Assembly: GCA_003116995.1 (NCBI GenBank)
Contig: BDSL01000044.1
Location: 372,001 to 436,000 of the forward strand
Direction: 5' to 3'
Length of the DNA: 64,000 nucleotides
Origin: Yamagishiella unicocca
Taxonomy: Eukaryota; Chlorophyta; Chlorophyceae; Chlamydomonadales; Volvocaceae
The notes beneath the pieces were generated by a model, which worked only from the letters and a program-made list of their open reading frames with translations, had not been told where the DNA came from and did not search any database. This document shows, one piece after another, positions 1 through 64,000 of the stretch. The first letter of the stretch is position 1, and each line of letters begins with the position of its first letter. Both the position numbers and the translations under genes were made by a program.

Positions 1-19
1 GTGGTAATGCACAAGAAGA

Positions 20-91
20 GGGAGTTTGGTCTAGTGGTATGATTCTCGCTTCGGGTGCGAGAGGTCGTGGGTTCGATTCCCGCAACTCCCC
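20..91 (+). tRNA. tRNA-Pro (anticodon CGG), copy 1
   Basis: A full cloverleaf can be folded. The acceptor stem pairs GGGAGTT at 20-26 with AACTCCC at 84-90. The anticodon stem CTCGC/GCGAG encloses the loop TTCGGGT, giving anticodon CGG, which reads the proline codon CCG. The T arm contains GGTTCGATTCC. The D arm (GTCTAGTGGTAT) and anticodon arm are close to other eukaryotic tRNA-Pro genes. There is no intron and no encoded CCA, as expected for a nuclear tRNA. A near-identical copy starts 603 bp downstream. Confidence 0.95.
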
Positions 92-622
92 TGTTGCATA
101 ACTGTATAGTCCTTTTGGATTTGATTTGATTTTATCGGTTTTCATAGATCTGATCGATCGCGGACACTGGGACCGTTCAGGTGGGAAATTTGCTTGGATG
201 TTTTCGACCTCGTGTCTGATTTTGCTGCCTAAAGTGCCCCACGCTTTGCTTCCCAGGGCGGGCTCCGCATTTAGCCTCCTACAGGCTCCTACCTTTGCGA
301 CGCAGTTCGTCGCCAAGCTGGTGTAGAAATCGAGTCTTGTGGGCGTGTGCGTGGGTGGCTGCGTACAGGGCTCCCCGAGCCGGCTAGCCTCTTGCGGCGT
401 TCTTGCGGTACCCGCGGGGGCAACAACACGCTGAAGCTTAGAGAGAGACCGCGTTACAGTGGCTGAGAGAGAGAGAGACCGCGTTACAGTGGCCGCACGA
501 CAGGCGGCACCCGCCCTTATCCCGGCGGGAAAGCACTGCTGAAGAAAGAAGAAAGACCGCGTTACACTCCTTATGACCGATAGACGCTTATGAGATGCGT
601 CTGCATCCCCTCATTGTCATGA
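92..622. repeat. Spacer between the tRNAs with short direct repeats
   Basis: No gene is seen. A unit of about 24 bp ending in gaccgcgttacagtggc occurs twice in tandem at about 441-494, and a partial third copy (gaccgcgttacac) lies near 553-566. The gttacagtgg part resembles the core of the interspersed element found elsewhere in the window. Confidence 0.5.
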
Positions 623-694
623 GGGAGTTTGGTCTAGTGGTATGATTCTCGCTTCGGGTGCGAGAGGTCGTGGGTTCGATTCCCGCAATTCCCC
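623..694 (+). tRNA. tRNA-Pro (anticodon CGG), copy 2
   Basis: The same 72-nt cloverleaf as copy 1, with the identical anticodon loop TTCGGGT. The only difference is in the 3' acceptor strand (AATTCCC at 687-693 instead of AACTCCC), which turns one pair into G-U. Both copies are preceded by a run reading roughly gagggag, so the duplication included little flanking sequence. Confidence 0.95.
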
Positions 695-1340
695 TAGTCT
701 ATTTTTTTTGTCTTGCGATGGTTCTCTCTCTCGAAACACCAACATTGGCTTGTTGTAGTGCATAAACCGCTTGTCACTGTGGCCTCTAGACTCTCTTGGT
801 CTCGGAACACCAACATTGGCGCGTAGTACTGCATAAACCACTCGTCACTGTGGCCTCCAGGGGCCTCCAGACTCAAAGCAGTACTAACTTGAAGCTGCTT
901 TAAGCGAGGGTTACCCGGTTTATCGTTCGGAGCTCCTGGTCAAAGCTTGGGGTAGCAGTAGTATTAGTCGGCTCCTGGTCAAAGCTTGGGGTAGCACGTA
1001 GCAGTAGTATTAGTCGTTGCAGTCGGTTCCAGTCCAGACTAATACTAGAGCTTTTGCAGGCTGCACCTCACAGTATTGCCTGTCTGTGGAGCTTATATGG
1101 ACTCGCAACGACGGAAATAATAACTTACAACGATGGAAATAATAATCACGTACGCGTTGCTTTACAGTTTTTGGGTTGTGGGAGGAGGTATTCCTTGGGT
1201 ATCCCCGGCATGTGACACCCCTTGGTGGCCATGGTACGTAGGGTCGTGTAGGGTGCTGCTGTTAAGGTGTGTGCGTTCTGTCCACAGTACAATAGTGCCG
1301 TCCATGCCTCATGCCTCGACTGTCTTGGCGGTAGTAACTA
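695..1340. repeat. Non-coding stretch with two tandem duplications
   Basis: A unit of about 68 bp containing aacaccaacattggc and cataaaccnctygtcactg is duplicated at about 724-860. A second unit beginning gctcctggtcaaagcttgg is duplicated at about 930-1016, each copy ending in gtagtattagtcg. I see no convincing coding exon. Confidence 0.6.
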
Positions 1341-1412
1341 TTTGTTGTAACGGTTACAGTGGGTTCCAGACCAAGAGGTAGAACCATCGGGCGCATCGCC
1401 TGACACTGAACA
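1341..1412 (+). repeat. Interspersed TGTAAC-palindrome element, near full length
   Basis: This copy reads ttgttgtaacggttacag, then gtgggttccagaccaagagg, tagaaccatcgggcgc and atcgcctgacactgaa. It is among the longest copies and serves as the reference for the family. Others are at 2617-2690, 41832, 45418, 50187, 51437 and 53134 on the same strand and 41968, 42113, 48626, 51884 and 52228 on the opposite strand. Confidence 0.8.
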
Positions 1413-2616
1413 AGACGGAGGAAACAAATACCGACATGCACCGAAACAAAGGCAAACCACCAGAACACCAAGTTGACAGGCCGTAGGCATACAGAGCAGC
1501 AGCCAGCACCCCAGGGGGAATTTGCACTAGAGGCTCCCCTATCAGGAACTGGCCACCAACCAACCTAACAGCCCAGCACCCGACGAACCAGTGAAGCGCC
1601 GCAACGATGCAAACATCGGAACCCGCCACCTCTCATCCCATAAGGCACGGACCCCTAGCAGGGCTCAACACGCCTATATAGCCAGAAAGTATGAAGCACG
1701 GGAAACCCCGCTCCCCAAGACAACCCGAGCCGATCAGGAATCCACCAGTACCTCAGCCGGTCCCCCGCACACAAGGCGATTGGCGACAACCCGCAAGAAA
1801 GGATGCCGAGGCCCCACTGCATCCCAGCCTTTCTGGGGAAGCCCCAGCGCAGCAAAGCCCCTCAAAAGGGCCCAAAACTCCACCACCCCACGGCGAACGG
1901 CGCGATCCAGAAGACCACTACCCGGAGTAAGACCACTACCAGAAGACCACTACCCGGAGTAAGACGCGATCCAGAAGACCACTACCCGGAGTAACTATTG
2001 TAGAAGTAGTAGTACTACTACAAGCTACTAGTATAGGTTACGCATGTTGCCGCCTCCTTGGGTTTTCTTCCCCACCTCAAGCAACATGGCTCACATCTTC
2101 TCTGCGTACCTTCCCTGGTAGCTGACAAATATTATACTATACAGAAGCACTCAAGGGCTACTGTAAAAGTTACTGCTACTCCACAGAAGCGCCCGAAAGC
2201 GCCCTCATACTCATAGCTTAGTCGTTTGTATGGTCCTCATTGAAGGTTGATTGGGTCTATGGGGACTCTTGAGCACCCAACCCGCCGGACCCGCCAGCAT
2301 GGTTGCGGCCTTACGCTACCGCTACGGCTCGTACACTCTACCCATATTTATGTCCTATAACATAGTGTTAAGTGTGAAGCAGTGCGGGCCCTGCTGGAAA
2401 GCCATCAGTCATCGCCTTTCGCACATGCCTGGTATCCCATCAATTCGCCCGACAGAATGAATGGTTTGGGTGAGCTACTGGACGTTTCAAACACACAGAC
2501 GCAACGTGTCTTAAGTGAGTGCGGCCAGCAGCTCTTGCAGTGGCTTCAGCATCCGCAGCAGCCAGACAACATGTCAATGCGGCATCATGCCTGCATGTTT
2601 CGAATCATTGCCGTAG
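1413..2616. other. Intergenic, no gene recognised
   Basis: Open frames exist on both strands (for example a 123-codon frame at 1591-1962) but show no domain, no coding bias and no homology that I recognise. A unit containing agaagaccactacccggag occurs three times between about 1909 and 1993, with a partial copy (gaccactacc) inside. The segment 1400-1700 is rich in CCA/CAA on the + strand, as in the repeat at 58.1-58.6 kb, but I could not align the two. Confidence 0.4.
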
Positions 2617-2690
2617 TAGTAACCGTTACAGTGGGCCCTAGATAGACCAGAAGGTCGAGCCGCCATCAGGCGCATCGCCTGAAGATGTGT
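2617..2690 (+). repeat. TGTAAC-palindrome element beside the BTB gene 3' end
   Basis: The copy reads gtaaccgttacagtgggccc followed by agaccagaaggtcgagcc and gcatcgcctga. On the minus strand its core gives TGTAA at 2630-2626. This is the nearest TGTAA downstream of the BTB gene stop, about 280 bp away, so the element probably supplies or overlaps that gene's poly(A) signal. Confidence 0.7.
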
Positions 2691-2911
2691 CAGCCATCAT
2701 GCCGTATACCCAGGTCGCCATTTAGCAGTCGGTCCAATCTCTTGTCACATTCATTGCCTTGGACGCGTGTCTCCAGCTTTTACGACCTCTGCGCCCTGCA
2801 TGCATCCTCGCCCTACGCACTTTCCAGTGCCGACCTACGTGCCGCCTCTCATACCCCTGTCCTTGTCGCGTCAACGGCTTGTATGCCATCTCCCTACACA
2901 TACACACAAGC

Positions 2912-4891
2912 TCAGGTGGCTCGCCGCCGCTTCCGCGCCACGAGAGCCAGCTCCATCTCAGCCGCCAGTGCAGGGCTTGCTGCCGCCAAGCGCCGGGCAC
3001 CCCCGCCTGCCCCACTACTCATGCTGGTACCTCCACCGCCGCTGCGGCCACGCCGGCGCTGCTCCTGCATCCGCTCCAGCCGTGTAAGCTGCTCTGCGTG
3101 CTCCAGGTACAGCACCTTCAGCTCCTCCAGCAGCCGTCCGAAGCAGCGCCTTTCTGCCCACACGAGGTCAGGCACGAGCGTCGCCTGGGGTTCAGCTGTC
3201 GCCCGCTGCAGCACTCGCCTCTGCGCCTCATGGCAGAGCTCCGGCAGCAGCAGCCTGTCCGCCAGCTCCGCTACTGCCAGCAGCGGGTCGTCGTCGCCCT
3301 GTTGCGGGGGCTGGGGCTGCTGTTGACCCTGCGGGGGCTGCTGTCCTAGAGGCTGCTGTAGCTCCGGCTGCCTCTTCGGGAGCGTGGCCAGGTCCACAGT
3401 CCCCGTGTAGATGTGGCGCAGCACGCACAGCAGCGCGTCCGGGCTCGCGTCAGGCAGCTCCAGCCTGCTTGAGCCGCTGTCGCCAAAGCCGCCACCCTCA
3501 CCAAGGAGCGGCTTAAAGTAATCACAGCGTGCAGCGAGGACGCCCCGGTGTGCGCTCAGCTCGGCGCCCCCAGCAGCCACCAGGATCACATCGGCGGTGC
3601 CGTCACCGCCACCGTCACCGCCACCGCCACAACCGCCGCCAGGCCGATGCCGCTGGCAGGTCTCCAGCAACGCGCCCAAGTCCGCCGCCAGGCTGCGGCG
3701 TGGCGCTGACGGGTTGCAGCTGACAAGAGCGCTGTTGGCGCCCGGCAAGCGCGTATGGTGTATGCCGAGGTCCAGCCTGGTGATTCCCCGGCGGTCCAGC
3801 AGTGCCAAACAGCCACTTGGCAGGATGCAGGGGCTACGCCAGCTCGCACCATCGGCCGTCACCAGGCGGGTCAGGCTGGCGCTGGGTGCTAGGGTGCCGC
3901 CGGCCGTGGCGGCAGGGGCAGGGGCAGCGGCAGGGGCGGAGTCGGGGGCAGCAGGCAGCTGCAGTCGCCTGATGCTGCTGCGGTCTACAGCGCTGCGGCG
4001 CCTGGCTGACTGGACGGTAACCTCCTCTACCACGTACCAGCTGCCGTCCGACCCTCCGCCACCCACAAGGCCCACAACGCCCAGCAGCGTGGCGGTGTCG
4101 GCGTCGCCGTCAGACTGGTGCGAGGCGGCGCCGCCGCCGCCCACCAGCAGCTGCGGCTCGGGACGCCGGTGGTCAACGGGCAGGATGTAGACCTCCGTGT
4201 GGGTCGCCAGCAGCAGGCTGCGCCGCGCCGAGTCGAAGGCCGCGGCCCGCAGCGGCTCCGGGAATTGCGCCACGCGCAAGGCCGTAGGCGGGGATGTGCG
4301 GCGCGTGGTGGTGTGGGCGGTGCTGTGCTGCTGCGAGGAAGGCGGCGCAGGTGTGCTGCTGGAGGAGGAGCAGCGTAGGTCCAGGGCGTAGACCGCGCCA
4401 CCGCCATCGCCGCCCGGGTCGAGGGCGGTGGTCACCCACATCCTGCCCTGCTGTTGTGGGTCCACGGCGAGGAAGTCGCAGCTCGCGGGCGCTGGTGACG
4501 GCGCCTCAGCGAAGTCTGCGAGGACGCTGACCTCGTTCGAGCGGCCATCGATGCAAAGAACCTGGCTGCCTCCGCAGCTGAATAGGACCCGATCTGTCCA
4601 AGGGTCCCATACTGCTGAGCCGCTTAATTCAAGCGAATCAGTAGGAAACGGAAGGGTGTAGGGCTGGGGGTCGGGGCTCCGATGCCATAGCTCCAACGGC
4701 GGGCCCAGAGACCGCTCGTCCACATTTAGCGGATAGACACCAGTGTTTGTAAATAATAGAGTCTCGAACCGAGGCTCGTCGCTACGGAACCAGGAGCCAC
4801 GGACTGGTCTCGACACCAAGTAATGCGCGTCGGCGCCGGTAACAACGCGAGCGCAATGTAGGGTCACATTTGTGGTGTTGGCATTTTCCAT
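2912..4891 (-). CDS. BTB/POZ domain protein with N-terminal beta-propeller-like region
   Basis: A single open frame of 659 codons without introns. The first 400 or so residues look like a blade-repeat (SMP-30/NHL-like) region, with segments such as SAVWDPWTDRVLFSCGG and YALDLR, broken by low-complexity loops. A BTB/POZ domain begins near residue 430 (DVILVAAGGAELSAHRGVL, then CDYFKPLL and LRHIYTGTVDL). The domain is interrupted near residues 505-530 by a proline/glutamine-rich insert before LLAVAELADRLLLPELC. The C-terminus is basic and alanine-rich (ARKRRRAT). BTB proteins usually dimerise and often act as Cullin-3 substrate adaptors; that role is inferred from the family. The start is the first ATG, in an A/T-rich leader. 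Green algae carry many such genes. Confidence 0.8.
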   Translation of the reverse strand: MENANTTNVTLHCARVVTGADAHYLVSRPVRGSWFRSDEPRFETLLFTNTGVYPLNVDERSLGPPLELWHRSPDPQPYTLPFPTDSLELSGSAVWDPWTDRVLFSCGGSQVLCIDGRSNEVSVLADFAEAPSPAPASCDFLAVDPQQQGRMWVTTALDPGGDGGGAVYALDLRCSSSSSTPAPPSSQQHSTAHTTTRRTSPPTALRVAQFPEPLRAAAFDSARRSLLLATHTEVYILPVDHRRPEPQLLVGGGGAASHQSDGDADTATLLGVVGLVGGGGSDGSWYVVEEVTVQSARRRSAVDRSSIRRLQLPAAPDSAPAAAPAPAATAGGTLAPSASLTRLVTADGASWRSPCILPSGCLALLDRRGITRLDLGIHHTRLPGANSALVSCNPSAPRRSLAADLGALLETCQRHRPGGGCGGGGDGGGDGTADVILVAAGGAELSAHRGVLAARCDYFKPLLGEGGGFGDSGSSRLELPDASPDALLCVLRHIYTGTVDLATLPKRQPELQQPLGQQPPQGQQQPQPPQQGDDDPLLAVAELADRLLLPELCHEAQRRVLQRATAEPQATLVPDLVWAERRCFGRLLEELKVLYLEHAEQLTRLERMQEQRRRGRSGGGGTSMSSGAGGGARRLAAASPALAAEMELALVARKRRRAT

Positions 4892-5431
4892 TTTTATTAT
4901 TTTATTAAGCGACTACTCGTCAATGGTTGTCTTCTCAGGCAGAGTCTCCACCGATTGACCGCACTCGAGTTACGAGCTTACGACGCCGTTCGATTACCCT
5001 CGATCCCTTGAATCTAGCTCGCAAATTATCTCCTACGGTATAACATCAGAGGTTCCAGAGGTGGTTGAAGGCAGTAGACTTATGTGGTGGCCCATGGGAC
5101 AACCAGCTCGATAGAATACATACCGAAAGGATAGCAACTCGATATGTCTCGACAGAAGACCCGAAACTTTCAAGGCGTAATATAGTGGAGATCTGGTGCA
5201 GCTAATGTGGTGTGTACGCTAGAACCTGCAGCTTATTCCCAGTCCACAATGCCGACAACCTGAAAATGCTGAAGACAAGACGATTTAAAATAGAAGAGGT
5301 TCGTGAGCTAATGCTGGTCATGCAGTGGTCCATAGGGTCGATGCACTTCCGTTGGGCGCTGTTCGACGACAGCTGACTTAGTAAGCCTGGGGTAGGGACG
5401 AGCAGGGAGAGGCCTTCCTTACCAAGAAACA
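4892..5431. promoter_or_regulatory. Intergenic: BTB gene promoter side and Pelota 3' side
   Basis: No coding exon is seen. The stretch lies upstream of the BTB gene and downstream of Pelota, both on the minus strand, so it should hold the BTB promoter. The immediate leader (aaaaataataaaa in gene sense) is A-rich. No clear TATA box or known motif could be assigned. Confidence 0.4.
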
Positions 5432-5436
5432 TTACA
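5432..5436 (-). terminator. Candidate poly(A) signal TGTAA for Pelota
   Basis: TTACA on the + strand reads TGTAA in gene sense, about 860 nt past the Pelota stop. TGTAA is the usual poly(A) signal in Chlamydomonas and Volvox. I saw no other copy in the interval except the one overlapping the stop codon itself. Confidence 0.4.
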
Positions 5437-6294
5437 ATCCTTTTGGGTACCTCGCCGCAATCGGACGGGAAGGCGAAGGCAATCAGCGCATGTCCATTCC
5501 TTTACCCCTAACTTCTAATAGATAAATCGACACCAAAAAGCTTTGCGTCATTGCTCAAACATAATCACCACGAAAAAACGGAACACGACGGCTGGCAGCC
5601 AGGTACACGGACAACCCACTCCGCCTCGCGTAAAACAGGCTTTGCAAGCTACGCAGCCAGGAACTGATCGATGACGTGGCAAATTGCAAAGCACAGGGTA
5701 GACATACGCCGCAGCGTCACAACCTGCCGCACGTAACGGTATCATGATGAAACTTTCATCATCGCGGCGCCCCGACACACACCAACGCAGTCGCAACCAC
5801 TGTCTCAAGCACGCCGCGGCAAACGTACATGGAACACAAACGCAGACCTTCGTGCGTGGATTGCCGTTGGAAGTTTTGGGGTGGGCATCACTGCCTCCCA
5901 ATCGGGCAACGACAGCAGGGCGGGGGCTGCGGTCAGGCGCCCTGAAAATAAACATAAACGTAGCAGCCCTCCACGGCTGTCGCACCGCCGATGGACATTG
6001 CCTCCTCCAAGGAGCTCCCCCCTCGATGACGCCGTGACCGCCCTGACCAGCCACCGCGACCGAGCTCCACCAACGAACAACCACCGCCCAACGCACCGCG
6101 ACGTGCCACGTTGCTCGCAACACCCGTTTGACCTCCCCCCGCAACACCAACCCCGGTGACGACTGCAGCCCCGACGGCCCCCACCTCCTCCTCCTGCCCC
6201 CCTCCTCTTCCTGCCCTTCCTCCTCTTCCTCCTCTTCCTGCTTCTGCTTTCCTTCTTCCTCCTCCTCCTCCCCGCATGCTCCCACAACAGGTCT

Positions 6295-9200
6295 TTACAC
6301 GTCCGCGGGTATCTCCATGTCCTCCAGCTCGGGCAGCGGGAAGCGCAGGATCGCGGCGATGCCGGACAGCTGATTGAGCTGCTCGCCCGACACGTGCATG
6401 GCCGAGAAGACCTGAGAAGGAGGGGCGGAGAAGGCAGGGCATGGGGGACCTGACGCGGCTGACTCAGCTGCATGGAGGGGCGTGGCGGGGTTGTATGTGG
6501 CGCACCCAACAACCGTCAGACGCAGCGAGGGGCGTGGCAAGGGGGGTCGGGGGGCAGTGTGTATGCGCGCATCGCGTAGGGGGCGACGGGAAGGCGTGGG
6601 GTGCGGCATAGTCGACAGATGGGCTGCGGCGGGGTCGAACCGGGGTCCTGCAGAGGCACAAGCTTGTTGTTTGAGTTCAGTTCAAAGGAAAGAGCAGCGG
6701 GAGCCGAGACGAGCGGAGCCAAGCGGGCCTCCCAGCGAGTGCTATGCTACCTCCGGGACGAGCGGAGCCAAGCGGGCCTCCCAGCGAGTGCTATGCCACC
6801 TCCGTCGCACCAGGGCCCCGAGGCGGCCGGAAGCCGCACCACCCACCAGCGCCTCGCCGCCCGCCTCCCGCACCCCCTCCACCAGCTCCGCGTATCTCTT
6901 CCGCTTCTCCACGTGCTTGACCCGGAACAACGAGTCGCTGATGAGCAGCACCTGGATGGCGCCTGGAGGGGGGGAGGGGGTTGTGCGGGGGGGAGGGGGT
7001 TGTGCGGGGGGAGGGGGTTGTGCGGGGGGGAGGGGGTTGTGCGGGGGGGAGGGGGTTGTGCGGGGGGGAGGGGGTTGTGCGGGGGGGAGGGGGTTGTGCC
7101 GGGGGGGAGGGGGTTGTGCGGGGGGGGGAGGGGGTTGTGCGGGGGGGAGGGGGTTGTGCGGGGGGGAGGGGGTTGTGCGGGGGGGAGGGGGTTGTGCGGG
7201 GGGGAGAGGGTTGTGCGGGGGGGGGGGTTGTGCGGGGGGGGAGGGGGTTGTGCGGGGGGGGGGCGTCCGTACGGGCGTCCGTAGGAGGGGATTGGATGAC
7301 TAGGGGGCTGTGCAGTGCGTGTGATGTTAGGGGAGTTGAAGCTTGGAAGGTGGGGCACGGTGGGGCGCAATGATCGTGCAGCCTGCAAGCCAAGGACAGG
7401 CACTGCCACACCTGTCGCGGCAGCAGCGATAACACGCGACCATCTCTCCCCTGACCCTCCTCTCCGGCACCACCCAGCCAGCCCCCACCCACCGAGCTCC
7501 GAAGCCGCGAAAACGTGACCGGGGCCATAGAAGGCGCGGGACGAGTCCGTGCCCAGGAGATCGTAAAAGTCCTGCGACGTGGTCGGGAGATTGTCGGCGT
7601 TGGAATGTGGGGGATGGAGTGTATGGAACGAGGGGTGGAGTGTATGGACGCGGGATGGAGCGGTGCAAGAACGCATGGGCCCAACGGTGCCGCCACACTG
7701 CCGCGAGCTCCACCTCCTCCGCCGTACGATACGGCACCCTAGCACCGCAACCTCCAGCCGAAGCCGCCTTGAGCCCACAACGCCAAAGCCCATAGCTTGA
7801 TACATAAACGGGTACCCACATCCCACATGACTGTCTCGCAGCCGCTTCCAGTCATGGAGCCGTCTTGCGCCTAGGCTCGTGCGCTTGCCCGCTTTAACTC
7901 CCGTCGACGTGCCAGTGTAAACATTGTCGGTCCCACGACTCCGGTCCCACGTGGGACTTCACGTGGGACTTCCCAGTCCCACGTGGGGCTTGACGTGGGA
8001 CTTGCCAGTCCCCACTCACCTGCAGCGCGCCCACCTCCCTGGCCGCCTTGGTGTCCTTGATGCGGGAAGCGATACCGGGGCAGGACAGCACCTCCTGCAG
8101 GCGGCGGCGCGGGGGGGGGCCCCAAGGAGGTAACCGCGGGCGGGTGGGGGGACGCGGGCGGGTACGGCGGCACGGCGTGGGTAGGTGGGCAGCTGGCGAC
8201 TGCAACACCACCGTAAGGTGATGGTGATTGCGAAGGGATCAGGCACGTGCCAGGCGCTAGTCTGCGGGGTTGAAAAGCAGTCACGCGGCGCGTGCGGCGC
8301 AGACGTCCGGAGAGATGTGCGCGAGGTAGCCTGTACCCAAAGTGGGTTGTCGGTGCAGGCTTTAACGCTCCGTGTTGCGAACAACACACCCACTTAGTGT
8401 GTTCGTAACCCTAAAACCCGCACCGCCTCCCCCATCACGCTGTCTCCTCGCCGAACCCCCCCACCACACGCCGCTACGAGCGATAATGTACCTTAAGGCT
8501 GTGCTTGTAGGCGGACGAGGCCGGCGCCAGCACCACCTTCTCCTTGTTCTCAATCAGGGGCCTGGTCGCGGACGGCGAGGCGGAGGGGATGGAGCATCAG
8601 CTCGGGCACCCGGGACTGGCTCCCTCAGGCTTTCTTTACGAGTCTCTCCTTCCGTAACCTACCTCCCCAAGGCCCTCTGTTGCTTCTCGCTTCAGGCCGC
8701 AATCAACCGCCCAAGTCCGCATCCTGCCGCTCCGCCGGTCCTCCCCTAGACACCAGCCCAACCGCCAGCCCAACCGCCTCCGCAAACAGCAAGCCAGCCA
8801 CCCACCTGACCTCCCGCCGCACCGCCTCCGCATCCATGTACTCCTTGAACTGGTCCTTGGCGAAGCCGGGACCTGAAGGCGCGATGGTGGGTGGTGAAAG
8901 AGTTCACGGCTCGAGAACGCGTCGTGGCTAAAGGAGGCAACGACCCGGGGGGCCTTGCAGGTGCGCGCGTGAAAGAGTCCAGGGAGGCACCCGGCGGCAG
9001 GCCCCGTTGTGATGCTCCTGCCACCCACAGCACAGCCCAAACAAGCACACAGCGCCACGGCCGCACTCCATCCACCAGCCCCATTCCAAGGCGTCCCGAC
9101 CACCGGTCCCCTCCCCTCCCTTCCGTGCGTCGCGCGGGGTCCTCGCTTCCGGTCGTCTCGCCGTAGCCGCTTTAGCTTAGCCGCCAAAGGTCATATTACG

Positions 9201-12200
9201 ACCTTCGGCTTTCGTATCCCCAACCCAGTTCTCCAGCATGCATCTCAAAACGTCTGTTCTGAACGGTTTTTTCGGGCATCCACGGGTCTTCCTCGAACCT
9301 TCCGACCAGGGCAGCCGCCCCACCCCACCCGCGACCTTCGTACACGGGTTCTCCTTGCCAGCCCACCTGCGATGACCAGGCACTTGACGATCGCGAAGTC
9401 CACGTGGCGAACCACCGCCGTGAACACGTGCTCCAGGAAGCGGGTCCAAGCCTGAGGGGGTGGCGTGAAAACCGTTGACGCGAAAAAGACAGGATAGTGG
9501 GCGCATGGTCGGCGGACAGCGAGGATGTGGGCGCATGCTGGGGGGGAGGTACAGAAAATAGCCGCAGGCAACAGCACCGCGCCGCACCTTGTCGTACCCC
9601 AGGGCGGCGGCTCCCCGCTTGCGCGGCAGGTTCGCCTCCACGCGGGCTCGAACCAGGGTTGTACTGCCGCCAACCAGGCAAACGTTCGCCAGGCCCTCCT
9701 GCGCGCCAAAACAGCGAAGCGGCACTCAGGCTCAACATCAAGTGAGGGGGCTGTGTGAAGATGGGAAAACAGACGAAGAACCGAAAAAGACGGAAGCAAA
9801 AGTAGGCAGAAATAGGGGAGACAGAAGGAAAGGCCAGGCAGTTATGGCTGGTGGCCGGTCCCTTCCTCCCGCCCGGGACATCCGCTCCTCACCGTTATCA
9901 GCACCGCCGCGAGGTCGGCCGCCAGGGCGACATCGGTGGCCTTCGCACGGGGGGCCAGCAGGCGGTGGCTCAGTGGGCTGAGCGGTGAGGGATGAGAGGT
10001 CCGGCGGCCGCAGTTTCGCAGACAGCCCTAAATAGCTGAAGCAAATCACTGCTGGCGGCACGGACTTGCGGCGCCGGGGGGAAGTTAGGTTGCTTTGGAT
10101 GCACAAAGTTGCTCCCACCCAGACCGTGTGTGAGGGCAGAAGCCATGCGTCAGCGAGTTCTGCAGCGGGCGTGCGTGCGTGCGTGAGTGAGTGAGCCGGC
10201 GGAGGCCCCTGCACACGAAGCGAAGCGACCCCACGTGACGCGACACCCCCACCTGCCGTACGCGGTCGATATCCAGGGCGTCCCAAGCTGCCTGCGCGGG
10301 CGTGAGGGAGATGCGGGGGGCGGAGGCTTTGAGCAACGGAAGGCAGTGGACGCAGTGCCCCCGGGAATGCGGGGGTTGGCGAGAAGACCCTGTTTTACAC
10401 GACATGGGAAGGTGGGAAGGGGAGTGGCGCATAGTGTACTGATGGTGGGGTGGGGGCCGGGGATGACGGTCTACGTGGAGGCACCGGGATTGTACCGGAA
10501 TGGTGCCGGGGTTGTACCGGAATGGTGCCGGGGTTGTACCGGAATGGTGCCGGGGTTGTACCGGAATGGTGCCGGGGTTGTACCGGAATGGTGCCGGGGT
10601 TGTACCGGAATGGTGCCGGGGTTGTACCGGAATGGTGCCGGGGTTGTACCGGAATGGGAAGACAGGGAGCGAGGTCGTAGCCAGGTGGAACGGGAGCTGC
10701 AGCGCTCTTGTAACACGAACAGGCAGGCAGGCAGGCAGGCAGGCCGAGCTGGGGAGGGAGCATGTGCGCTGTCCCTCCCTATCGTTCCGCAATGGGCTTA
10801 CTGTCCGTAGCGCCGGCAGAGTACGATACCCTGCGACACGTGGCCCCGTACCTTCTGCAGGGTAAAGGACCGGCCCAGCTCCAGCTCCAGGGAGTGGTAT
10901 GCGCCCAGCTTGATGTACTCGCTCTCTGTGAGGTTGCGGCCCTTGATGCGGATGACACCGCCTGGCGGAGGGGGGGCCACAGCAGACAGCAGGCGCGGGG
11001 GGGGGGAGTTTTTAAGAGAATCCGCGAATCCACGGCCGACAAACCGAGGGCGGTGAAGGTGATGGTCCAGAGGAGAGGCGCGGGAAGCGTAGGGCCAAGC
11101 AGGGCGGGAGGGGAGGCGCTTAGAGAGGCCGCAGGCCGCAGGTGGATGAGGTGAGGTGGGGGATTCCCTTTGCGGCCATTAACAAAGGACGGGCCCTGGT
11201 ATTGCAGTCGTCCATGGTTTGTCGCCATCCGCTCCGCCGTGTGTGACCATCCATCGTGCCCCTTCCCTCCCATCCATCGTGGCCCCCCGCCCTACCCATG
11301 GTGGCCCTCACTCACCTTCGGCGTCGAACTCGATTCCCTCCACCTCCAGCGTCAGCTTCAGCTTCAGCCGCTCCGTCTCCAGGCCCGCCTTGTCCACCTG
11401 CCAGTGCCAGGTGCCAGGGCAGATCGCGCTCGTAAGCGAGAGCGAGGCTGCAGCAGCGGCTAATGTACATAACGTGGGCTGTCACACGCGCTCAGCGCGG
11501 CTGGTTGTCGGGTCCGCGTCGTAAGCATGGCCTGGACTCACAGAGCACGGCGATAACCGCCCACACCGTCGCACCACCCCGCACTGCCCCGCTGACCTGG
11601 ACCTTTCGGAAGGTGGTGGCGGTGACGTGGTCGCCCTCGCGGGCTAGATTGTACACGTGCCACATGTCCTCGGCTGTGGTCAGCGGCGAAGGGTTTGGAG
11701 AGAGGTAAGGGTTGGAAAGGCGCGGATGGAAGGAGGCAGGACAACGCCAGCGGGACGCGTGAAGACAGCCCGTTGCTGTGCCATAGCCCAGAGGCTGCTA
11801 TCAGAGGCGGCATCTGAGGCGGCATGAGAGGCTGCGGCCCTGGCCCCCCTCGATAGCCCCCTTAACACCCGCCCCGGCGGCTGCCTGCCACCTCCGCGCA
11901 GCAGCAGGTTTTCAGGTCGGCTCAGCACACAGCCGCAAAGGGTACCGACCAGCCCTCCGTATCACTCCCCCTCCCTCCCTCCGCATAACTCTCCCTCCCT
12001 CCGTATCACTCCCCCTCCCTCCCTCCGCATAACTCTCCCTCCCTCCGTATCATTCCCCGTCCCTCCCTCCCTCCGCATAACTCTCCCTCCTTCCGCATAA
12101 CTCTCCCTCCGCATAACTCTCCCTCCCTCCGCATAACTCTCCCTCCCTCCCTCCCTCCATCCCACAGGCCGGGTGGCGCCGCACAGCCGCACCCACGCAC

Positions 12201-12267
12201 CCTCTTCGGGCAGCAGCTTCACGAAGCCCTCCGCCCCCTTGGCGAAGCCCTTCGCCAGCAGCTTCAT
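6295..12267 (-). CDS. PELO: Pelota/Dom34 ribosome-rescue factor
   Basis: Pelota with Hbs1 recognises ribosomes stalled on mRNA and splits them with ABCE1. Fourteen exons join in phase: 12267-12201, 11673-11597, 11397-11316, 10961-10852, 10291-10253, 9940-9893, 9698-9588, 9451-9367, 8872-8806, 8561-8492, 8094-8020, 7571-7493, 6962-6847, 6411-6295. The product is 380 aa, the usual family length. It starts [14 protein letters not shown] and contains the N-domain [18 protein letters not shown], the central [18 protein letters not shown] and [12 protein letters not shown], the C-domain [11 protein letters not shown] and FYGPGHV, and the ending [20 protein letters not shown]. No GGQ is present, as expected for Pelota rather than eRF1. 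Exon 6 needs an unusual AAG acceptor. Several introns carry minisatellites. Confidence 0.95.
6963..7270. repeat. G-rich minisatellite in a Pelota intron
   Basis: About 15 tandem units of 18-21 bp of the form gggggggagggggttgtgc fill the intron between exons 12 and 13. Units differ mainly in G-run length. The + strand is extremely G-rich, so the pre-mRNA, copied in minus sense, is C-rich and the template strand could form G-quadruplexes. Long apparent frames over this block on both strands are repeat artefacts. Confidence 0.9.
7940..8012. repeat. CACGTG-containing short repeats in a Pelota intron
   Basis: The intron between exons 11 and 12 holds closely spaced copies of cccacgtgggact. CACGTG occurs at 7948-7953, 7960-7965 and 7980-7985, with a related GACGTG just after. 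Such palindromes are G-box-like, but a regulatory role is only a possibility; local duplication is the simpler reading. Confidence 0.5.
9240..9300 (+). repeat. CATCCACGGGTC intron repeat, copy A
   Basis: The copy reads gaacggttttttcgggcatc then cacgggtcttcctcgaacc. It lies in the Pelota intron between exons 8 and 9, antisense to the gene. Related copies are at about 29185-29228 (a GDI intron) and 33600-33645 (an FNBP4-like intron). Confidence 0.65.
10370..10416 (+). repeat. GGCGAGAAGACC intron repeat, copy 1
   Basis: The sequence ggcgagaagaccctgtttta followed by cacgacatgggaagg is shared with 28698-28732 (ggcgagaagacccggttaca, then cgacatgga). Both copies lie inside introns, one in Pelota and one in GDI. 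Confidence 0.55.
10488..10658. repeat. 22-bp minisatellite in a Pelota intron
   Basis: About eight nearly perfect tandem copies of tgtaccggaatggtgccggg with two further bases (gt). They lie in the intron between exons 4 and 5. The copies are almost identical, which suggests recent expansion. Confidence 0.9.
11000..11048 (+). repeat. ATCCACGGCCG intron repeat, copy 1
   Basis: The sequence aagagaatccgcgaatccac followed by ggccgacaaacc resembles 27858-27894 (aaataaacccgcggatccac, then ggccgtcaaacc). Both copies are in introns, of Pelota and GDI respectively. Confidence 0.5.
11960..12160. repeat. Pyrimidine-rich minisatellite in Pelota intron 1
   Basis: Irregular tandem units such as ccctccgcataactctccct and ccctccgtatcactccccct are repeated about eight times just downstream of exon 1. 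They give open frames on the minus strand that read as charged repeats and are not coding. Confidence 0.85.
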
Positions 12268-12716
12268 GTCTGGTGCGTCCGTAGCTGGGGATCACTAAGC
12301 GCCTGGTGCGGCTGGTGCACAGCCCCGGGCAGGCTACTACCACTGCTGCCGTTCCTTAGCTACTGCCGCTCCTCAGCTGCTACTGCGGCGATGACAACGG
12401 CTACTTGGGGATGCGGCGCTCCCGAACAGTCGTCCCCCAAGATAGATCAAAATTCTGATCAGGCCTGCTAGCTCAGCCGAGTCCCCGTGAGCGAGTCCGC
12501 TGATCTCTGGTTAAATGACGGGCTAGATGACGCGGCAGCAGCAGACCTCTGCTATCAGCTACAGCCGTCAATGCGCTCCGTAGATGCGGCCAATGGTCGC
12601 CTCCGGTGCTTGCCTCCGCTGGCTGTTTGGCTTCCCACGCAGACTACGAGCTCTCCTGTGTGTGCTGCCTGCCCGGACGACAACACAACCAGGGACGCTG
12701 CTCGTTGCCCCTTCAG
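12268..12716. promoter_or_regulatory. Spacer upstream of Pelota
   Basis: This 449-bp gap separates the Pelota start codon from the stop of the next minus-strand gene, so it must hold that gene's 3' UTR and the Pelota promoter. No exon or known motif was recognised. Confidence 0.4.
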
Positions 12717-13199
12717 CTAGTTGGTTGGGTAAGCGAACACAACCACCCAGTAGAGCGCCGCCGCGACGAAGGCGATGAAGGCCACAAGCGTCAGGTACAG
12801 GCCAGTGGCTCCCAGCGGGAAGTCGCCGGCGAGAGACTTCTGACGCCGGGGCGCCTTGCGTGCCTGGGTGGCGGCTCGCTGTGGTGTGGGGGAAGGGTTG
12901 CGGGGCTCATTGGCGAGGGACGGGGTGCTGTGAGGCGTCGGGCAGGAACGAGACGGCTCCGGAGACGATTGGGCGTTGCTGGAAGGGGATTAGGTCTGCG
13001 ATTGTATGTACGCTACAGTGCAACACGCCGTACCCAGCAAGCAGGGCTAGCTGAACGACGCGCAGCCGCAACGCAAAGCGGGTATCGACATTTGCAAAGC
13101 CGCGCGCCACAGCGCGCCCACCTTCTCGCCCTTGTACGTCTCAAACTGCTCGCGATCGCCTAACGTTTTGCGTACCGCAGACGCTGTTGTCCCGCGGGT
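12717..13199 (-). CDS. Small single-pass membrane protein, N-terminus unresolved
   Basis: Two exons are supported, at about 13199-13122 and 12863-12717, joined in phase 0 across a gtgggc...cag intron. Together they read TASAVRKTLGDREQFETYKG, EKARKAPRRQKSLAGDFPLG, ATGLYLTLVAFIAFVAAALY, WVVVFAYPTN and stop. There is a basic cytosolic-type stretch (KARKAPRRQK), one hydrophobic helix of about 22 residues and a five-residue tail. The 5' end of the first exon and the start codon could not be fixed; a tiny upstream coding exon is likely. I do not recognise the family. The shape suits a tail-anchored or small organelle/ER membrane subunit, but that is only inference. Confidence 0.5.
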
Positions 13200-14216
13200 G
13201 ACCTGGTCTGCAAGGGTGCAGAATTCGCGGGGCAGGAGCTACGGACTGGACTCCGAAACGGATGCGTTGTAAAGCAGTGTAGGTCTATGTACAGGCAACG
13301 TAGAACTCTATTATGGTATGAACTTTACGGACCGGCAGGGCAGCTGTCGTAAAGGGGAGGGCTCTACTTGTGGGCCCCTAGCTTTCGAAGGCGCACGCCA
13401 ACAATCAATTACAGTGCAGCTACGGACATAAAGCAAACTGCCAGCGTTGTGTCACAGGTTTCTTAACGTGTCCGATCTCCAGCACGGCGCATTTGCGACC
13501 GGCAACGGACCTTTGTTAGTCTTTGTACCCATTCCAGTTGTAAAGGCAAATGCGTCGCTTCAAGAATATGCTAGGGAATGTCGAGCGGGGTCTACGCTGA
13601 GGCCTGGGGTCGTGAGGTGGACCTCTTGCTCCGTGGCCCTTATCGGTTACGATGGCTTGCGCGTATAATGTGATCTGTAGGGGTGCAGCGGCAATGCACG
13701 TACAGAATGTGCAAAATCATGAAACGGTACTTCTGCGATCGCGGAGTCAGCAATCCAACCCTCCGGTACATCCTGCACGGCATAAGGCGCCGACACCCAA
13801 GCCCAAATTAACAAGCCACTGTTTTCGTTCGCGACTTGTAAGTTTACGGCGCATGACGAACGCCGACCGTGCTAATGCGCGGAACAGCGGCAGCGGTCCC
13901 GCGACCCACCGACCCATAACCGTCAGCAGAGGTCGGCAACACTGCGGTATGGAACAATTAGCATATGCCGTGCCTAATTCCAAGCAGTAGGCCAATAAAT
14001 AATCCATTTGCGAATGAATAGTCCAAATGGGATTCGTTAACGCCTGTAGGCTCCAACTGGCAGGTACAAAGATGGAGGTCACCGGTAGTTCAGGTTACGT
14101 CCACATCTTCACAAAGGTTGCGCTGCCTCTGAAGTAACACAACCGCCTTTCGCCATTCTAACCCCAATCAACAAGCAGTTGACACCATCCCCCCCGCCCC
14201 TCGTTTACGAGCAAGC
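13200..14216. other. Intergenic, no gene recognised
   Basis: The stretch is less GC-rich than the neighbouring exons. Frames of up to 112 codons exist but lack coding signature. It should contain the unresolved 5' end of the small membrane protein gene and the 3' UTR of the propeller gene. A TTACA (TGTAA in gene sense) lies at 13409-13413. Confidence 0.4.
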
Positions 14217-15923
14217 TCAGGCGTGCCTACTACCTGTCTGCAAGAAAGCGATCTTCCCAGTGAAGAGCGACTCCATCTCGGCCATCGACGTGGTCATTAT
14301 GCGAGCTTCCCGATCTCCAGCACCGTAGCTTATGAACACCGTCCCGTTGCTGCTAAGGTGAAACCCGGCCACGTAGGCGATGTGAGCCTTCGTGGGGTAG
14401 TTAGGGTGCCTGAAAAAAGTCAGGTTGATCTCATCCGAGATGTCGGTAATGGCGAAGGGCGGCGCCGGCTGAAACTTGTACGCAAAGTGACGGTACAGCT
14501 TCTTCTTCTTCTTCTTCGGCTTCTTTTTCCGGCCCCCTCGAGCCGCCCCCTGGTCATCACCGCCGAGCATCTCGACGTGGTGCATGATGCCCATGTAGTA
14601 CGACAGCCCGGTCATCGACAGCTTGGCGTCAACCCACACGACGGGCGGCCCGCCGTGTATGGAGTGCCCCTCGAACGGCGCGAAGAGCTCGGGCTTCCCG
14701 ACCGTCTCATGGACGACTTCGCAGGCGCCGCTTGTGCTCACTTCCAGCACACGGTGCGGGTTAACCGTGTGAGTCATCATGAGCGACTCGGTGCCGTTCG
14801 TGTGGCGGTACACCCACGGCATCCAGTTCTGCAGGGGGTTTAAGGGCGTACGAGGGTAAGCGGGCAGGGAGCGGCCCGCACGACCAGGGTATTTGCAACG
14901 CTCAGGTTACGACACTGTGCTTCCGTACAAGCGTCGAGCTGCACCCGCGTCACCGGCTCGAGGCAGCCAGCTGCGCCGCATGCCGCAGCAACAGACTGGG
15001 GCCTTTCCCTTCGCTTCTGTTTGCCTTTCCGCATGTTCCGTATGTTCATGCAGCTGCTATGACTAAGTCATGGGCGTTTCAGCATGAGGCATCGCTGAAA
15101 TGCAGGTCAGACGCGGAGCCAGCGGCGGGGTCGTCGTTGGCCGTTGAGCTGCAAGCCTCGCCCTGGCATCCCTACCGCGTCCGCAAGCGCCTTGTCAGGC
15201 GTCAGTTACAGCCCAAGGTCATGCGTTCAACCCGCTGGCTGGAACAGGCTGGAACCGGTCCTCCTTGCAATATGCCCGGTCGTTACCTGATCCCGTGTTC
15301 CAGCCCCTCCGCCGTACCTTCTCCATGACGTAAGACGGCGTAGCCGGGTACTTAAAGCTGTCGGTCAGATGCAGACGCAGTGGCTGCTGCAGGCGCCACT
15401 GCCCCGCTGTCTGCTCAGATCGGACTTGTGCAATCCATTGGTCGTACACAACCTTGGACGTGCAGTACGGCCCCGCACCAGGCACCCGCTGAGGCTTGCG
15501 CCCAAAGATTGTGTACACTCCCTTTCCCGGCCAGGTCCATACTTTGACATCCCCAAGGCCAGTGACATCCGTCCTGCCGTCACGAACATTGCTGTCAAAC
15601 TCGCACTCTAGGTAGGGCTCGCGCCAGGGGTTGTACGTCTGGCAGCGCAGGCCTTGCACACTGTCGTGCAGGCCCACGCACATGTAGAGGTGGTTGACCC
15701 AAAATATCTTCGCCTTGGCTTTGAGGAACGTGGTGCGCTTCAGCGCAGATATGAACTTGTCGCCATGTTCCACTAGGGATGGATTGTAGGCTGCTTCTGT
15801 CGTTGTCCAGGCAACGGCGACATCGCTGGAAGCTCGTGCACCGCTCAGCAACGAGGGTGCCACAGCTATTACTGCTAGCGCCAATAGAATGGAAGTCCAC
15901 AGCCCGAACCGTGTGCACGTCAT
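14217..15923 (-). CDS. Secreted protein, probable beta-propeller/glycosidase-like fold
   Basis: Two exons, 15923-15318 and 14828-14217, join in phase 0 and predict about 405 aa. The N-terminus is a clear signal peptide or anchor (hydrophobic ILLALAVIAVAPSLLSG). Segments such as AYNPSLVEHGDKFISALKRT, EKNWMPWVYRH, HTVNPHRVLEV and GFHLSSNGTVFISYGAGDRE are typical of five-bladed propeller proteins distantly related to GH130 or beta-mannosyltransferase families, where opening NPS, a KNW-P motif and a late YGAGD motif recur. A lysine run (KKKPKKKKKK) is inserted in the second half. A consensus donor (acag|gtagta) lies just before the stop, so a further short exon is possible. Catalytic activity cannot be read from the sequence. 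Confidence 0.65.
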
Positions 15924-18166
15924 ACCTCTCCGGGACGTCTAGGGACTGCGTTGGCTGGCTGTATGGCGCTCGCAGCTAAAGGACATGATGGCTAGGCAAT
16001 TTCGCCCGAACATTATAGTAGCACAGATTTAATAATAATTAGCGACCATGTTTGTTCTGCGATGTCAGGGATAGGAAACAGCCATTAACTTCCAAAGCTC
16101 TTCCCATATGTTCTTATATGCGCAATATACGTAGATACCTCTGAAATGTCATGTTTTAATGCATTGTGTTGGGGACCGTCGGTTCGGTATTCCTGTTGAG
16201 TCTTGGAGAAATGCAGTTGCAAAACTGACGCTTTTGGCGGGTAGGCAAGTCCATGCACACAATCCGGCTTGTTGTCATAAGTTGCTGCTAGGTTTTACTC
16301 ACACAAATAGACGCGGTGTAGTAGCAGGGCCGTGCGGGTCCTGTTGCTGGTGAACACGTCGATCATCCCCATAATATGCGCAGCTGTCAACACACCACAG
16401 TCCTCTCGACACGCCGCCGGAACGAGCAGAAGGAGTATGATGGGTGTTACCTGCAAAAGTGACAGGTATTATTCCCAAGCCTCTGGGGACATAACCAAGC
16501 ACCCTTCGGAAGTCGTGTCGGTCTCCTTCGGTATCAGCGTGATCGGATTTCCTGAGCATGCAATGTTGGATTGGCTGGATCGGCTTTGAGATCGAGTCGT
16601 GCATGTCAGTCATGCATCTGAATGCATGCATGGCTCGATTTCGACATGTACTCATATCCATTTCCCCTTGCGAAACGACATTCTTAATCGGAAGCCTGAC
16701 GCGACCTGCTGTGCCTCAACGGCTTCTGGGGGGTCGCTGCCACTACCTGTCTGCTATCTGCATGTAACAAGTGATCTTCAAGGAACGCACAATCAGGGAC
16801 CAAGACTCCAAGCGCTGACCCACGAGAATGCGACCTTTACCTATTCAGGCCCTGCCAAAACGCCCGCGCCGACAACCCACCTCCAAGAATATTTTAGTAA
16901 AGCTATGTACCTTTACGAGTACTGCAACGATCCCCCCCTGTCACAGCAAAACCCGTGACCCTGGACCCAAGACGTGGGGGTTGTATCCCGAAGGGGTGGC
17001 CTAACAGTGTTCATAATGAAACTACGTACCTCTGGCGAGCACAACATGTACTCAAGCCACATTCTCTGAGGTACCGCGCCAAGGCGCCAAAGCACAGTAG
17101 GGTTTTGGGTCTCGTATTCGATACTGTCATGCTGACAACGTTTCCCATCCCTCGCCATGAAGTTCACCTAAGTTTACGTAGTTTCCACGAGCTATTGTGA
17201 TCAGGGCCCTTCACAGCGTGCGTGCACGGCGTGTGGCAAGATTTACAGAGCAATTCATCCTCATCCAAACCCCGACAGCAGCGCTCCGACCGTCTGCGTC
17301 TATTCGACCCGTGGGCCAACTTATGGTGGCCTTTCAGCCAGTCGCCGTTTCGTTTGGCGGCGAGACTTCACAAACACAAACCAATGAAACAAGGCACAAG
17401 GAACGCCGTGTTATTGGCAGCACTTCATCCAGGCAACCGCGTCGTTTGCCAAACAGCGCTATTGGAACTGTGCGTGCATCGCACGGGCATCCCAGCTGGG
17501 ATACGTATCATGGGTGTTCTTCAAGAAGTAATGCAGTAGCATCTCAAATATTCGGGCTCACTAATTGCCTCGTCCACCACTGTCGTGTAACGTACAACAC
17601 TTCAGCTGCCTTCCTTTGGAGTGCATTTTCCTTAGGGGACGCTCTTCTGTAGTTTGGCCTAGTTACATAATCACTGAGAAGTGTAGCTCTGCTCGTGACT
17701 GCATATGGAGGCCCATTGTCCTCCTTCACCTTCCTGGCTTTGCGACTCCCTTTCCTAAGCCAGGCAATGCAAAGGTGGCACAGGGCCATACTTTTGCCCG
17801 TTGATAAGGATGGGTATTTCACGCACTAGTGTTTGGTGAGGCTGGGCGCTTGCGTGTCTTGCCACCAAGCACTCAATGGTCGAAGACACCTATACCTGGC
17901 TGGTGAGTCTCCTAATTTTTATCTCCATATGGTAGAATGGAAAGCACCAGGCAATGCGCACGCTTGCGCACCGGCAGAACCTTTTTATATGCCCGCCTAT
18001 TTTTCGAGCGTCCCCATGCACGGAAGGCTTGCTTTGCTCGAATTTCGATAAACGAATAACTGATTAACCTTTCATCTGCGTCCGGACGTGCTTGCTGGAC
18101 CTCAGGCTTTTGTCATAATGCTCGTGTAACATTACGACGCACTACGGCTCGCTTTGGCTTGCCACA
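15924..18166. other. Long non-coding stretch, lower GC
   Basis: The stretch is clearly less GC-rich than its surroundings and has only short frames without coding bias (the longest, at 17197-17652, looks random). It includes the promoter of the propeller gene on the left and the upstream region of the + strand gene at 18167 on the right. No repeat family was recognised here. Confidence 0.4.
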
Positions 18167-21100
18167 ATGAGGGCTGGTCACGACCACCTCGGCGTGGCTG
18201 GCACAAATCTGCCGGCGTCTCTGCCGCAGTCTACTCAGCCCGCCGTCCAAGAGGCGAGCGTGGCGCCAGCCCCAGTCTGCATGCCTGGAGGTGATATGCA
18301 CCTTCCTGCGTCCTTGACTTCGGACCTTGTGGGGCTGCCTCATACTGCAAATGCGGACGCTTTTGCCGGCAGCTTGTCGACCTCAGAAGTCGCGCACCTC
18401 AGTCATGCGACTGCCCCGCCCTCTAGCGTGGACGATATGTTACTGTTTGAGCTGCGGACCGCTGCGGACCGCAGCACTCATTCAGAGCGTCCGGCGTGGT
18501 CAGAAAATTGCAGACTGAATGGGGGAGTGAAGCGCCCCAGAGCCGCGGCTTTCTGCGGGGATGCTTCATCAACGCCAACAGAACTGACGCGAATAAATCA
18601 AATTCGGCGACGCGACCCTTTGCCCGACAGTCATGCCACGTGCGGCATGGGGTCATGTAGCGACATGGCCGTCGACCCTCCTGCGCTCCTCGCTCAGATG
18701 CCTTCGAGGGCGCCTCACGCAGACCACCAACATATTCGAAATCTGCTACCGCACCAGGAGGCCTTCTTGCAGCTGCTGAGCTTATCGGACGCGGCGCTGC
18801 GAGACCAAGCTCGCACTACGGACGCGGGTCCTGCTGCTGCCGCCCAAATGGGCACCGCCGCCTCTATCTGCAACGGTTTGGGCGCCACCGAGGGGCAGCT
18901 TGCTGCCTTCCTTTCGGCCCGTCCCTCCGGCGTCCTAGAGCAATTGCTGGCGGCTGTGTTGCTGGCCCCTGCCGTGCAGCCTACCAGTCGCGATGCAGCC
19001 GTTACCACAAACCCCGCAGCAGCAGCAGCAGAAGCTCCCCCTCTGGGCCTCGCGTCCATTTCTCGACGGGCTGAACCCCCAAAAGTCGTTGACGATGCTG
19101 TGGTCCAGCCCAACTGCATGCGCCGGTCATCCGCGATGGCCGTTGCTGCCCTCCGCACCGGTTTAATAGTTGACAACAGCTGTGCGGCGCCTTACCGACC
19201 GATTCAAGTATCCGATCGTGCGGATCGGAGGAGCGGCAGCGCCAGCGCTAGCGATGCTACACTGATGGCCACCATCAGTGATCGCGACGCGAGTGGCAGC
19301 GGCAGCGGAGTCGGTGACGACGCCTCGGAGGGCAAGGGCGATGCAGAAGCCGCAGGAAGCGGCGAAGGAAGCGGAGATGGGTCGGCTGCCGCCACCGCGA
19401 CCAAGAGCAATGGACGAAGCAGCGGCAGGGCGACGGCGGCGCCTGGTCCGACACATGCTGGCAGCCGGAGCGCTGACAGACCTGGAGACCCATCCCCGTA
19501 CCGCCGACCCAAATCGTCCTCCAACTCCTTACCCACTGCCAGGGGCGAGCAGGAGGGTAGCGCCGCAGGCGCTGGGAAAGCTTGGGATGCTGCTAGCGCC
19601 ATTGACGCCGACTCAGTCGCTGCCACAGAGCAGCCTGCTGGCGATCTGACACCCGACGTGCTGCTGAGTCCGTTCTCCGAATCCGTGTCAGCGCAGCTGG
19701 GGTCGTCGCTGCCTCCGGAGGTGGCGGCGCGTCTGAAGAAAAAAATCCGAATCATCCAGCCCATCAGCCGAACCTGGGTGGAGGAGACGCTGCAGGGCTC
19801 CAGCACCACAGCCAATGCATCCAGCGGCAGCGGAGGCGCGGTAGGTGGCGGCGGGGGCGCGGGTACGACGACGGCAGCCGCGTCGCCGGACGGCGGGGCA
19901 GCGCTGGCATCTGTGCAGGGGCGCCAGCAGCAGCAGCAGCAGTCTCATCCCGCACGGGTAGCCGGCAGCGGCGTGTCGGAGGGCCATGTCAATGCTGTGG
20001 TACGGCCCCTGCAGCACCAGGACTCACTGTTGTCAGGCAGGACGGTGCAAGGGGTTGGGCCGTCGCCTGATCGCAGCGATCGGGACGGCCCGGCCCGGGG
20101 TCCTCGCGGTAGCCGAGAGGCGGCGGCACTGGGGTTTCGGAGCCCGTTGCTGCCCACCACCACCATCACCACAGCCAGCTCAACGCAGGAGAAGGCCGCT
20201 GCGAACGCAGTGCCAGCGGCGCTCCCAGGGGTGCCACTGGGGGATCTGCCGGCCCTCGTTGCGGCAACTTCCTCGGCACCTCCACGCCCACCACCAGCCG
20301 CCCATCCGCTGCCGATCCGGCGGCCTCTCCCGCTGAAGCCCCCGCGGGTCAAGCCAGAGGGCGGGGACGCCGCGCAGCTTCCGGGCTTCTATGGCGCCGC
20401 GGTCTCGGCTGCGACGGGACCTGGACCCCAGTTGCCGACCCAGGTCGCCAGGGCTTCGCTGGCAGAAGCGGTGCCGGCACCGCCCATGTCAGCCGATTGC
20501 CTGTCGCCTTTTATCTTCACGCTACCGACGCATTTCACCGCCGCCTCGGCTGCCGCCGGACTGAGCTCTGTCGAGATGCTGCCGCCGCGCTACGGCAGCA
20601 ACACGACCACCGCCGCTGGGGCATTGCCGGCTGCCACGCCGTCAGCAAGCGACCTCCCGCCATTCAGCCACTCGGCCCCACTTCCGCACCGGGCCACCTC
20701 AGGCATCATTCCCGGCCATGAAACCCAGGCAGCTGCCGCCGCGGCTTTCGCAGCCGCCGCTGCCAACACCTCACCGCGCGCTGCTCCGCTGGGCGGGCTT
20801 GGCGGCGGGGCAAACCTGTCCGCCTTGTTGGGTGGCGCCTCGTCGTGTGGAGCGCCGGCCGCTGCCGGCAGCGTTTGTCCGGAGAGCACAGACGCACGCA
20901 GCGAGTGGCCCGCGCTGGGGGCCGCCGGTATGCTGCCGCAGCAGACTCGGTCGCTGGTGCAGCTTCCGCAGTCAGCCTCGTCGTCGTGTCTGGGCAAGGT
21001 GCAGGGCGAGCTGACGTTGTTGTACCAATGGTACGTGGCAAACAAGACGGTGTATCTGGAGCAGGCGCAGCGGCAGCTGCAGCGGATAGACATGCTGACC

Positions 21101-21868
21101 GCGGCGGCGGCGGCGAAGGATGCCGCCGGGGCCGGCGGCGGCGCAGCCGCCGCCGCGGCATCGCCCGGGAATGCGGCGGCGGCGGCGAGCGCGCGCGTGG
21201 AATCGGCGGAGGCGATGCGCGCGTTTGAGACGGCGCTCAAGATCATGCGAGTGTGTGGCAACGTGGAGCAGCAATGGCTTACGGCGCCGACCGCGACGAT
21301 GGCGCCTGCGGCAGACCGCGGGGGGGACGATCGACGACTGCCATTGGGCCCGGCGGCTGCGCCGCCGGGGCATCGGGCCGCCACTGCAGCCGACCAGGCG
21401 GCCGCGGCAACAGCGGCTGCAGCCGCGAACATGCCCAACGCGGCTTCGGCTTCCCCAGCGGGCGCGGCAGCGGCGCCGATCCCGGCTACGTCGCCGGGTG
21501 CGGCCTCCCGCCCGCTGCTCGCGAGTGTGCCGGCGCCATCCAGTGGGTGGGCCCACGGCGCCAGGGCAGCAGTAGCAGTGGCGGCGGCGCTGGTCGGGTC
21601 TGTGAGGAGTGGCCATGGCGCGTGCCCGGCGGCTGACGCTGCTGGCGGTGGCATCCCTAGGGGTGCCGACAGGCTGGAAGGACTGAAACGTAAGGTGCCG
21701 CGCAGCGGCTCGCCCTCGGTGATCGCGGGAGCGGAGCTCCTTGCCGGCGTGAGGGGCGGGGGACAGGCGGCGACGGGCGCAGGGCCCTTGATGACGACGA
21801 CGCGGCAAACTGCCGGTGCCATGCCGCCGCCCTCGGCCATGCCTCGCGGCAAGCAGACCTCTTCATGA
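18167..21868 (+). CDS. Large low-complexity protein of unknown function
   Basis: An unbroken frame of 1,233 codons, strongly biased to GCN, GGN and TCN, predicts an Ala/Ser/Gly/Pro-rich, mostly disordered protein. Two conserved-looking islands stand out. One is EVAARLKKKIRIIQPISRTW near residues 522-541. The other is a helical segment near 946-1040 (GELTLLYQWYVANKTVYLEQ, then AQRQLQRIDML, and later AMRAFETALKIMRVCGNVEQ). A glutamine run lies near residue 585 and poly-Ala tracts near 1000. The start is the first ATG after an in-frame gap; upstream coding exons cannot be excluded. I do not recognise the family. Such proteins in volvocine algae are often nuclear regulators, but nothing here proves that. 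Confidence 0.65.
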   Translation: MRAGHDHLGVAGTNLPASLPQSTQPAVQEASVAPAPVCMPGGDMHLPASLTSDLVGLPHTANADAFAGSLSTSEVAHLSHATAPPSSVDDMLLFELRTAADRSTHSERPAWSENCRLNGGVKRPRAAAFCGDASSTPTELTRINQIRRRDPLPDSHATCGMGSCSDMAVDPPALLAQMPSRAPHADHQHIRNLLPHQEAFLQLLSLSDAALRDQARTTDAGPAAAAQMGTAASICNGLGATEGQLAAFLSARPSGVLEQLLAAVLLAPAVQPTSRDAAVTTNPAAAAAEAPPLGLASISRRAEPPKVVDDAVVQPNCMRRSSAMAVAALRTGLIVDNSCAAPYRPIQVSDRADRRSGSASASDATLMATISDRDASGSGSGVGDDASEGKGDAEAAGSGEGSGDGSAAATATKSNGRSSGRATAAPGPTHAGSRSADRPGDPSPYRRPKSSSNSLPTARGEQEGSAAGAGKAWDAASAIDADSVAATEQPAGDLTPDVLLSPFSESVSAQLGSSLPPEVAARLKKKIRIIQPISRTWVEETLQGSSTTANASSGSGGAVGGGGGAGTTTAAASPDGGAALASVQGRQQQQQQSHPARVAGSGVSEGHVNAVVRPLQHQDSLLSGRTVQGVGPSPDRSDRDGPARGPRGSREAAALGFRSPLLPTTTITTASSTQEKAAANAVPAALPGVPLGDLPALVAATSSAPPRPPPAAHPLPIRRPLPLKPPRVKPEGGDAAQLPGFYGAAVSAATGPGPQLPTQVARASLAEAVPAPPMSADCLSPFIFTLPTHFTAASAAAGLSSVEMLPPRYGSNTTTAAGALPAATPSASDLPPFSHSAPLPHRATSGIIPGHETQAAAAAAFAAAAANTSPRAAPLGGLGGGANLSALLGGASSCGAPAAAGSVCPESTDARSEWPALGAAGMLPQQTRSLVQLPQSASSSCLGKVQGELTLLYQWYVANKTVYLEQAQRQLQRIDMLTAAAAAKDAAGAGGGAAAAAASPGNAAAAASARVESAEAMRAFETALKIMRVCGNVEQQWLTAPTATMAPAADRGGDDRRLPLGPAAAPPGHRAATAADQAAAATAAAAANMPNAASASPAGAAAAPIPATSPGAASRPLLASVPAPSSGWAHGARAAVAVAAALVGSVRSGHGACPAADAAGGGIPRGADRLEGLKRKVPRSGSPSVIAGAELLAGVRGGGQAATGAGPLMTTTRQTAGAMPPPSAMPRGKQTSS

Positions 21869-24700
21869 TGCGGTCATGTGCTTGGGGGGAGCCGGCGCCG
21901 GCGCGGCGTGTGAGCGCGCCATACGTTGGTGGTTGAGGCTTGGTAGCAACGGCAGTTTCGGTTGCCGGAGGTAGGGTGGGACGGTTGAGGCGCGCGGGGG
22001 CCGGGCACGCTTGGTAGAGTCCGACTCGAACAAATGAGGCGGTTTGCTTGAAAGCTGGCAGCGGCATGCGGTGTGCTTGGCAACGAACTCAACACACACG
22101 GAGGAAGACGGTTGGCGGAGGGAGGGGGAGGAGCAGGAGTGCGCTTGGCACCATCGAAGATGGCGGTTCCGGCGGCGGGGGGCTTTGGCTGGGAAGATTA
22201 TATACGTGTGTCTTGTGTACTTTCACTAGCGAGGAGACAGACTGAGTGCGACGCGTTTACCCCGCTCGTCCTCTGTTTCCCCCGCTGCTTACCAACGGAA
22301 TTTTCACATGTGTGAGGGTTTCGACCGGAAGTCTCGTTTGAGGGGCCTACAGCCATCAGGGAGCGATGCGGCGGGGGGGAAGGCGACTTGAGCTGGGCGG
22401 CAGCAGCAGCCTTGCCAGCCGGTGCGGCATAGGGCCCCCGGGATGCTGTCGCAACTTCTGGCCCCTGCCCGTCGCCATGGTGCTTATTAAGGCATTTAGT
22501 GGGTATCGATTCTACGATCGTACGGCACCACCTAGCGCTTTTTTTCAGTTTGGATGCGACGGAAGAGGTGGTGGTAATGATGGTGGCGGTGGTGTTTAGG
22601 CCGCATGTTGGCTCGTTGGTTGGTTAGTTGGTTGGTGAGAGACCTCTAGCGGTGGTCTGAATCGCGCGATAGCGGTCCCTGCATCCTCATGCGGCCCGGC
22701 CTTGCCCGCATCGGACGGGCGGTCGGGCCCTGCTTGGCGCTGGACCATCACCGCCACAGCCCGCTCCGTTATGGTGACGTTCCGTCGGCCGGGCGGCGGC
22801 AGGTTGACGTCGACCCATGGGTTCATCCGCCTCATGCAAGCGGTGTCGCTTTAGGCGGATTCGTGGGCTCGCTCGGGCATGGGAAGAAAGCGGACCCCTC
22901 CAGGTGCTCCTCGCATGGCCGCGCTGCGCCCCGTGGACTGCTTGGGTCAGCAACCCGAAGCGGCAAAACGACGGATTGACGGGTGCGAGGCTGGGCTACG
23001 GTATGGAAGGAATTGTTTGGGTCTATTCCGTGTTGTGGCCATCAACGTGGGGCGTGTTTCGTGATACCTTATACTGTGGCCGGCTGCGGCCCAGCCGTCG
23101 GGTGGAGATCGGTTCGCTGGCGGTTCTCGCGGCACGACCCTTGTGGTGTGACTGTAGGATCTGGCCCTCGTGCTCACTCGCGATCGATAGAACGTTTTAG
23201 TCATGTTGTCGTGGTTCGCTGCCTGCTGGGCGGCAGGAGCTTCGGGGTGGTGGGTTGGGTTGCGATGTTTCCGCTTTGAGCGATGAAGACAGACGTGGTC
23301 GAGCGGTCCGGTGAATGCTTGGAAGTGTCTGCGGCCGGCCGTTTGGCTGCTCCTGGGATTTTTGTTTCCTGCTGATGTTTGTTGCCCGAGGAAGTGTGTT
23401 TGTGCGTGTGTGAAGCTACCGCTTAGCAGCGAAACTCTGTGCCTGCGTTTGTGGATTGGGATTGCAGGTATGAAGATTAGATGGCAACTTTACTTGTCGA
23501 CAGGCTCACCCGATTTTGCCGCTGTCCGGTCCGTCTCTTGTGATCGGGTTGTGTCGGTTTGTGGTCGTTTTCGGACCCGCGCCGGTTGAACGATGTCCAC
23601 CAGCGTCCGCTGGTCAGGGATTCACGAAGCGGCTGACGAGGACAGTGTTGGCGACGCTACAGGAGCTGACAGCTGAGGGAGGTTGGGAGCGCCATAGGGC
23701 TCGCGCCATGTCGTCTGGGCACTTCAAGCCCAGCCTTGTGAGGTGTCTTGCGGATATTAGTGGACTGGACCAATGGGGTCACACTGAAGGCACCTGGCGT
23801 GTGGGCTTTGCATGGGAGCGGCATTGGTTGTCGGGCGGGTGCAAGGCCGTCCTGCCTAACTTAGGACACGCATTTTGGAGGAAGGGAAGCTGCAGACTGG
23901 GGTGTGTGCTTGTTTGCTTATCGCGGAGTGATGCTGTCCCGAAGGTCTACCTTCACTCTACTGTTTGCGGCTCGCTGCGGGGTCGGGATTCCAGTCCCGG
24001 CCCGACGTGGGTGGGCACTGTTTTGGATCCCTGGCCTTGACGACCGGGCTCCCACCCGCGGCTGGGCTAGTGATGGTGATGATGATTGTGGTGTGGTTGC
24101 ATTTGTCAGAGGAACTGAGCCGTGTAAGCGTGCGTGTGTATTTCGCGTGTGTTGGTATGCGTTACTGGACGGGAGCCACCCCAGTGTGTCAGTGTGGGCT
24201 TTCATGGAGCTCCGCGGCGTCTGGCTTCGCTGCCCGCGCCGCCGCGCCCGCCCAGCCTTCTTCTCCCACCATTTATGCTTTGTCTTGGCAGCAATTGCCA
24301 AGGCCCGGATTTTTCCTCGGCGCCAGGTTGGTTTACGGTTTTGGGATTTTAGCCTATGACGGGTGTGTGTGTGTGTGTTGATGTGTCACGTACCCGTCTT
24401 GGTTATTGCCGCGCATCGCGGGTGCACCTGCTTCGTGCCGATCGACACGGCGCTGACTCGAAGACGCGGTTCTTAAAGTAATGTGATGGGGTCTTCCGAG
24501 GCCGCGGGTGTCCGTGTGTTTTTGTTGTGGCGGTGGGGCGCAAAGGCGCAAGGACAGGTGCCTGTATGGCAAGCTGGCGGCGAAACTGATGTACTGCGCG
24601 CTGGACGTGTGTTTGGCTTTGTCAAGCACTGCATTTTTGCGGCAACCGTTCGCCAGCACGGATTCCTGCCTGCCGTACGGTGATCGGCTGTTGTAATATA
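21869..24700 (+). other. Probable long 3' UTR of the 1,233-aa gene
   Basis: About 2.8 kb of G/T-rich + strand sequence without coding signature follows the stop. Candidate TGTAA signals are at 24123-24127 and 24692-24696. Long UTRs of this composition are common in volvocine algae. A ttggttggttagttggttgg run is at about 22615-22636 and a short GT microsatellite at 24361-24380. Confidence 0.45.
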
Positions 24701-25044
24701 GGGAGGACCGCAGGGCGACCGACCGTGCAATGCTACAGCGTTGAGTAGATGACGCGCCCTCAGCCTCGGCACCCGTCACCTCCCCCCTGGAGTGCTGTGG
24801 CACGGCAACGCGACAGCGGATGGGGCTTTGCCGATTGTGCTGACCTTCAGCCCAGCTCGGGGTGCCCTCGTTGACGCGAATCATGTTCACCGGCCTGCTC
24901 GGGCTGCACAGGGCAGACGATGGTGGACAATGGCAGCTCCGAAACCAGACACGTCAAGAGTTGGCAGACGCGTGCAGCGTTGGCGGGAGCGCCCGAGGTT
25001 CTGGATCTCACAGTGACGTTGATGTAAGGAGTAAGGAGCGTAGC

Positions 25045-25049
25045 TTACA
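25045..25049 (-). terminator. Candidate poly(A) signal for GDI
   Basis: TTACA on the + strand gives TGTAA in GDI sense, about 960 nt past the last resolved GDI exon. It faces the + strand TGTAA at 24692, as expected for two convergent genes. Confidence 0.35.
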
Positions 25050-26005
25050 CCTGCCCATGGACTGCTCTCCCAATCCCAACCGCTCCACCACCGTGCATCA
25101 AGCGTAACACTTCCAGTGTCCCAGAACCCCCCTTAGCCTGCCCCTCTTGACGTTCGGAAACCCTCACAGGACAGACAGACACCCCCACTTTCCACTACAA
25201 CACGCCTGCAAACATACTTGCTCACTTCTATAATTTTATCTTTTAAACGACGCGACACCGCCGGCCGCTGGACCTCCAGAGCACCCCCCCTACCAGCCAC
25301 GCTCTGCCCGTTTCCTGCCCGCGACGAACGGCAACTACACTGCGGCAGGTCCCCACCCCCAGCACCCGCCGATTGCATTAAGGAGGGAGTGCACGCATAC
25401 GCCGTCATACGTCACGGCGCCGCTACCGCAGCACTTCTCGCACCTGGTGCACCAGGCCGCTGTGTTCCGCGGCCACCACCTCCGCGCCTCCAACAGTTAA
25501 CGGAGCACACAGCCCCGGCCGCACATCAGCTGCCCCGCTGCCCCCCACAAAGCGCCTTCCCAGTTCCCACAATGGCCAAACCAGCACAATCAGCACCGTC
25601 GTCCTCATTGGCGCTGAGGAAAGTAGACCGACCTCCTCGTGCCACAGTGATGGCTCCAGGATGCAGCCCTGCACCCAAGTGGGCCCCCCGGCTCTCCGCA
25701 AGCACGCCTGGTGACCGGCTGAGCCACGCGAGTCTGTGGGGGCTCAGGCGGCCGCGCCGAAACCCAGAGGGCTGCGATGGCTGCTGCCGCCCTGGTACAG
25801 CTGCCGTGGCGGCTGCAGGAGGGGGCCCAGGGGGCTGGCGGCATCGCCGCGCGCGCCGCTTAGGCGGCCTCGACCTGTACGGCAACAAGGGCGGTGCGGG
25901 TGCGGGTGCTGAACGCTCTGCGCCGTCACCACCATGATACCTCGTACCTGCCAGCCGTACCGTACCGTACATTCCGTACCTTCCTAAAACCTCGCAATCA
26001 CGCAC

Positions 26006-29000
26006 CTTTGACACGTCCTTGGCCGACAGATCCAGCTCCTTTCCGGTGATACGCTTGTACATGTCGAGCACGTCGTCAACCGTCGTCTCGAAGTGTGTGG
26101 TGGCGTCGTAGCCCTTGGAGATGAAGCACATGTCCCTGGCGGCGGTTGGCGGCAGGAGCGACACGTACGTGTCAGCAGGTGCGGCCAGGGTGGGGGCGCA
26201 ACGGCAACGTGCGATCAGGTGCTACCACAGCAGCGACGGCCACAAAGGCGAAGAAAAGAGCAGCAGAGCACCGATGCTGGAAGCTTCACGAAGCGCAAGC
26301 GCCGTGCAAACATGCCAGGAAGTAAGCTTCAGTGCGTGCGTGTGTGTGCGTGTGCGTGCGTGTGTATGTGTGTGTATGTGTGTATGTGTGTGTATGGGTC
26401 ATTACCTCATTGACACCAGCCCCGCCCACCGCCCCGACCCACTTGGTGCCGTCCTCCACCGGCTCACACAGGTCCCGAACCTCGACGAACTTCTCGTCCA
26501 AAGGGCCCAGCAGGGCCAGACCGGAGGACAGCTCAGCCTGGAGGGACGGGCAGGGGTGGAGGAGGTGACGGTGGCTGCAGTGGGTGCGGTGGTGGGCGCG
26601 GCATTGGTGGTGGCCGGGGGGGGGGGTAATGGCGATGGTCATGGCGGCTGCGGTGGTTGTGGTGGTGGAGACGCGAGGGACAAGTGGACAACCTAGGATG
26701 TGTTGAGCCAGGCATGGCAGGAGCGAGACAGTACGGCACTTGCTTGAGCAGCAAGGGGTGGCGTGGGCTCGGGGCGAGATGAGGGTTGCGCGAGCAGCGG
26801 CACGGTTGCCACCGCCATACCCACCCGAACCCTCCCCCCCCAGCTGCAACCCCCCCAGGCACCAGGCACCCAGCTTCCGAACCCAGCACGTCCAAGCACC
26901 TTACCTCGGGGTTGGAGGTCTCCACGGTGGTGCTGACGAAGGCAATCCACTTGTCTGCGGGAAGGGGTTTACCATAGGGCCCAGCAAATGTTCAGCTGAG
27001 GCGCTAAGTTTCAAATGACGCGCGTGGTGGTGCTGGTGCTGAACCACGCAACGTAACGTAACGTAACGCAGCACCGTCTGCTGAACCACGCAACGTAACG
27101 TAACGTAACGCAGCACCGTCGTAAAGGAAACCCAGCCGGTCGGGACACTCGCCATGAGCGCCGCCTCCTGCATCCGAACCCGCAGCACCCGAAACACGCG
27201 TCTGGAGCAGGGCCGCGGCGGCGGCGTTACCTTTGCTGGCGACGTTGTGGGCGTAGGAGCAGCAGAACACGTACATGTCGGACTTCCGGCCAGTCTGCTT
27301 CTGAGGTAGGATGATCTGCACGCTGTGCGCGTTGTCGGTGTTGGGGATGGGGTGGCTCTGCGAGGTGGGGGTCCAGGGGAGGGGCACCCCCAAGGGGGCA
27401 GTGTCAGGAACCCGAAGGATCGCGACCGCCCACTGCGCCCTCCGCATACCTACCCTCCGCATACCTACCCTCCGCATACCTACCCTCCGCATACCTACCC
27501 ACAGCAGCCAGGTGCTCCCCCTCCACCTCGACGCATACGCGCAGCCGACCGCGCCCTTCCTCCCCCCCCACTGACGTTTCCTAGCCGGTTTTACTTTTCA
27601 GTGCCGGTACGCCCCCTCCCCACGGCAGTCAACCCAGGTCCAGTAGCATGCGCGCGCGCGTCCAGGTGTTCGAAGGCTATGCACCATCTGCACTTCCCGG
27701 TCCTAGTTTGCAACCCCACTGGCACCACCATAGCTCACCATGATGGCCATGGCTCGCACCACCTTGCCCACCACTCGGACCTTTCCCGGGAAGTACGAGG
27801 GATCGCCCACCACCATCTTGGCGCGGGCCACGTCAGCTGGGGGCGGGGGGCAGGGGGATATAAAATAAACCCGCGGATCCACGGCCGTCAAACCAATGGG
27901 GGAGAGGGAGGGAGGAAGCAGGGTGAAGGGCGGAGGCAGGACGAGGTTCAAACCAATGGGGGGGAGGAAGGGAGGAAGCAGGGTGAAGGGCGGAGGCAGG
28001 ACAAGGTTCAAACCAATGGGGGGGAGGAAGCAGGGTGAAGGGCGGAGGCAGGACGAGGTTGCGCTGAGATGCTCATTAGCTCAAGACCCCTGTGGGGCCC
28101 AACATGACGGCGAACGATGTGAACGGCGTGGACGGATCTGAGCTGGTAGATACCAGCGGCAGCTCCGCCGCAGCAATACACCTTCGGGCCACCCGCCTCG
28201 TATACGTGCCGACCATCAGCGCCCAACCCAACTCGCCGAGGGCGGGGTCTCCCCGCGTCCCCGGCCCCTCCTCACCCCCGTTCTTGATGCCCACCGCCAC
28301 GCCATTCTCGTACAGCACCTCCGCCCCTGGCTGGTTGAGCATGTAGGTGCCGCCGTACACCGCCGACAGGCGCGCGAAGGCCTGGGGCAGCTCGCCCAGG
28401 CCGTAGCGGGGGTAGAGGTAGGGCGAGTTGAGGCCCTCGTACCTGAACGGAGGGGCGGCAAGGGCGGAGGGAGTCTTGAGGCGGGGGCAGCGGCGGAGCC
28501 GGCGGCCACGGAATAGGAGGAAGCGTGGAAACCGCCGGTGGGAGACGAGGTGTGGGGTGCAGCGGAGGCGGCAGGCTTCAGCGCGTGCGGCGGGTGGCCT
28601 CAGCCTCACCTGAACAGCGACTCGTGGTACAGCTTGATACGGAGCACCGTGGGCAGTGCGGACTGGGTGATGTAGGCGTCATCGCGCTGCAGGGAGGGGT
28701 GGCGAGAAGACCCGGTTACACGACATGGAGGGGGGGGGCGGGGTGGTGCAGGGGGTGCTGGTGGTGGGCAGGTGTGTATGGGGTGGGGGGAGGGGGGAGA
28801 GTGGCTGGGCCCAAAGGGGCGAGTGGTGGAGAGGGGTTTCGATTTGGTGCGCAAACCAAGACCGCTGCATTCGATTTCCGCACCTCAATCCGGTGACGCC
28901 AGCGATCCATTGGCGAGGCGGCCTGGCCCCCTGTCCTTCAACCCCCCTCCGCCCCGGGCCTCCAACCAGGCTGTCGGCTCCTCCTCCTCGTCCTCCTGTG

Positions 29001-31464
29001 CCTCAAAACTTTGTTCCTGCGCTACCCCGCTTCTCCCACCTACCCGCCCTCCAGATGCCTAATTAGAAAAATGACTGATTCCACAACTTCTGATAATACC
29101 TGGAATAAATGGCTAGAGTAGAAACTAAAGCTCGGTTCACCGGTTCGTCGGCTCCCTACCCCTGCCGCTGCCCCACCCCTCGCCTGTCCTAAACGGTTTT
29201 TCTCGCGTGCACGGGTCTTCCTTGCATTCCCCCCCGCCTCACGTGCAGCGCCAGCGCGTGTCCAATGAAGTCCTGCGTGTCCTCCGTCAGGTCGTAGTAC
29301 TTGTAGAGCTCTGCCATGGTCATGCGGGCCAGGTCCAGACCCTTGTGCGTCTTCGGGTCCGACTCCTCGTAGTCCTGAACGTAGCTGCGAGGGGGGGGGG
29401 AAGCGCCAAGGGGGAGGGGCGGTGTGAAAAGGGCAAGAGAGGGGAGGGGAGAAAACCCCCTTTGTATGACTTCAGGTAAGGAGGCTACGGCGAGGGTGCG
29501 GGTTGTCGAGGAAACTCGTTTGCACGACATCGGCGACGGAAGATGAAGAACAAGCCGGCGAACAGTTGGGGCGTTTCGGTGCTGGGTGGGTGGGCGGAGG
29601 CTGGCGTTACGTTATGGTCCTTGGAACGAGTGCGGGGGGGAGAAGGTGGTGTTGCGGGGCCGGAGAGGTGGTTGGATCGATCGCCACCGCACGGTGCCCT
29701 GGCTTGGTCTGTCACATCCACCGCGGTCCAAGGCTCCGGTCAGATGCGCCCGGAGGCGTTGCTTCACACCCATCATGAACCTCCTCCCTGCCTAGCCTAC
29801 AGGCCCCCTGCCCCCTGCTCCCCTGCCCCCCTGTCCCCCTGCTCCCCTGCCCCCTGCTCCCCTGCCCCCTCACAGGAAGAAGTTCCTAGCGCGGCGCTTC
29901 TCGAACAGCCCCATCAGCGGCGAGCGCAGAGCCTCCGCGTCGTTCGCAGGGACCTTGTACACCTTGCCCTTCTGGAGGGTGTAGCTGCCGTCAACGGCCT
30001 GGGAGCGGGGGACGGATTCCAGGTGAGGCGAGGGGGGGTTGCAAGGAAGACCCGGGAGGCTAGATAGGGTGAGGTGGGTGGGGTGAGGCGAGGTTGGGTG
30101 AGGCGAGGTGGGGTGAGGTGAGGTGGGCTGAGGCGAGGTGGGGTGAGGTGGGTTGAGGCGAGGCGAGGTGAGGGAGGTGAGGTGAGGCGAGGCGAGGTGG
30201 GGTTGGGTGAGGCGAGGTGAGGGCATCTGGGGCACCATAACGTCACGCTGGTGCTTCAAGCAGCTCCACCCAGCTGCGGTGCGTGTGCTTCTCCCGATGA
30301 GGTAGGGGCACGCGGTGTTGCTCAGGGGAGGCCCAGATCAGATCAGAGGCAGAGGAGCAGCCACACGGCGATCGCAGGCAGGTGACAGTGCTCCGCCCCG
30401 GCACTCCGAGGCCACCAGGCCCATTGTGCCTCCCCACATCGAGTACCGTATACTCGCACCGCAAACGGCCGACCTAGCTTGAACCTCCGCACAGACCACC
30501 TTCCGCCCGCCTTGGCCGTAAGGACGACACCATCGCACTAGGTGAATTGCAGCAACGGCAATAAGTTTGAATTGACGAACTGGGTCAGAGCCGCGCGCCA
30601 GCCGACGGGTTGCCGTTTCAGAGAACGACGATACCTTGCCGGATTCTTGGCTGGTGGCCGTACAGTCAACCCACCCGCCGCCTGCCCCTTGACCCATCAG
30701 TTTGCTGTCGTTGCACCCCACGACGCGCACATGTACGACCCCCCATCCAAAGCTCGTATGGTACGGCACCCACCTTGAACTCCAGGTACTTGACCACGTC
30801 CGTATGCAGCAACACCCGCACCAGCTTGCCATTAGCCAACATGAACTTGGGCACCATGTCCACGTTGTAGTCTCGGGACGCACCCAGCTTCTCGGGGGGC
30901 GCGGCGCCAGCGCGGAAGCGCTCATATAGCTACAATATATTGGGACAGACAGGGCGGTCACAAGGCAGAAGTTGCAGCTTGGGTTGCGTATGGTGTTGGC
31001 AAGGGAGTGTAGTCGCAATGTCAGGGCAATGAGCTGGCAGAGGGGCGCATAACCCGCTGAGGGAAGCTGTGGGCGCGGCTGGGTTGGTGTCACGAGCTGG
31101 CAACGCTTTCCTGAGAGCTCGAAGCCATTCTCAGGGCTTGATAACGGTATTTCAAGCGTTGAATAGGTTGGGATGCGATTGAGTGCTGCGTATGCGGGCC
31201 CACGTCGACATGCCCGTGCCCACCTGGGTCAGGCTGAGCGATGCCGACTCGCCACCATAGTAGTTATTGCGATCAACGTGTAGAACCTGGATATAAAGCG
31301 ATGCAAGTAGACGGGTGCTCAATAGCTCTGGGGCAGAGCGTTTCTGCGCTCACGGTCGGCAGGGTACGCCTTCCCACCTTCTTCTTATCCACCGACAGCA
31401 GACCACTGATAATGCACTCTTTCAGGCCTGTGCCAAGCACAATGACATCATACTCCTCGTTCAT
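26006..31464 (-). CDS. GDI: Rab GDP-dissociation inhibitor, last short exon not located
   Basis: GDI extracts prenylated GDP-bound Rab from membranes and recycles it. Twelve exons join in phase: 31464-31378, 31286-31224, 30929-30774, 29998-29874, 29384-29243, 28686-28610, 28442-28276, 27836-27739, 27357-27231, 26954-26905, 26537-26443, 26135-26006, giving 439 aa. The start [20 protein letters not shown] carries the FAD-like G-x-G-x-x-E region, followed by [18 protein letters not shown], the Rab-binding [37 protein letters not shown] and [19 protein letters not shown]. GDIs are about 445 aa, so only a few residues are missing. Exon 12 ends at a good donor (aaag|gtgcgtg) and the frame stays open beyond it, so a short terminal exon must lie between about 25.1 and 26.0 kb. 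The gene is divergent from the FNBP4-like gene. Confidence 0.93.
26330..26400. repeat. GT-rich microsatellite in a GDI intron
   Basis: An imperfect run of tgtg, cgtg and tatg units in the intron between exons 11 and 12. Confidence 0.8.
27035..27122. repeat. 43-bp tandem duplication in a GDI intron
   Basis: Two copies of a unit containing gaaccacgcaacgtaacgta and acgtaacgcagcaccgtc lie in the intron between exons 9 and 10. Each copy itself contains a run of cgtaa pentamers. Confidence 0.85.
27890..28062. repeat. About 60-bp minisatellite in a GDI intron
   Basis: Three copies, the last shortened, of a purine-rich unit beginning caaaccaatgggggggagga and containing agcagggtgaagggcggagg. They lie in the intron between exons 7 and 8, directly after a copy of the ATCCACGGCCG repeat. 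Confidence 0.9.
29185..29228 (+). repeat. CATCCACGGGTC intron repeat, copy B
   Basis: It reads cctaaacggtttttctcgcg then tgcacgggtcttccttgc, lies in the GDI intron between exons 5 and 6, and is antisense to the gene. Confidence 0.6.
30040..30225. repeat. Purine-rich GGTGAGGCGA repeats in a GDI intron
   Basis: Irregular tandem repeats of ggtgaggcgaggt and ggtgggttgaggcga in the intron between exons 3 and 4. Every unit contains a gtgag pentamer on the + strand. That resembles a splice donor, but the gene is on the minus strand, so it has no effect there. Confidence 0.8.
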
Positions 31465-31837
31465 GGCTAAGAAAGTCGAACTGAACTCGACAACAGATCG
31501 TCCCTTTCGCGAGGAACGCTTATGAATGCAAACACGGCCCTGTATATAGGGTACCTTTGAATTCTTTAGTAGCGAAAGGATATGTCCTTCTCTTGTGGCG
31601 CGATGGTGCGACCTCATTCCGGACGAAGCCCGGGACTCCCGGAGGGGCCGACAAGTGTTTGAAGACCCGTCCACCCATAAATAACATACATTCGATACAT
31701 TGCCTATATGCTGGATTGTTTACAGAAGCCAAAGCCACGCAGTGCCGCCCTAATGTTGCAGACTTAAGTATTCAACATATTGCCAGACTAGCTCCTGCAA
31801 ATTATCCGTGTACCGGTACTTCATCTCATAAAAAAAT
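31465..31837. promoter_or_regulatory. Shared divergent promoter region, GDI and FNBP4-like
   Basis: Only 373 bp separate the GDI start codon (- strand) from the FNBP4-like start codon (+ strand), so both promoters and 5' UTRs must lie here. No TATA-like box could be assigned with confidence. Confidence 0.55.
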
Positions 31838-34800
31838 ATGAAGCGCGTTGGGCATGCCTCCAAGAAAGCCCGGCTAGACGTGGGAGATGAGCAGCCAGTG
31901 GAGCCCCCTGATCCAATCGCAGCCGCTATGGAGGCCAAACGTAATTGATTGCGCTGACAAAACCTAAGGAGGAAAGAAGAGGTTATTATGGTGATGTTTC
32001 TGGAAGCTGACGGCGGTGGTCAACCTCACGCCTCCGCGCAGGCTTACGACTGCTAGAAGCAGCGAGTAGAGGAGCCGGAGGCACAGCAGCACCAGAAAGC
32101 CTTTCTAGCAAACCACCGCGGGTCGATAGCGCGCTAGGTATGTTCAGTGCGGTGTCTGCCTGCACGCCGGCAACAGCGACCGTAGGCGGGAGAGAGAGTC
32201 CCGCTGCTAGTGTGGGGATATCTTAAGGGTATTCGCGTGATACATCTTCCCCAACATCGTGGCGACGTGTGAATGCGTTCAACTGGCACGGATTTGCCCT
32301 AATGAACGCAAACGCACGCGGTCAGGCAAGTATCACATCATTCAGGCGTACCTACCCAGTACGCTGAACCTTCCCCACATCCCCCAGCCGTTTCGAAGGA
32401 GCAGCGGCTGCTGCGCACGCACCCTACCGGTCCTGCGAACCGGCTACCTACCTCCTCTGCCACCCTCCCGCCACTACCCTGCTGCTACCAATCGAAACAG
32501 ACCTGCACGACACGGGCACTAGGGACGCCACTCCATTGTTCCCAGTGACTACCACCACCATCACACGGAGACCACGGCAGCGGCCCACGGGGGGCCCGGC
32601 GGGCAGCGCACCTGCCGCTGCTGCTGCCGCACCTGCTGCTGAAGCAGCTGGGGCCCCGGCACGTGAGGGTGGCGGCACCGGAGGCGCGTTAGCTGCGCTT
32701 TTGGGCTACAGGTGCGCGGTACGGCAGTGGTCGGGCGATGGGGCTGCGGTCGGGCGGAGGCTGTCCCCGCTAGGAACCTGGCGTACTGACATTGGAAGCT
32801 TCGTGAGCGCCGATAACATACAATTCCTCATTTGGGTTGGATGTGGGTCGATGTGGGTCGATGTGGGTTGAGGTGGGTCGATGTGAGTTGATATGGGTCG
32901 ATGTGGGTCGGATGCGGCGGCGTGGCGTGGTGCCGGCGGCACTCCTGGCTGCCCACCTGCGGCGCTGTGGCGCTTAGGCCGCCGTCGCGGGGCCTGAGCC
33001 ACTAGTCAGCAGCACCCGCGCGCTGGGGTGATCCTCCCTGCTGGCGCGCACCCTCCCTTGCAGTGACGTGGAGGTCGACGAAGACGATGGGGGCGATGAT
33101 GGGGAAGAGGGCGGGAGGCAGGAGGAGGGCGTCGACCAGCCGCGCAGCTCGCGGCATCGCCCGCAGGCCGCTGCTGCCGTGTCCGCAGCCGGATCAATAC
33201 CGCCTGCGGAGGAGCCGCCGGGGACGGCGTCGGCTGGGGGCGCCGCTGAGGATGCAGCCGCCGACGCGGGCGGAGGTTCTGCTCGGGACGATGCCACGGT
33301 TGTGGCGGCGGGCGCAGCGGCGCCATCCTCGGCGGCGGCAGCTGCTGGCGATGACATGGATATGGAGGTGCGCATCTCGGATCTCATCATTTGGGGCACG
33401 AGTCTACTGATGCGCCGGTCTCTTCGGTATCCCCGAGCGACCGCAATGAGGACATATCCCTATCGCATTAACGGGCTTCAATCCGTGCCTTGAGTGCCCA
33501 TCTGCTTGCACAACGCACGCGACTAGGCGCTCAGGGCCGCATCTGACCCGTCCCAGCCCGAAACGTCCCAGCCCGAAACGTCCCAGCCCGAAACGTCTTT
33601 TCTAAACGTTTTTTCTCGCATCCACGGGTCCTGCTCGAAACCCGCCCTTGCAACCTGCGCCCACTCGGCGCGACCGCAGCTCGCCAGCTTCATGAATGAG
33701 CTGGAGGCCAGCGGCTTGCTCGGAGACGAAGCCGCCGACGTCAACGCTGGCGGTGACGGCGAAGCGGGTGCCGTCCCGGTGGCCTCCGCCGCTGGAGCTG
33801 AGGCGGCGGAGGCAGCGCAGCTGGTGGCAGCGGACGAGGCGGGTGGCGCAGCGGCGGAGCAGCGAGTCCTGGGGTACCTGCTGCAGGCACCCGAGTGGAG
33901 CAAGTGCTTGGACACGGGGTCCGGAAAGATCTACTTTTGGAACCTGGGGAGCGGGGAGGTGGCATGGGAGGCGCCGGCAGGCGCCGACGCCGATTTGTTG
34001 CTGCCGCCAGGCCCAGAGCCTAGCGGCAACGGCACTGGCGCGGGGGAGGCGGAGGCGGATGGGCCGCAGGCGGGCGTCACCGCGTCGGCAGAGGCGGCGG
34101 TGGCAGCTCGGGAGGGGCAGGGCGCTCCGCGCTCCTCTTGTAGCCGCCCCGCAGTGAGCGGTGAGGCGGGCGCGGAGGAGGCGGATTCCGGCCCCACGGA
34201 GAGCGCCGCGGCGCCGCGGCCTGCCGGAGCGTCGACGGCTAGCGCCGAAGTTGCTGATGCGCGCGGGGCTGCCTTGAGCGATGAGGGCGATCAAGCGGAG
34301 GATGGAGGGGAAACCAGGGCCGCGCCGGCCGATGCTGGCGCCGACCTCGACGGCGCGACCGCGCCAAGCGGTGGGCCCAGGGATGCAGCAGCTGCGGATG
34401 GTGAGGCGCAGTCACCTGCTGCCAGTGCGCCTTCGACATCACGTGAAGCAGCGCAGGTCGGACAGCGGAGCCAGAAGCGAGGGCCCGGCGGGGAGGCGGT
34501 GTCGGGAGGTATGGAAGGGGACGACGAGGCGCTGGCCCACCAAGATGGACCACCTGCTGCTGCGGGAGCTCCGGAGCCGGGTAGCGGGGCGAGGGACGCG
34601 ATGGAGGCGGCTCCGAGACCAGCAGTGTCGGCGTCAGGCGTTAAAGTAGCTGACGCTGTCGGTGCCACTACGGGCGCTACAGCCTCGGCAGCGGTTGGCG
34701 CGGACGCCGAGCTGCTGGTCGCGCTGACGGACATGGTGCTGCGGCCGCCGCAGCCGCACGTCTACCAGGCGATGGCGGCGCTGGAGGCGGAGGCGGCCGC

Positions 34801-37800
34801 CGCAGCCCGGTGCTTCATGCAGGTGTGTCTGTGTGCGTGCGGATGGCCGCGCAGTGCGGCGGCAGCTCAGGAAGGAAGAGGCCGGAAGTTTGACGGCCGG
34901 GCGGGCGGCTGGCTTCTACACCCCCAGTGCGCCATGTGCAAGCCCGTTGGCGGGCGATTACGGCACATGCATCGTCGCCTGCAGGACCAGCCGCCATCCA
35001 CTGCCATGCCGTCTCGGCTCTACATTCTCACGCTTTCAACCCCGCTGCTTACCCGGCTGCAGGACCTTCCGCCCCTGGTGCGGCTGGCCGTCGAGGCGCA
35101 GGTTCGAGCGGCGGACTGGCGGCAGCTGGCAGCGCAGCAGGCGGCTGCGGCGGCGGCGGGCCAGCCCGGTGACGCCGTGTGCTGGCCCTCCCTGGAGCGG
35201 CACTTCGTGGGGCGCGTCAAGCAGCTCTTGGAGGCGCTGCCGGCGGTGGGTCTCACGGATCGGAGCGGGGGGTGGAGAGGAAACCCATGGTCCGAAACCG
35301 GGGAAGAATGAATACTAGGGTCGGAACGGGGTTGAGGGGGAGGGGGAGGGTCTACAGGAGGATGCGTACGGCAGCACGCGGCAGGCGGCAAGGGATGCTT
35401 TCGTTGTGTGGGCGGTTGGGGCGACGTGGGTACAGTCGTTGCGGCGAGCGGCCGTGTGGATGCCCACAGCAAGACATGCGCTGCATTCCTGGTCTTGTTC
35501 GGCCGTCGTTGTTTGCCGCAGTCAAACGGATACCGCGATGGCACCGTGATGGCTGCCTCCGTCAAGCTCCCGCTTACCCTTCCCGCCACGCAGCACTAAC
35601 TACCACCTCACCTCGCCACCGCCGCCTAATTCACCCGGCCGGCATCCGCCACGTCCCGGCACCCGGGTCCACCTATCACCCCCCAGGCCACTGCAAAGGC
35701 GCAGCGGACGCGGCTCGGGAGCCACGTTGCCACGTCGCCCGCGGCAGCCTCCTCTGCCCCGGGCCAAACTGGCAGTGCCGGAGTGCTCGCGGCGGCCGTC
35801 ACCGGGCAAGACCCGGCGCGGGCCCTTGCCGGGCGGGAGGGGACTGGGTCTGAGGACGACCGCGCGGCTGCGGCGGCCGGAGCCAGTGTCCCTGGGGCGG
35901 CAGGCCCAGCCGGGGGCAAGGGCGCGGCGGCGGGTGGCGCGGCGTCAGCAGCTCAGGCGGACGCCACCGCCGCTGGCGGCGAGGAGGACGTGGAGGAGGG
36001 CGAGCTGCCGGAGACAGCGACTCCAGCTCCTGCACCGGCTGATGCTGTGGCGGAGCCGCGGGAGGTTGAGGACTTGAGAGGGGGCGCTGGAGCAGAGGCG
36101 TCTGCGGCGGCAGCAGCGGCGGGGTCCGGGTCCGGCGCAGAGGCGGCGGTCCCTGCCGCTGGCGCGTACCCGGTCATGCCGTACGCGTACGGAGGCGTTG
36201 CCCCGGCTGCGTACGACCCTCACGGCTACTACAACTGGCACGCACACGCGTACCGTTACGACACCTCGTACGCTTTCGCGCAGGGCGGGGCTGCGGCCGG
36301 CGCGGCGGCGGCAGCCGATGGCGGGGGCGAGGTGCCGCCGCCGCTGCCGCCGCTGCCCGCCTCAGAAGACGGCGCGGACGCAGCCGCGCCGTTGCCGCCG
36401 TCCTCCCCTCCGGAGCCTCCTTTGCCGCCCCTGCCGCCCGGCCCGGCGTCAGGTGGCGACGATGACGCACTGCCGCCACTGCCTCCGGGCGGCGGCGGCG
36501 GAGCCGACGATGACGGCGATGACGGCGAGGACATGGTCATTGAGGACGGCTCCGGCGCTGTGGCGCCGCTGCCGGCAGACGCGCCGCCGCTGCCGCCTGG
36601 CTTCGAGGCGGCGGCGGCGGCGTACGTGGGCGCCTACGGGCAGAGCGCCTACGACGCGTACATGTCGCAGACGTACGGCTACGCGTACGGCGTGGCGCCG
36701 CCGCCGGCGACCACGCCCGCCGGCTACGAGGCTCTGCAGCTCGTCAATACCTACCTGGGCTACGGCCCCGCCGCTGCCGGGAACGGCCCGGTGGCGCCGT
36801 CGGTTCCGCAACCGAAGCGTAAGGAGTACAGGGCTGAGCCTGTCCGGAACCCGGCGGCGGGCCGCGGCGGTGACGACGGCGAGGATGACGCAACCCCAGA
36901 GCCGCAGCCAGTGCGCGTCAGCGCGTCCCCCACGCCGCCGCCTCTTGACCTGCTCAACATGCACGCGCTGCCCGCCGGGCTGCCTTCGGCGTCAGCGGCT
37001 GCCGGCGGAGACGCCGCTGCGGCCGCGGCCAAGCGCAAGGCCATCGCAGCTGGCGGCGCCGCCGCTGCCGGCAAGCGCAGCAAGGTGATGGGCGGGCGGG
37101 TCGGAGCGATGGTGCAGCAATGGAGCGCCGTACAGAAGAAGCTCGAAGAGGAGGACGAGGAGAAAGCGCGCAAGGTAGGGATGGGGTTGCCGGGGTGGTG
37201 TTGGGATTACAAGTAACGTTTGGGGGCAAGAGCCCTAGGGAGAGAGCCATGGGTCTCAGGCATGAAAGAAACCTCCTATTATGGCGGTCAACATCCCCCG
37301 GCGACGTCTGCAGCGCGGATCCGGACGGGACGAGGCCTCGAATGTTGGTTAGGTGCCGCGTCGCTGTGCCGCGTCGCTGTGCCGCGTCGCTTCGCTCTTC
37401 CTGCAGGCTAGTTAGTCCAGCTGACGTGTGCAACGAACGCGCACTTTCCTGTTCGGCATTGCCCCTCTCGACGGCCTCCTGACATGCTATAATCCCATCT
37501 CCGTGCCGATCGCCCAGGCCGCTGAGGCGGAGGACCCGGGCGCGCAGGAGCGGAAAAAGCTGGCGGAGTTGGAACGCTGGAAGTGGGAGCAGGAGGTGAC
37601 GGGCGCGTCCAGGGCGAACGCCAATTTCGCGGTGAGTGGCTCGGCTGTCCTGAGGTCCTGGCCCCTGCGGCGCGGCGGCGGAGAGGGGGCCCCCGCCGGC
37701 TGGTCGCGGCTACTGCCGCTGTTGCGCAAAGGAGCGCGCAGCAGCTGCCGCGTTTCCCTTCGTTTAATGGAGTCCCCTCCCCGTCTTCGCCCGTGTATTG

Positions 37801-38639
37801 CCTGCCGCTCGCCTCCACTGCCTCAGCCCATTGGCGATTGGCGGTCCCGCTTCGCCAAAACAGCTCAGCAGCAAAGCGCAGACGCGGGCGGCGCGGGGGC
37901 AGCCGCCGCAGCTGCTCCCGACGACGCCGCCGCTGCCAAGAAGGCCAAAAAAGCCGCGAAGGACGGGTCCAAGAAGGAGAAGAAGGAAAAGAAGGAGAAG
38001 AAGGAGAAGCGAGACAAGGCACAGCCCAAAGCCGCCGACGGCGCCAGCGGCGCTGTCGCGGACTCAACGGCATCGTTGCCGGCACAGCAGCCGGCGGTAC
38101 TTAATTCCAAGACTCGGCCTGACCTGGATTCCATCTCGGCGGGACTGCCGAGCGGTTGGCGGGCCATGTGGGACAAGGACTCTGGCGACGTGTACTATGG
38201 CAACTTGACAACGAGGGTAGGTGCACACAGAAGCTCAAAAGGCATTGCGTCTGGCATCGTCTGGGCTCCTGTGTCGTTGGTTGGAGGGTCAGCCGGGGCT
38301 CGCGGCGATGAAAACGCGATGCACGATGGGAAGGAGGCGCTGCGTGTCTTCCCAGCTCTGAGCTGTGCGCCTGGTTTGAACCGGGGCAGCATCACGGCCC
38401 CTCTCATCAGCGCGCGGGCAGGGTCAGATGTGCGCCAGGCAAAGGGCCCGTGGCGGCTGACTGCCCGGCGTGCAGCACACCAAGGTATTGACGGCTGCCG
38501 CCAGTGGCAACACACCACCACTGCCACACCACCACGACCAAACATCACCTCCACCACCATCGCCGACCGCTGCCGCCGCCGCCACCCTACGTGGGAGGAC
38601 GAACTGCACCTAATAGGAACCCCGGAGCACCGCCTGTGA
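31838..38639 (+). CDS. FNBP4-like protein with two WW domains
   Basis: Nine exons: 31838-31940, 32546-32711, 33064-33367, 33680-34822, 35063-35245, 35687-37174, 37518-37631, 37827-38216, 38505-38639. They join in phase and give 1,341 aa. Order: a basic start MKRVGHASKKARL; LAALLGYSDVEVDED; a WW domain near 260-292 (KIYFWNLGSGEVAWEAP); PPLPP-rich tracts near 815-900; MVQQWSAVQKKLEEE; ANFAPIGDWRSRF; a lysine-rich stretch; a second WW start near 1273 (LPSGWRAMWDKDSGDVYYGN). WW domains bind proline-rich ligands; animal FNBP4 binds formins and is linked to splicing factors. The order and the GDWR motif match the FNBP4 family. The final exon is the weakest part: the second WW should end in T-W-x-x-P, but here only PTWEDEL follows after an extra stretch. 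Confidence 0.8.
32836..32910. repeat. GATGTGGGTC repeats in an FNBP4-like intron
   Basis: Seven or so imperfect copies of gatgtgggtc lie in the intron between exons 2 and 3. Confidence 0.8.
33540..33645 (+). repeat. CCCAGCCCGAAACGT triplet and CATCCACGGGTC repeat, copy C
   Basis: Three tandem copies of cccagcccgaaacgt end directly in ctaaacgttttttctcgcat and ccacgggtcctgctcgaaac. The second part is related to copies A (9240) and B (29185). It lies in the intron between exons 3 and 4, about 35 bp from the acceptor. Confidence 0.7.
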
Positions 38640-40343
38640 TAGCTCAGCTCTCGCGCCCTCCACTTCGCTCTCCTTTGCACCCACGCGGGGCCGACCGGCG
38701 GCGGGGCCCGGGTCTGGAGTGGCTCTCGAGTGCGAGCGCAGTCAGTTTGTTCCTTGGTGCTTGGTATCTGGTTAGTGTATACTTGGTATCTAGTTGGAGG
38801 CGTGCGTATGGTAACATAAACCGGGCAGGTGGTGGTGCGAACGGGGTGCAGGCGTGCAGTGGTGCGTCACCTTCCAACCAATGAGCTAGGGGCAAAGGGT
38901 GCGCAGGGGCTTGAGGGGCACTCTTCGAAGTACAGCCCTTGCTGCGGTGCAAGCCAGCGTTGGATGTTAGGCAGTGCCTTGAGAACAAGACGGGCAGGGG
39001 TGTGGCTGGAATGGCCCCGAAGATGAGGGGCTTCGCGGCGGGAGCGTCCAGGCTTGACGAGCTGGGGCTGAGGGGTACACAATGAGTTGTGTTATTGTAG
39101 ATGGGAAGCACTGGCTGCCGAATTGTGGTTATTCCGTCGCTCCGTTTTGGGTGCTGACTTCCCATGCGGAGGTGGGTTTGGCATTTCTCGTAGGATGCAT
39201 GGGTGGGCAGGAGAACCGCGCTGGCCAGGACAGGGTTGGGTGAGACGGGGTAGGGGGTGGGTTCCTGGGTGCTGCATTTTGGGAGGTACCGGCACCATGC
39301 GCGGATGGGAAGCAAAGCCACTTTCGGACGGCCGCCGCACCTGCCACCAAGTTGCCGCTGCGCGCGTGGCCTTGCTGCCCGGCAAAACACAACACGAGGC
39401 GTTAGCTGGAAGCTGGCGCGTCTGCTTCTGGTGCGCCACGAACCCCCACTGCAGGTAAGTGCATGCAAGGTAAGTGCGTTGGACCCGATTCCGCCTACCG
39501 CCTGCACCCGGTGCATACTCTCCCGCCTCCTCTGCCACGTCATTTATTCGCTCTGCTTTCCCCCTCGACGCACATGATCCTGGAGTACCGGTAATTGTGT
39601 CCTTGCAAGTTGCATCCTTGCCTCAAGCCTCGTGCTCCTCATTCTCCGCGGTGACCCCACGAGCCCAAGGTCGCAGGCAAAGCCGGGCAGCCTCCAAGGA
39701 CTGGTCCGGATTGGCTTGATCCTTCGCTAGGCTGGTGTCCAGACGGCCTGGTCTCACGCTGGCGACATGCTCGCAGAGCCGGAGCCTAAATGCCCTTCCT
39801 TACTTGCCGCTGCTCGCGCAACCAGCTGTGCGGAGCTAGCCACGCGGCCTGGCTAGCACCGGCCTGGCACCCCCTGCACCGCTGTTAACTGCACCGCCGC
39901 AGAGCAGCGATGGGTGTATTGGAGTGCAGGCTTCAGGCCGTATAGCCACCAGCTACGCCAGTTTGACCCCACCGGCACGTTCGTCTCACCATTTGGCAAG
40001 CTGCTGACGTCCTGCCCCTTCCCCCTGGGTCATCATTTCCTCCCACCCAAAGGAGACCCGATGGACGAGGCCGGCGTGAGACGGACTGCAGGACTCCCGA
40101 GGACACCAGGAGATTGGCCCAATTGGCCCATTCGCCGCCTTCCTAAGCGACTTGGGCGGCAGGTGCCTTGTTCACCGGCCCAGGGAGCCCAGCAGACCAC
40201 AGCGGGACGGCGAAATGGCAAACATGGCGAAATGACAAACGTTTTTCTTGACACAACGGCGCCTGGGGCGCCATGGCCAAGGCGGTCAACCGGATGATGA
40301 CCTACGTGCCCAATGAGACGCGAGCTTACGAAACCATTTGTAA
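38640..40343 (+). other. Probable 3' UTR of the FNBP4-like gene
   Basis: No exon with coding bias is seen. The first TGTAA on the + strand is at 40339-40343, about 1.7 kb past the stop. A 299-codon minus-strand frame (39543-38644) covers part of this stretch, but its composition is not protein-like. Confidence 0.35.
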
Positions 40344-41724
40344 CACTATATTTATTCATGTCGAGGTGCCGTGTACCCTGAGGGTTGTGCGTTCGGCGCC
40401 CGTGCTACGACCTGTATGCTGTTCCACGCCAGGCATGGCAGCAAGCACAGCGAAGGCATACAGCAGTTCAAGTAAAGGCCTTTGAAGCCGCGAGCAATAA
40501 GACTGCGATAATGACATGATGTGGGGACATACATTCAAGCGGACACGGAATTAGCGAGGCGCTAATCATACCCGGGTCGTCGCTCGCGCGAGCACGAGTT
40601 ACATGCGAAATATACATCCCAGCTTCGCTTCAAATGCTAGGAATGTAAAAAAGGTAAATATGTCATGCGAACATCATGGGACAAAAACAAATTACACTTC
40701 CGCAAACCTCGTCGCGCGTCGTACCCTGCGTGCTAACGGTGCGGCATACATAAGCACGCGATTCCTTCGCTCAGGCATATTTGCTGGAGCAAAATATAAA
40801 ATACACATATTGCCCCCTTGTGATACTCCGTTACGTTGCGATCAAATATAAAAACCAGTGTGGGTAGGCGCGAACTGCAGGAAGTCGGGCAGACTTGCAA
40901 ACGTTAGCTCCACAACTAACAGAACGCTGCAACAGTTACACATCGGCGAAATATCCCACAGCTTTCGCAGAATTTGAGCCTTCCCGCAGCGAAGTTGCGA
41001 GCGACACAACCGACTTGTGAGGCAGGCAACGAACGGACTGACACCGCCGTTGATAGAGCAATGGGCGACCCAGGAACCGCGAGGAGCCGATGTAACACCT
41101 TTGAACCGTTGCGGCCGGTCAACCTAGCCATCGTCGTGACAGTCCTGTAAGTCCGCGCTCGGGTCGATAGCGGTCGATCAGCGGCTACTCGCTCGCCCTG
41201 GTAGCTGTGCAGTAGCCATACTATCGATCGGTCTAGCGCTCTTGATGTGATAAGTATGCTTGCAATGATCGCCGGTTCCAGCTGTTGTAAACGCCGCGGC
41301 TTCCCCACGTGCGCGCCCTTGCGCGACTATCCCCCATCCGTCCCCATCCTGCTGCAGTGTGTTCACGGCGTTTCCAAAGGCCCTTGCGCAACCAGGTGCG
41401 TTATTATATTAGCGAGGATACGGACGAAGGCTTGGCTTCTTGACCTGTAGGTACTCTACGCTTCACTTCATATCCATGGATGGTCGCGGAATGTCGCATG
41501 CGATGCCACAGTGATCACGTTTCCACGTTAGGATGCAGCGAACTGAACTTCTCTGTGTGATAGGCCGTTGACGGTTGCAGCGGTGGATAGCTATAGAGTG
41601 GTTCTGCACGTCTGTTTCTTCTAAGAATGGCTCAAAATCGGTTCTACCCCGCCTTACCCTACCCCACGCCACTCGATGCCGACCGTTGCCGCTGCCGGTG
41701 TGCTGCATTGATCTGCTGCAGCCA
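40344..41724. other. Non-coding, lower GC; may hide upstream exons of the next gene
   Basis: An AT-richer stretch with no clear exon. The surface glycoprotein gene to the right lacks a start codon and signal peptide, so its missing 5' exons may lie here or further left. Confidence 0.35.
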
Positions 41725-44700
41725 ACATCACCGGCTACACCTTCTACCCTGAAAAGGACTACAACGGCAATGTGAAGGTCGACGGGGCACGTGGCCATGA
41801 GGGTCACGGGAGTATGACACACCATGATGACATTGTTGTAACGGTTACAATGGGTTCCAGACCAAAAGGGAGAAGCATCGGGCACATCGCCTGACACTGA
41901 GGGAGACGGAGGAGACAGGCGTGGTGGTTTGCCTTTGTCCCGGTGCAGTTCGTGTTCTATCTCTTTCGTCTCCTTCAGTGTCTGGCGATGTGCCCGATGC
42001 TTCTACCTTTCGGTCTGGAACTTACTGTAACAGCTCTTTCACGCCGATGACTTGACGCCGCCCGCCGCACCTTCTATCAACCTAACCGCTGCTCGCTATT
42101 AAAGCACACCAATGGTTCTACCTTCTGGTCTGGAACCCACTGTAACAGTTACTACTAAAGCACACCAATATTCAGCAGGCACTATTTGCTTCTGCATAGT
42201 GAACCTGAGCGATTCCCTTTTCTCGATGCCAGGCACCACACCGACCGTGGCCTACCGTGGTTGCGCACACGTATGCTCGTCCATGCCGGCGGCCAAGGAC
42301 CTGCATGACCTGCGTAGCCAGCAACTTGACCGTCCACATTTGCCGTACCAGGGCCGTTCACGGCGTCGCAAACCGTAACCTACCGTTGTTTGCTCGTGCT
42401 CGCAGGTACCCTGGGACGGATATTGTCAAGGTCACGCAAAACTACACCACAGGCGAAACCACAGCAACCTGGTTGCAGCGGGCTGCCGATGACTGCAACA
42501 CGCGCTGCAGCTGTGGCAGCTTCAACACGCATGGCTGGCTTAAGACTTTGTTTGACGCATCTCAATTGACTAGCGCCTCATACTTTTCGGGCGGCGACCA
42601 AGGTGCGTGCCCCACAGCCCACGCCCTACGAGACGTATTCTTTACAGGGCACGCAGTTAGTTCGGCGTGCCACATATAGTGGGCGTACGTTATTCCGTAT
42701 GAAGGAATATGTACGGTACATACGCAGCCGTTGATCCTCGCTCACGCACATTGCATAATTGCATGCATGCAAGCTGCAGGCGGGCAGTTAATAAGCCGCC
42801 CTTCGGCCAAGCTCGCTCATCGTAGTAGTACCTGTTACGTGGGCCCCAGACATGCAGTGGCCAGTGGGCCCCAGACATGCAGTGGGCCCCAGACATGCAG
42901 TGGGCCCCAGACATGTAGTGGGCCCCAGACATGCAGTGGGCCCCAGACATGCAGTGGGCCCCAGACATGTAGTGGGCCCCAGACATGCAGTGGGCCCCAG
43001 ACATGCAGTGGGCCCCAGACATGTAGTGGGCCCCAGACATGTAGTGGGCCCCAGACATGTAGTGGGCCCCAGACATGCAGTGGGCCCCAGACATGTAGTG
43101 GGCCCCAGACATGCAGTGGGCCCCAGACATGCAGTGGGCCCCAGACATGCAGTGGGCCCCAGACATGCAGTGGGCCCCAGACATGCAGTGGGCCCCAGAC
43201 ATGCAGTGGGCCCCAGACATGCAGTGGGCCCCAGACATGCAGTGGGCCCCAGACATGCAGTGGGCCCCAGACATGCAGTGGGCCCCAGACATGCAGTGGG
43301 CCCAGACATGCAGTGGGCCCCAGACATGCAGTGGGCCCCAGACATGCAGTGGGCCCCAGACATGCAGTGGGCCCCAGACATGCAGTGGGCCCCAGACATG
43401 CAGTGGGCCCCAGACATGCAGTGGGCCCCAGACATGTAGTGGGCCCCAGACATGCAGTGGGCCCCAGACATGTAGTGGGCCCCAGACATGCAGTGGGCCC
43501 CAGACATGCAGTGGGCCCCAGACATGTAGTGGGCCCCAGACATGCAGTGGGCCCCAGACATGCAGTGGGCCCCAGACATGCAGTGGGCCCCAGACATGCA
43601 GTGGGCCCCAGACATGCAGTGGGCCCCAGACATGTAGTGGGCCCCAGACATGAGTGGGCCCCAGACATGCAGTGGGCCCCAGACATGCCCCAGTGCAGTG
43701 CCCCAGACATGCAGTGGGCCCCAGACATGCAGTGGGCCCCAGACATGCAGTGGGCCCCAGACATGTAGTGGGCCCCAGACATGCAGTGGGCCCCAGACAT
43801 GCAGTGGGCCCCAGACATGCAGTGGCCCCAGACATGCAGTGGGCCCCAGACATGCAGTGGGCCCCAGACATGTAGTGGGCCCCAGACATGCCCCAGACAT
43901 GTAGTGGGCCCCATGACATGCCCAGACATGCACCCCAGACCCCATGTAGTGGGCCCCAGACATGCAGTGGGCCCCAGACATGCAGTGGGTGCCCCCAGAC
44001 ATGCAGTGGGCCCCAGACATGTAGTGGGCCCCAGACATGTAGTGGGCCCCAGACATGTGGGCCCCAGACATGGGCCCCCAGACATGCAGTGGGCCCCAGA
44101 CATGCAGTGGGCCCCAGACATGCCCCAGACATGGGCCCCAGACATGCCCCAGACATGCAGTGGGCCCCAGACATGTGGGCCCCAGACATGCAGTGGGCCC
44201 CAGACATGCAGTGGGCCCCAGACATGCAGTGGGCCCCAGACATGCAGTGGGCCCCAGACATGCAGTGGGCCCCAGACATGCAGTGGGCCCCAGACATGCA
44301 GTGGGCCCCAGACATGCAGTGGGCCCCAGACATGCAGTGGGCCCCAGACATGCAGTGGGCCCCAGACATGCAGTGGGCCCCAGACATGCAGTGGGCCCCA
44401 GACATGAGTGGGCCCAGACATGCAGTGGGCCCCAGACATGAGTGGGCCCCAGACATGAGTGGGCCCAGACATGTAGTGGGCCCCAGACATGCAGTGGGCC
44501 CCAGACATGCAGTGGGCCCCAGACATGCAGTGGGCCCAGACATGCAGTGGGCCCCAGACATGCAGTGGGCCCCAGACATGCAGTGGGCCCCAGACATGCA
44601 GTGGGCCCCAGACATGCAGTGGGCCCCAGACATGCAGTGGGCCCCAGACATGCAGTGGGCCCCAGACATGCAGTGGGCCCCAGACATGCAGTGGGCCCCA

Positions 44701-45945
44701 GACATGCAGTGGGCCCCAGACATGCAGTGGGCCCCAGACATGCAGTGGGCCCCAGACATGCAGTGGGCCCCAGACATGCAGTGGGCCCCAGACATGCAGT
44801 GGGCCCCAGACATGTAGTGGGCCCCAGACATGCAGTGGGCCCCAGACATGCAGTGGGCCCCAGACATGCAGTGGGCCCCAGACATGCAGTGGGCCCCAGA
44901 CATGCAGTGGGCCCCAGACCATAATAAGGTAGCTCGCTCGTCGTGTTACTGCATGGGGTGCAACATTGTGCGTGCATATGGAAATATGCTCCCACTACTA
45001 AGCTCCAACACTGCTACATTCGCTCCGTGCGACACTCTTGCTCTTTGACATACAGGTATTTTCATTCGAGACGCCCCGTGTAACGTCCCACCCGCCGCGC
45101 CTCCATCACCGCCTTCGCCGCCTTCACCGCTTTCACCACCCTCGCCACCTTCACCGCCTTCGCCGCCTTTACCGCTTTCGCCACCCTCGCCACCTTCACC
45201 GCCTTCGCCGCCTTCGCCACCTTCGGCGCCACCATCGCCGCCTTCGGCGCCACCATCGCCGCCATCACCGACGCCATCTCTGTTACCATGGCCACCAAGC
45301 CCACCTCCGCCGTCACCGCCATCACCGCCGTCGCTGCCCCGGGCCCTGGCCCCCCATCGTCCGCCATCGCCTTCAGTTCCAAACCTAATCGGTGCGTTGA
45401 CACGACCCATCCAGTAGTAGCAACTGTTATAGCGGGTTCCAGACCAAAAGGTACGTCGAACCATCGGGCACATCGCCTGACACTGAATTCAGTGTCTCCT
45501 TCGAAGGAGACGAAAGAGACATCCAGTGTTTGTTTGAGGTTGGGGTAATGGCTGGTATGCTTGCCTGGTACGAACCATTGCGCGTACGTCGCGTATGGAA
45601 GCAAGCATTGAGCAGCAGGCGGTAGCGCATGGTTCATTCGCTCGGCGCTCCTTATATGAAAGTAAGGCTATCGGCGTGAAGTATTGACAGCCTTGCGTTG
45701 ATATAGCTTCACTCGCATCAGCCATTGAACGGCATCATCAACCCTATCTATCATTTAAACGCCGTGCCTTTACCCATCGTATTTATCTGTCCGTTACTGC
45801 CCATACAGGCAACCCTAACAGCGGCGTTACTGGGACGACTAATGCGGACAAGAATGGTGCATCTTCTACGCGGCCGACCCTGTGGCTGCTGGTCGTCGTT
45901 ACAGCCATGGCAGCACTACCATTCGCTGTGCTCATGCAAGCGTAG
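41725..45945 (+). CDS. Surface/wall glycoprotein: cysteine module, SPP stalk, membrane anchor (5' incomplete)
   Basis: Three final exons join in phase: 42406-42602, 45056-45391, 45809-45945. The first encodes a PAN/apple-like module (NYTTGETTATWLQRAADDCN, TRCSCGSFNTHGWLKTLFDA). Then follow FIRDAPCNVPPAAP and about 85 residues of PPSPPSPPSP, the hydroxyproline-rich motif of volvocine wall proteins. The last exon ends with a hydrophobic helix (LWLLVVVTAMAALPFAVLMQA). An earlier piece at about 41727-41775 (ITGYTFYPEKDYNGNVKV) resembles the start of another module. It runs into an interspersed element, so it is either an exon with a gtcgac donor or a broken copy. The product is probably exported and anchored with a rod-like stalk. 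The intron between the first two listed exons is 2.45 kb, mostly satellite. Start codon and signal peptide were not found. Confidence 0.6.
41832..42155. repeat. Inverted pair plus third copy of the TGTAAC element
   Basis: A + copy (41832-41903, gtaacggttacaatgggttc then cagaccaaaagggagaagca) and a minus copy (41968-42036) face each other across about 65 bp, forming a long inverted repeat. A third, minus-sense copy follows at 42113-42155. The inverted pair could fold into a hairpin like a small terminal-inverted-repeat element. Confidence 0.75.
42838..44920. repeat. 18-bp satellite (GGGCCCCAGACATGCAGT)n, about 115 units
   Basis: About 2.08 kb of tandem 18-bp units, gggccccagacatgcagt, with a common atgtagt variant and a disordered central part (about 43640-44180) with shortened units. 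Because 18 is a multiple of 3, frames stay open for hundreds of codons on both strands; these are artefacts. The left edge reads cctgttacgtgggccccaga and the right edge ccagaccataataaggtag. They match the head and tail of the TGTAAC element, so the array sits inside a copy of it. The whole array is within one intron of the surface glycoprotein gene. Confidence 0.95.
45418..45525 (+). repeat. TGTAAC element with a terminal palindrome
   Basis: An element copy (gcgggttccagaccaaaagg, then catcgggcacatcgcctgac) continues into the palindromic cactgaattcagtg and ctccttcgaaggag. It lies in the last intron of the surface glycoprotein gene. Confidence 0.7.
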
Positions 45946-45969
45946 GCGGAGCAACCTACCGCACCCGGC

Positions 45970-46066
45970 ATTACTTGAGCGCCATCACGAGTGATCTTCC
46001 GCGCGCGTCGGTGCATTAGTTGAGCGCCAACACGAGTGACCTTTCGCGCACGTCGCTCGGTGCACT
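45970..46066. repeat. Imperfect tandem duplication of about 45 bp
   Basis: Two copies share ttgagcgccaacacgagtga (one with atc for aac) followed by a tcg-rich tail. It lies just past the stop of the surface glycoprotein gene, probably in its 3' UTR. Confidence 0.6.
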
Positions 46067-46977
46067 TGTGATGCTGGCGACAACGAGCGGAGCAACGAGC
46101 GAATAATCCGCCCCTCGATCCAAGTAAAACCGCCGCCTTGAACGGCCAACAGACCACCAGCCACGGGCAAAAGTCCCAATGAATAATTCTATGGGGAGGC
46201 TCGCAAGCAGCCGTACGTTAATCATAGAGGTGATAGGCAGGTTCGCTCGGCTGCGCCTGCTGCCGGCAGTTAGCAGCAGCAGTATCCACGCCTGAATGCC
46301 TAGCACGCCTATCTACCAACATATGATGATAAGCGCTGTGTATTTCTTTATGTTAACTACCGACAGCAGCGTTCCGTCTGCTGTGCGGTTCACTAGCTAG
46401 CACTACAGTCTGATAGCGTGCTGGCCAGCGTGGCCTGGCAATGACTCTCCTGTCTGCTCTTCTGTCTGCAAGTACGTGTGCGGATGAGAGTTCGGCAATT
46501 ATTGCTTGTTTCCACGGGTCACGCTGCTATCTCTCCGAGCTGCACGCACATTTGATTTCCTATGTGTCTTTGTTGTGAGGGGAACTCATGCATATATGTG
46601 CGTAATGTACTCAATTATAGCAGCTAATTGCTTCAGCGTTTGGAACTTCGGTTGGTAACCGTTTTTCTTATAGCCATGATACGTGTGGTAACCATCTAGC
46701 TAGGGGCTAGGGCCCACATACCTACCCGCTGTTGCTGGCCCCAGCCATCCTCGTCTGCTGCCCTTGCGCAGTTAAACAAAAAGGCTGCTGTCAGGTGAAA
46801 CTAGATAGCCGCCGTTGGTCGATCTACATGCAAAAATGCCGACGTCTAAGAGCTTCATGGAGTTGTCAGCATTGCACAGCATGCCATTATTGCGTAAAGA
46901 ATTTTGCGCACTAGTTACTGTCATCCTTGGTTCTGACAATGCCCATGCTGCTGAAACATACGTACCGATATACGGTG

Positions 46978-47082
46978 TGTAACCGAAACCGATACTGACT
47001 GCTGCGATGACGGCATGCAGCAAACCTGCTTCACGACAATACTGAGACTCGGACTGATAAGTACGCAATCTTTATCCTTACA
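46978..47082. terminator. Facing poly(A) signals of two convergent genes
   Basis: TGTAA at 46978-46982 on the + strand can end the surface glycoprotein transcript, and TTACA at 47078-47082 (TGTAA on the minus strand) can end the peroxidase-oxidase transcript. As placed, the two transcripts would stop within about 100 bp of each other. Confidence 0.4.
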
Positions 47083-47741
47083 AACTGAGTACGTAAGCGA
47101 TGCTTGCTCGAGGCGTGACTTGATACCGGTTCGTAATTAGGGGCAGAATGCCTGCTGCCGCGCATAAACCGCACGCCTCCGCGCGCGTCGGTCCTAGGCG
47201 TGCATCCGCGCCACACATACATTTGGGCTGAAATCCCATCAGCTGTTCAGCATTTCCCATAGGCTACCCAGCAGCGCATTATTGCTTGGGCAAAAGTAAT
47301 AACGCCTGGCATGGCAGGACTACTATTCACGAAAGACATGGTCCATTTTAATGAAACCACGCAAAGACTTGAAAGATCACACATGCGGGGATGCGAGGCG
47401 GCCAATAAGGTATCAGATGCTGATAAATCGATCGGTACTCCGGTACCGGTATGTCCTCCGCGTATGCACAATCGCTCAGCGCGGCACCTGCTTACTTAGC
47501 CGACATGAATCTCGCTAAATGGTTAATTTCTATCACTCACCTCTCATATGAAGAAGGTACAGTGTAAGCCGACATGCGTGCATTCCATGGCAACAAAATA
47601 CCGCAAGAAATTAAGGAAGATGAAAATGACCGACCCTCGAAGGCCCTCACTGAAATAACCTTCTTCAACGTTTCAAGTAATTGATTTACCCTTGAGACAT
47701 ACATGCGCACGAGATAGCGTGGGGTACTGCCGCGTGGGGTC
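47083..47741. other. Probable 3' UTR of the peroxidase-oxidase gene
   Basis: No coding exon is seen in these 660 bp between the stop codon and the first TGTAA on the minus strand. Confidence 0.4.
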
Positions 47742-50700
47742 CTACAGCTGCGGCTGCTGGCAGCGATTTGTCGTGGGGAGGGACACCAGCCAGGGGTTAA
47801 TGGTCGCGTTGGACAGCAGGGGGCTCTCGCCGCTAGCTCCTCCAGGGTAAAAGATCCTACAAAGGTTGAGCAGCGTGTGAGAGCCTGTTAGTTGCCTATG
47901 CGGTGCTGGCGATCAACAACAGGCTTCATTGCATCGCAGCCGGCAGCAACACTACTGCACAACGAACCGAGCCAAGGAGCCTATCACTGACCTGTAAATA
48001 CCGTTGTTGATGGCATAGGATAGCGTGGTTTGTACGGCGGAGTTGTAGGGCGTTTGAAGGGGGGTCAGGCTTGACGTGGGGCGCGGCCCGAAGTTGGGGT
48101 TGACTGGGTCGTCGTACCTGATGGGATAGATTGTTGAACGAGCAACAGCGAACACACCTCTTCTTTCACGAACTAAACAAGGACCGCAGCGGCGGCTTGA
48201 TGACGCAGATTGATGACAAAATAACTTGTTCTCTCATACACTGGAACATACAATCTGCGGTTCAGCAGGCAGCTGGTGCTATCGAACTGGTGCTATCGAA
48301 CAGGCTCCGTGCGCATTCAGCCCTTTGAACTCACAAGTCGTAAATGACGTTCAGATTCTGGACGAGCGACGGCTGGAACTGCATGGGCAGGGCCGTGCTG
48401 TTCGTCCTTCCCGCGGCGGTGTTGATGACGTGGAAGGAGCGCATCATCTCAAAATCCTGCGTGATCCGTTGATCAGTTAGTTAGTTGGTAAGTTAGTTAG
48501 TTAAAGCCTTAAGGATGGCTGGTTCGGTGAGACGCTAAACATTGTGGTGGTCCAATGATTCGGTGATGCAGCAGTGCCCATCCCCCTATTTCCGATATTC
48601 AAGACCAGTGCAGTGAACACCTAGCGGTTCTGCCTTTTGGTCTGGAACCCACTGTAACGTGTACTACTGCCAGCGGGCTCACCTCATGTACTAGGTTGTG
48701 GCAGTGGAACATGTATTCCCCACGGTGGGGCCCGAACCTGGGACGTGGATGTGGGGTGGCAGGGGGATGGGTGAGATGGGTGGGACGCAGATAGGCAGGA
48801 AGGAGGCCTCGGGGATAGGTAAGGGGGGCGGCTTCAGAGCAGTTGTGACCTGGCCTGTGCCCCTTCACCCACCTCAGCAGCAGCGCAACGTTGGAGCCGG
48901 GATCCAGCTGTACGACGTCCTTGGGGGTCCATCGCTCATACTCGTGCACCTGTTGACGAATATTTTCAAATGATGAGACGTAGGCGGCTGTGAGGACAAC
49001 GACTCTTTTCGTATCTGTGAACGCTGCCGCTGTCGTAAATCGCCAATGTACTGAGGCGCTATCTCTCCCTACTAAGCGAGGCCATGCACGCACGATCCAT
49101 GCAAGCGAGCAGCGACAGCGGGCCGACCTGTGCCTCGTCGTAGTTGCGGGTCAGGACGTAGAAGTCGACCAGGTGGATGTGGATGGGATGGAACCAGCCG
49201 CCGCCAGTCTCCAGGCACCAGACCTCCCACGTGTTCTGGCCCACATCGCCTGCAGCCACGCGAGCTGAGTGCCAGGTCTCGCCATTGATAACCCTGAGGG
49301 GGTGGGAGGTGGCGGGAACCGCCGGCATAGGGCGCAGCCATCATATGACACCAGCACCGAACACGACAAGAGCGGTTCCGAATCTGGCAGAGAAATGAAA
49401 ACGCAGCTACTGGAACGTTCCTTGGAGGTTCCCGGCCGCAGGATTACGGCGCAACAGCAAATTCAAACATTATTGGGGTACACACACAATCGTGCTTGCT
49501 TTATTTGGTATGACGGTTCTAGTAATTTCAGCATTTGTCACGTCAATGCAGCGACGCCCATTTAACATAGAAGCACGAACCCACCAGTGGCCGTGGCGAC
49601 GTCCGAAGCGGAAGGTGCGGGTGCACTGCTTGTTGCGAGCCATCTCGAGCGCACGCGGGATGTCGGTGCCGGCGCTTAGGACGGCGTCCAGCTTGGGCCG
49701 GGCGGGGGTGAGGGCGCTGAAGGCGGAGCCAGCAGGCGCGCACACGCCCCCACCGGGGCACGCTGCGACGTTGATCTTCATGACCAGGTGAGAGTGGCAG
49801 AAGAAGGGCACGGCCTTCATGCGGTATGTGTCCTGGGCGTTGAGCAGGTATAGCGTCTGGCCGGCGAGGCCCGAGAGGTCGCAGACCACCTCGTAGCGCT
49901 CAGCCACGCCCATGAAGAGACCGGCGGGCGGGAAGGGCGCCGGAGTGCGCCGGATGCCACCGTCGCCGGCGATCACCTTGCACACAGCGCCGCTGACGTC
50001 AGCGCCCTGGGCGTCGACGACGCGCAGCTTCCACGGGCGGGCGACTGCGGCGCTCAGCCACCTGCATGCAAGAAAGTAAGTGGAGGGCGGGAAGGTAGGG
50101 GGTTCGCCAATGAATAGCCTAGCCTTCCGACGTACGGCGAACAACAGATTGGCAAACTCCTACTTAGCGTTTAAAAGTCCGTTCTGGCTGTTGTTGTTGT
50201 AACGGTTACAGTGGGTTCCAGACCAGGCTGTTATTTGTTACTGTTCAAACAGCGACATGCATGGCAGCTGGATTGCTACCACCGATTTCGTTCCTCCACC
50301 ACTTGTAAGCGAGAAGGCGATATATAACCACGGTTCTGTAAACCCACCTGAAGCGCTGCCAGCGAGGCTCTAGGGTAATGACGGGCCAAGGAATGCCGTT
50401 GACGAAGTTGACGTCGCCATACAGGTTGTTCTTGTGGGGACCCTGTGGGTGTACGATAGTAAGCGTTGCCAAACGGAAAAAACAACGGCAGGACGGGGGC
50501 AGGCTTTGTCGCCACCGTGTCCTACACAGGATATTATTGGATTCATGTTCACTCACAGCGCGATCGTACAACAGCTGGCAAGATCCGTCCAGCACTCCGT
50601 CCTTGAACTGCATCTCCGTGTCAGGCACCGAATCCAGGTTCCAAGGCTCGCCGCAGCCACCCTCGGAGACGCTATCTTGCATGATGTACATGGCCGACAG

Positions 50701-51234
50701 ACCGAAGTAGGCGTTCTCTGTACCATACATATAACACGCGGGCGGTGGTGGGCAGAGGAAAGGTAGGGTTCAGCGATAGATGCTACAGCAGAGGTGCGCA
50801 TTATAAACGCCGGGGCTTCATTCTTGTGGGTTTCTCTTCGCCAGAAGGGAAAAACAGTCGGACTCAGCCAGGCACGAGTAATTCAGGCGACGGCCTGTTA
50901 GTTGCTTCAACAAACACCCACCCGAAAAGATACTACTACTACCCACCCGAAAAGTTACTACTGCTACTACCCACCCGAAGTGATCTCCAGCTGATGGTCA
51001 TGGTACCAACCGAACGCGGCGCGGCGGTTAGGGTAGTAGTAGTCCTTGCTCTCGCCCCCGCAGGTGGTGTCCTCGGCCCAGCCTGCACCCGCACGGGCGA
51101 ACGGTACGGACACGGAGTCGTTAGTTAACGGCCATCAGGAAATACGCAGAAGCAACCGGCTTGCTTACCATCGTACGGTGCAAGGCTGGCCTCGCCGTGG
51201 AGGTGCACCGAAATCGGCCGACCCTGGGGCGACA

Positions 51235-51265
<31 letters not shown>

Positions 51266-54200
51266 GTTTAGGTAGGCACTCTGTAAAGCGCCCGAAGCGC
51301 TGGCATACAGCTGTATAATATCCTGGTGCGGTCGGTCACAATAGTCCATCTATCCATCCATCCATACCGTAATGCAATATCAAGGGGAAGCAATGATGAC
51401 ACGACATATCCCATGTCCATGGTATTAGTAATGAATTGTCTGTAACCGTTACAATGCGCCGCAGACCAGAAGGTAGAGCCATCGGGTAATATTGACAAGA
51501 GCACAAGGTCGGTTACAATACCGTAACCAGGCGACGCTTCGGAGCTGCCCGTCACCTCACCTGACGCCCGGCAGTGGTGTCGCAAGGGGTGAAGGCCGCG
51601 AAGGGAGTGCCGGTGAGGTTGGCGGTTGTCAAGCGGTTGTTGAAGCGGACGAGCGTCTGGCGGCCAACCACCGCGCGGATGGTGGGTCCAGGCACGGATC
51701 CGTTGTACGACAGCATCCACGTCGGGCCGGCCGGGCAGCCCAGGTTGTGAGACACCGGATAGATGTCGATTTCGTACGCGTCCATGCAGAGGTTGGTGCC
51801 GCTCCTGTGAGCGGATTCAACCATTTGCCCAAGGACGGCGGTTAGTAACTGCATTCCTCATTATCTCACAACCATAAGCTACCTCTTGGTCTGGAACCCA
51901 TTGTAACCGTTACAACCATTCCGGTGACGTGACCTACTTGCAATAGTTGTTCGCCTTTTGTGCCGGGGGCGGCTTGGCGAAGGGCAGGGTGAAGGGCTCC
52001 CACTTGAAGGGGCTGGAGGGGAACCCCTCAACCTTGAAAACGGTTCCGTGCGCCGAGGGGCAAACCTTCGCCAGCGAGGCAAAGCCGGGGTGCGCACAAA
52101 CGGGGGAGTGGGCTGTTTATACCACGTGGCCGTTCCTTCCATCCACTGCTCGAAGCATGCAGGAGAGCCATTCGTATGAGCACTGCCGGTGCCACAATAA
52201 GACAGCGACTCGCTGAACAAGCACATGTACCGGATGGTTCTACCTTTTGGTCTGGACCCACTGTAATAACAGTTAGTTACTACTACATGTGTACATTCTT
52301 TAATCTTCCCAACCCAGGCGTACCGTACCTGGCTCGGGTCGGAGTGATACGGGGTGACTGGCGGGTCGCTCATCACGCCGTTGACGGTGACAGTTGGGGC
52401 GATGTCTGTGAGTGGACGGATGGAACAATGGGCGGGGTGAGGAAGAGATTGCTTACTACTGCAACCAACCAACAAATGCACGACAACGACGAACTTACTG
52501 TCGTCGATCGTGTTCCGCTCCAGAGGACGCTCAGGGACGGTGGTATCCCCCACAGCCGGCAGCGGTGCCATCGGCTGGACCCATGTGGGCAACACGTCCG
52601 GGTAGCGAGACATGAAAGAAAAGTAGACCACCTGGATTCATGGGCGCAGCAGCGTTTGCAGGTAAGGGACAGTGGGAGACAGCAAATACTAGAAGGTGAG
52701 GCCGATTGGGAGCCGACCTCAATTTCGGCTCATGTTTGCACTGACGGATATGCCGGGTGAGATTTGTTTGCTCTAACGTATCCAATCACGTTCATGTCCG
52801 AAAGACGCGTCAAGGTGAGTCATCCGGTACCTGACGTTCGCACGCGACCGGGACATTTGGCGGCAACCATGGTTCTGTAAAAGCCGCAAACTTTAATAAT
52901 CGTAAACTTGTTAACCCTAAACTTATGAACTTCGCACGCTTTTTCAAGTCCCAGCAACCTGCCCACCTGTTGGCTGGAAGCGTTGTAGCGATAGTCCCGG
53001 AGGGTGGTGGAGCATGTGCAGCAGTTGGGCGCGTTGACCAGGGCTGCAGGGAGGAGAGATGGGGCGCTGTGCGTGAGCGGTTACGTATGGCTGGATTCCC
53101 ATTGCCAACAGCAAAAACATGTTTGTGTAGTAGATACTGTTACGGTGGGCCCCAGACCACAAGTAGAGCCGTCGGGCGTTGGTGCCGCCTGTGCGCACCC
53201 ACATAGTTTTTGGTAACTGTAACCGTTAACCACTGTAACAGTTACAACAATAGTTTTCGTTGCTACTTGTGCTGCTTGCTTCTTCTACCCGTGACGTTGG
53301 CACGATGCGTCCAAACGCATCACTCACGGTTGTAAGGCTTAAACAAGCGCGAGTTGAACGCATTGGTGCAGGACTGGCAGTCTCTGCGGCGGCAAGTATC
53401 TGCAGCGGGGAAAGGAGACATGCAAAATAATTACGTGTGTAGTAGGTCCAAGCAACGAACACAGCCAATTTGCTGGGCCTGAGTAACCAGCTGGCTAGCT
53501 AGCATGCGAGAATGCTGCCAGCACGATGTAGTGATGAAATCAAGGGTATCTTGGGCATGCACCAAACAAGCCCGCTGACTGCCTGGCAGTGAGGTTGCGA
53601 GAGAACCCATCCAGCATCCTCGGTGGTACTCATCGTCATTTACATTGAGACTGACATATCTAAGACTACTGCTGAAGGAGGCGTAAGAGGCAGAAACCCA
53701 GGTGGTGCCTCGCTCCATCCGATGTTAGCCCGCCCCGGCTCACCCTTCGAACAGGCGGCGCACGTGCCAGTGAGGTCCAGCAGCACGTACTTCCCCTTGT
53801 ATAGGTCCTGGGTGTCGGGCGTCGCAGCTCCGGCGTAAGCTTGCGCGCAGGCGGCCTCCAGGTGGGTGCCGCTGGCACACTCGTCACCACTGATGGCGAA
53901 GCCGGAGGCGAGCGGCGAGTAAGTCGCGAAGGTGGTGACCATCTTAATGTAAGCGTTACGGTAGACGGAGTCCCACTTGGACTGGTCCAGGAAGGATCTG
54001 GCGGCGGCGCGGACGCCGGCGTGTGCGTTGCTGTCGCCCAGGCCCTGCGTGCGTGCGTGCGTCATGATGCAACAGGTCGGCGGCGATCGACTCGGTTGCG
54101 TGGCGCAGGGCCGTAGTAAAAATGTGCGTGGGATGTACGTGACAAGTCGTAGCTGAATTCCCGCCAGTCATGTCGTTACCACGGCATCCCTTCCTACGAA

Positions 54201-57200
54201 ATTAATCGTACTAATGAGGAGAATGAGAGAAAGCAAGGTTACAAGCATGGTTCAGGTGTCAGCAGGGCGGATATGCGCCCCCAATGGCCGCGCGCGCCCA
54301 CCTGGCATGCCTGGCCGATGTGCGCGTCGTTGTCAGTGTAGAGCCACATCGAGGAGTGGGGACAGTTGGACGCAGGTACGCCGTACGATGCTCCCCTGGT
54401 GCAGTTGCGGTTGCTCCACTCAACGTGGAACTCAGGCTTAGGGTCGACGTCCACGTCGGCCGTCAGACCGGCCTGAACCAGCCTCAGCCGGTTCAGAGCC
54501 ATGCTGCGGAACTCCTTGCTGGTGAACTACGGGGCGATTCGAAACGCGGGGGAGAATGATTCCTGTCCATTGAGGACCAATTGGCGAGCTGACACGCTGC
54601 TTTCTAGCGTGAATATTAATCGTCGACACGGAAAGCGCCCGAGGGCTTAACTTTTTTTTTGTAACGGTTACAGCTTAACTGTCGGAAAGTGCACTGCACT
54701 ACTGTAACCGTTACAACAACTGTAACCCCTGCTGTAAGGCTCATGCCGAAGTCGAGGTATTAGCAGTGTGAGGTGAAAACAGGTGCATAGCGAGCGACGA
54801 TTTGCTCCGAAGTCACAGTTATTCAAGACAGTTGAGGCGGTTAGGGCGGCCTCAGCGGGTTGACGGTTATCCTCTCCAAACCAGCAGCCAATCCTCCATC
54901 TTTCTATCCATACGTGCTCAATTCCTACCTTGCACGTTTCGAAGCGAGCTTCAGCGTCCAGCTCCGGTGCAGTCATGCCTAGAACGGGCGTCTCGATCGG
55001 CTCGGGAGGCTCGTCGGCCTGAATGGGCTTAACCTTGAGCGTCGGCGAACAGATATCCTTGAAGTAGTGGTTCTCCCACCTGTGATGTGGGCAGTTATTC
55101 GGCCAGATTCGCAGGTGTGAGATATGGTTGGGAGGTTGGGACGATAGGAAATGCAGCAGCTAATCGCCGGAGACGCATTGCTAATGTTTCAGTGTGGACA
55201 AATACCGAGGAGTGCGGAATGGCAAGGGGTATTTCCTCTAAGGGTATCGTACACGTCCATAACGGTTACACATACTGGCGCGACATGGGAAATGACTCAC
55301 CTAAACATGCGCACGTTGCTGCAGTCCTGCGTTGTTGGGTCGCAGAAGTCCCTGGGGGTGGGGCCCTTGAAGCAGCCCTGCAGATAGGTAATTTGGGAAG
55401 GGACGCGGCAAGGGTTCAATATAAAGTTACTTTGGCTTTGTGCTGAGGCAATCATTTTATGTCTGATTACATCTTGTCACAAGCCAATACCGATTAGAAT
55501 AACAAGCCACACATCATGTTGGCCTGAAATGGCGGAATTCTCGGCCCAACTGCCGCGCTTACGAACCTGTTTATCGACGAGTGAATGGCTGCCCATGAGA
55601 GCAGTAGCCTCCTCTGGTGAAAAGCCGCGGGCGGCCCAGAAGTCAACAAAGCCCTGTACGCCAATGGACGCCGGCGGCAGGTTGCCTGGCGGGGCGGGCA
55701 TGATGGAATCTAACCGCCCCACCCGGAGGACCTTGGTCCCGTTGGCGGGCAGGATCTTCATGCGGCCGTTGCTGAGCACCTCTGGTGCAACCGCAGCGCA
55801 CACCTGCAAGTGCATGTGTTGGTTGAGGCGGAGCGTGAGTCGTGAGGTAGGACGGGGGAGTGGCAGGGGCAACGAGGTAGCGGACGCGGGAAGTCGGTAA
55901 GACGACGCGGGCTGCTCGATACCGTACTCGGAAGAACAGCAAGCACGGAAACCCACCGCCAAGGTGTCAGCGACGCTGACGTCGAAGAAGGAAGCGATCT
56001 TCTTGGCTGCCCGCGCAGTAAGCAGCGCGAAATTGTCGTTGATGCTGCAATGACACAGGGCGGCACAACGAAGGGCTCGAGAATGACCTTACACTGGGAT
56101 CTCGGTTACCGAAGTAACACCCAGTTACAAAACAATACGGGAGCTGTGCTAGCTATTAGCTACCATGTGAACGGGTCCAAGCACGAAATCGGCGTAGGAA
56201 AGGCTACGTAACTCCCGTCGGCGGTAACACTACTGCCGTCATTGTTGCTAGGTTGGCTTATTATTTAGCTTCTTTACTACTCACTTCTCGGGGCGAATGA
56301 GCTCCTCGACTGTAAGCAACAGTGACGAGTCCGCGCCGCCGCAGTCGGGGCCGGGGCAGTTGCGCACGTCAACCGCCATGGAGTCATGGAACGAGGAGCG
56401 GATGAAGAAGTTGGCTAGGCGCTTCTCCTGCTTGAACATCGCGCGGCAGATGTCGACCACCTGTAAAAATGCGGGCAAGCATGATGCATGTATGCATGTC
56501 GGACATGAGTTATAAGTGGAGTCAGGAGTCAGGTGCGTGATGTCATCAAAGGTGTGCCTTATTAACAGCACTGGATAGCAGCGGCTGTGATAGGTAGAGG
56601 CATCAACGACGACAGCCACCCAGCAGCTGACACAGTTACTGCTGGTTATATTGCTGTTGCTGTGCAGGGGCGTGACGGACATGGGCCCCTCCTCTTGCCC
56701 CTGGGTTTTGCGCGGGCTTGAGGACACTGTAACATCCTTCTTCCTATCAATGATTCGTAAGTTTTGGCAACTTACAAGTCGCTGTACCGCCTTATTACCA
56801 ATAAGCTGCGAGCAGTACTAGATAGCCCGAGTATCCACCAACCGAAGCAGCAAATGTGTGGCGTGCAGTACCAGAAACCGCGCGCGCTGTCGTAATCAAC
56901 AGTTAGATAATACCGTGTCCTCAAGGCCGGCAACTTATTGTTGTAATTATCGTACGAGGATGTTCAGCGCCCAGTCAGGCGGTTTGCGAAGCTCAGCCAA
57001 TCATCCTACGCACTCCAGTTGCCAGCAGCTGTAACTGACGTGCAAAGCGGGACCCTTACTTACCGACGCCCAATCCTTGGTGCTCGGGTCGTACTCGTTT
57101 CCGGCCCTGGAGTTGGCTATCTTCGGGCTCCACAGGAGTACCTTGGCGTTCGTGTCGGCTAAGTCCGTGTGCGTTGAAGCGTACAGCTGCATGTCGACGC

Positions 57201-57492
57201 ACAAACGGCCGCTGCACTGGGTTGTGGCGGACAGCAGTCCGGTCACATCGACCACAATTCCGGTGACGGTTGTTACCGTCCCGCTAACGAGGCCGAGGGA
57301 TATGGCGACGGTGCTGCTGATGCCGTTGATGAGCCACGTCACTAGGCTCAGAAGTTGCGCCTGGGCGAAGTGGAAAGGGCAGCCCGGCAGGAGAAGGGCG
57401 GCGACAAGCGCAACCAGCGCAAGCGCGGAGAGGGCCTTGGGGATGGCCAAATTCCCTCGCCCACGGCCTTTGTTGTGATGAATTTCCCTCAT
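47742..57492 (-). CDS. Secreted heme peroxidase-multicopper oxidase fusion
   Basis: Twenty-six exons join in phase over 9.75 kb to give 1,336 aa. After a signal peptide (SALALVALVAALLLPG), residues about 140-545 form a plant-type (class II-like) peroxidase: distal R164 and H168 in FIRSSFHDS, proximal H304 in ALMGSHSL, GRLDS, and the final WDSVYRNAYIKM. A cysteine-rich linker follows (CAACSKDTCRRRDCQSC). Residues about 690-1336 form a multicopper oxidase with every copper ligand: HLH at 825-827, HDH at 864-866, HPIHIH at 1152-1157, HCHNLVH at 1209-1215 with C1210 and axial M1220. The HCHNLVHEDFEMM ending is of the CotA/bilirubin oxidase type. Peroxidases use H2O2 and multicopper oxidases use O2 to oxidise phenols or metals, so one extracellular enzyme may do both; that is inference. 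Exon ends are listed in a separate entry. Confidence 0.85.
48626..48672 (-). repeat. TGTAAC element in the intron between exons 23 and 24
   Basis: On the minus strand it reads cgttacagtgggttccagac then caaaaggcagaaccgc, in the same sense as the gene and about 10 nt past the splice donor. Confidence 0.7.
50187..50226 (+). repeat. TGTAAC element in the intron between exons 19 and 20
   Basis: It reads ttgttgttgtaacggttaca then gtgggttccagaccag. It is antisense to the gene and truncated after the ccagacc motif. Confidence 0.75.
50920..50974. repeat. CTACTACCCACCCGAAAAG repeats
   Basis: Three copies of a unit of about 23 bp (ctactacccacccgaaaag) lie in the intron after exon 17, up to the splice donor. 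The last copy overlaps coding sequence, so the repeat grew from the exon end. Confidence 0.7.
51238..51268. repeat. AGC trinucleotide repeat in an intron
   Basis: About nine agc/gca units directly upstream, in gene sense, of exon 16. On the transcribed strand this is a CTG run ending close to the acceptor. Confidence 0.8.
51437..51488 (+). repeat. TGTAAC element in the intron between exons 15 and 16
   Basis: It reads gtctgtaaccgttacaatgc then gccgcagaccagaaggtaga, antisense to the gene. Confidence 0.7.
51884..51918 (-). repeat. TGTAAC element in the intron between exons 14 and 15
   Basis: On the minus strand it reads gtaacggttacaatgggttc then cagaccaagagg, in the gene sense. Confidence 0.7.
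52228..52285 (-). repeat. TGTAAC element in the intron between exons 13 and 14
   Basis: On the minus strand the core is expanded (gtaactaactgttattacag) and is followed by tgggtccagaccaaaaggta and gaaccatc. Confidence 0.7.
53134..53251. repeat. TGTAAC element plus extra core in the intron between exons 9 and 10
   Basis: An element (actgttacggtgggccccag then accacaagtagagccgtcgg) is followed at 53217-53251 by isolated cores (gtaaccgttaa, ctgtaacagttacaac). The GTGGGCCCCAGAC form in this copy matches the satellite unit at 42.8-44.9 kb. Confidence 0.75.
54660..54734. repeat. Paired TGTAAC cores in the intron between exons 6 and 7
   Basis: Cores tgtaacggttacag and ctgtaaccgttacaac lie in opposite sense about 30 bp apart, followed by another ctgtaac. 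They form a small inverted pair without the ccagacc tail. Confidence 0.65.
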
Positions 57493-58080
57493 AGCTGCTG
57501 CTTAGAGTCGCAGGACGGCTGCGGGCTCAACGAGGCAATTCCCGGTTACGGCGGGTTGGCGGTGCAGCTCAGTTGCAACTGGGATGAAGGACTAATATGT
57601 TGGAGTGAACCCTCACAGGCAAGAATTTCTGTTACGTTGTGGAGCTTAGCCACAGCCAGCATTTATAGGGGGAATCGGCGGCTTGTACAACAACGAACTG
57701 CGTTACGTACATCGCCATAGCCAAACGTTTTTTTGTGGTCACCAGCATGTCATAGGCTTCTTATAAAAACGCAAACTAGCTTATCCGCGTGCTTAGATTG
57801 TGCGTGCACGCAGCCACGCACCTTGTGTCGGTCCGTCCTAGCAGTTGGGCTTCCCGCCCGGTCACGGCTTGCTCGTTTATAAATTGAGACCCAATCATTG
57901 CCTTGGACAATGGCTTCCAAATTGGCCAAGCGCACACACAGACGAGGGAGCAGCACAGGCGTCCGGTTTCGACCGTTAAGGTTACGTTTAGTAACCCAGC
58001 AGTCAAACCCATTCAATTGTTAATAGTTGAAACCTTTAAAACTGTTTTCATCTGGTCTAATGATAATAATCGAGATGCTA
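57493..58080. other. Upstream region of the peroxidase-oxidase gene
   Basis: No gene is seen. The first few hundred bases should hold the promoter and 5' UTR. A short A/T-rich segment at 57726-57790 and 58005-58080 borders the repeat to the right. Confidence 0.4.
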
Positions 58081-58680
58081 CACCGTCCCCACGCCCGAGC
58101 GAACCCAGGACAAGAGGAACGGCCCATGCCGCCCCTTACCATTCGACAGCCAGGGCCGCACCCAGCAGACGCCCCGAAGAGCGCAGGAAGGCTCAAAGAC
58201 GCAAGTCTCAAAGACGCCACCATGCCCAAACAGCAGCCAAGACGCACAGCCAGCACCACAAAACGAAACGCACAACCCGCACGCAACAGCGGGAAAGGGC
58301 GACAGCAAGAAGCCCGGGGAGAGCAGCCCCAACAGGGAGCCGGAAAGTGGCAGGAGGACAAACCTAGAACGGTCACAGACCATACGGACGGGCCACTCAC
58401 AGCGCCAACCAGCGAAAGGAATAAGTAGCACAAAGGGCATTCCAGAAAAGCAGGCAATACACCGCAGACAGCACCCCACGGCGACGAAGGCCAAGACGCG
58501 CCAGCCCACCACAGGCACAACGGAGACAAGAAGACACGCAGCGCTAGCAGGCAGCAGACGACCCCAGAGGCACAGAAACAGCCCCCGGCCCAAAAGTTAC
58601 CCGGGAGCTGGCCCAAAAACAGCCCCCGGCCCATCTCCCGGGTGCCTTTTGGGCCAGGGGCGGTTGTGTGATTTCCGGCT
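58081..58680 (+). repeat. CA-rich interspersed repeat, copy 1
   Basis: About 550 bp rich in cagccaag, acaaaacg and gcacaaccc motifs on the + strand, ending near aaaacagcccccggcccatc. Its first 250 bp match, at roughly 80% by eye, the reverse complement of 59105-59345. Shared runs include gcgaacccaggaca, cacaacccgcac and aaacagcagccaagacg. The minus-strand frame here reads as a Cys/Leu-rich hydrophobic chain and is unlikely to be a gene. Confidence 0.65.
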
Positions 58681-59084
58681 GTCGACTGTAAGGCATAGTT
58701 TCACTAGGTCGCCTTTCCTAATGTTTACGACTTGACACGTCACACAAACTCTCAACAGTGACGGGCGTCGGTTTATGAAGGCCGGCCGTGGCCACTGTCG
58801 CCGAAGACGGTACTACTGGTCACTGGGATGCACTTATCGTTAGGGGCCGTGAAAGTGCGTTTGCTGTTCAGGCCAACGACTGATCGCCATTTCCTATCGT
58901 AGCTACGGGAGGGTTGCGGGACGCACTTCCGGACACGCAGGGGCCAGAAATCCATGTTTCCAGTTCGGTCGGGCGGCTCGGGGCAGATCCGTCCGTATGC
59001 AGCTACTAAGCAGCTGGGTCCGGGCAAGTATGGCCGACACCCTGTCAACCGATGCCGCCCTGTCTTCCCGGGCTTTTTGTAGTT
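58681..59084. other. Spacer between the two repeat copies
   Basis: No coding exon or repeat was recognised. Confidence 0.35.
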
Positions 59085-59420
59085 GTTGTTGTAACGGTTA
59101 CAGTTTTTGTTGTCACTCCTTCCCGCTGTTTCGTGCGGGTTGTGCGTGTCGTTTTGTGGTGCATGGCGGTTGGCTGTGTTTTTTCGTCTTGGCTGCTGTT
59201 TTGGGCGGGGTGGCGTTTTTTGTGCCTTTTGAGGCTTTCCTGTGCTCCTCGGATCGTCTGCTGGGTTCAGCCCGGCTGCCGTATGGTGAGCAGCCCATGC
59301 CGGGCCTTTCTACGTGTCCTGGGTTCGCCGAGCTTGACGACACTGTGATCTCTCATCATCAATTGTGGGCCGCCTGCCTGTCTTTCTGGTGCCTTCTGGG
59401 CCGGGGGCTGTTTTGTTCCC
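59085..59420 (-). repeat. CA-rich interspersed repeat, copy 2 (inverted)
   Basis: It is in opposite orientation to copy 1. It begins on the + strand with a TGTAAC core (ttgttgtaacggttacag) and ends with gccttctgggccgggggctg, the counterpart of the copy 1 end. The two copies are about 430 bp apart. Confidence 0.65.
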
Positions 59421-60122
59421 AGCCACAAATGTACACGTGACTTAACAAGCAAGTGGACTACCTCAGCGGCTGACGTGGCAACTCGTACGTCGATCCGGTC
59501 TGCAATAATTGCCGTTGGTGGGTACTGGATAGCAAAATTTGCCATTAGGGCAAACCTGTTGTCACGATTGTAATGACGTTTTTGTTCCTCTTGCTGGTGC
59601 TCACGGTTATGCCAGTTAATAACCAACGAAACCTGGGCCGTGGAATCGACCCGTATTCGGCTGAAATGGGTCACCCGCACAAGAAATTGCAGCCGTGTCC
59701 CAAATAATTTTGCCCAATTTCCTTTGCATGCCGCTACGTGACGGCAGGGCATGGCGTCCAGGATATCTAGTGGTGCCCATTTCCGTAATTGTTCCCTGTC
59801 GCTCGCTGTACGATGCTTGATCGGATGCTTCGATGTTGTTGTAACGGTTCGATGTGTCGGGGTTTCGGCACAAGACAACATGCTGCAATAGAGGAAAGCC
59901 CGTCTGTTTTCAAGACTAGCACTGCAGCCAGGGAAGCAGCACCGGTAGTGGGGCTTCAATGCAAGGCAAACTGGACAGTGACCGCCGCTGACAGCGTGGC
60001 ACTGTGGTTGCCCACAAATGCAGGTGCCGCATGTGGATTTGACGATGGACAGCATGTAGCACGTCTTGCCTGCGTACGCTTCGACGCCCCCGACGACGGG
60101 CTAGCGAACGCGTGTGCTTTGG
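59421..60122. other. Intergenic, possible gene relic
   Basis: A minus-strand frame near 60055-59880 reads a cysteine-rich segment (CGTCICGQPQCHAVSGGHC) that might be a decayed zinc-binding transposon piece. It has no intact context. A short TGTAAC core is at 59833-59849. Confidence 0.3.
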
Positions 60123-60127
60123 TTACA
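60123..60127 (-). terminator. Candidate poly(A) signal for the LYR-ApaG gene
   Basis: TTACA on the + strand reads TGTAA in gene sense about 440 nt past the stop codon. Confidence 0.4.
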
Positions 60128-60562
60128 GGCGTGCGTAGAAGGTAGGAGGGTGTGATGAGACGGCTCCTACCGGCAATCCTTAAAACAACCCTTGCCCTGA
60201 TGGAAGGACATCGGGCAGCACCCAACGGGTTGGTGATGACCCCCGGGAGACCCTGCTTTCTCGTCCCCAGACTCCGCCGTACTTCGCCGTACCTCACCGA
60301 GATAGGCTTGTAACCAGGACGAAAGCGCAACGCCGCATCGATCGGCAGACGCGGGCTGATTCAGGGCCATCCATTTCCAGCCGCCAAACCTACGCGGCCT
60401 CTCATTCGACTCCCACAGCGACATCGCCTGGTCGGTGCACTGATGGAGCAGGCCAGCCACGTGTGCCAGCTAGCCACAGCAGCCTGGGTGCGCCAACAGC
60501 GGCGAATGGGTCACCTTGGTGCAGCAGCAGTGATCTACGGCTGCTGCTACATCCGGCTGCTG

Positions 60563-63500
60563 CTACATCCGGTGTACGTCTGGTCGCATATGCAGGAAGG
60601 GCTTCACCGTCGCCATGAAGGTCTGGGTCGGTCGTCCGTTTTCCAGAACCGCAATCTGGGACCCCAGGGGAATCACGGAGGCGGCGGGGGGGGCGAGGGG
60701 TCAGGTGGTTGCGGTGGTTAACGGGGATTTTATTATGAGGGGCGGAGTACGGAAAGGCAGCTATCGCCGCAGAGATTGTGGGGTGTCCGTGCCAGCCAAC
60801 ATGACCTCTTCCACAAATTACACAAATTACAAGCGTACGGCACGTGCTGGGTCGTACTGCGTATGTGCCCATGACGTATTGTTTTCTCCGCCGTGACGTC
60901 CTGCACTGCCGCCGCTAAGGCCGCCGCTGCTCATGCGCACATTCACCTGCACCTCCCCTCCTCTCCCCTAGCCCCCCCACCTGCCCACACGCACGCACCT
61001 CCAGCTTGCCGTCCTGCAGCCCCGCGGGCGTGTCCAGGTCCGTGCCGCTGATGTACTCGTAGCAGTCGTTGGGCGGGATGATGGGCTGCTGGCCTGGCGG
61101 GTGCAAGTGCAGGCGGGAGAGGCGAGGAGCGGTGGCGGGGAGCAGGAAGGGAAGACAAGGGACCTCCGAAGCCTCCCGTCTGCTGCCACCCCGCCTCCCC
61201 CACCAGCAAAAGAAGCCTCCCAGCAAAACCCATTTCTGCGCTGTGTTCCTTTGGCGAGTTGTTCCACGCTCTCCTCCGCCCCTCCCGCTATCCCTCCACA
61301 GCCCCCCATGCGAACTACTGCTCACCAACGATCGCGTTGCCGGGCATGTGGGGCACGTGAACCATGATGGCGCCTCGGTCGTTCTGGGGAGGGCGGAGCG
61401 CACCGGAGCAGAAGTCACGGCACCGTAGTCCAGTGTTGCGGGTCCAAAACATGTAGGCAAGGAGGACGGTCCCGGGTTCGGTGGGGTAACGCAACACGTG
61501 TTGGTCATGCGGGTTAGGCGGGGTGGGATGGATAGTTGCCCCGGCGCTGCCTGCCACGTGGGACTGTGGGCGGCGGACGTGTGTGGAGCCATTTCCGCGT
61601 TGCTGGGGGAGGGTTGTGTAGTTACAGAGGGGCAGATGGGGTGGCAGCAGCCCGCTCTGCACTCCATGTTCCCCGCTCGCTCTTCCCTAAAGCTGCACGT
61701 GCATTGCCCGTACAAGGCCGTACAGTACACGTCGGCAACACCGTAGCTTACCTTGATCGTCCACTCCCGGCCGAGCACCTGGATGGGCTCGCTCCTGCAG
61801 TACCGGTATCCAGGGAGGGGATGGGAGGGACTACAGTGTGGGAAGGAACCGGTGTTCGGAGGGACTACAGTGTGGGAAGGAACCGGTGTTCGGAGGGACT
61901 ACAGTGTGGGAAGGAACCGGTGTTCGGAGGGACTACAGTGTGGGAAGGAACCGGTGTTCGGAGGGACTACAGTGCGGGAAGGAACCGGTGTTCGGAGGGG
62001 CGGGCCGGCTGGAGGGCGGGGCAGGCCGGGCAGCCCCCGAGGGATGGGGACCGGGTCACCGGGCGCCTCGGCACCCCTCATATGGAACTGCCGTACCACG
62101 TGGCCTAACTGACCCACATCGCCCCACGTGGCATGTTCCATCGCTGCGTTCACCAACGACCTGAACCACCCAAACATTTTTACTTGCAGCCCCAAAACAT
62201 GTTCCTAACCGGCTTTCCTAGTCAGTGCTGACCCGCGGGCTTCCCTCGCAAACCCACCCAACCGGACTCGTCGCGTCGCCCCCAACCACAGCCACCCTCC
62301 TCCAAAGCGCCCCGCGCGATTTGACGCTCCTGCCTCTTGCCCAGCAGCAGAGTACCCTGGACTCCCGTGCAGTACTAAAGTACGGAAGTCGAGAGCACCC
62401 ACGGCCCCACGCCGCTATGGTGGGCCACGATTGGCGATGACGATGCTGGTACGGCAGAATGCGGTTGGTTAACGGTATTTGCACGTCGGCACACTCACCT
62501 GAGGTTGGTGATCCTGACTCTGTAGGAGAACAGGTTCTGACTTCGCCCGGCGTAGGCTGAGGCGCCCTGGCGCGTGGCGCAAGGCGGCAGGCGAGGAGGA
62601 GGGGAAGGCAGACGGGAAGGGTGCATGGGCCCAACGGCTTGGAGGGAGCCGCAGTTGTGCCTTACTGCTCGAGGGGGTTTTGAGGGGGTTACTGCTCGAG
62701 GGAGGGCGAGGTACGACTGCGCGGCGGCGAGGCGGCGGGTGCGGTGCTCAGGCGAGGCCCCTGTCGGACCCCTTCTGAGGCTTGCCTGCAGCCCCCGGAG
62801 GCCTCAGTCCTCGTCATCATGCGACAAGGGCGACAAGGGAAGATAGTCCGTTTAGCACGTAGGGGTCCGCCCCACCAACATCAGGGAACAACATCATCGC
62901 TCCCAGCGCCACTGGATTCCCCTGCCCTCACCACTTGCAGCGCCTCACTCCCACGCTCACCGTCCTGGCCGCCCAGCTTGCCACTGCTCGCTCCCTCGTT
63001 GCGCCCTCAACCTGATGCCTTGCCCGTCTACGTCGCAGATGCGGGCGCGCCTCCCATCCCAAGCGCGCATGCCAGATCGGCTGTGTCGTGCCAGCGTTGG
63101 CGAAAAAGAACCCGATCCCCCAAACCCTCTTTGCTCACCGGGCCGCAACCCACCCACCCACCCACCCACCGTGCTGAACTTTGAGGTGGCGTCCACCCGC
63201 ACGCCCTCTGTCGTACATGTGGACGAGCAGCGGTGCAGGTAGACCTGCTCCAGCAGGACGCGGAGCGCCGCCAGCGCCTGCTCGCGACACAGCACGTGGG
63301 GGCCCCCGCAGTGGGTTCCGGAGCCACCAGGCTGGCTCAGCGGCATGACCGCCTGCACCACCAGGCTCCGGCCTTCGCCAGTCCCTTGTTGCGGATCGCG
63401 CCCCCGGCGTCCCGCCCGCTCCATCCAACTCTCCGAGGCACCGTGCTACCCCAACCTGCCCGCCTCTTTGGTGCGAAAGCTTCCGTCCCATCTGCCGCAG

Positions 63501-64000
63501 GCCATGAGGGCAGCAACCCACCTCGCTCATCATCTGCGGGACCTCAGCGGCACTGGCCCCTTTGTTCAATTTGAAATTCTCACGCACGACGCGCCGCAGT
63601 CCGTCCGCGTCCAGCTTATCTGCCCCCGGAAAAACCTGCAGGCCCGGGCCCAGCAGCTGCGACATCGCGCTGGCCTGGTACGCCAGCCCAGCCTCACTGT
63701 ACCCGTAACTCCCCCAGCTGTCCGGAACTGGCTTTTGGATCTGAATCGGAAAGAAGGGGGTAAGAGGGTGGCAAACGTGGATCCAGCTAGTCGTCGCCTC
63801 CACCCGCCCCTCCGCCTGGGGTCGGTTACGGTGGGTGTGCCGACTGTGGGTGCTTCAGCATCAATTTCATCTAGCAATAGTAACGTTCCGGTGGGTTGCT
63901 GCTTTTCATGTTCGCCTTGCCCACAGACCTCCAGCTCAACGCCCCGTCGTGCCATGCCATTGGCCTGGCGTAGGAATGTCCGGTAGATTTGCAACGCTGC
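60563..64000 (-). CDS. LYR-like and ApaG-domain protein (5' end outside window)
   Basis: Exons: 64000-63929 (partial), 63740-63522, 63277-63170, 62536 or 62556 to 62499, 61794-61752, 61383-61326, 61093-60999, 60655-60563. The N-terminal part carries a LYR-type motif (ALQIYRTFLRQANGM) and a following helix pair (GLRRVVRENFKLNKG), as in LYR proteins that serve mitochondrial Fe-S and complex assembly. After ALAALRVLLEQVYLHRCSS comes an ApaG (DUF525) domain: LFSYRVRITNLR, PIQVLGREWTIK, NDRGAIMVHVPHMPGNAIVG, CYEYISGTDLDTPAGLQDGK and the end TFMATVKPFLHMRPDV. ApaG is an Fn3-like domain found alone in bacteria and in eukaryotic adaptors such as POLDIP2 and some F-box proteins. Exon 3 could start earlier (63352), and the exon 3/4 junction has two options. 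A 34-bp repeat fills one intron. Confidence 0.78.
61822..62002. repeat. 34-bp minisatellite in a LYR-ApaG intron
   Basis: Five nearly identical units of gggaaggaaccggtgttcgg followed by agggactacagtgt. They lie in the intron between the exons that encode ITNLR and PIQVLG. Confidence 0.9.

What the first reader, a model, noticed from the sequence alone, without database searches (positions are those of the whole stretch)
47742..57492. One gene predicts a peroxidase fused to a multicopper oxidase
Joining 26 exons by hand keeps the phase at all 25 junctions and yields one 1,336-aa secreted protein. The N-terminal half has the distal Arg/His and proximal His of plant-type peroxidases. The C-terminal half has all four copper motifs of a CotA/bilirubin oxidase-like enzyme. 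A cysteine-rich linker bridges them, with no stop and no second signal peptide between. I do not know a described enzyme with this pairing. It could use both H2O2 and O2 on phenols or metals at the cell surface, and H2O2 made elsewhere could feed the peroxidase half.
Basis: partly seen in the sequence, partly recalled or inferred. Interest (0 to 1): 0.92.

Follow-up and report, generated by a model that had tools for sequence, protein, structure and literature searches.

The report
Conserved algal peroxidase–copper-oxidase fusion enzyme
A green alga's gene really does encode one secreted protein that joins a heme peroxidase to a copper oxidase; relatives with the same layout occur in several Chlamydomonas and Volvox relatives, and our literature searches listed no paper describing them.

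Summary
My model has 25 exons (not 26), all GT..AG and in phase, giving 1,323 aa (not 1,336) from the same start and stop. Spliced alignment of a Pleodorina homologue re-finds every splice site. A paralogue elsewhere in the genome (67% identical) shares 23 of 24 introns. Sixteen homologues from six named volvocine species, including C. reinhardtii, and seven proteins without organism name carry both domains: an old gene family, not two neighbouring genes. The copper motifs, distal Arg/His and proximal His are conserved; the expected proximal Asp is Glu in volvocine rows. The oxidase is of bilirubin-oxidase type, without the LPR1 ferroxidase motifs. Unexpectedly, the oxidase halves of volvocine and unnamed fusions are close (41–46% identical), but their peroxidase halves belong to clearly different subfamilies, suggesting that one oxidase family gained or swapped peroxidases more than once. 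Most likely role, inferred: extracellular oxidation of phenols or tyrosines, for example wall cross-linking, with H2O2 and O2. Activity, cofactors and expression are untested. Nine literature searches aimed at the enzyme listed no paper describing it.

The parts
47742..57492 (-). Whole gene, start codon to stop codon, 25 exons, 1,323 aa
   Evidence: Manual model, all GT..AG, in phase; both splice sites of all 24 introns re-found by spliced alignment of Pleodorina P0001; 23 of 24 introns shared with the C38 paralogue
57352..57492 (-). N-terminal signal peptide or anchor, residues 1-47
   Evidence: Holds the eight most hydrophobic 15-residue windows of the protein; no signal-peptide program was available
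54929..56460 (-). Peroxidase core, exons 2-6 (PF00141 matches residues 148-346)
56386..56400 (-). Distal heme-side R164 and H168 (FIRSSFHD)
   Evidence: R and H in 20 of 20 rows of alignment A1 with a letter there
55585..55587 (-). Proximal heme ligand H304 (MGSHSL)
   Evidence: His in 21 of 22 rows with a letter; the exception is P0022, which has no peroxidase domain
54929..55079 (-). Exon 6, with E338 N339 (RWENHY) where peroxidases usually have Asp-Asn
   Evidence: Glu in 16 of 16 volvocine rows with a letter (17 volvocine rows in all); Asp in P0018, P0019, P0020; Met in P0021
53744..54526 (-). Exons 7-8: insert and apparent C-terminal part of the peroxidase
   Evidence: Alignments A1 and A5; not matched by Pfam, so the assignment is inferred
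52967..53849 (-). Cys-rich linker (residues 527-596), end of exon 8 to exon 10
   Evidence: Each of the nine Cys at 527-596 is kept in every one of the 16 or 17 volvocine rows with a letter
51938..52631 (-). Exons 11-13: Pro-rich linker and GFPSSPF lead into the oxidase
   Evidence: A similar lead precedes the oxidase in P0018-P0021 and in peroxidase-less P0022
47742..51804 (-). Multicopper oxidase, exons 14-25, bilirubin-oxidase/CotA type
   Evidence: PDB sequence search, best Myrothecium bilirubin oxidase 6iqz, E 8.2e-73; Pfam
51197..51205 (-). Copper motif 1, H812 and H814 (HLH)
   Evidence: invariant in 23 of 23 rows
50975..51082 (-). Exon 16, copper motif 2 H851 D H853
   Evidence: His in 22 of 22 rows with a letter
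49173..49196 (-). Copper motif 3, W1137-F-H1139-P-I-H1142-I-H1144
   Evidence: W and the three His in 23 of 23 rows
48445..48706 (-). Copper motif 4, H1196-C1197-H1198 ... H1202 ... M1207, split by intron 22
   Evidence: invariant in 23 of 23 rows

Best explanation
Shown by sequence: one gene encodes one secreted-type protein in which a plant-type (PF00141) heme peroxidase, a Cys-rich linker and a bilirubin-oxidase-type multicopper oxidase are fused, and this fusion is conserved in volvocine algae. Inferred: both halves are active one-electron oxidases. The peroxidase uses H2O2 made by another enzyme (the oxidase half should reduce O2 to water, not to H2O2). The oxidase takes electrons at its type 1 copper and passes them to O2 at the trinuclear site. 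Most likely the two act on the same class of substrate, phenols or protein tyrosines in the extracellular matrix or zygote wall, so that cross-linking can run on H2O2 during an oxidative burst and on O2 at other times. The linker keeps the two centres together in the matrix.
For: Single gene. Conservation: 20 of 28 proteins carry PF00141 together with an MCO family, 16 of them from named volvocine species. In P0018 (1,146 aa on a 3,917-base contig) and P0020 (1,064 aa on 4,002 bases), of unnamed source, there is little room for introns or a second gene. Active sites. Oxidase type. Secretion: hydrophobic N-terminus and seven N-glycosylation sequons, many conserved Cys. Setting: a review states that the Chlamydomonas zygote wall is reinforced by isodityrosine cross-links (PMC6912462, passages read).
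Against: No transcript, protein, heme, copper or activity data were available. The proximal Asp is Glu in volvocine rows, which could change the heme chemistry. In the P0020 model (pLDDT 62) the peroxidase half is poorly modelled, with residues 231-391 below 50. The model of the volvocine-like peroxidase P0063 has low confidence (pLDDT 48); its fold matches are weak, best E 7.8e-3, although the top 20 of 29 are heme peroxidases or peroxidase domains. The link to wall cross-linking rests only on secretion, family and taxon.
Confidence: 0.5

Rival explanations
1. Extracellular metal oxidase: the oxidase half oxidises Fe(II) or Mn(II), with the peroxidase adding H2O2-driven oxidation or removing H2O2.
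For: Titles in the reference list of PMC6890756 link a CotA and heme peroxidases to Mn(II) oxidation in bacteria (passages read). That paper reports Mn oxide formation by green algae including a Chlamydomonas isolate, needing protein, and names cell-associated multicopper oxidases and haem peroxidases as a possibility.
Against: LPR1 ferroxidase motifs 2 and 3 (as printed in PMC9168544) occur in 0 of 27 family proteins; motif 1 in 7 of 27 and not in the window protein. The Mn-peroxidase site positions hold Arg, Phe and Gln (site numbering recalled). The paper gives evidence that the soluble activity is superoxide-mediated.
Confidence: 0.2
2. Only the oxidase half is catalytic; the peroxidase half binds heme or substrate but has little peroxidase activity.
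For: Proximal Asp replaced by Glu in 16 of 16 volvocine rows with a letter; large insert before the C-terminal part.
Against: Distal Arg and His and proximal His never change among peroxidase-bearing rows, although volvocine peroxidase halves are only 59-71% identical to the window's; a carboxylate is kept; P0018-P0020 keep Asp (P0021 has Met).
Confidence: 0.15
3. General detoxifying or pigment-degrading phenol or tetrapyrrole oxidase released into the medium rather than a wall enzyme.
For: Nearest solved relative of the oxidase half is bilirubin oxidase, with its Trp before HPIHIH conserved.
Against: Nothing here ties this protein to bilins; a best match to bilirubin oxidase says little about the natural substrate (recalled: CotA-type enzymes accept many substrates).
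Confidence: 0.13
4. Two separate neighbouring genes joined by eye.
For: No transcript data held here.
Against: Same order and introns in the C38 paralogue; annotated as one protein in six named species, and in proteins of unnamed source on short contigs; no second signal-like segment in the linker.
Confidence: 0.02

Closest known systems
Myrothecium verrucaria bilirubin oxidase (6iqz, 2xll) and Bacillus CotA (1gsk)
   Same: Best sequence matches of the oxidase half (E 8.2e-73 for 6iqz, 1.4e-35 for 1gsk) and best fold matches of the relative P0020 (best 50 rows shown); all copper ligands, axial Met and the Trp before HPIHIH
   Different: These are stand-alone oxidases; no peroxidase and no Cys-rich linker
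Fungal class II peroxidases (1ly8, listed only as 'Peroxidase', Coprinus as recalled; manganese peroxidase 1mnp) and ascorbate peroxidases
   Same: Distal Arg/His, GGAD-S motif, proximal His; phmmer E 2.8e-6 to 1ly8, profile E 3.2e-7 to 1mnp
   Different: Only about 150-175 residues of the query match; Glu for proximal Asp; large insert; no MnP manganese site or LiP Trp (site positions recalled, residues read); fused to an oxidase
Hybrid-type B peroxidases with C-terminal WSC domains (Cell Mol Life Sci 2014, PMC4232752, passages read)
   Same: A PF00141 peroxidase as N-terminal half of a natural fusion
   Different: Partner is a putative carbohydrate-binding domain, not a second redox enzyme; the words copper, Volvox and Chlamydomonas do not occur in that paper's main text
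LPR1-type plant ferroxidases (Arabidopsis LPR1, PMC9168544, passages read)
   Same: CotA-like multicopper oxidase in the green lineage
   Different: LPR1 motifs 2 and 3 absent in 27 of 27 family proteins, motif 1 absent in the window protein; no peroxidase half is mentioned for LPR1 in the passages read

Membership tests
Plant-type heme peroxidase superfamily (PF00141) | Pfam match above the curated cut-off | tested here: met
   57.8 bits against 27
Plant-type heme peroxidase superfamily (PF00141) | Distal Arg and His, proximal His | tested here: met
   R164 and H168 in 20 of 20 rows with a letter; H304 in 21 of 22, the exception having no peroxidase domain
Plant-type heme peroxidase superfamily (PF00141) | Proximal Asp partner of the heme His | tested here: not met
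   Aligned residue is E338 in the window and in 16 of 16 volvocine rows with a letter; a carboxylate, but not Asp
Plant-type heme peroxidase superfamily (PF00141) | Heme binding and H2O2-dependent oxidation | not testable with these tools
   needs protein
Multicopper oxidase, bilirubin oxidase/CotA type | Four copper motifs with T1 Cys and axial Met | tested here: met
Multicopper oxidase, bilirubin oxidase/CotA type | Nearest solved relatives are bilirubin oxidase and CotA | tested here: met
   (69 is for relative P0020)
Multicopper oxidase, bilirubin oxidase/CotA type | Oxidation of bilirubin or laccase substrates with O2 | not testable with these tools
   needs protein
LPR1-type ferroxidase | Acidic-triad motifs 1-3 as printed in PMC9168544 | tested here: not met
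   0 of 3 motifs in the window protein
Manganese peroxidase | Three acidic Mn ligands (E35, E39, D179, numbering recalled) | tested here: not met
   R157, F161, Q310 at those places
Lignin peroxidase | Surface Trp five residues before the proximal His (recalled) | tested here: not met
   Ala at that place

The most novel reading that the evidence does not exclude
One lineage of secreted bilirubin-oxidase-type oxidases has gained an N-terminal heme peroxidase at least twice, from different peroxidase subfamilies (volvocine algae; unnamed organisms, perhaps stramenopiles). [quoted passage not shown]
Probability: 0.45. Interest if true: 0.82.

Novelty: new variant of a known kind. Interest (0 to 1): 0.68.

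Why it matters
Enzymes that oxidise phenols with H2O2 (peroxidases) and with O2 (laccase-like oxidases) are, as far as I know, normally separate proteins. A conserved natural fusion shows that some algae make them as one unit. C. reinhardtii has at least two such genes (P0004, P0008), so the idea can be tested by knockout. As far as I recall, the enzyme that forms isodityrosine cross-links in volvocine walls is not known; these genes are direct candidates. The fusion is also a natural template for a dual-oxidant biocatalyst.

Tried and rejected
Two-gene artefact: rejected. Bacterial or viral origin of the fusion: a scan of genome contigs and one of viral contigs with profile A2 gave no relative (14 and 15 pattern matches, none confirmed); each scan uses two short peptide patterns, so they are not exhaustive. 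LPR1-type ferroxidase, manganese peroxidase and lignin peroxidase: motifs not met. Simple faster evolution of the peroxidase half as the reason for its divergence: not excluded by identities alone. P0018 against P0020 gives 46% in the peroxidase and 64% in the oxidase halves, so a drop to about 25% beside about 45% could be rate. Profile scores and the tree argue against it.

Other copies: of the 15 stretches fetched around Pfam or protein matches in the window's genome, only the C38 pair (L017, L018) and the C146 fragment (L042) match the fusion protein convincingly; L022 and L047 give one 26-27 bit match each (E 0.4-0.8) and the other ten nothing (in one search threshold E 0.01, E 1).

Structure: the model of P0020 reached pLDDT 62, pTM 0.61, its peroxidase half poor; its fold search is headed by bilirubin oxidase and CotA. 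A model of P0063 is weak (pLDDT 48). No model of the window protein itself was made, so no heme-to-copper distance can be given.

Literature: 10 searches answered, nine aimed at the enzyme and one at isodityrosine. No listed title or abstract start describes this fusion; the lists (20 of 5,721; 15 of 26; 20 of 33; 12 of 1,301) were cut, and searches found no paper at all. The library holds only open-licence PMC papers. Passages were read in six papers; those of PMC11156808 and PMC8226295 gave nothing on the fusion. The 1993 isodityrosine paper is not held. Neighbouring genes gave no H2O2 producer, but only 10 long ORFs of the window were scanned.
Full report
What is there. The minus strand of the window from 57492 to 47742 holds one gene. 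I placed 25 exons by hand; every intron is GT..AG and every junction keeps phase, giving 1,323 aa. The coding frame has a single stop, at the end; the two other frames of the same joined sequence have 31 and 30. Third codon positions are 81% G+C, against 52% G+C for the introns.

Independent checks of the gene model. I wrote a spliced aligner and placed the Pleodorina starrii homologue P0001 on the window. It re-found both splice sites of all 24 introns. Its differences were a poorly supported 5' piece, a first exon trimmed by 25 nt, a 15-nt micro-exon inside my intron 8, and an end 9 nt short of mine. The genome carries a second copy on contig C38 (about 206.3 to 193.3 kb). Its model is 66.6% identical (874 of 1,313 aligned residues), and 23 of the 24 window introns are at the same residue and phase. 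The C38 model has 27 introns; the four not shared lie at the N-terminus (one) and in the linker (three, one of them bounding a 2-nt exon), and are probably alignment noise. A third place, C146:59228-59768, matches only residues 97-200 (exons 1 and 2) in the 25 kb looked at, and looks like a relic.

The family. A search of about 5.8 billion proteins gave 28 hits; 20 of them carry PF00141 together with a multicopper-oxidase family. Sixteen of these are named: Pleodorina starrii 1, Chlamydomonas incerta 5, C. reinhardtii 2, C. schloesseri 2, Volvox carteri 1, Edaphochlamys debaryana 5; some of these gene models are partial or odd. A profile search gave 36 hits, six of them fusions, three of those new: P0029-P0031 (P0031 is a fragment). 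I take these seven to be mostly metagenomic (inference from their short contigs of 3.9-11.5 kb). A search with peroxidase halves alone gave 2 hits: P0062, another Pleodorina fusion fragment, and P0063, a 446-aa relative annotated with PF00141 only, on a 5,259-base contig whose surroundings I could not see. These searches need short exact words shared with the query and scored only about 8,000 candidates each, so more distant or differently sized relatives can be missed.

Peroxidase half. Pfam places PF00141 at residues 148-346. The nearest solved sequences are 1ly8 for the single sequence (E 2.8e-6; a Coprinus peroxidase as I recall) and manganese peroxidase for a four-row profile (best E 2.5e-7). 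R164 and H168 (distal Arg and His) are unchanged in 20 of 20 rows with a letter, and H304 (proximal His) in 21 of 22, the exception being P0022, which has no peroxidase. Where P0018-P0020 have Asp in the FDNxYY motif, all 16 volvocine rows with a letter have Glu (E338), and P0021 has Met. The Mn ligands of manganese peroxidase and the surface Trp of lignin peroxidase are absent (those site positions are recalled).

Oxidase half. Best solved match is Myrothecium bilirubin oxidase (E 8.2e-73), then CotA-type enzymes. All ten copper-binding His, the T1 Cys and the axial Met are invariant wherever a row has a letter (22 or 23 of 23 rows). The Trp before HPIHIH, aligned with the Trp of bilirubin oxidase, is also invariant. 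The LPR1 ferroxidase consensus motifs printed in PMC9168544 (passages read) are all absent from the window protein; over 27 family proteins motif 1 is found in 7 and motifs 2 and 3 in none.

An unexpected split. The oxidase halves of the volvocine and unnamed fusions are 41-46% identical by BLAST and 47% over 608 columns in a profile comparison with probability 100; each profile scores the other group at about 646-733 bits. In the oxidase tree they sit together (21 rows, 94/93 support) next to P0022, an oxidase without peroxidase (long branches flagged). The peroxidase halves behave quite differently. The profile of six unnamed halves scores nine proteins annotated with a peroxidase but no oxidase (P0032-P0040; five of the nine from EukProt or a chrysophyte) at 241-324 bits, but returns no volvocine half at all. 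The volvocine profile scores two of the six unnamed halves at 13 and 17 bits and does not list the other four. The profile comparison of the two groups reaches only 43% probability. In the peroxidase tree the two groups are far apart, and a tree holding all fusions as one clade is rejected (p-AU 6.75e-39; 1.55e-59 without P0021), with three cautions: branches are long, there is no outgroup, and the groups were named.

Against repeated fusion: P0021 falls on the volvocine side of the peroxidase tree (100/99), though on a branch of 4.22 and at only 18.9 bits to the volvocine profile, while its oxidase groups with the unnamed fusions (100/100). If real, this fits one old fusion followed by replacement of the peroxidase in one branch. 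Faster evolution of the peroxidase half is also not excluded by identities alone. I conclude that at least one of the peroxidase partners was probably acquired or exchanged separately; a single old fusion with later splitting remains possible.

How it most likely works. Shown by sequence: a single secreted-type chain with two sets of catalytic residues. Established for the families (recalled): peroxidases take H2O2 and make substrate radicals; multicopper oxidases take single electrons at type 1 copper and reduce O2 to water. Inferred: both centres oxidise phenolic or tyrosyl groups outside the cell, the peroxidase with H2O2 from another source. A review says that the Chlamydomonas zygote wall is reinforced by isodityrosine cross-linking, citing a 1993 paper (PMC6912462, passages read; the 1993 paper is not held). 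This makes wall cross-linking a concrete and testable role, not a demonstrated one. Metal oxidation is a rival: PMC6890756 (passages read) reports Mn oxide formation by green algae and mentions multicopper oxidases and haem peroxidases as possible cell-associated routes.

Is it known? The homologues whose names were shown stand in databases as hypothetical or predicted proteins or under domain names (names were cut in the listing). Nine answered full-text searches aimed at the enzyme listed no paper that, by title and abstract start, describes the fusion; some lists were cut, and most subscription journals are not in that library. The nearest published idea I saw is the fusion of hybrid-type B peroxidases to WSC domains (PMC4232752, passages read). 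I rate it a new variant of known kinds: two known enzyme families in a natural pairing that seems undescribed.

Noticed in passing
window 1361, 41852, 42006, 42121, 45434, 48633, 51882, 52243: Interspersed short repeat GGGTTCCAGACCAAAAGG: 8 matches with up to 3 mismatches against 0.12 expected; 274 exact copies in the genome against 0 for the reversed control. Three of the eight lie in introns of this gene, and four lie within 20 bases of a GTAACnGTTAC palindrome, which occurs 11 times in the window.
   Followed up: partly
G000:C38 about 193.3-206.3 kb (L017, L018): Paralogue of the fusion with the same domain order, 66.6% identical, 23 of 24 introns shared.
   Followed up: yes
G000:C146:59228-59768 (L042): Fragment matching only residues 97-200 (exons 1-2) of the protein, probably a relic.
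   Followed up: partly
window 25529-30337, minus strand: Three ORFs matching the GDP dissociation inhibitor family (PF00996), so a Rab-GDI-like gene.
   Followed up: no
window 2915-4912, minus strand: Long ORF with a BTB domain, 42.8 bits.
   Followed up: no
window 60918-61898, minus strand: ORF with a sub-threshold ApaG/DUF525 match, 25.5 bits against 27.
   Followed up: no
window 20-91 and 623-694: Two tRNA-Pro genes with the same anticodon cgg, about 600 bases apart.
   Followed up: no
P0017 (994 aa, unnamed): Relative of the oxidase half with PF00734 (CBM_1) annotated and, at residues 23-80, 55% identity over 62 columns to the end of the P0018 peroxidase half, so probably a fusion cut at its 5' end.
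   Followed up: partly
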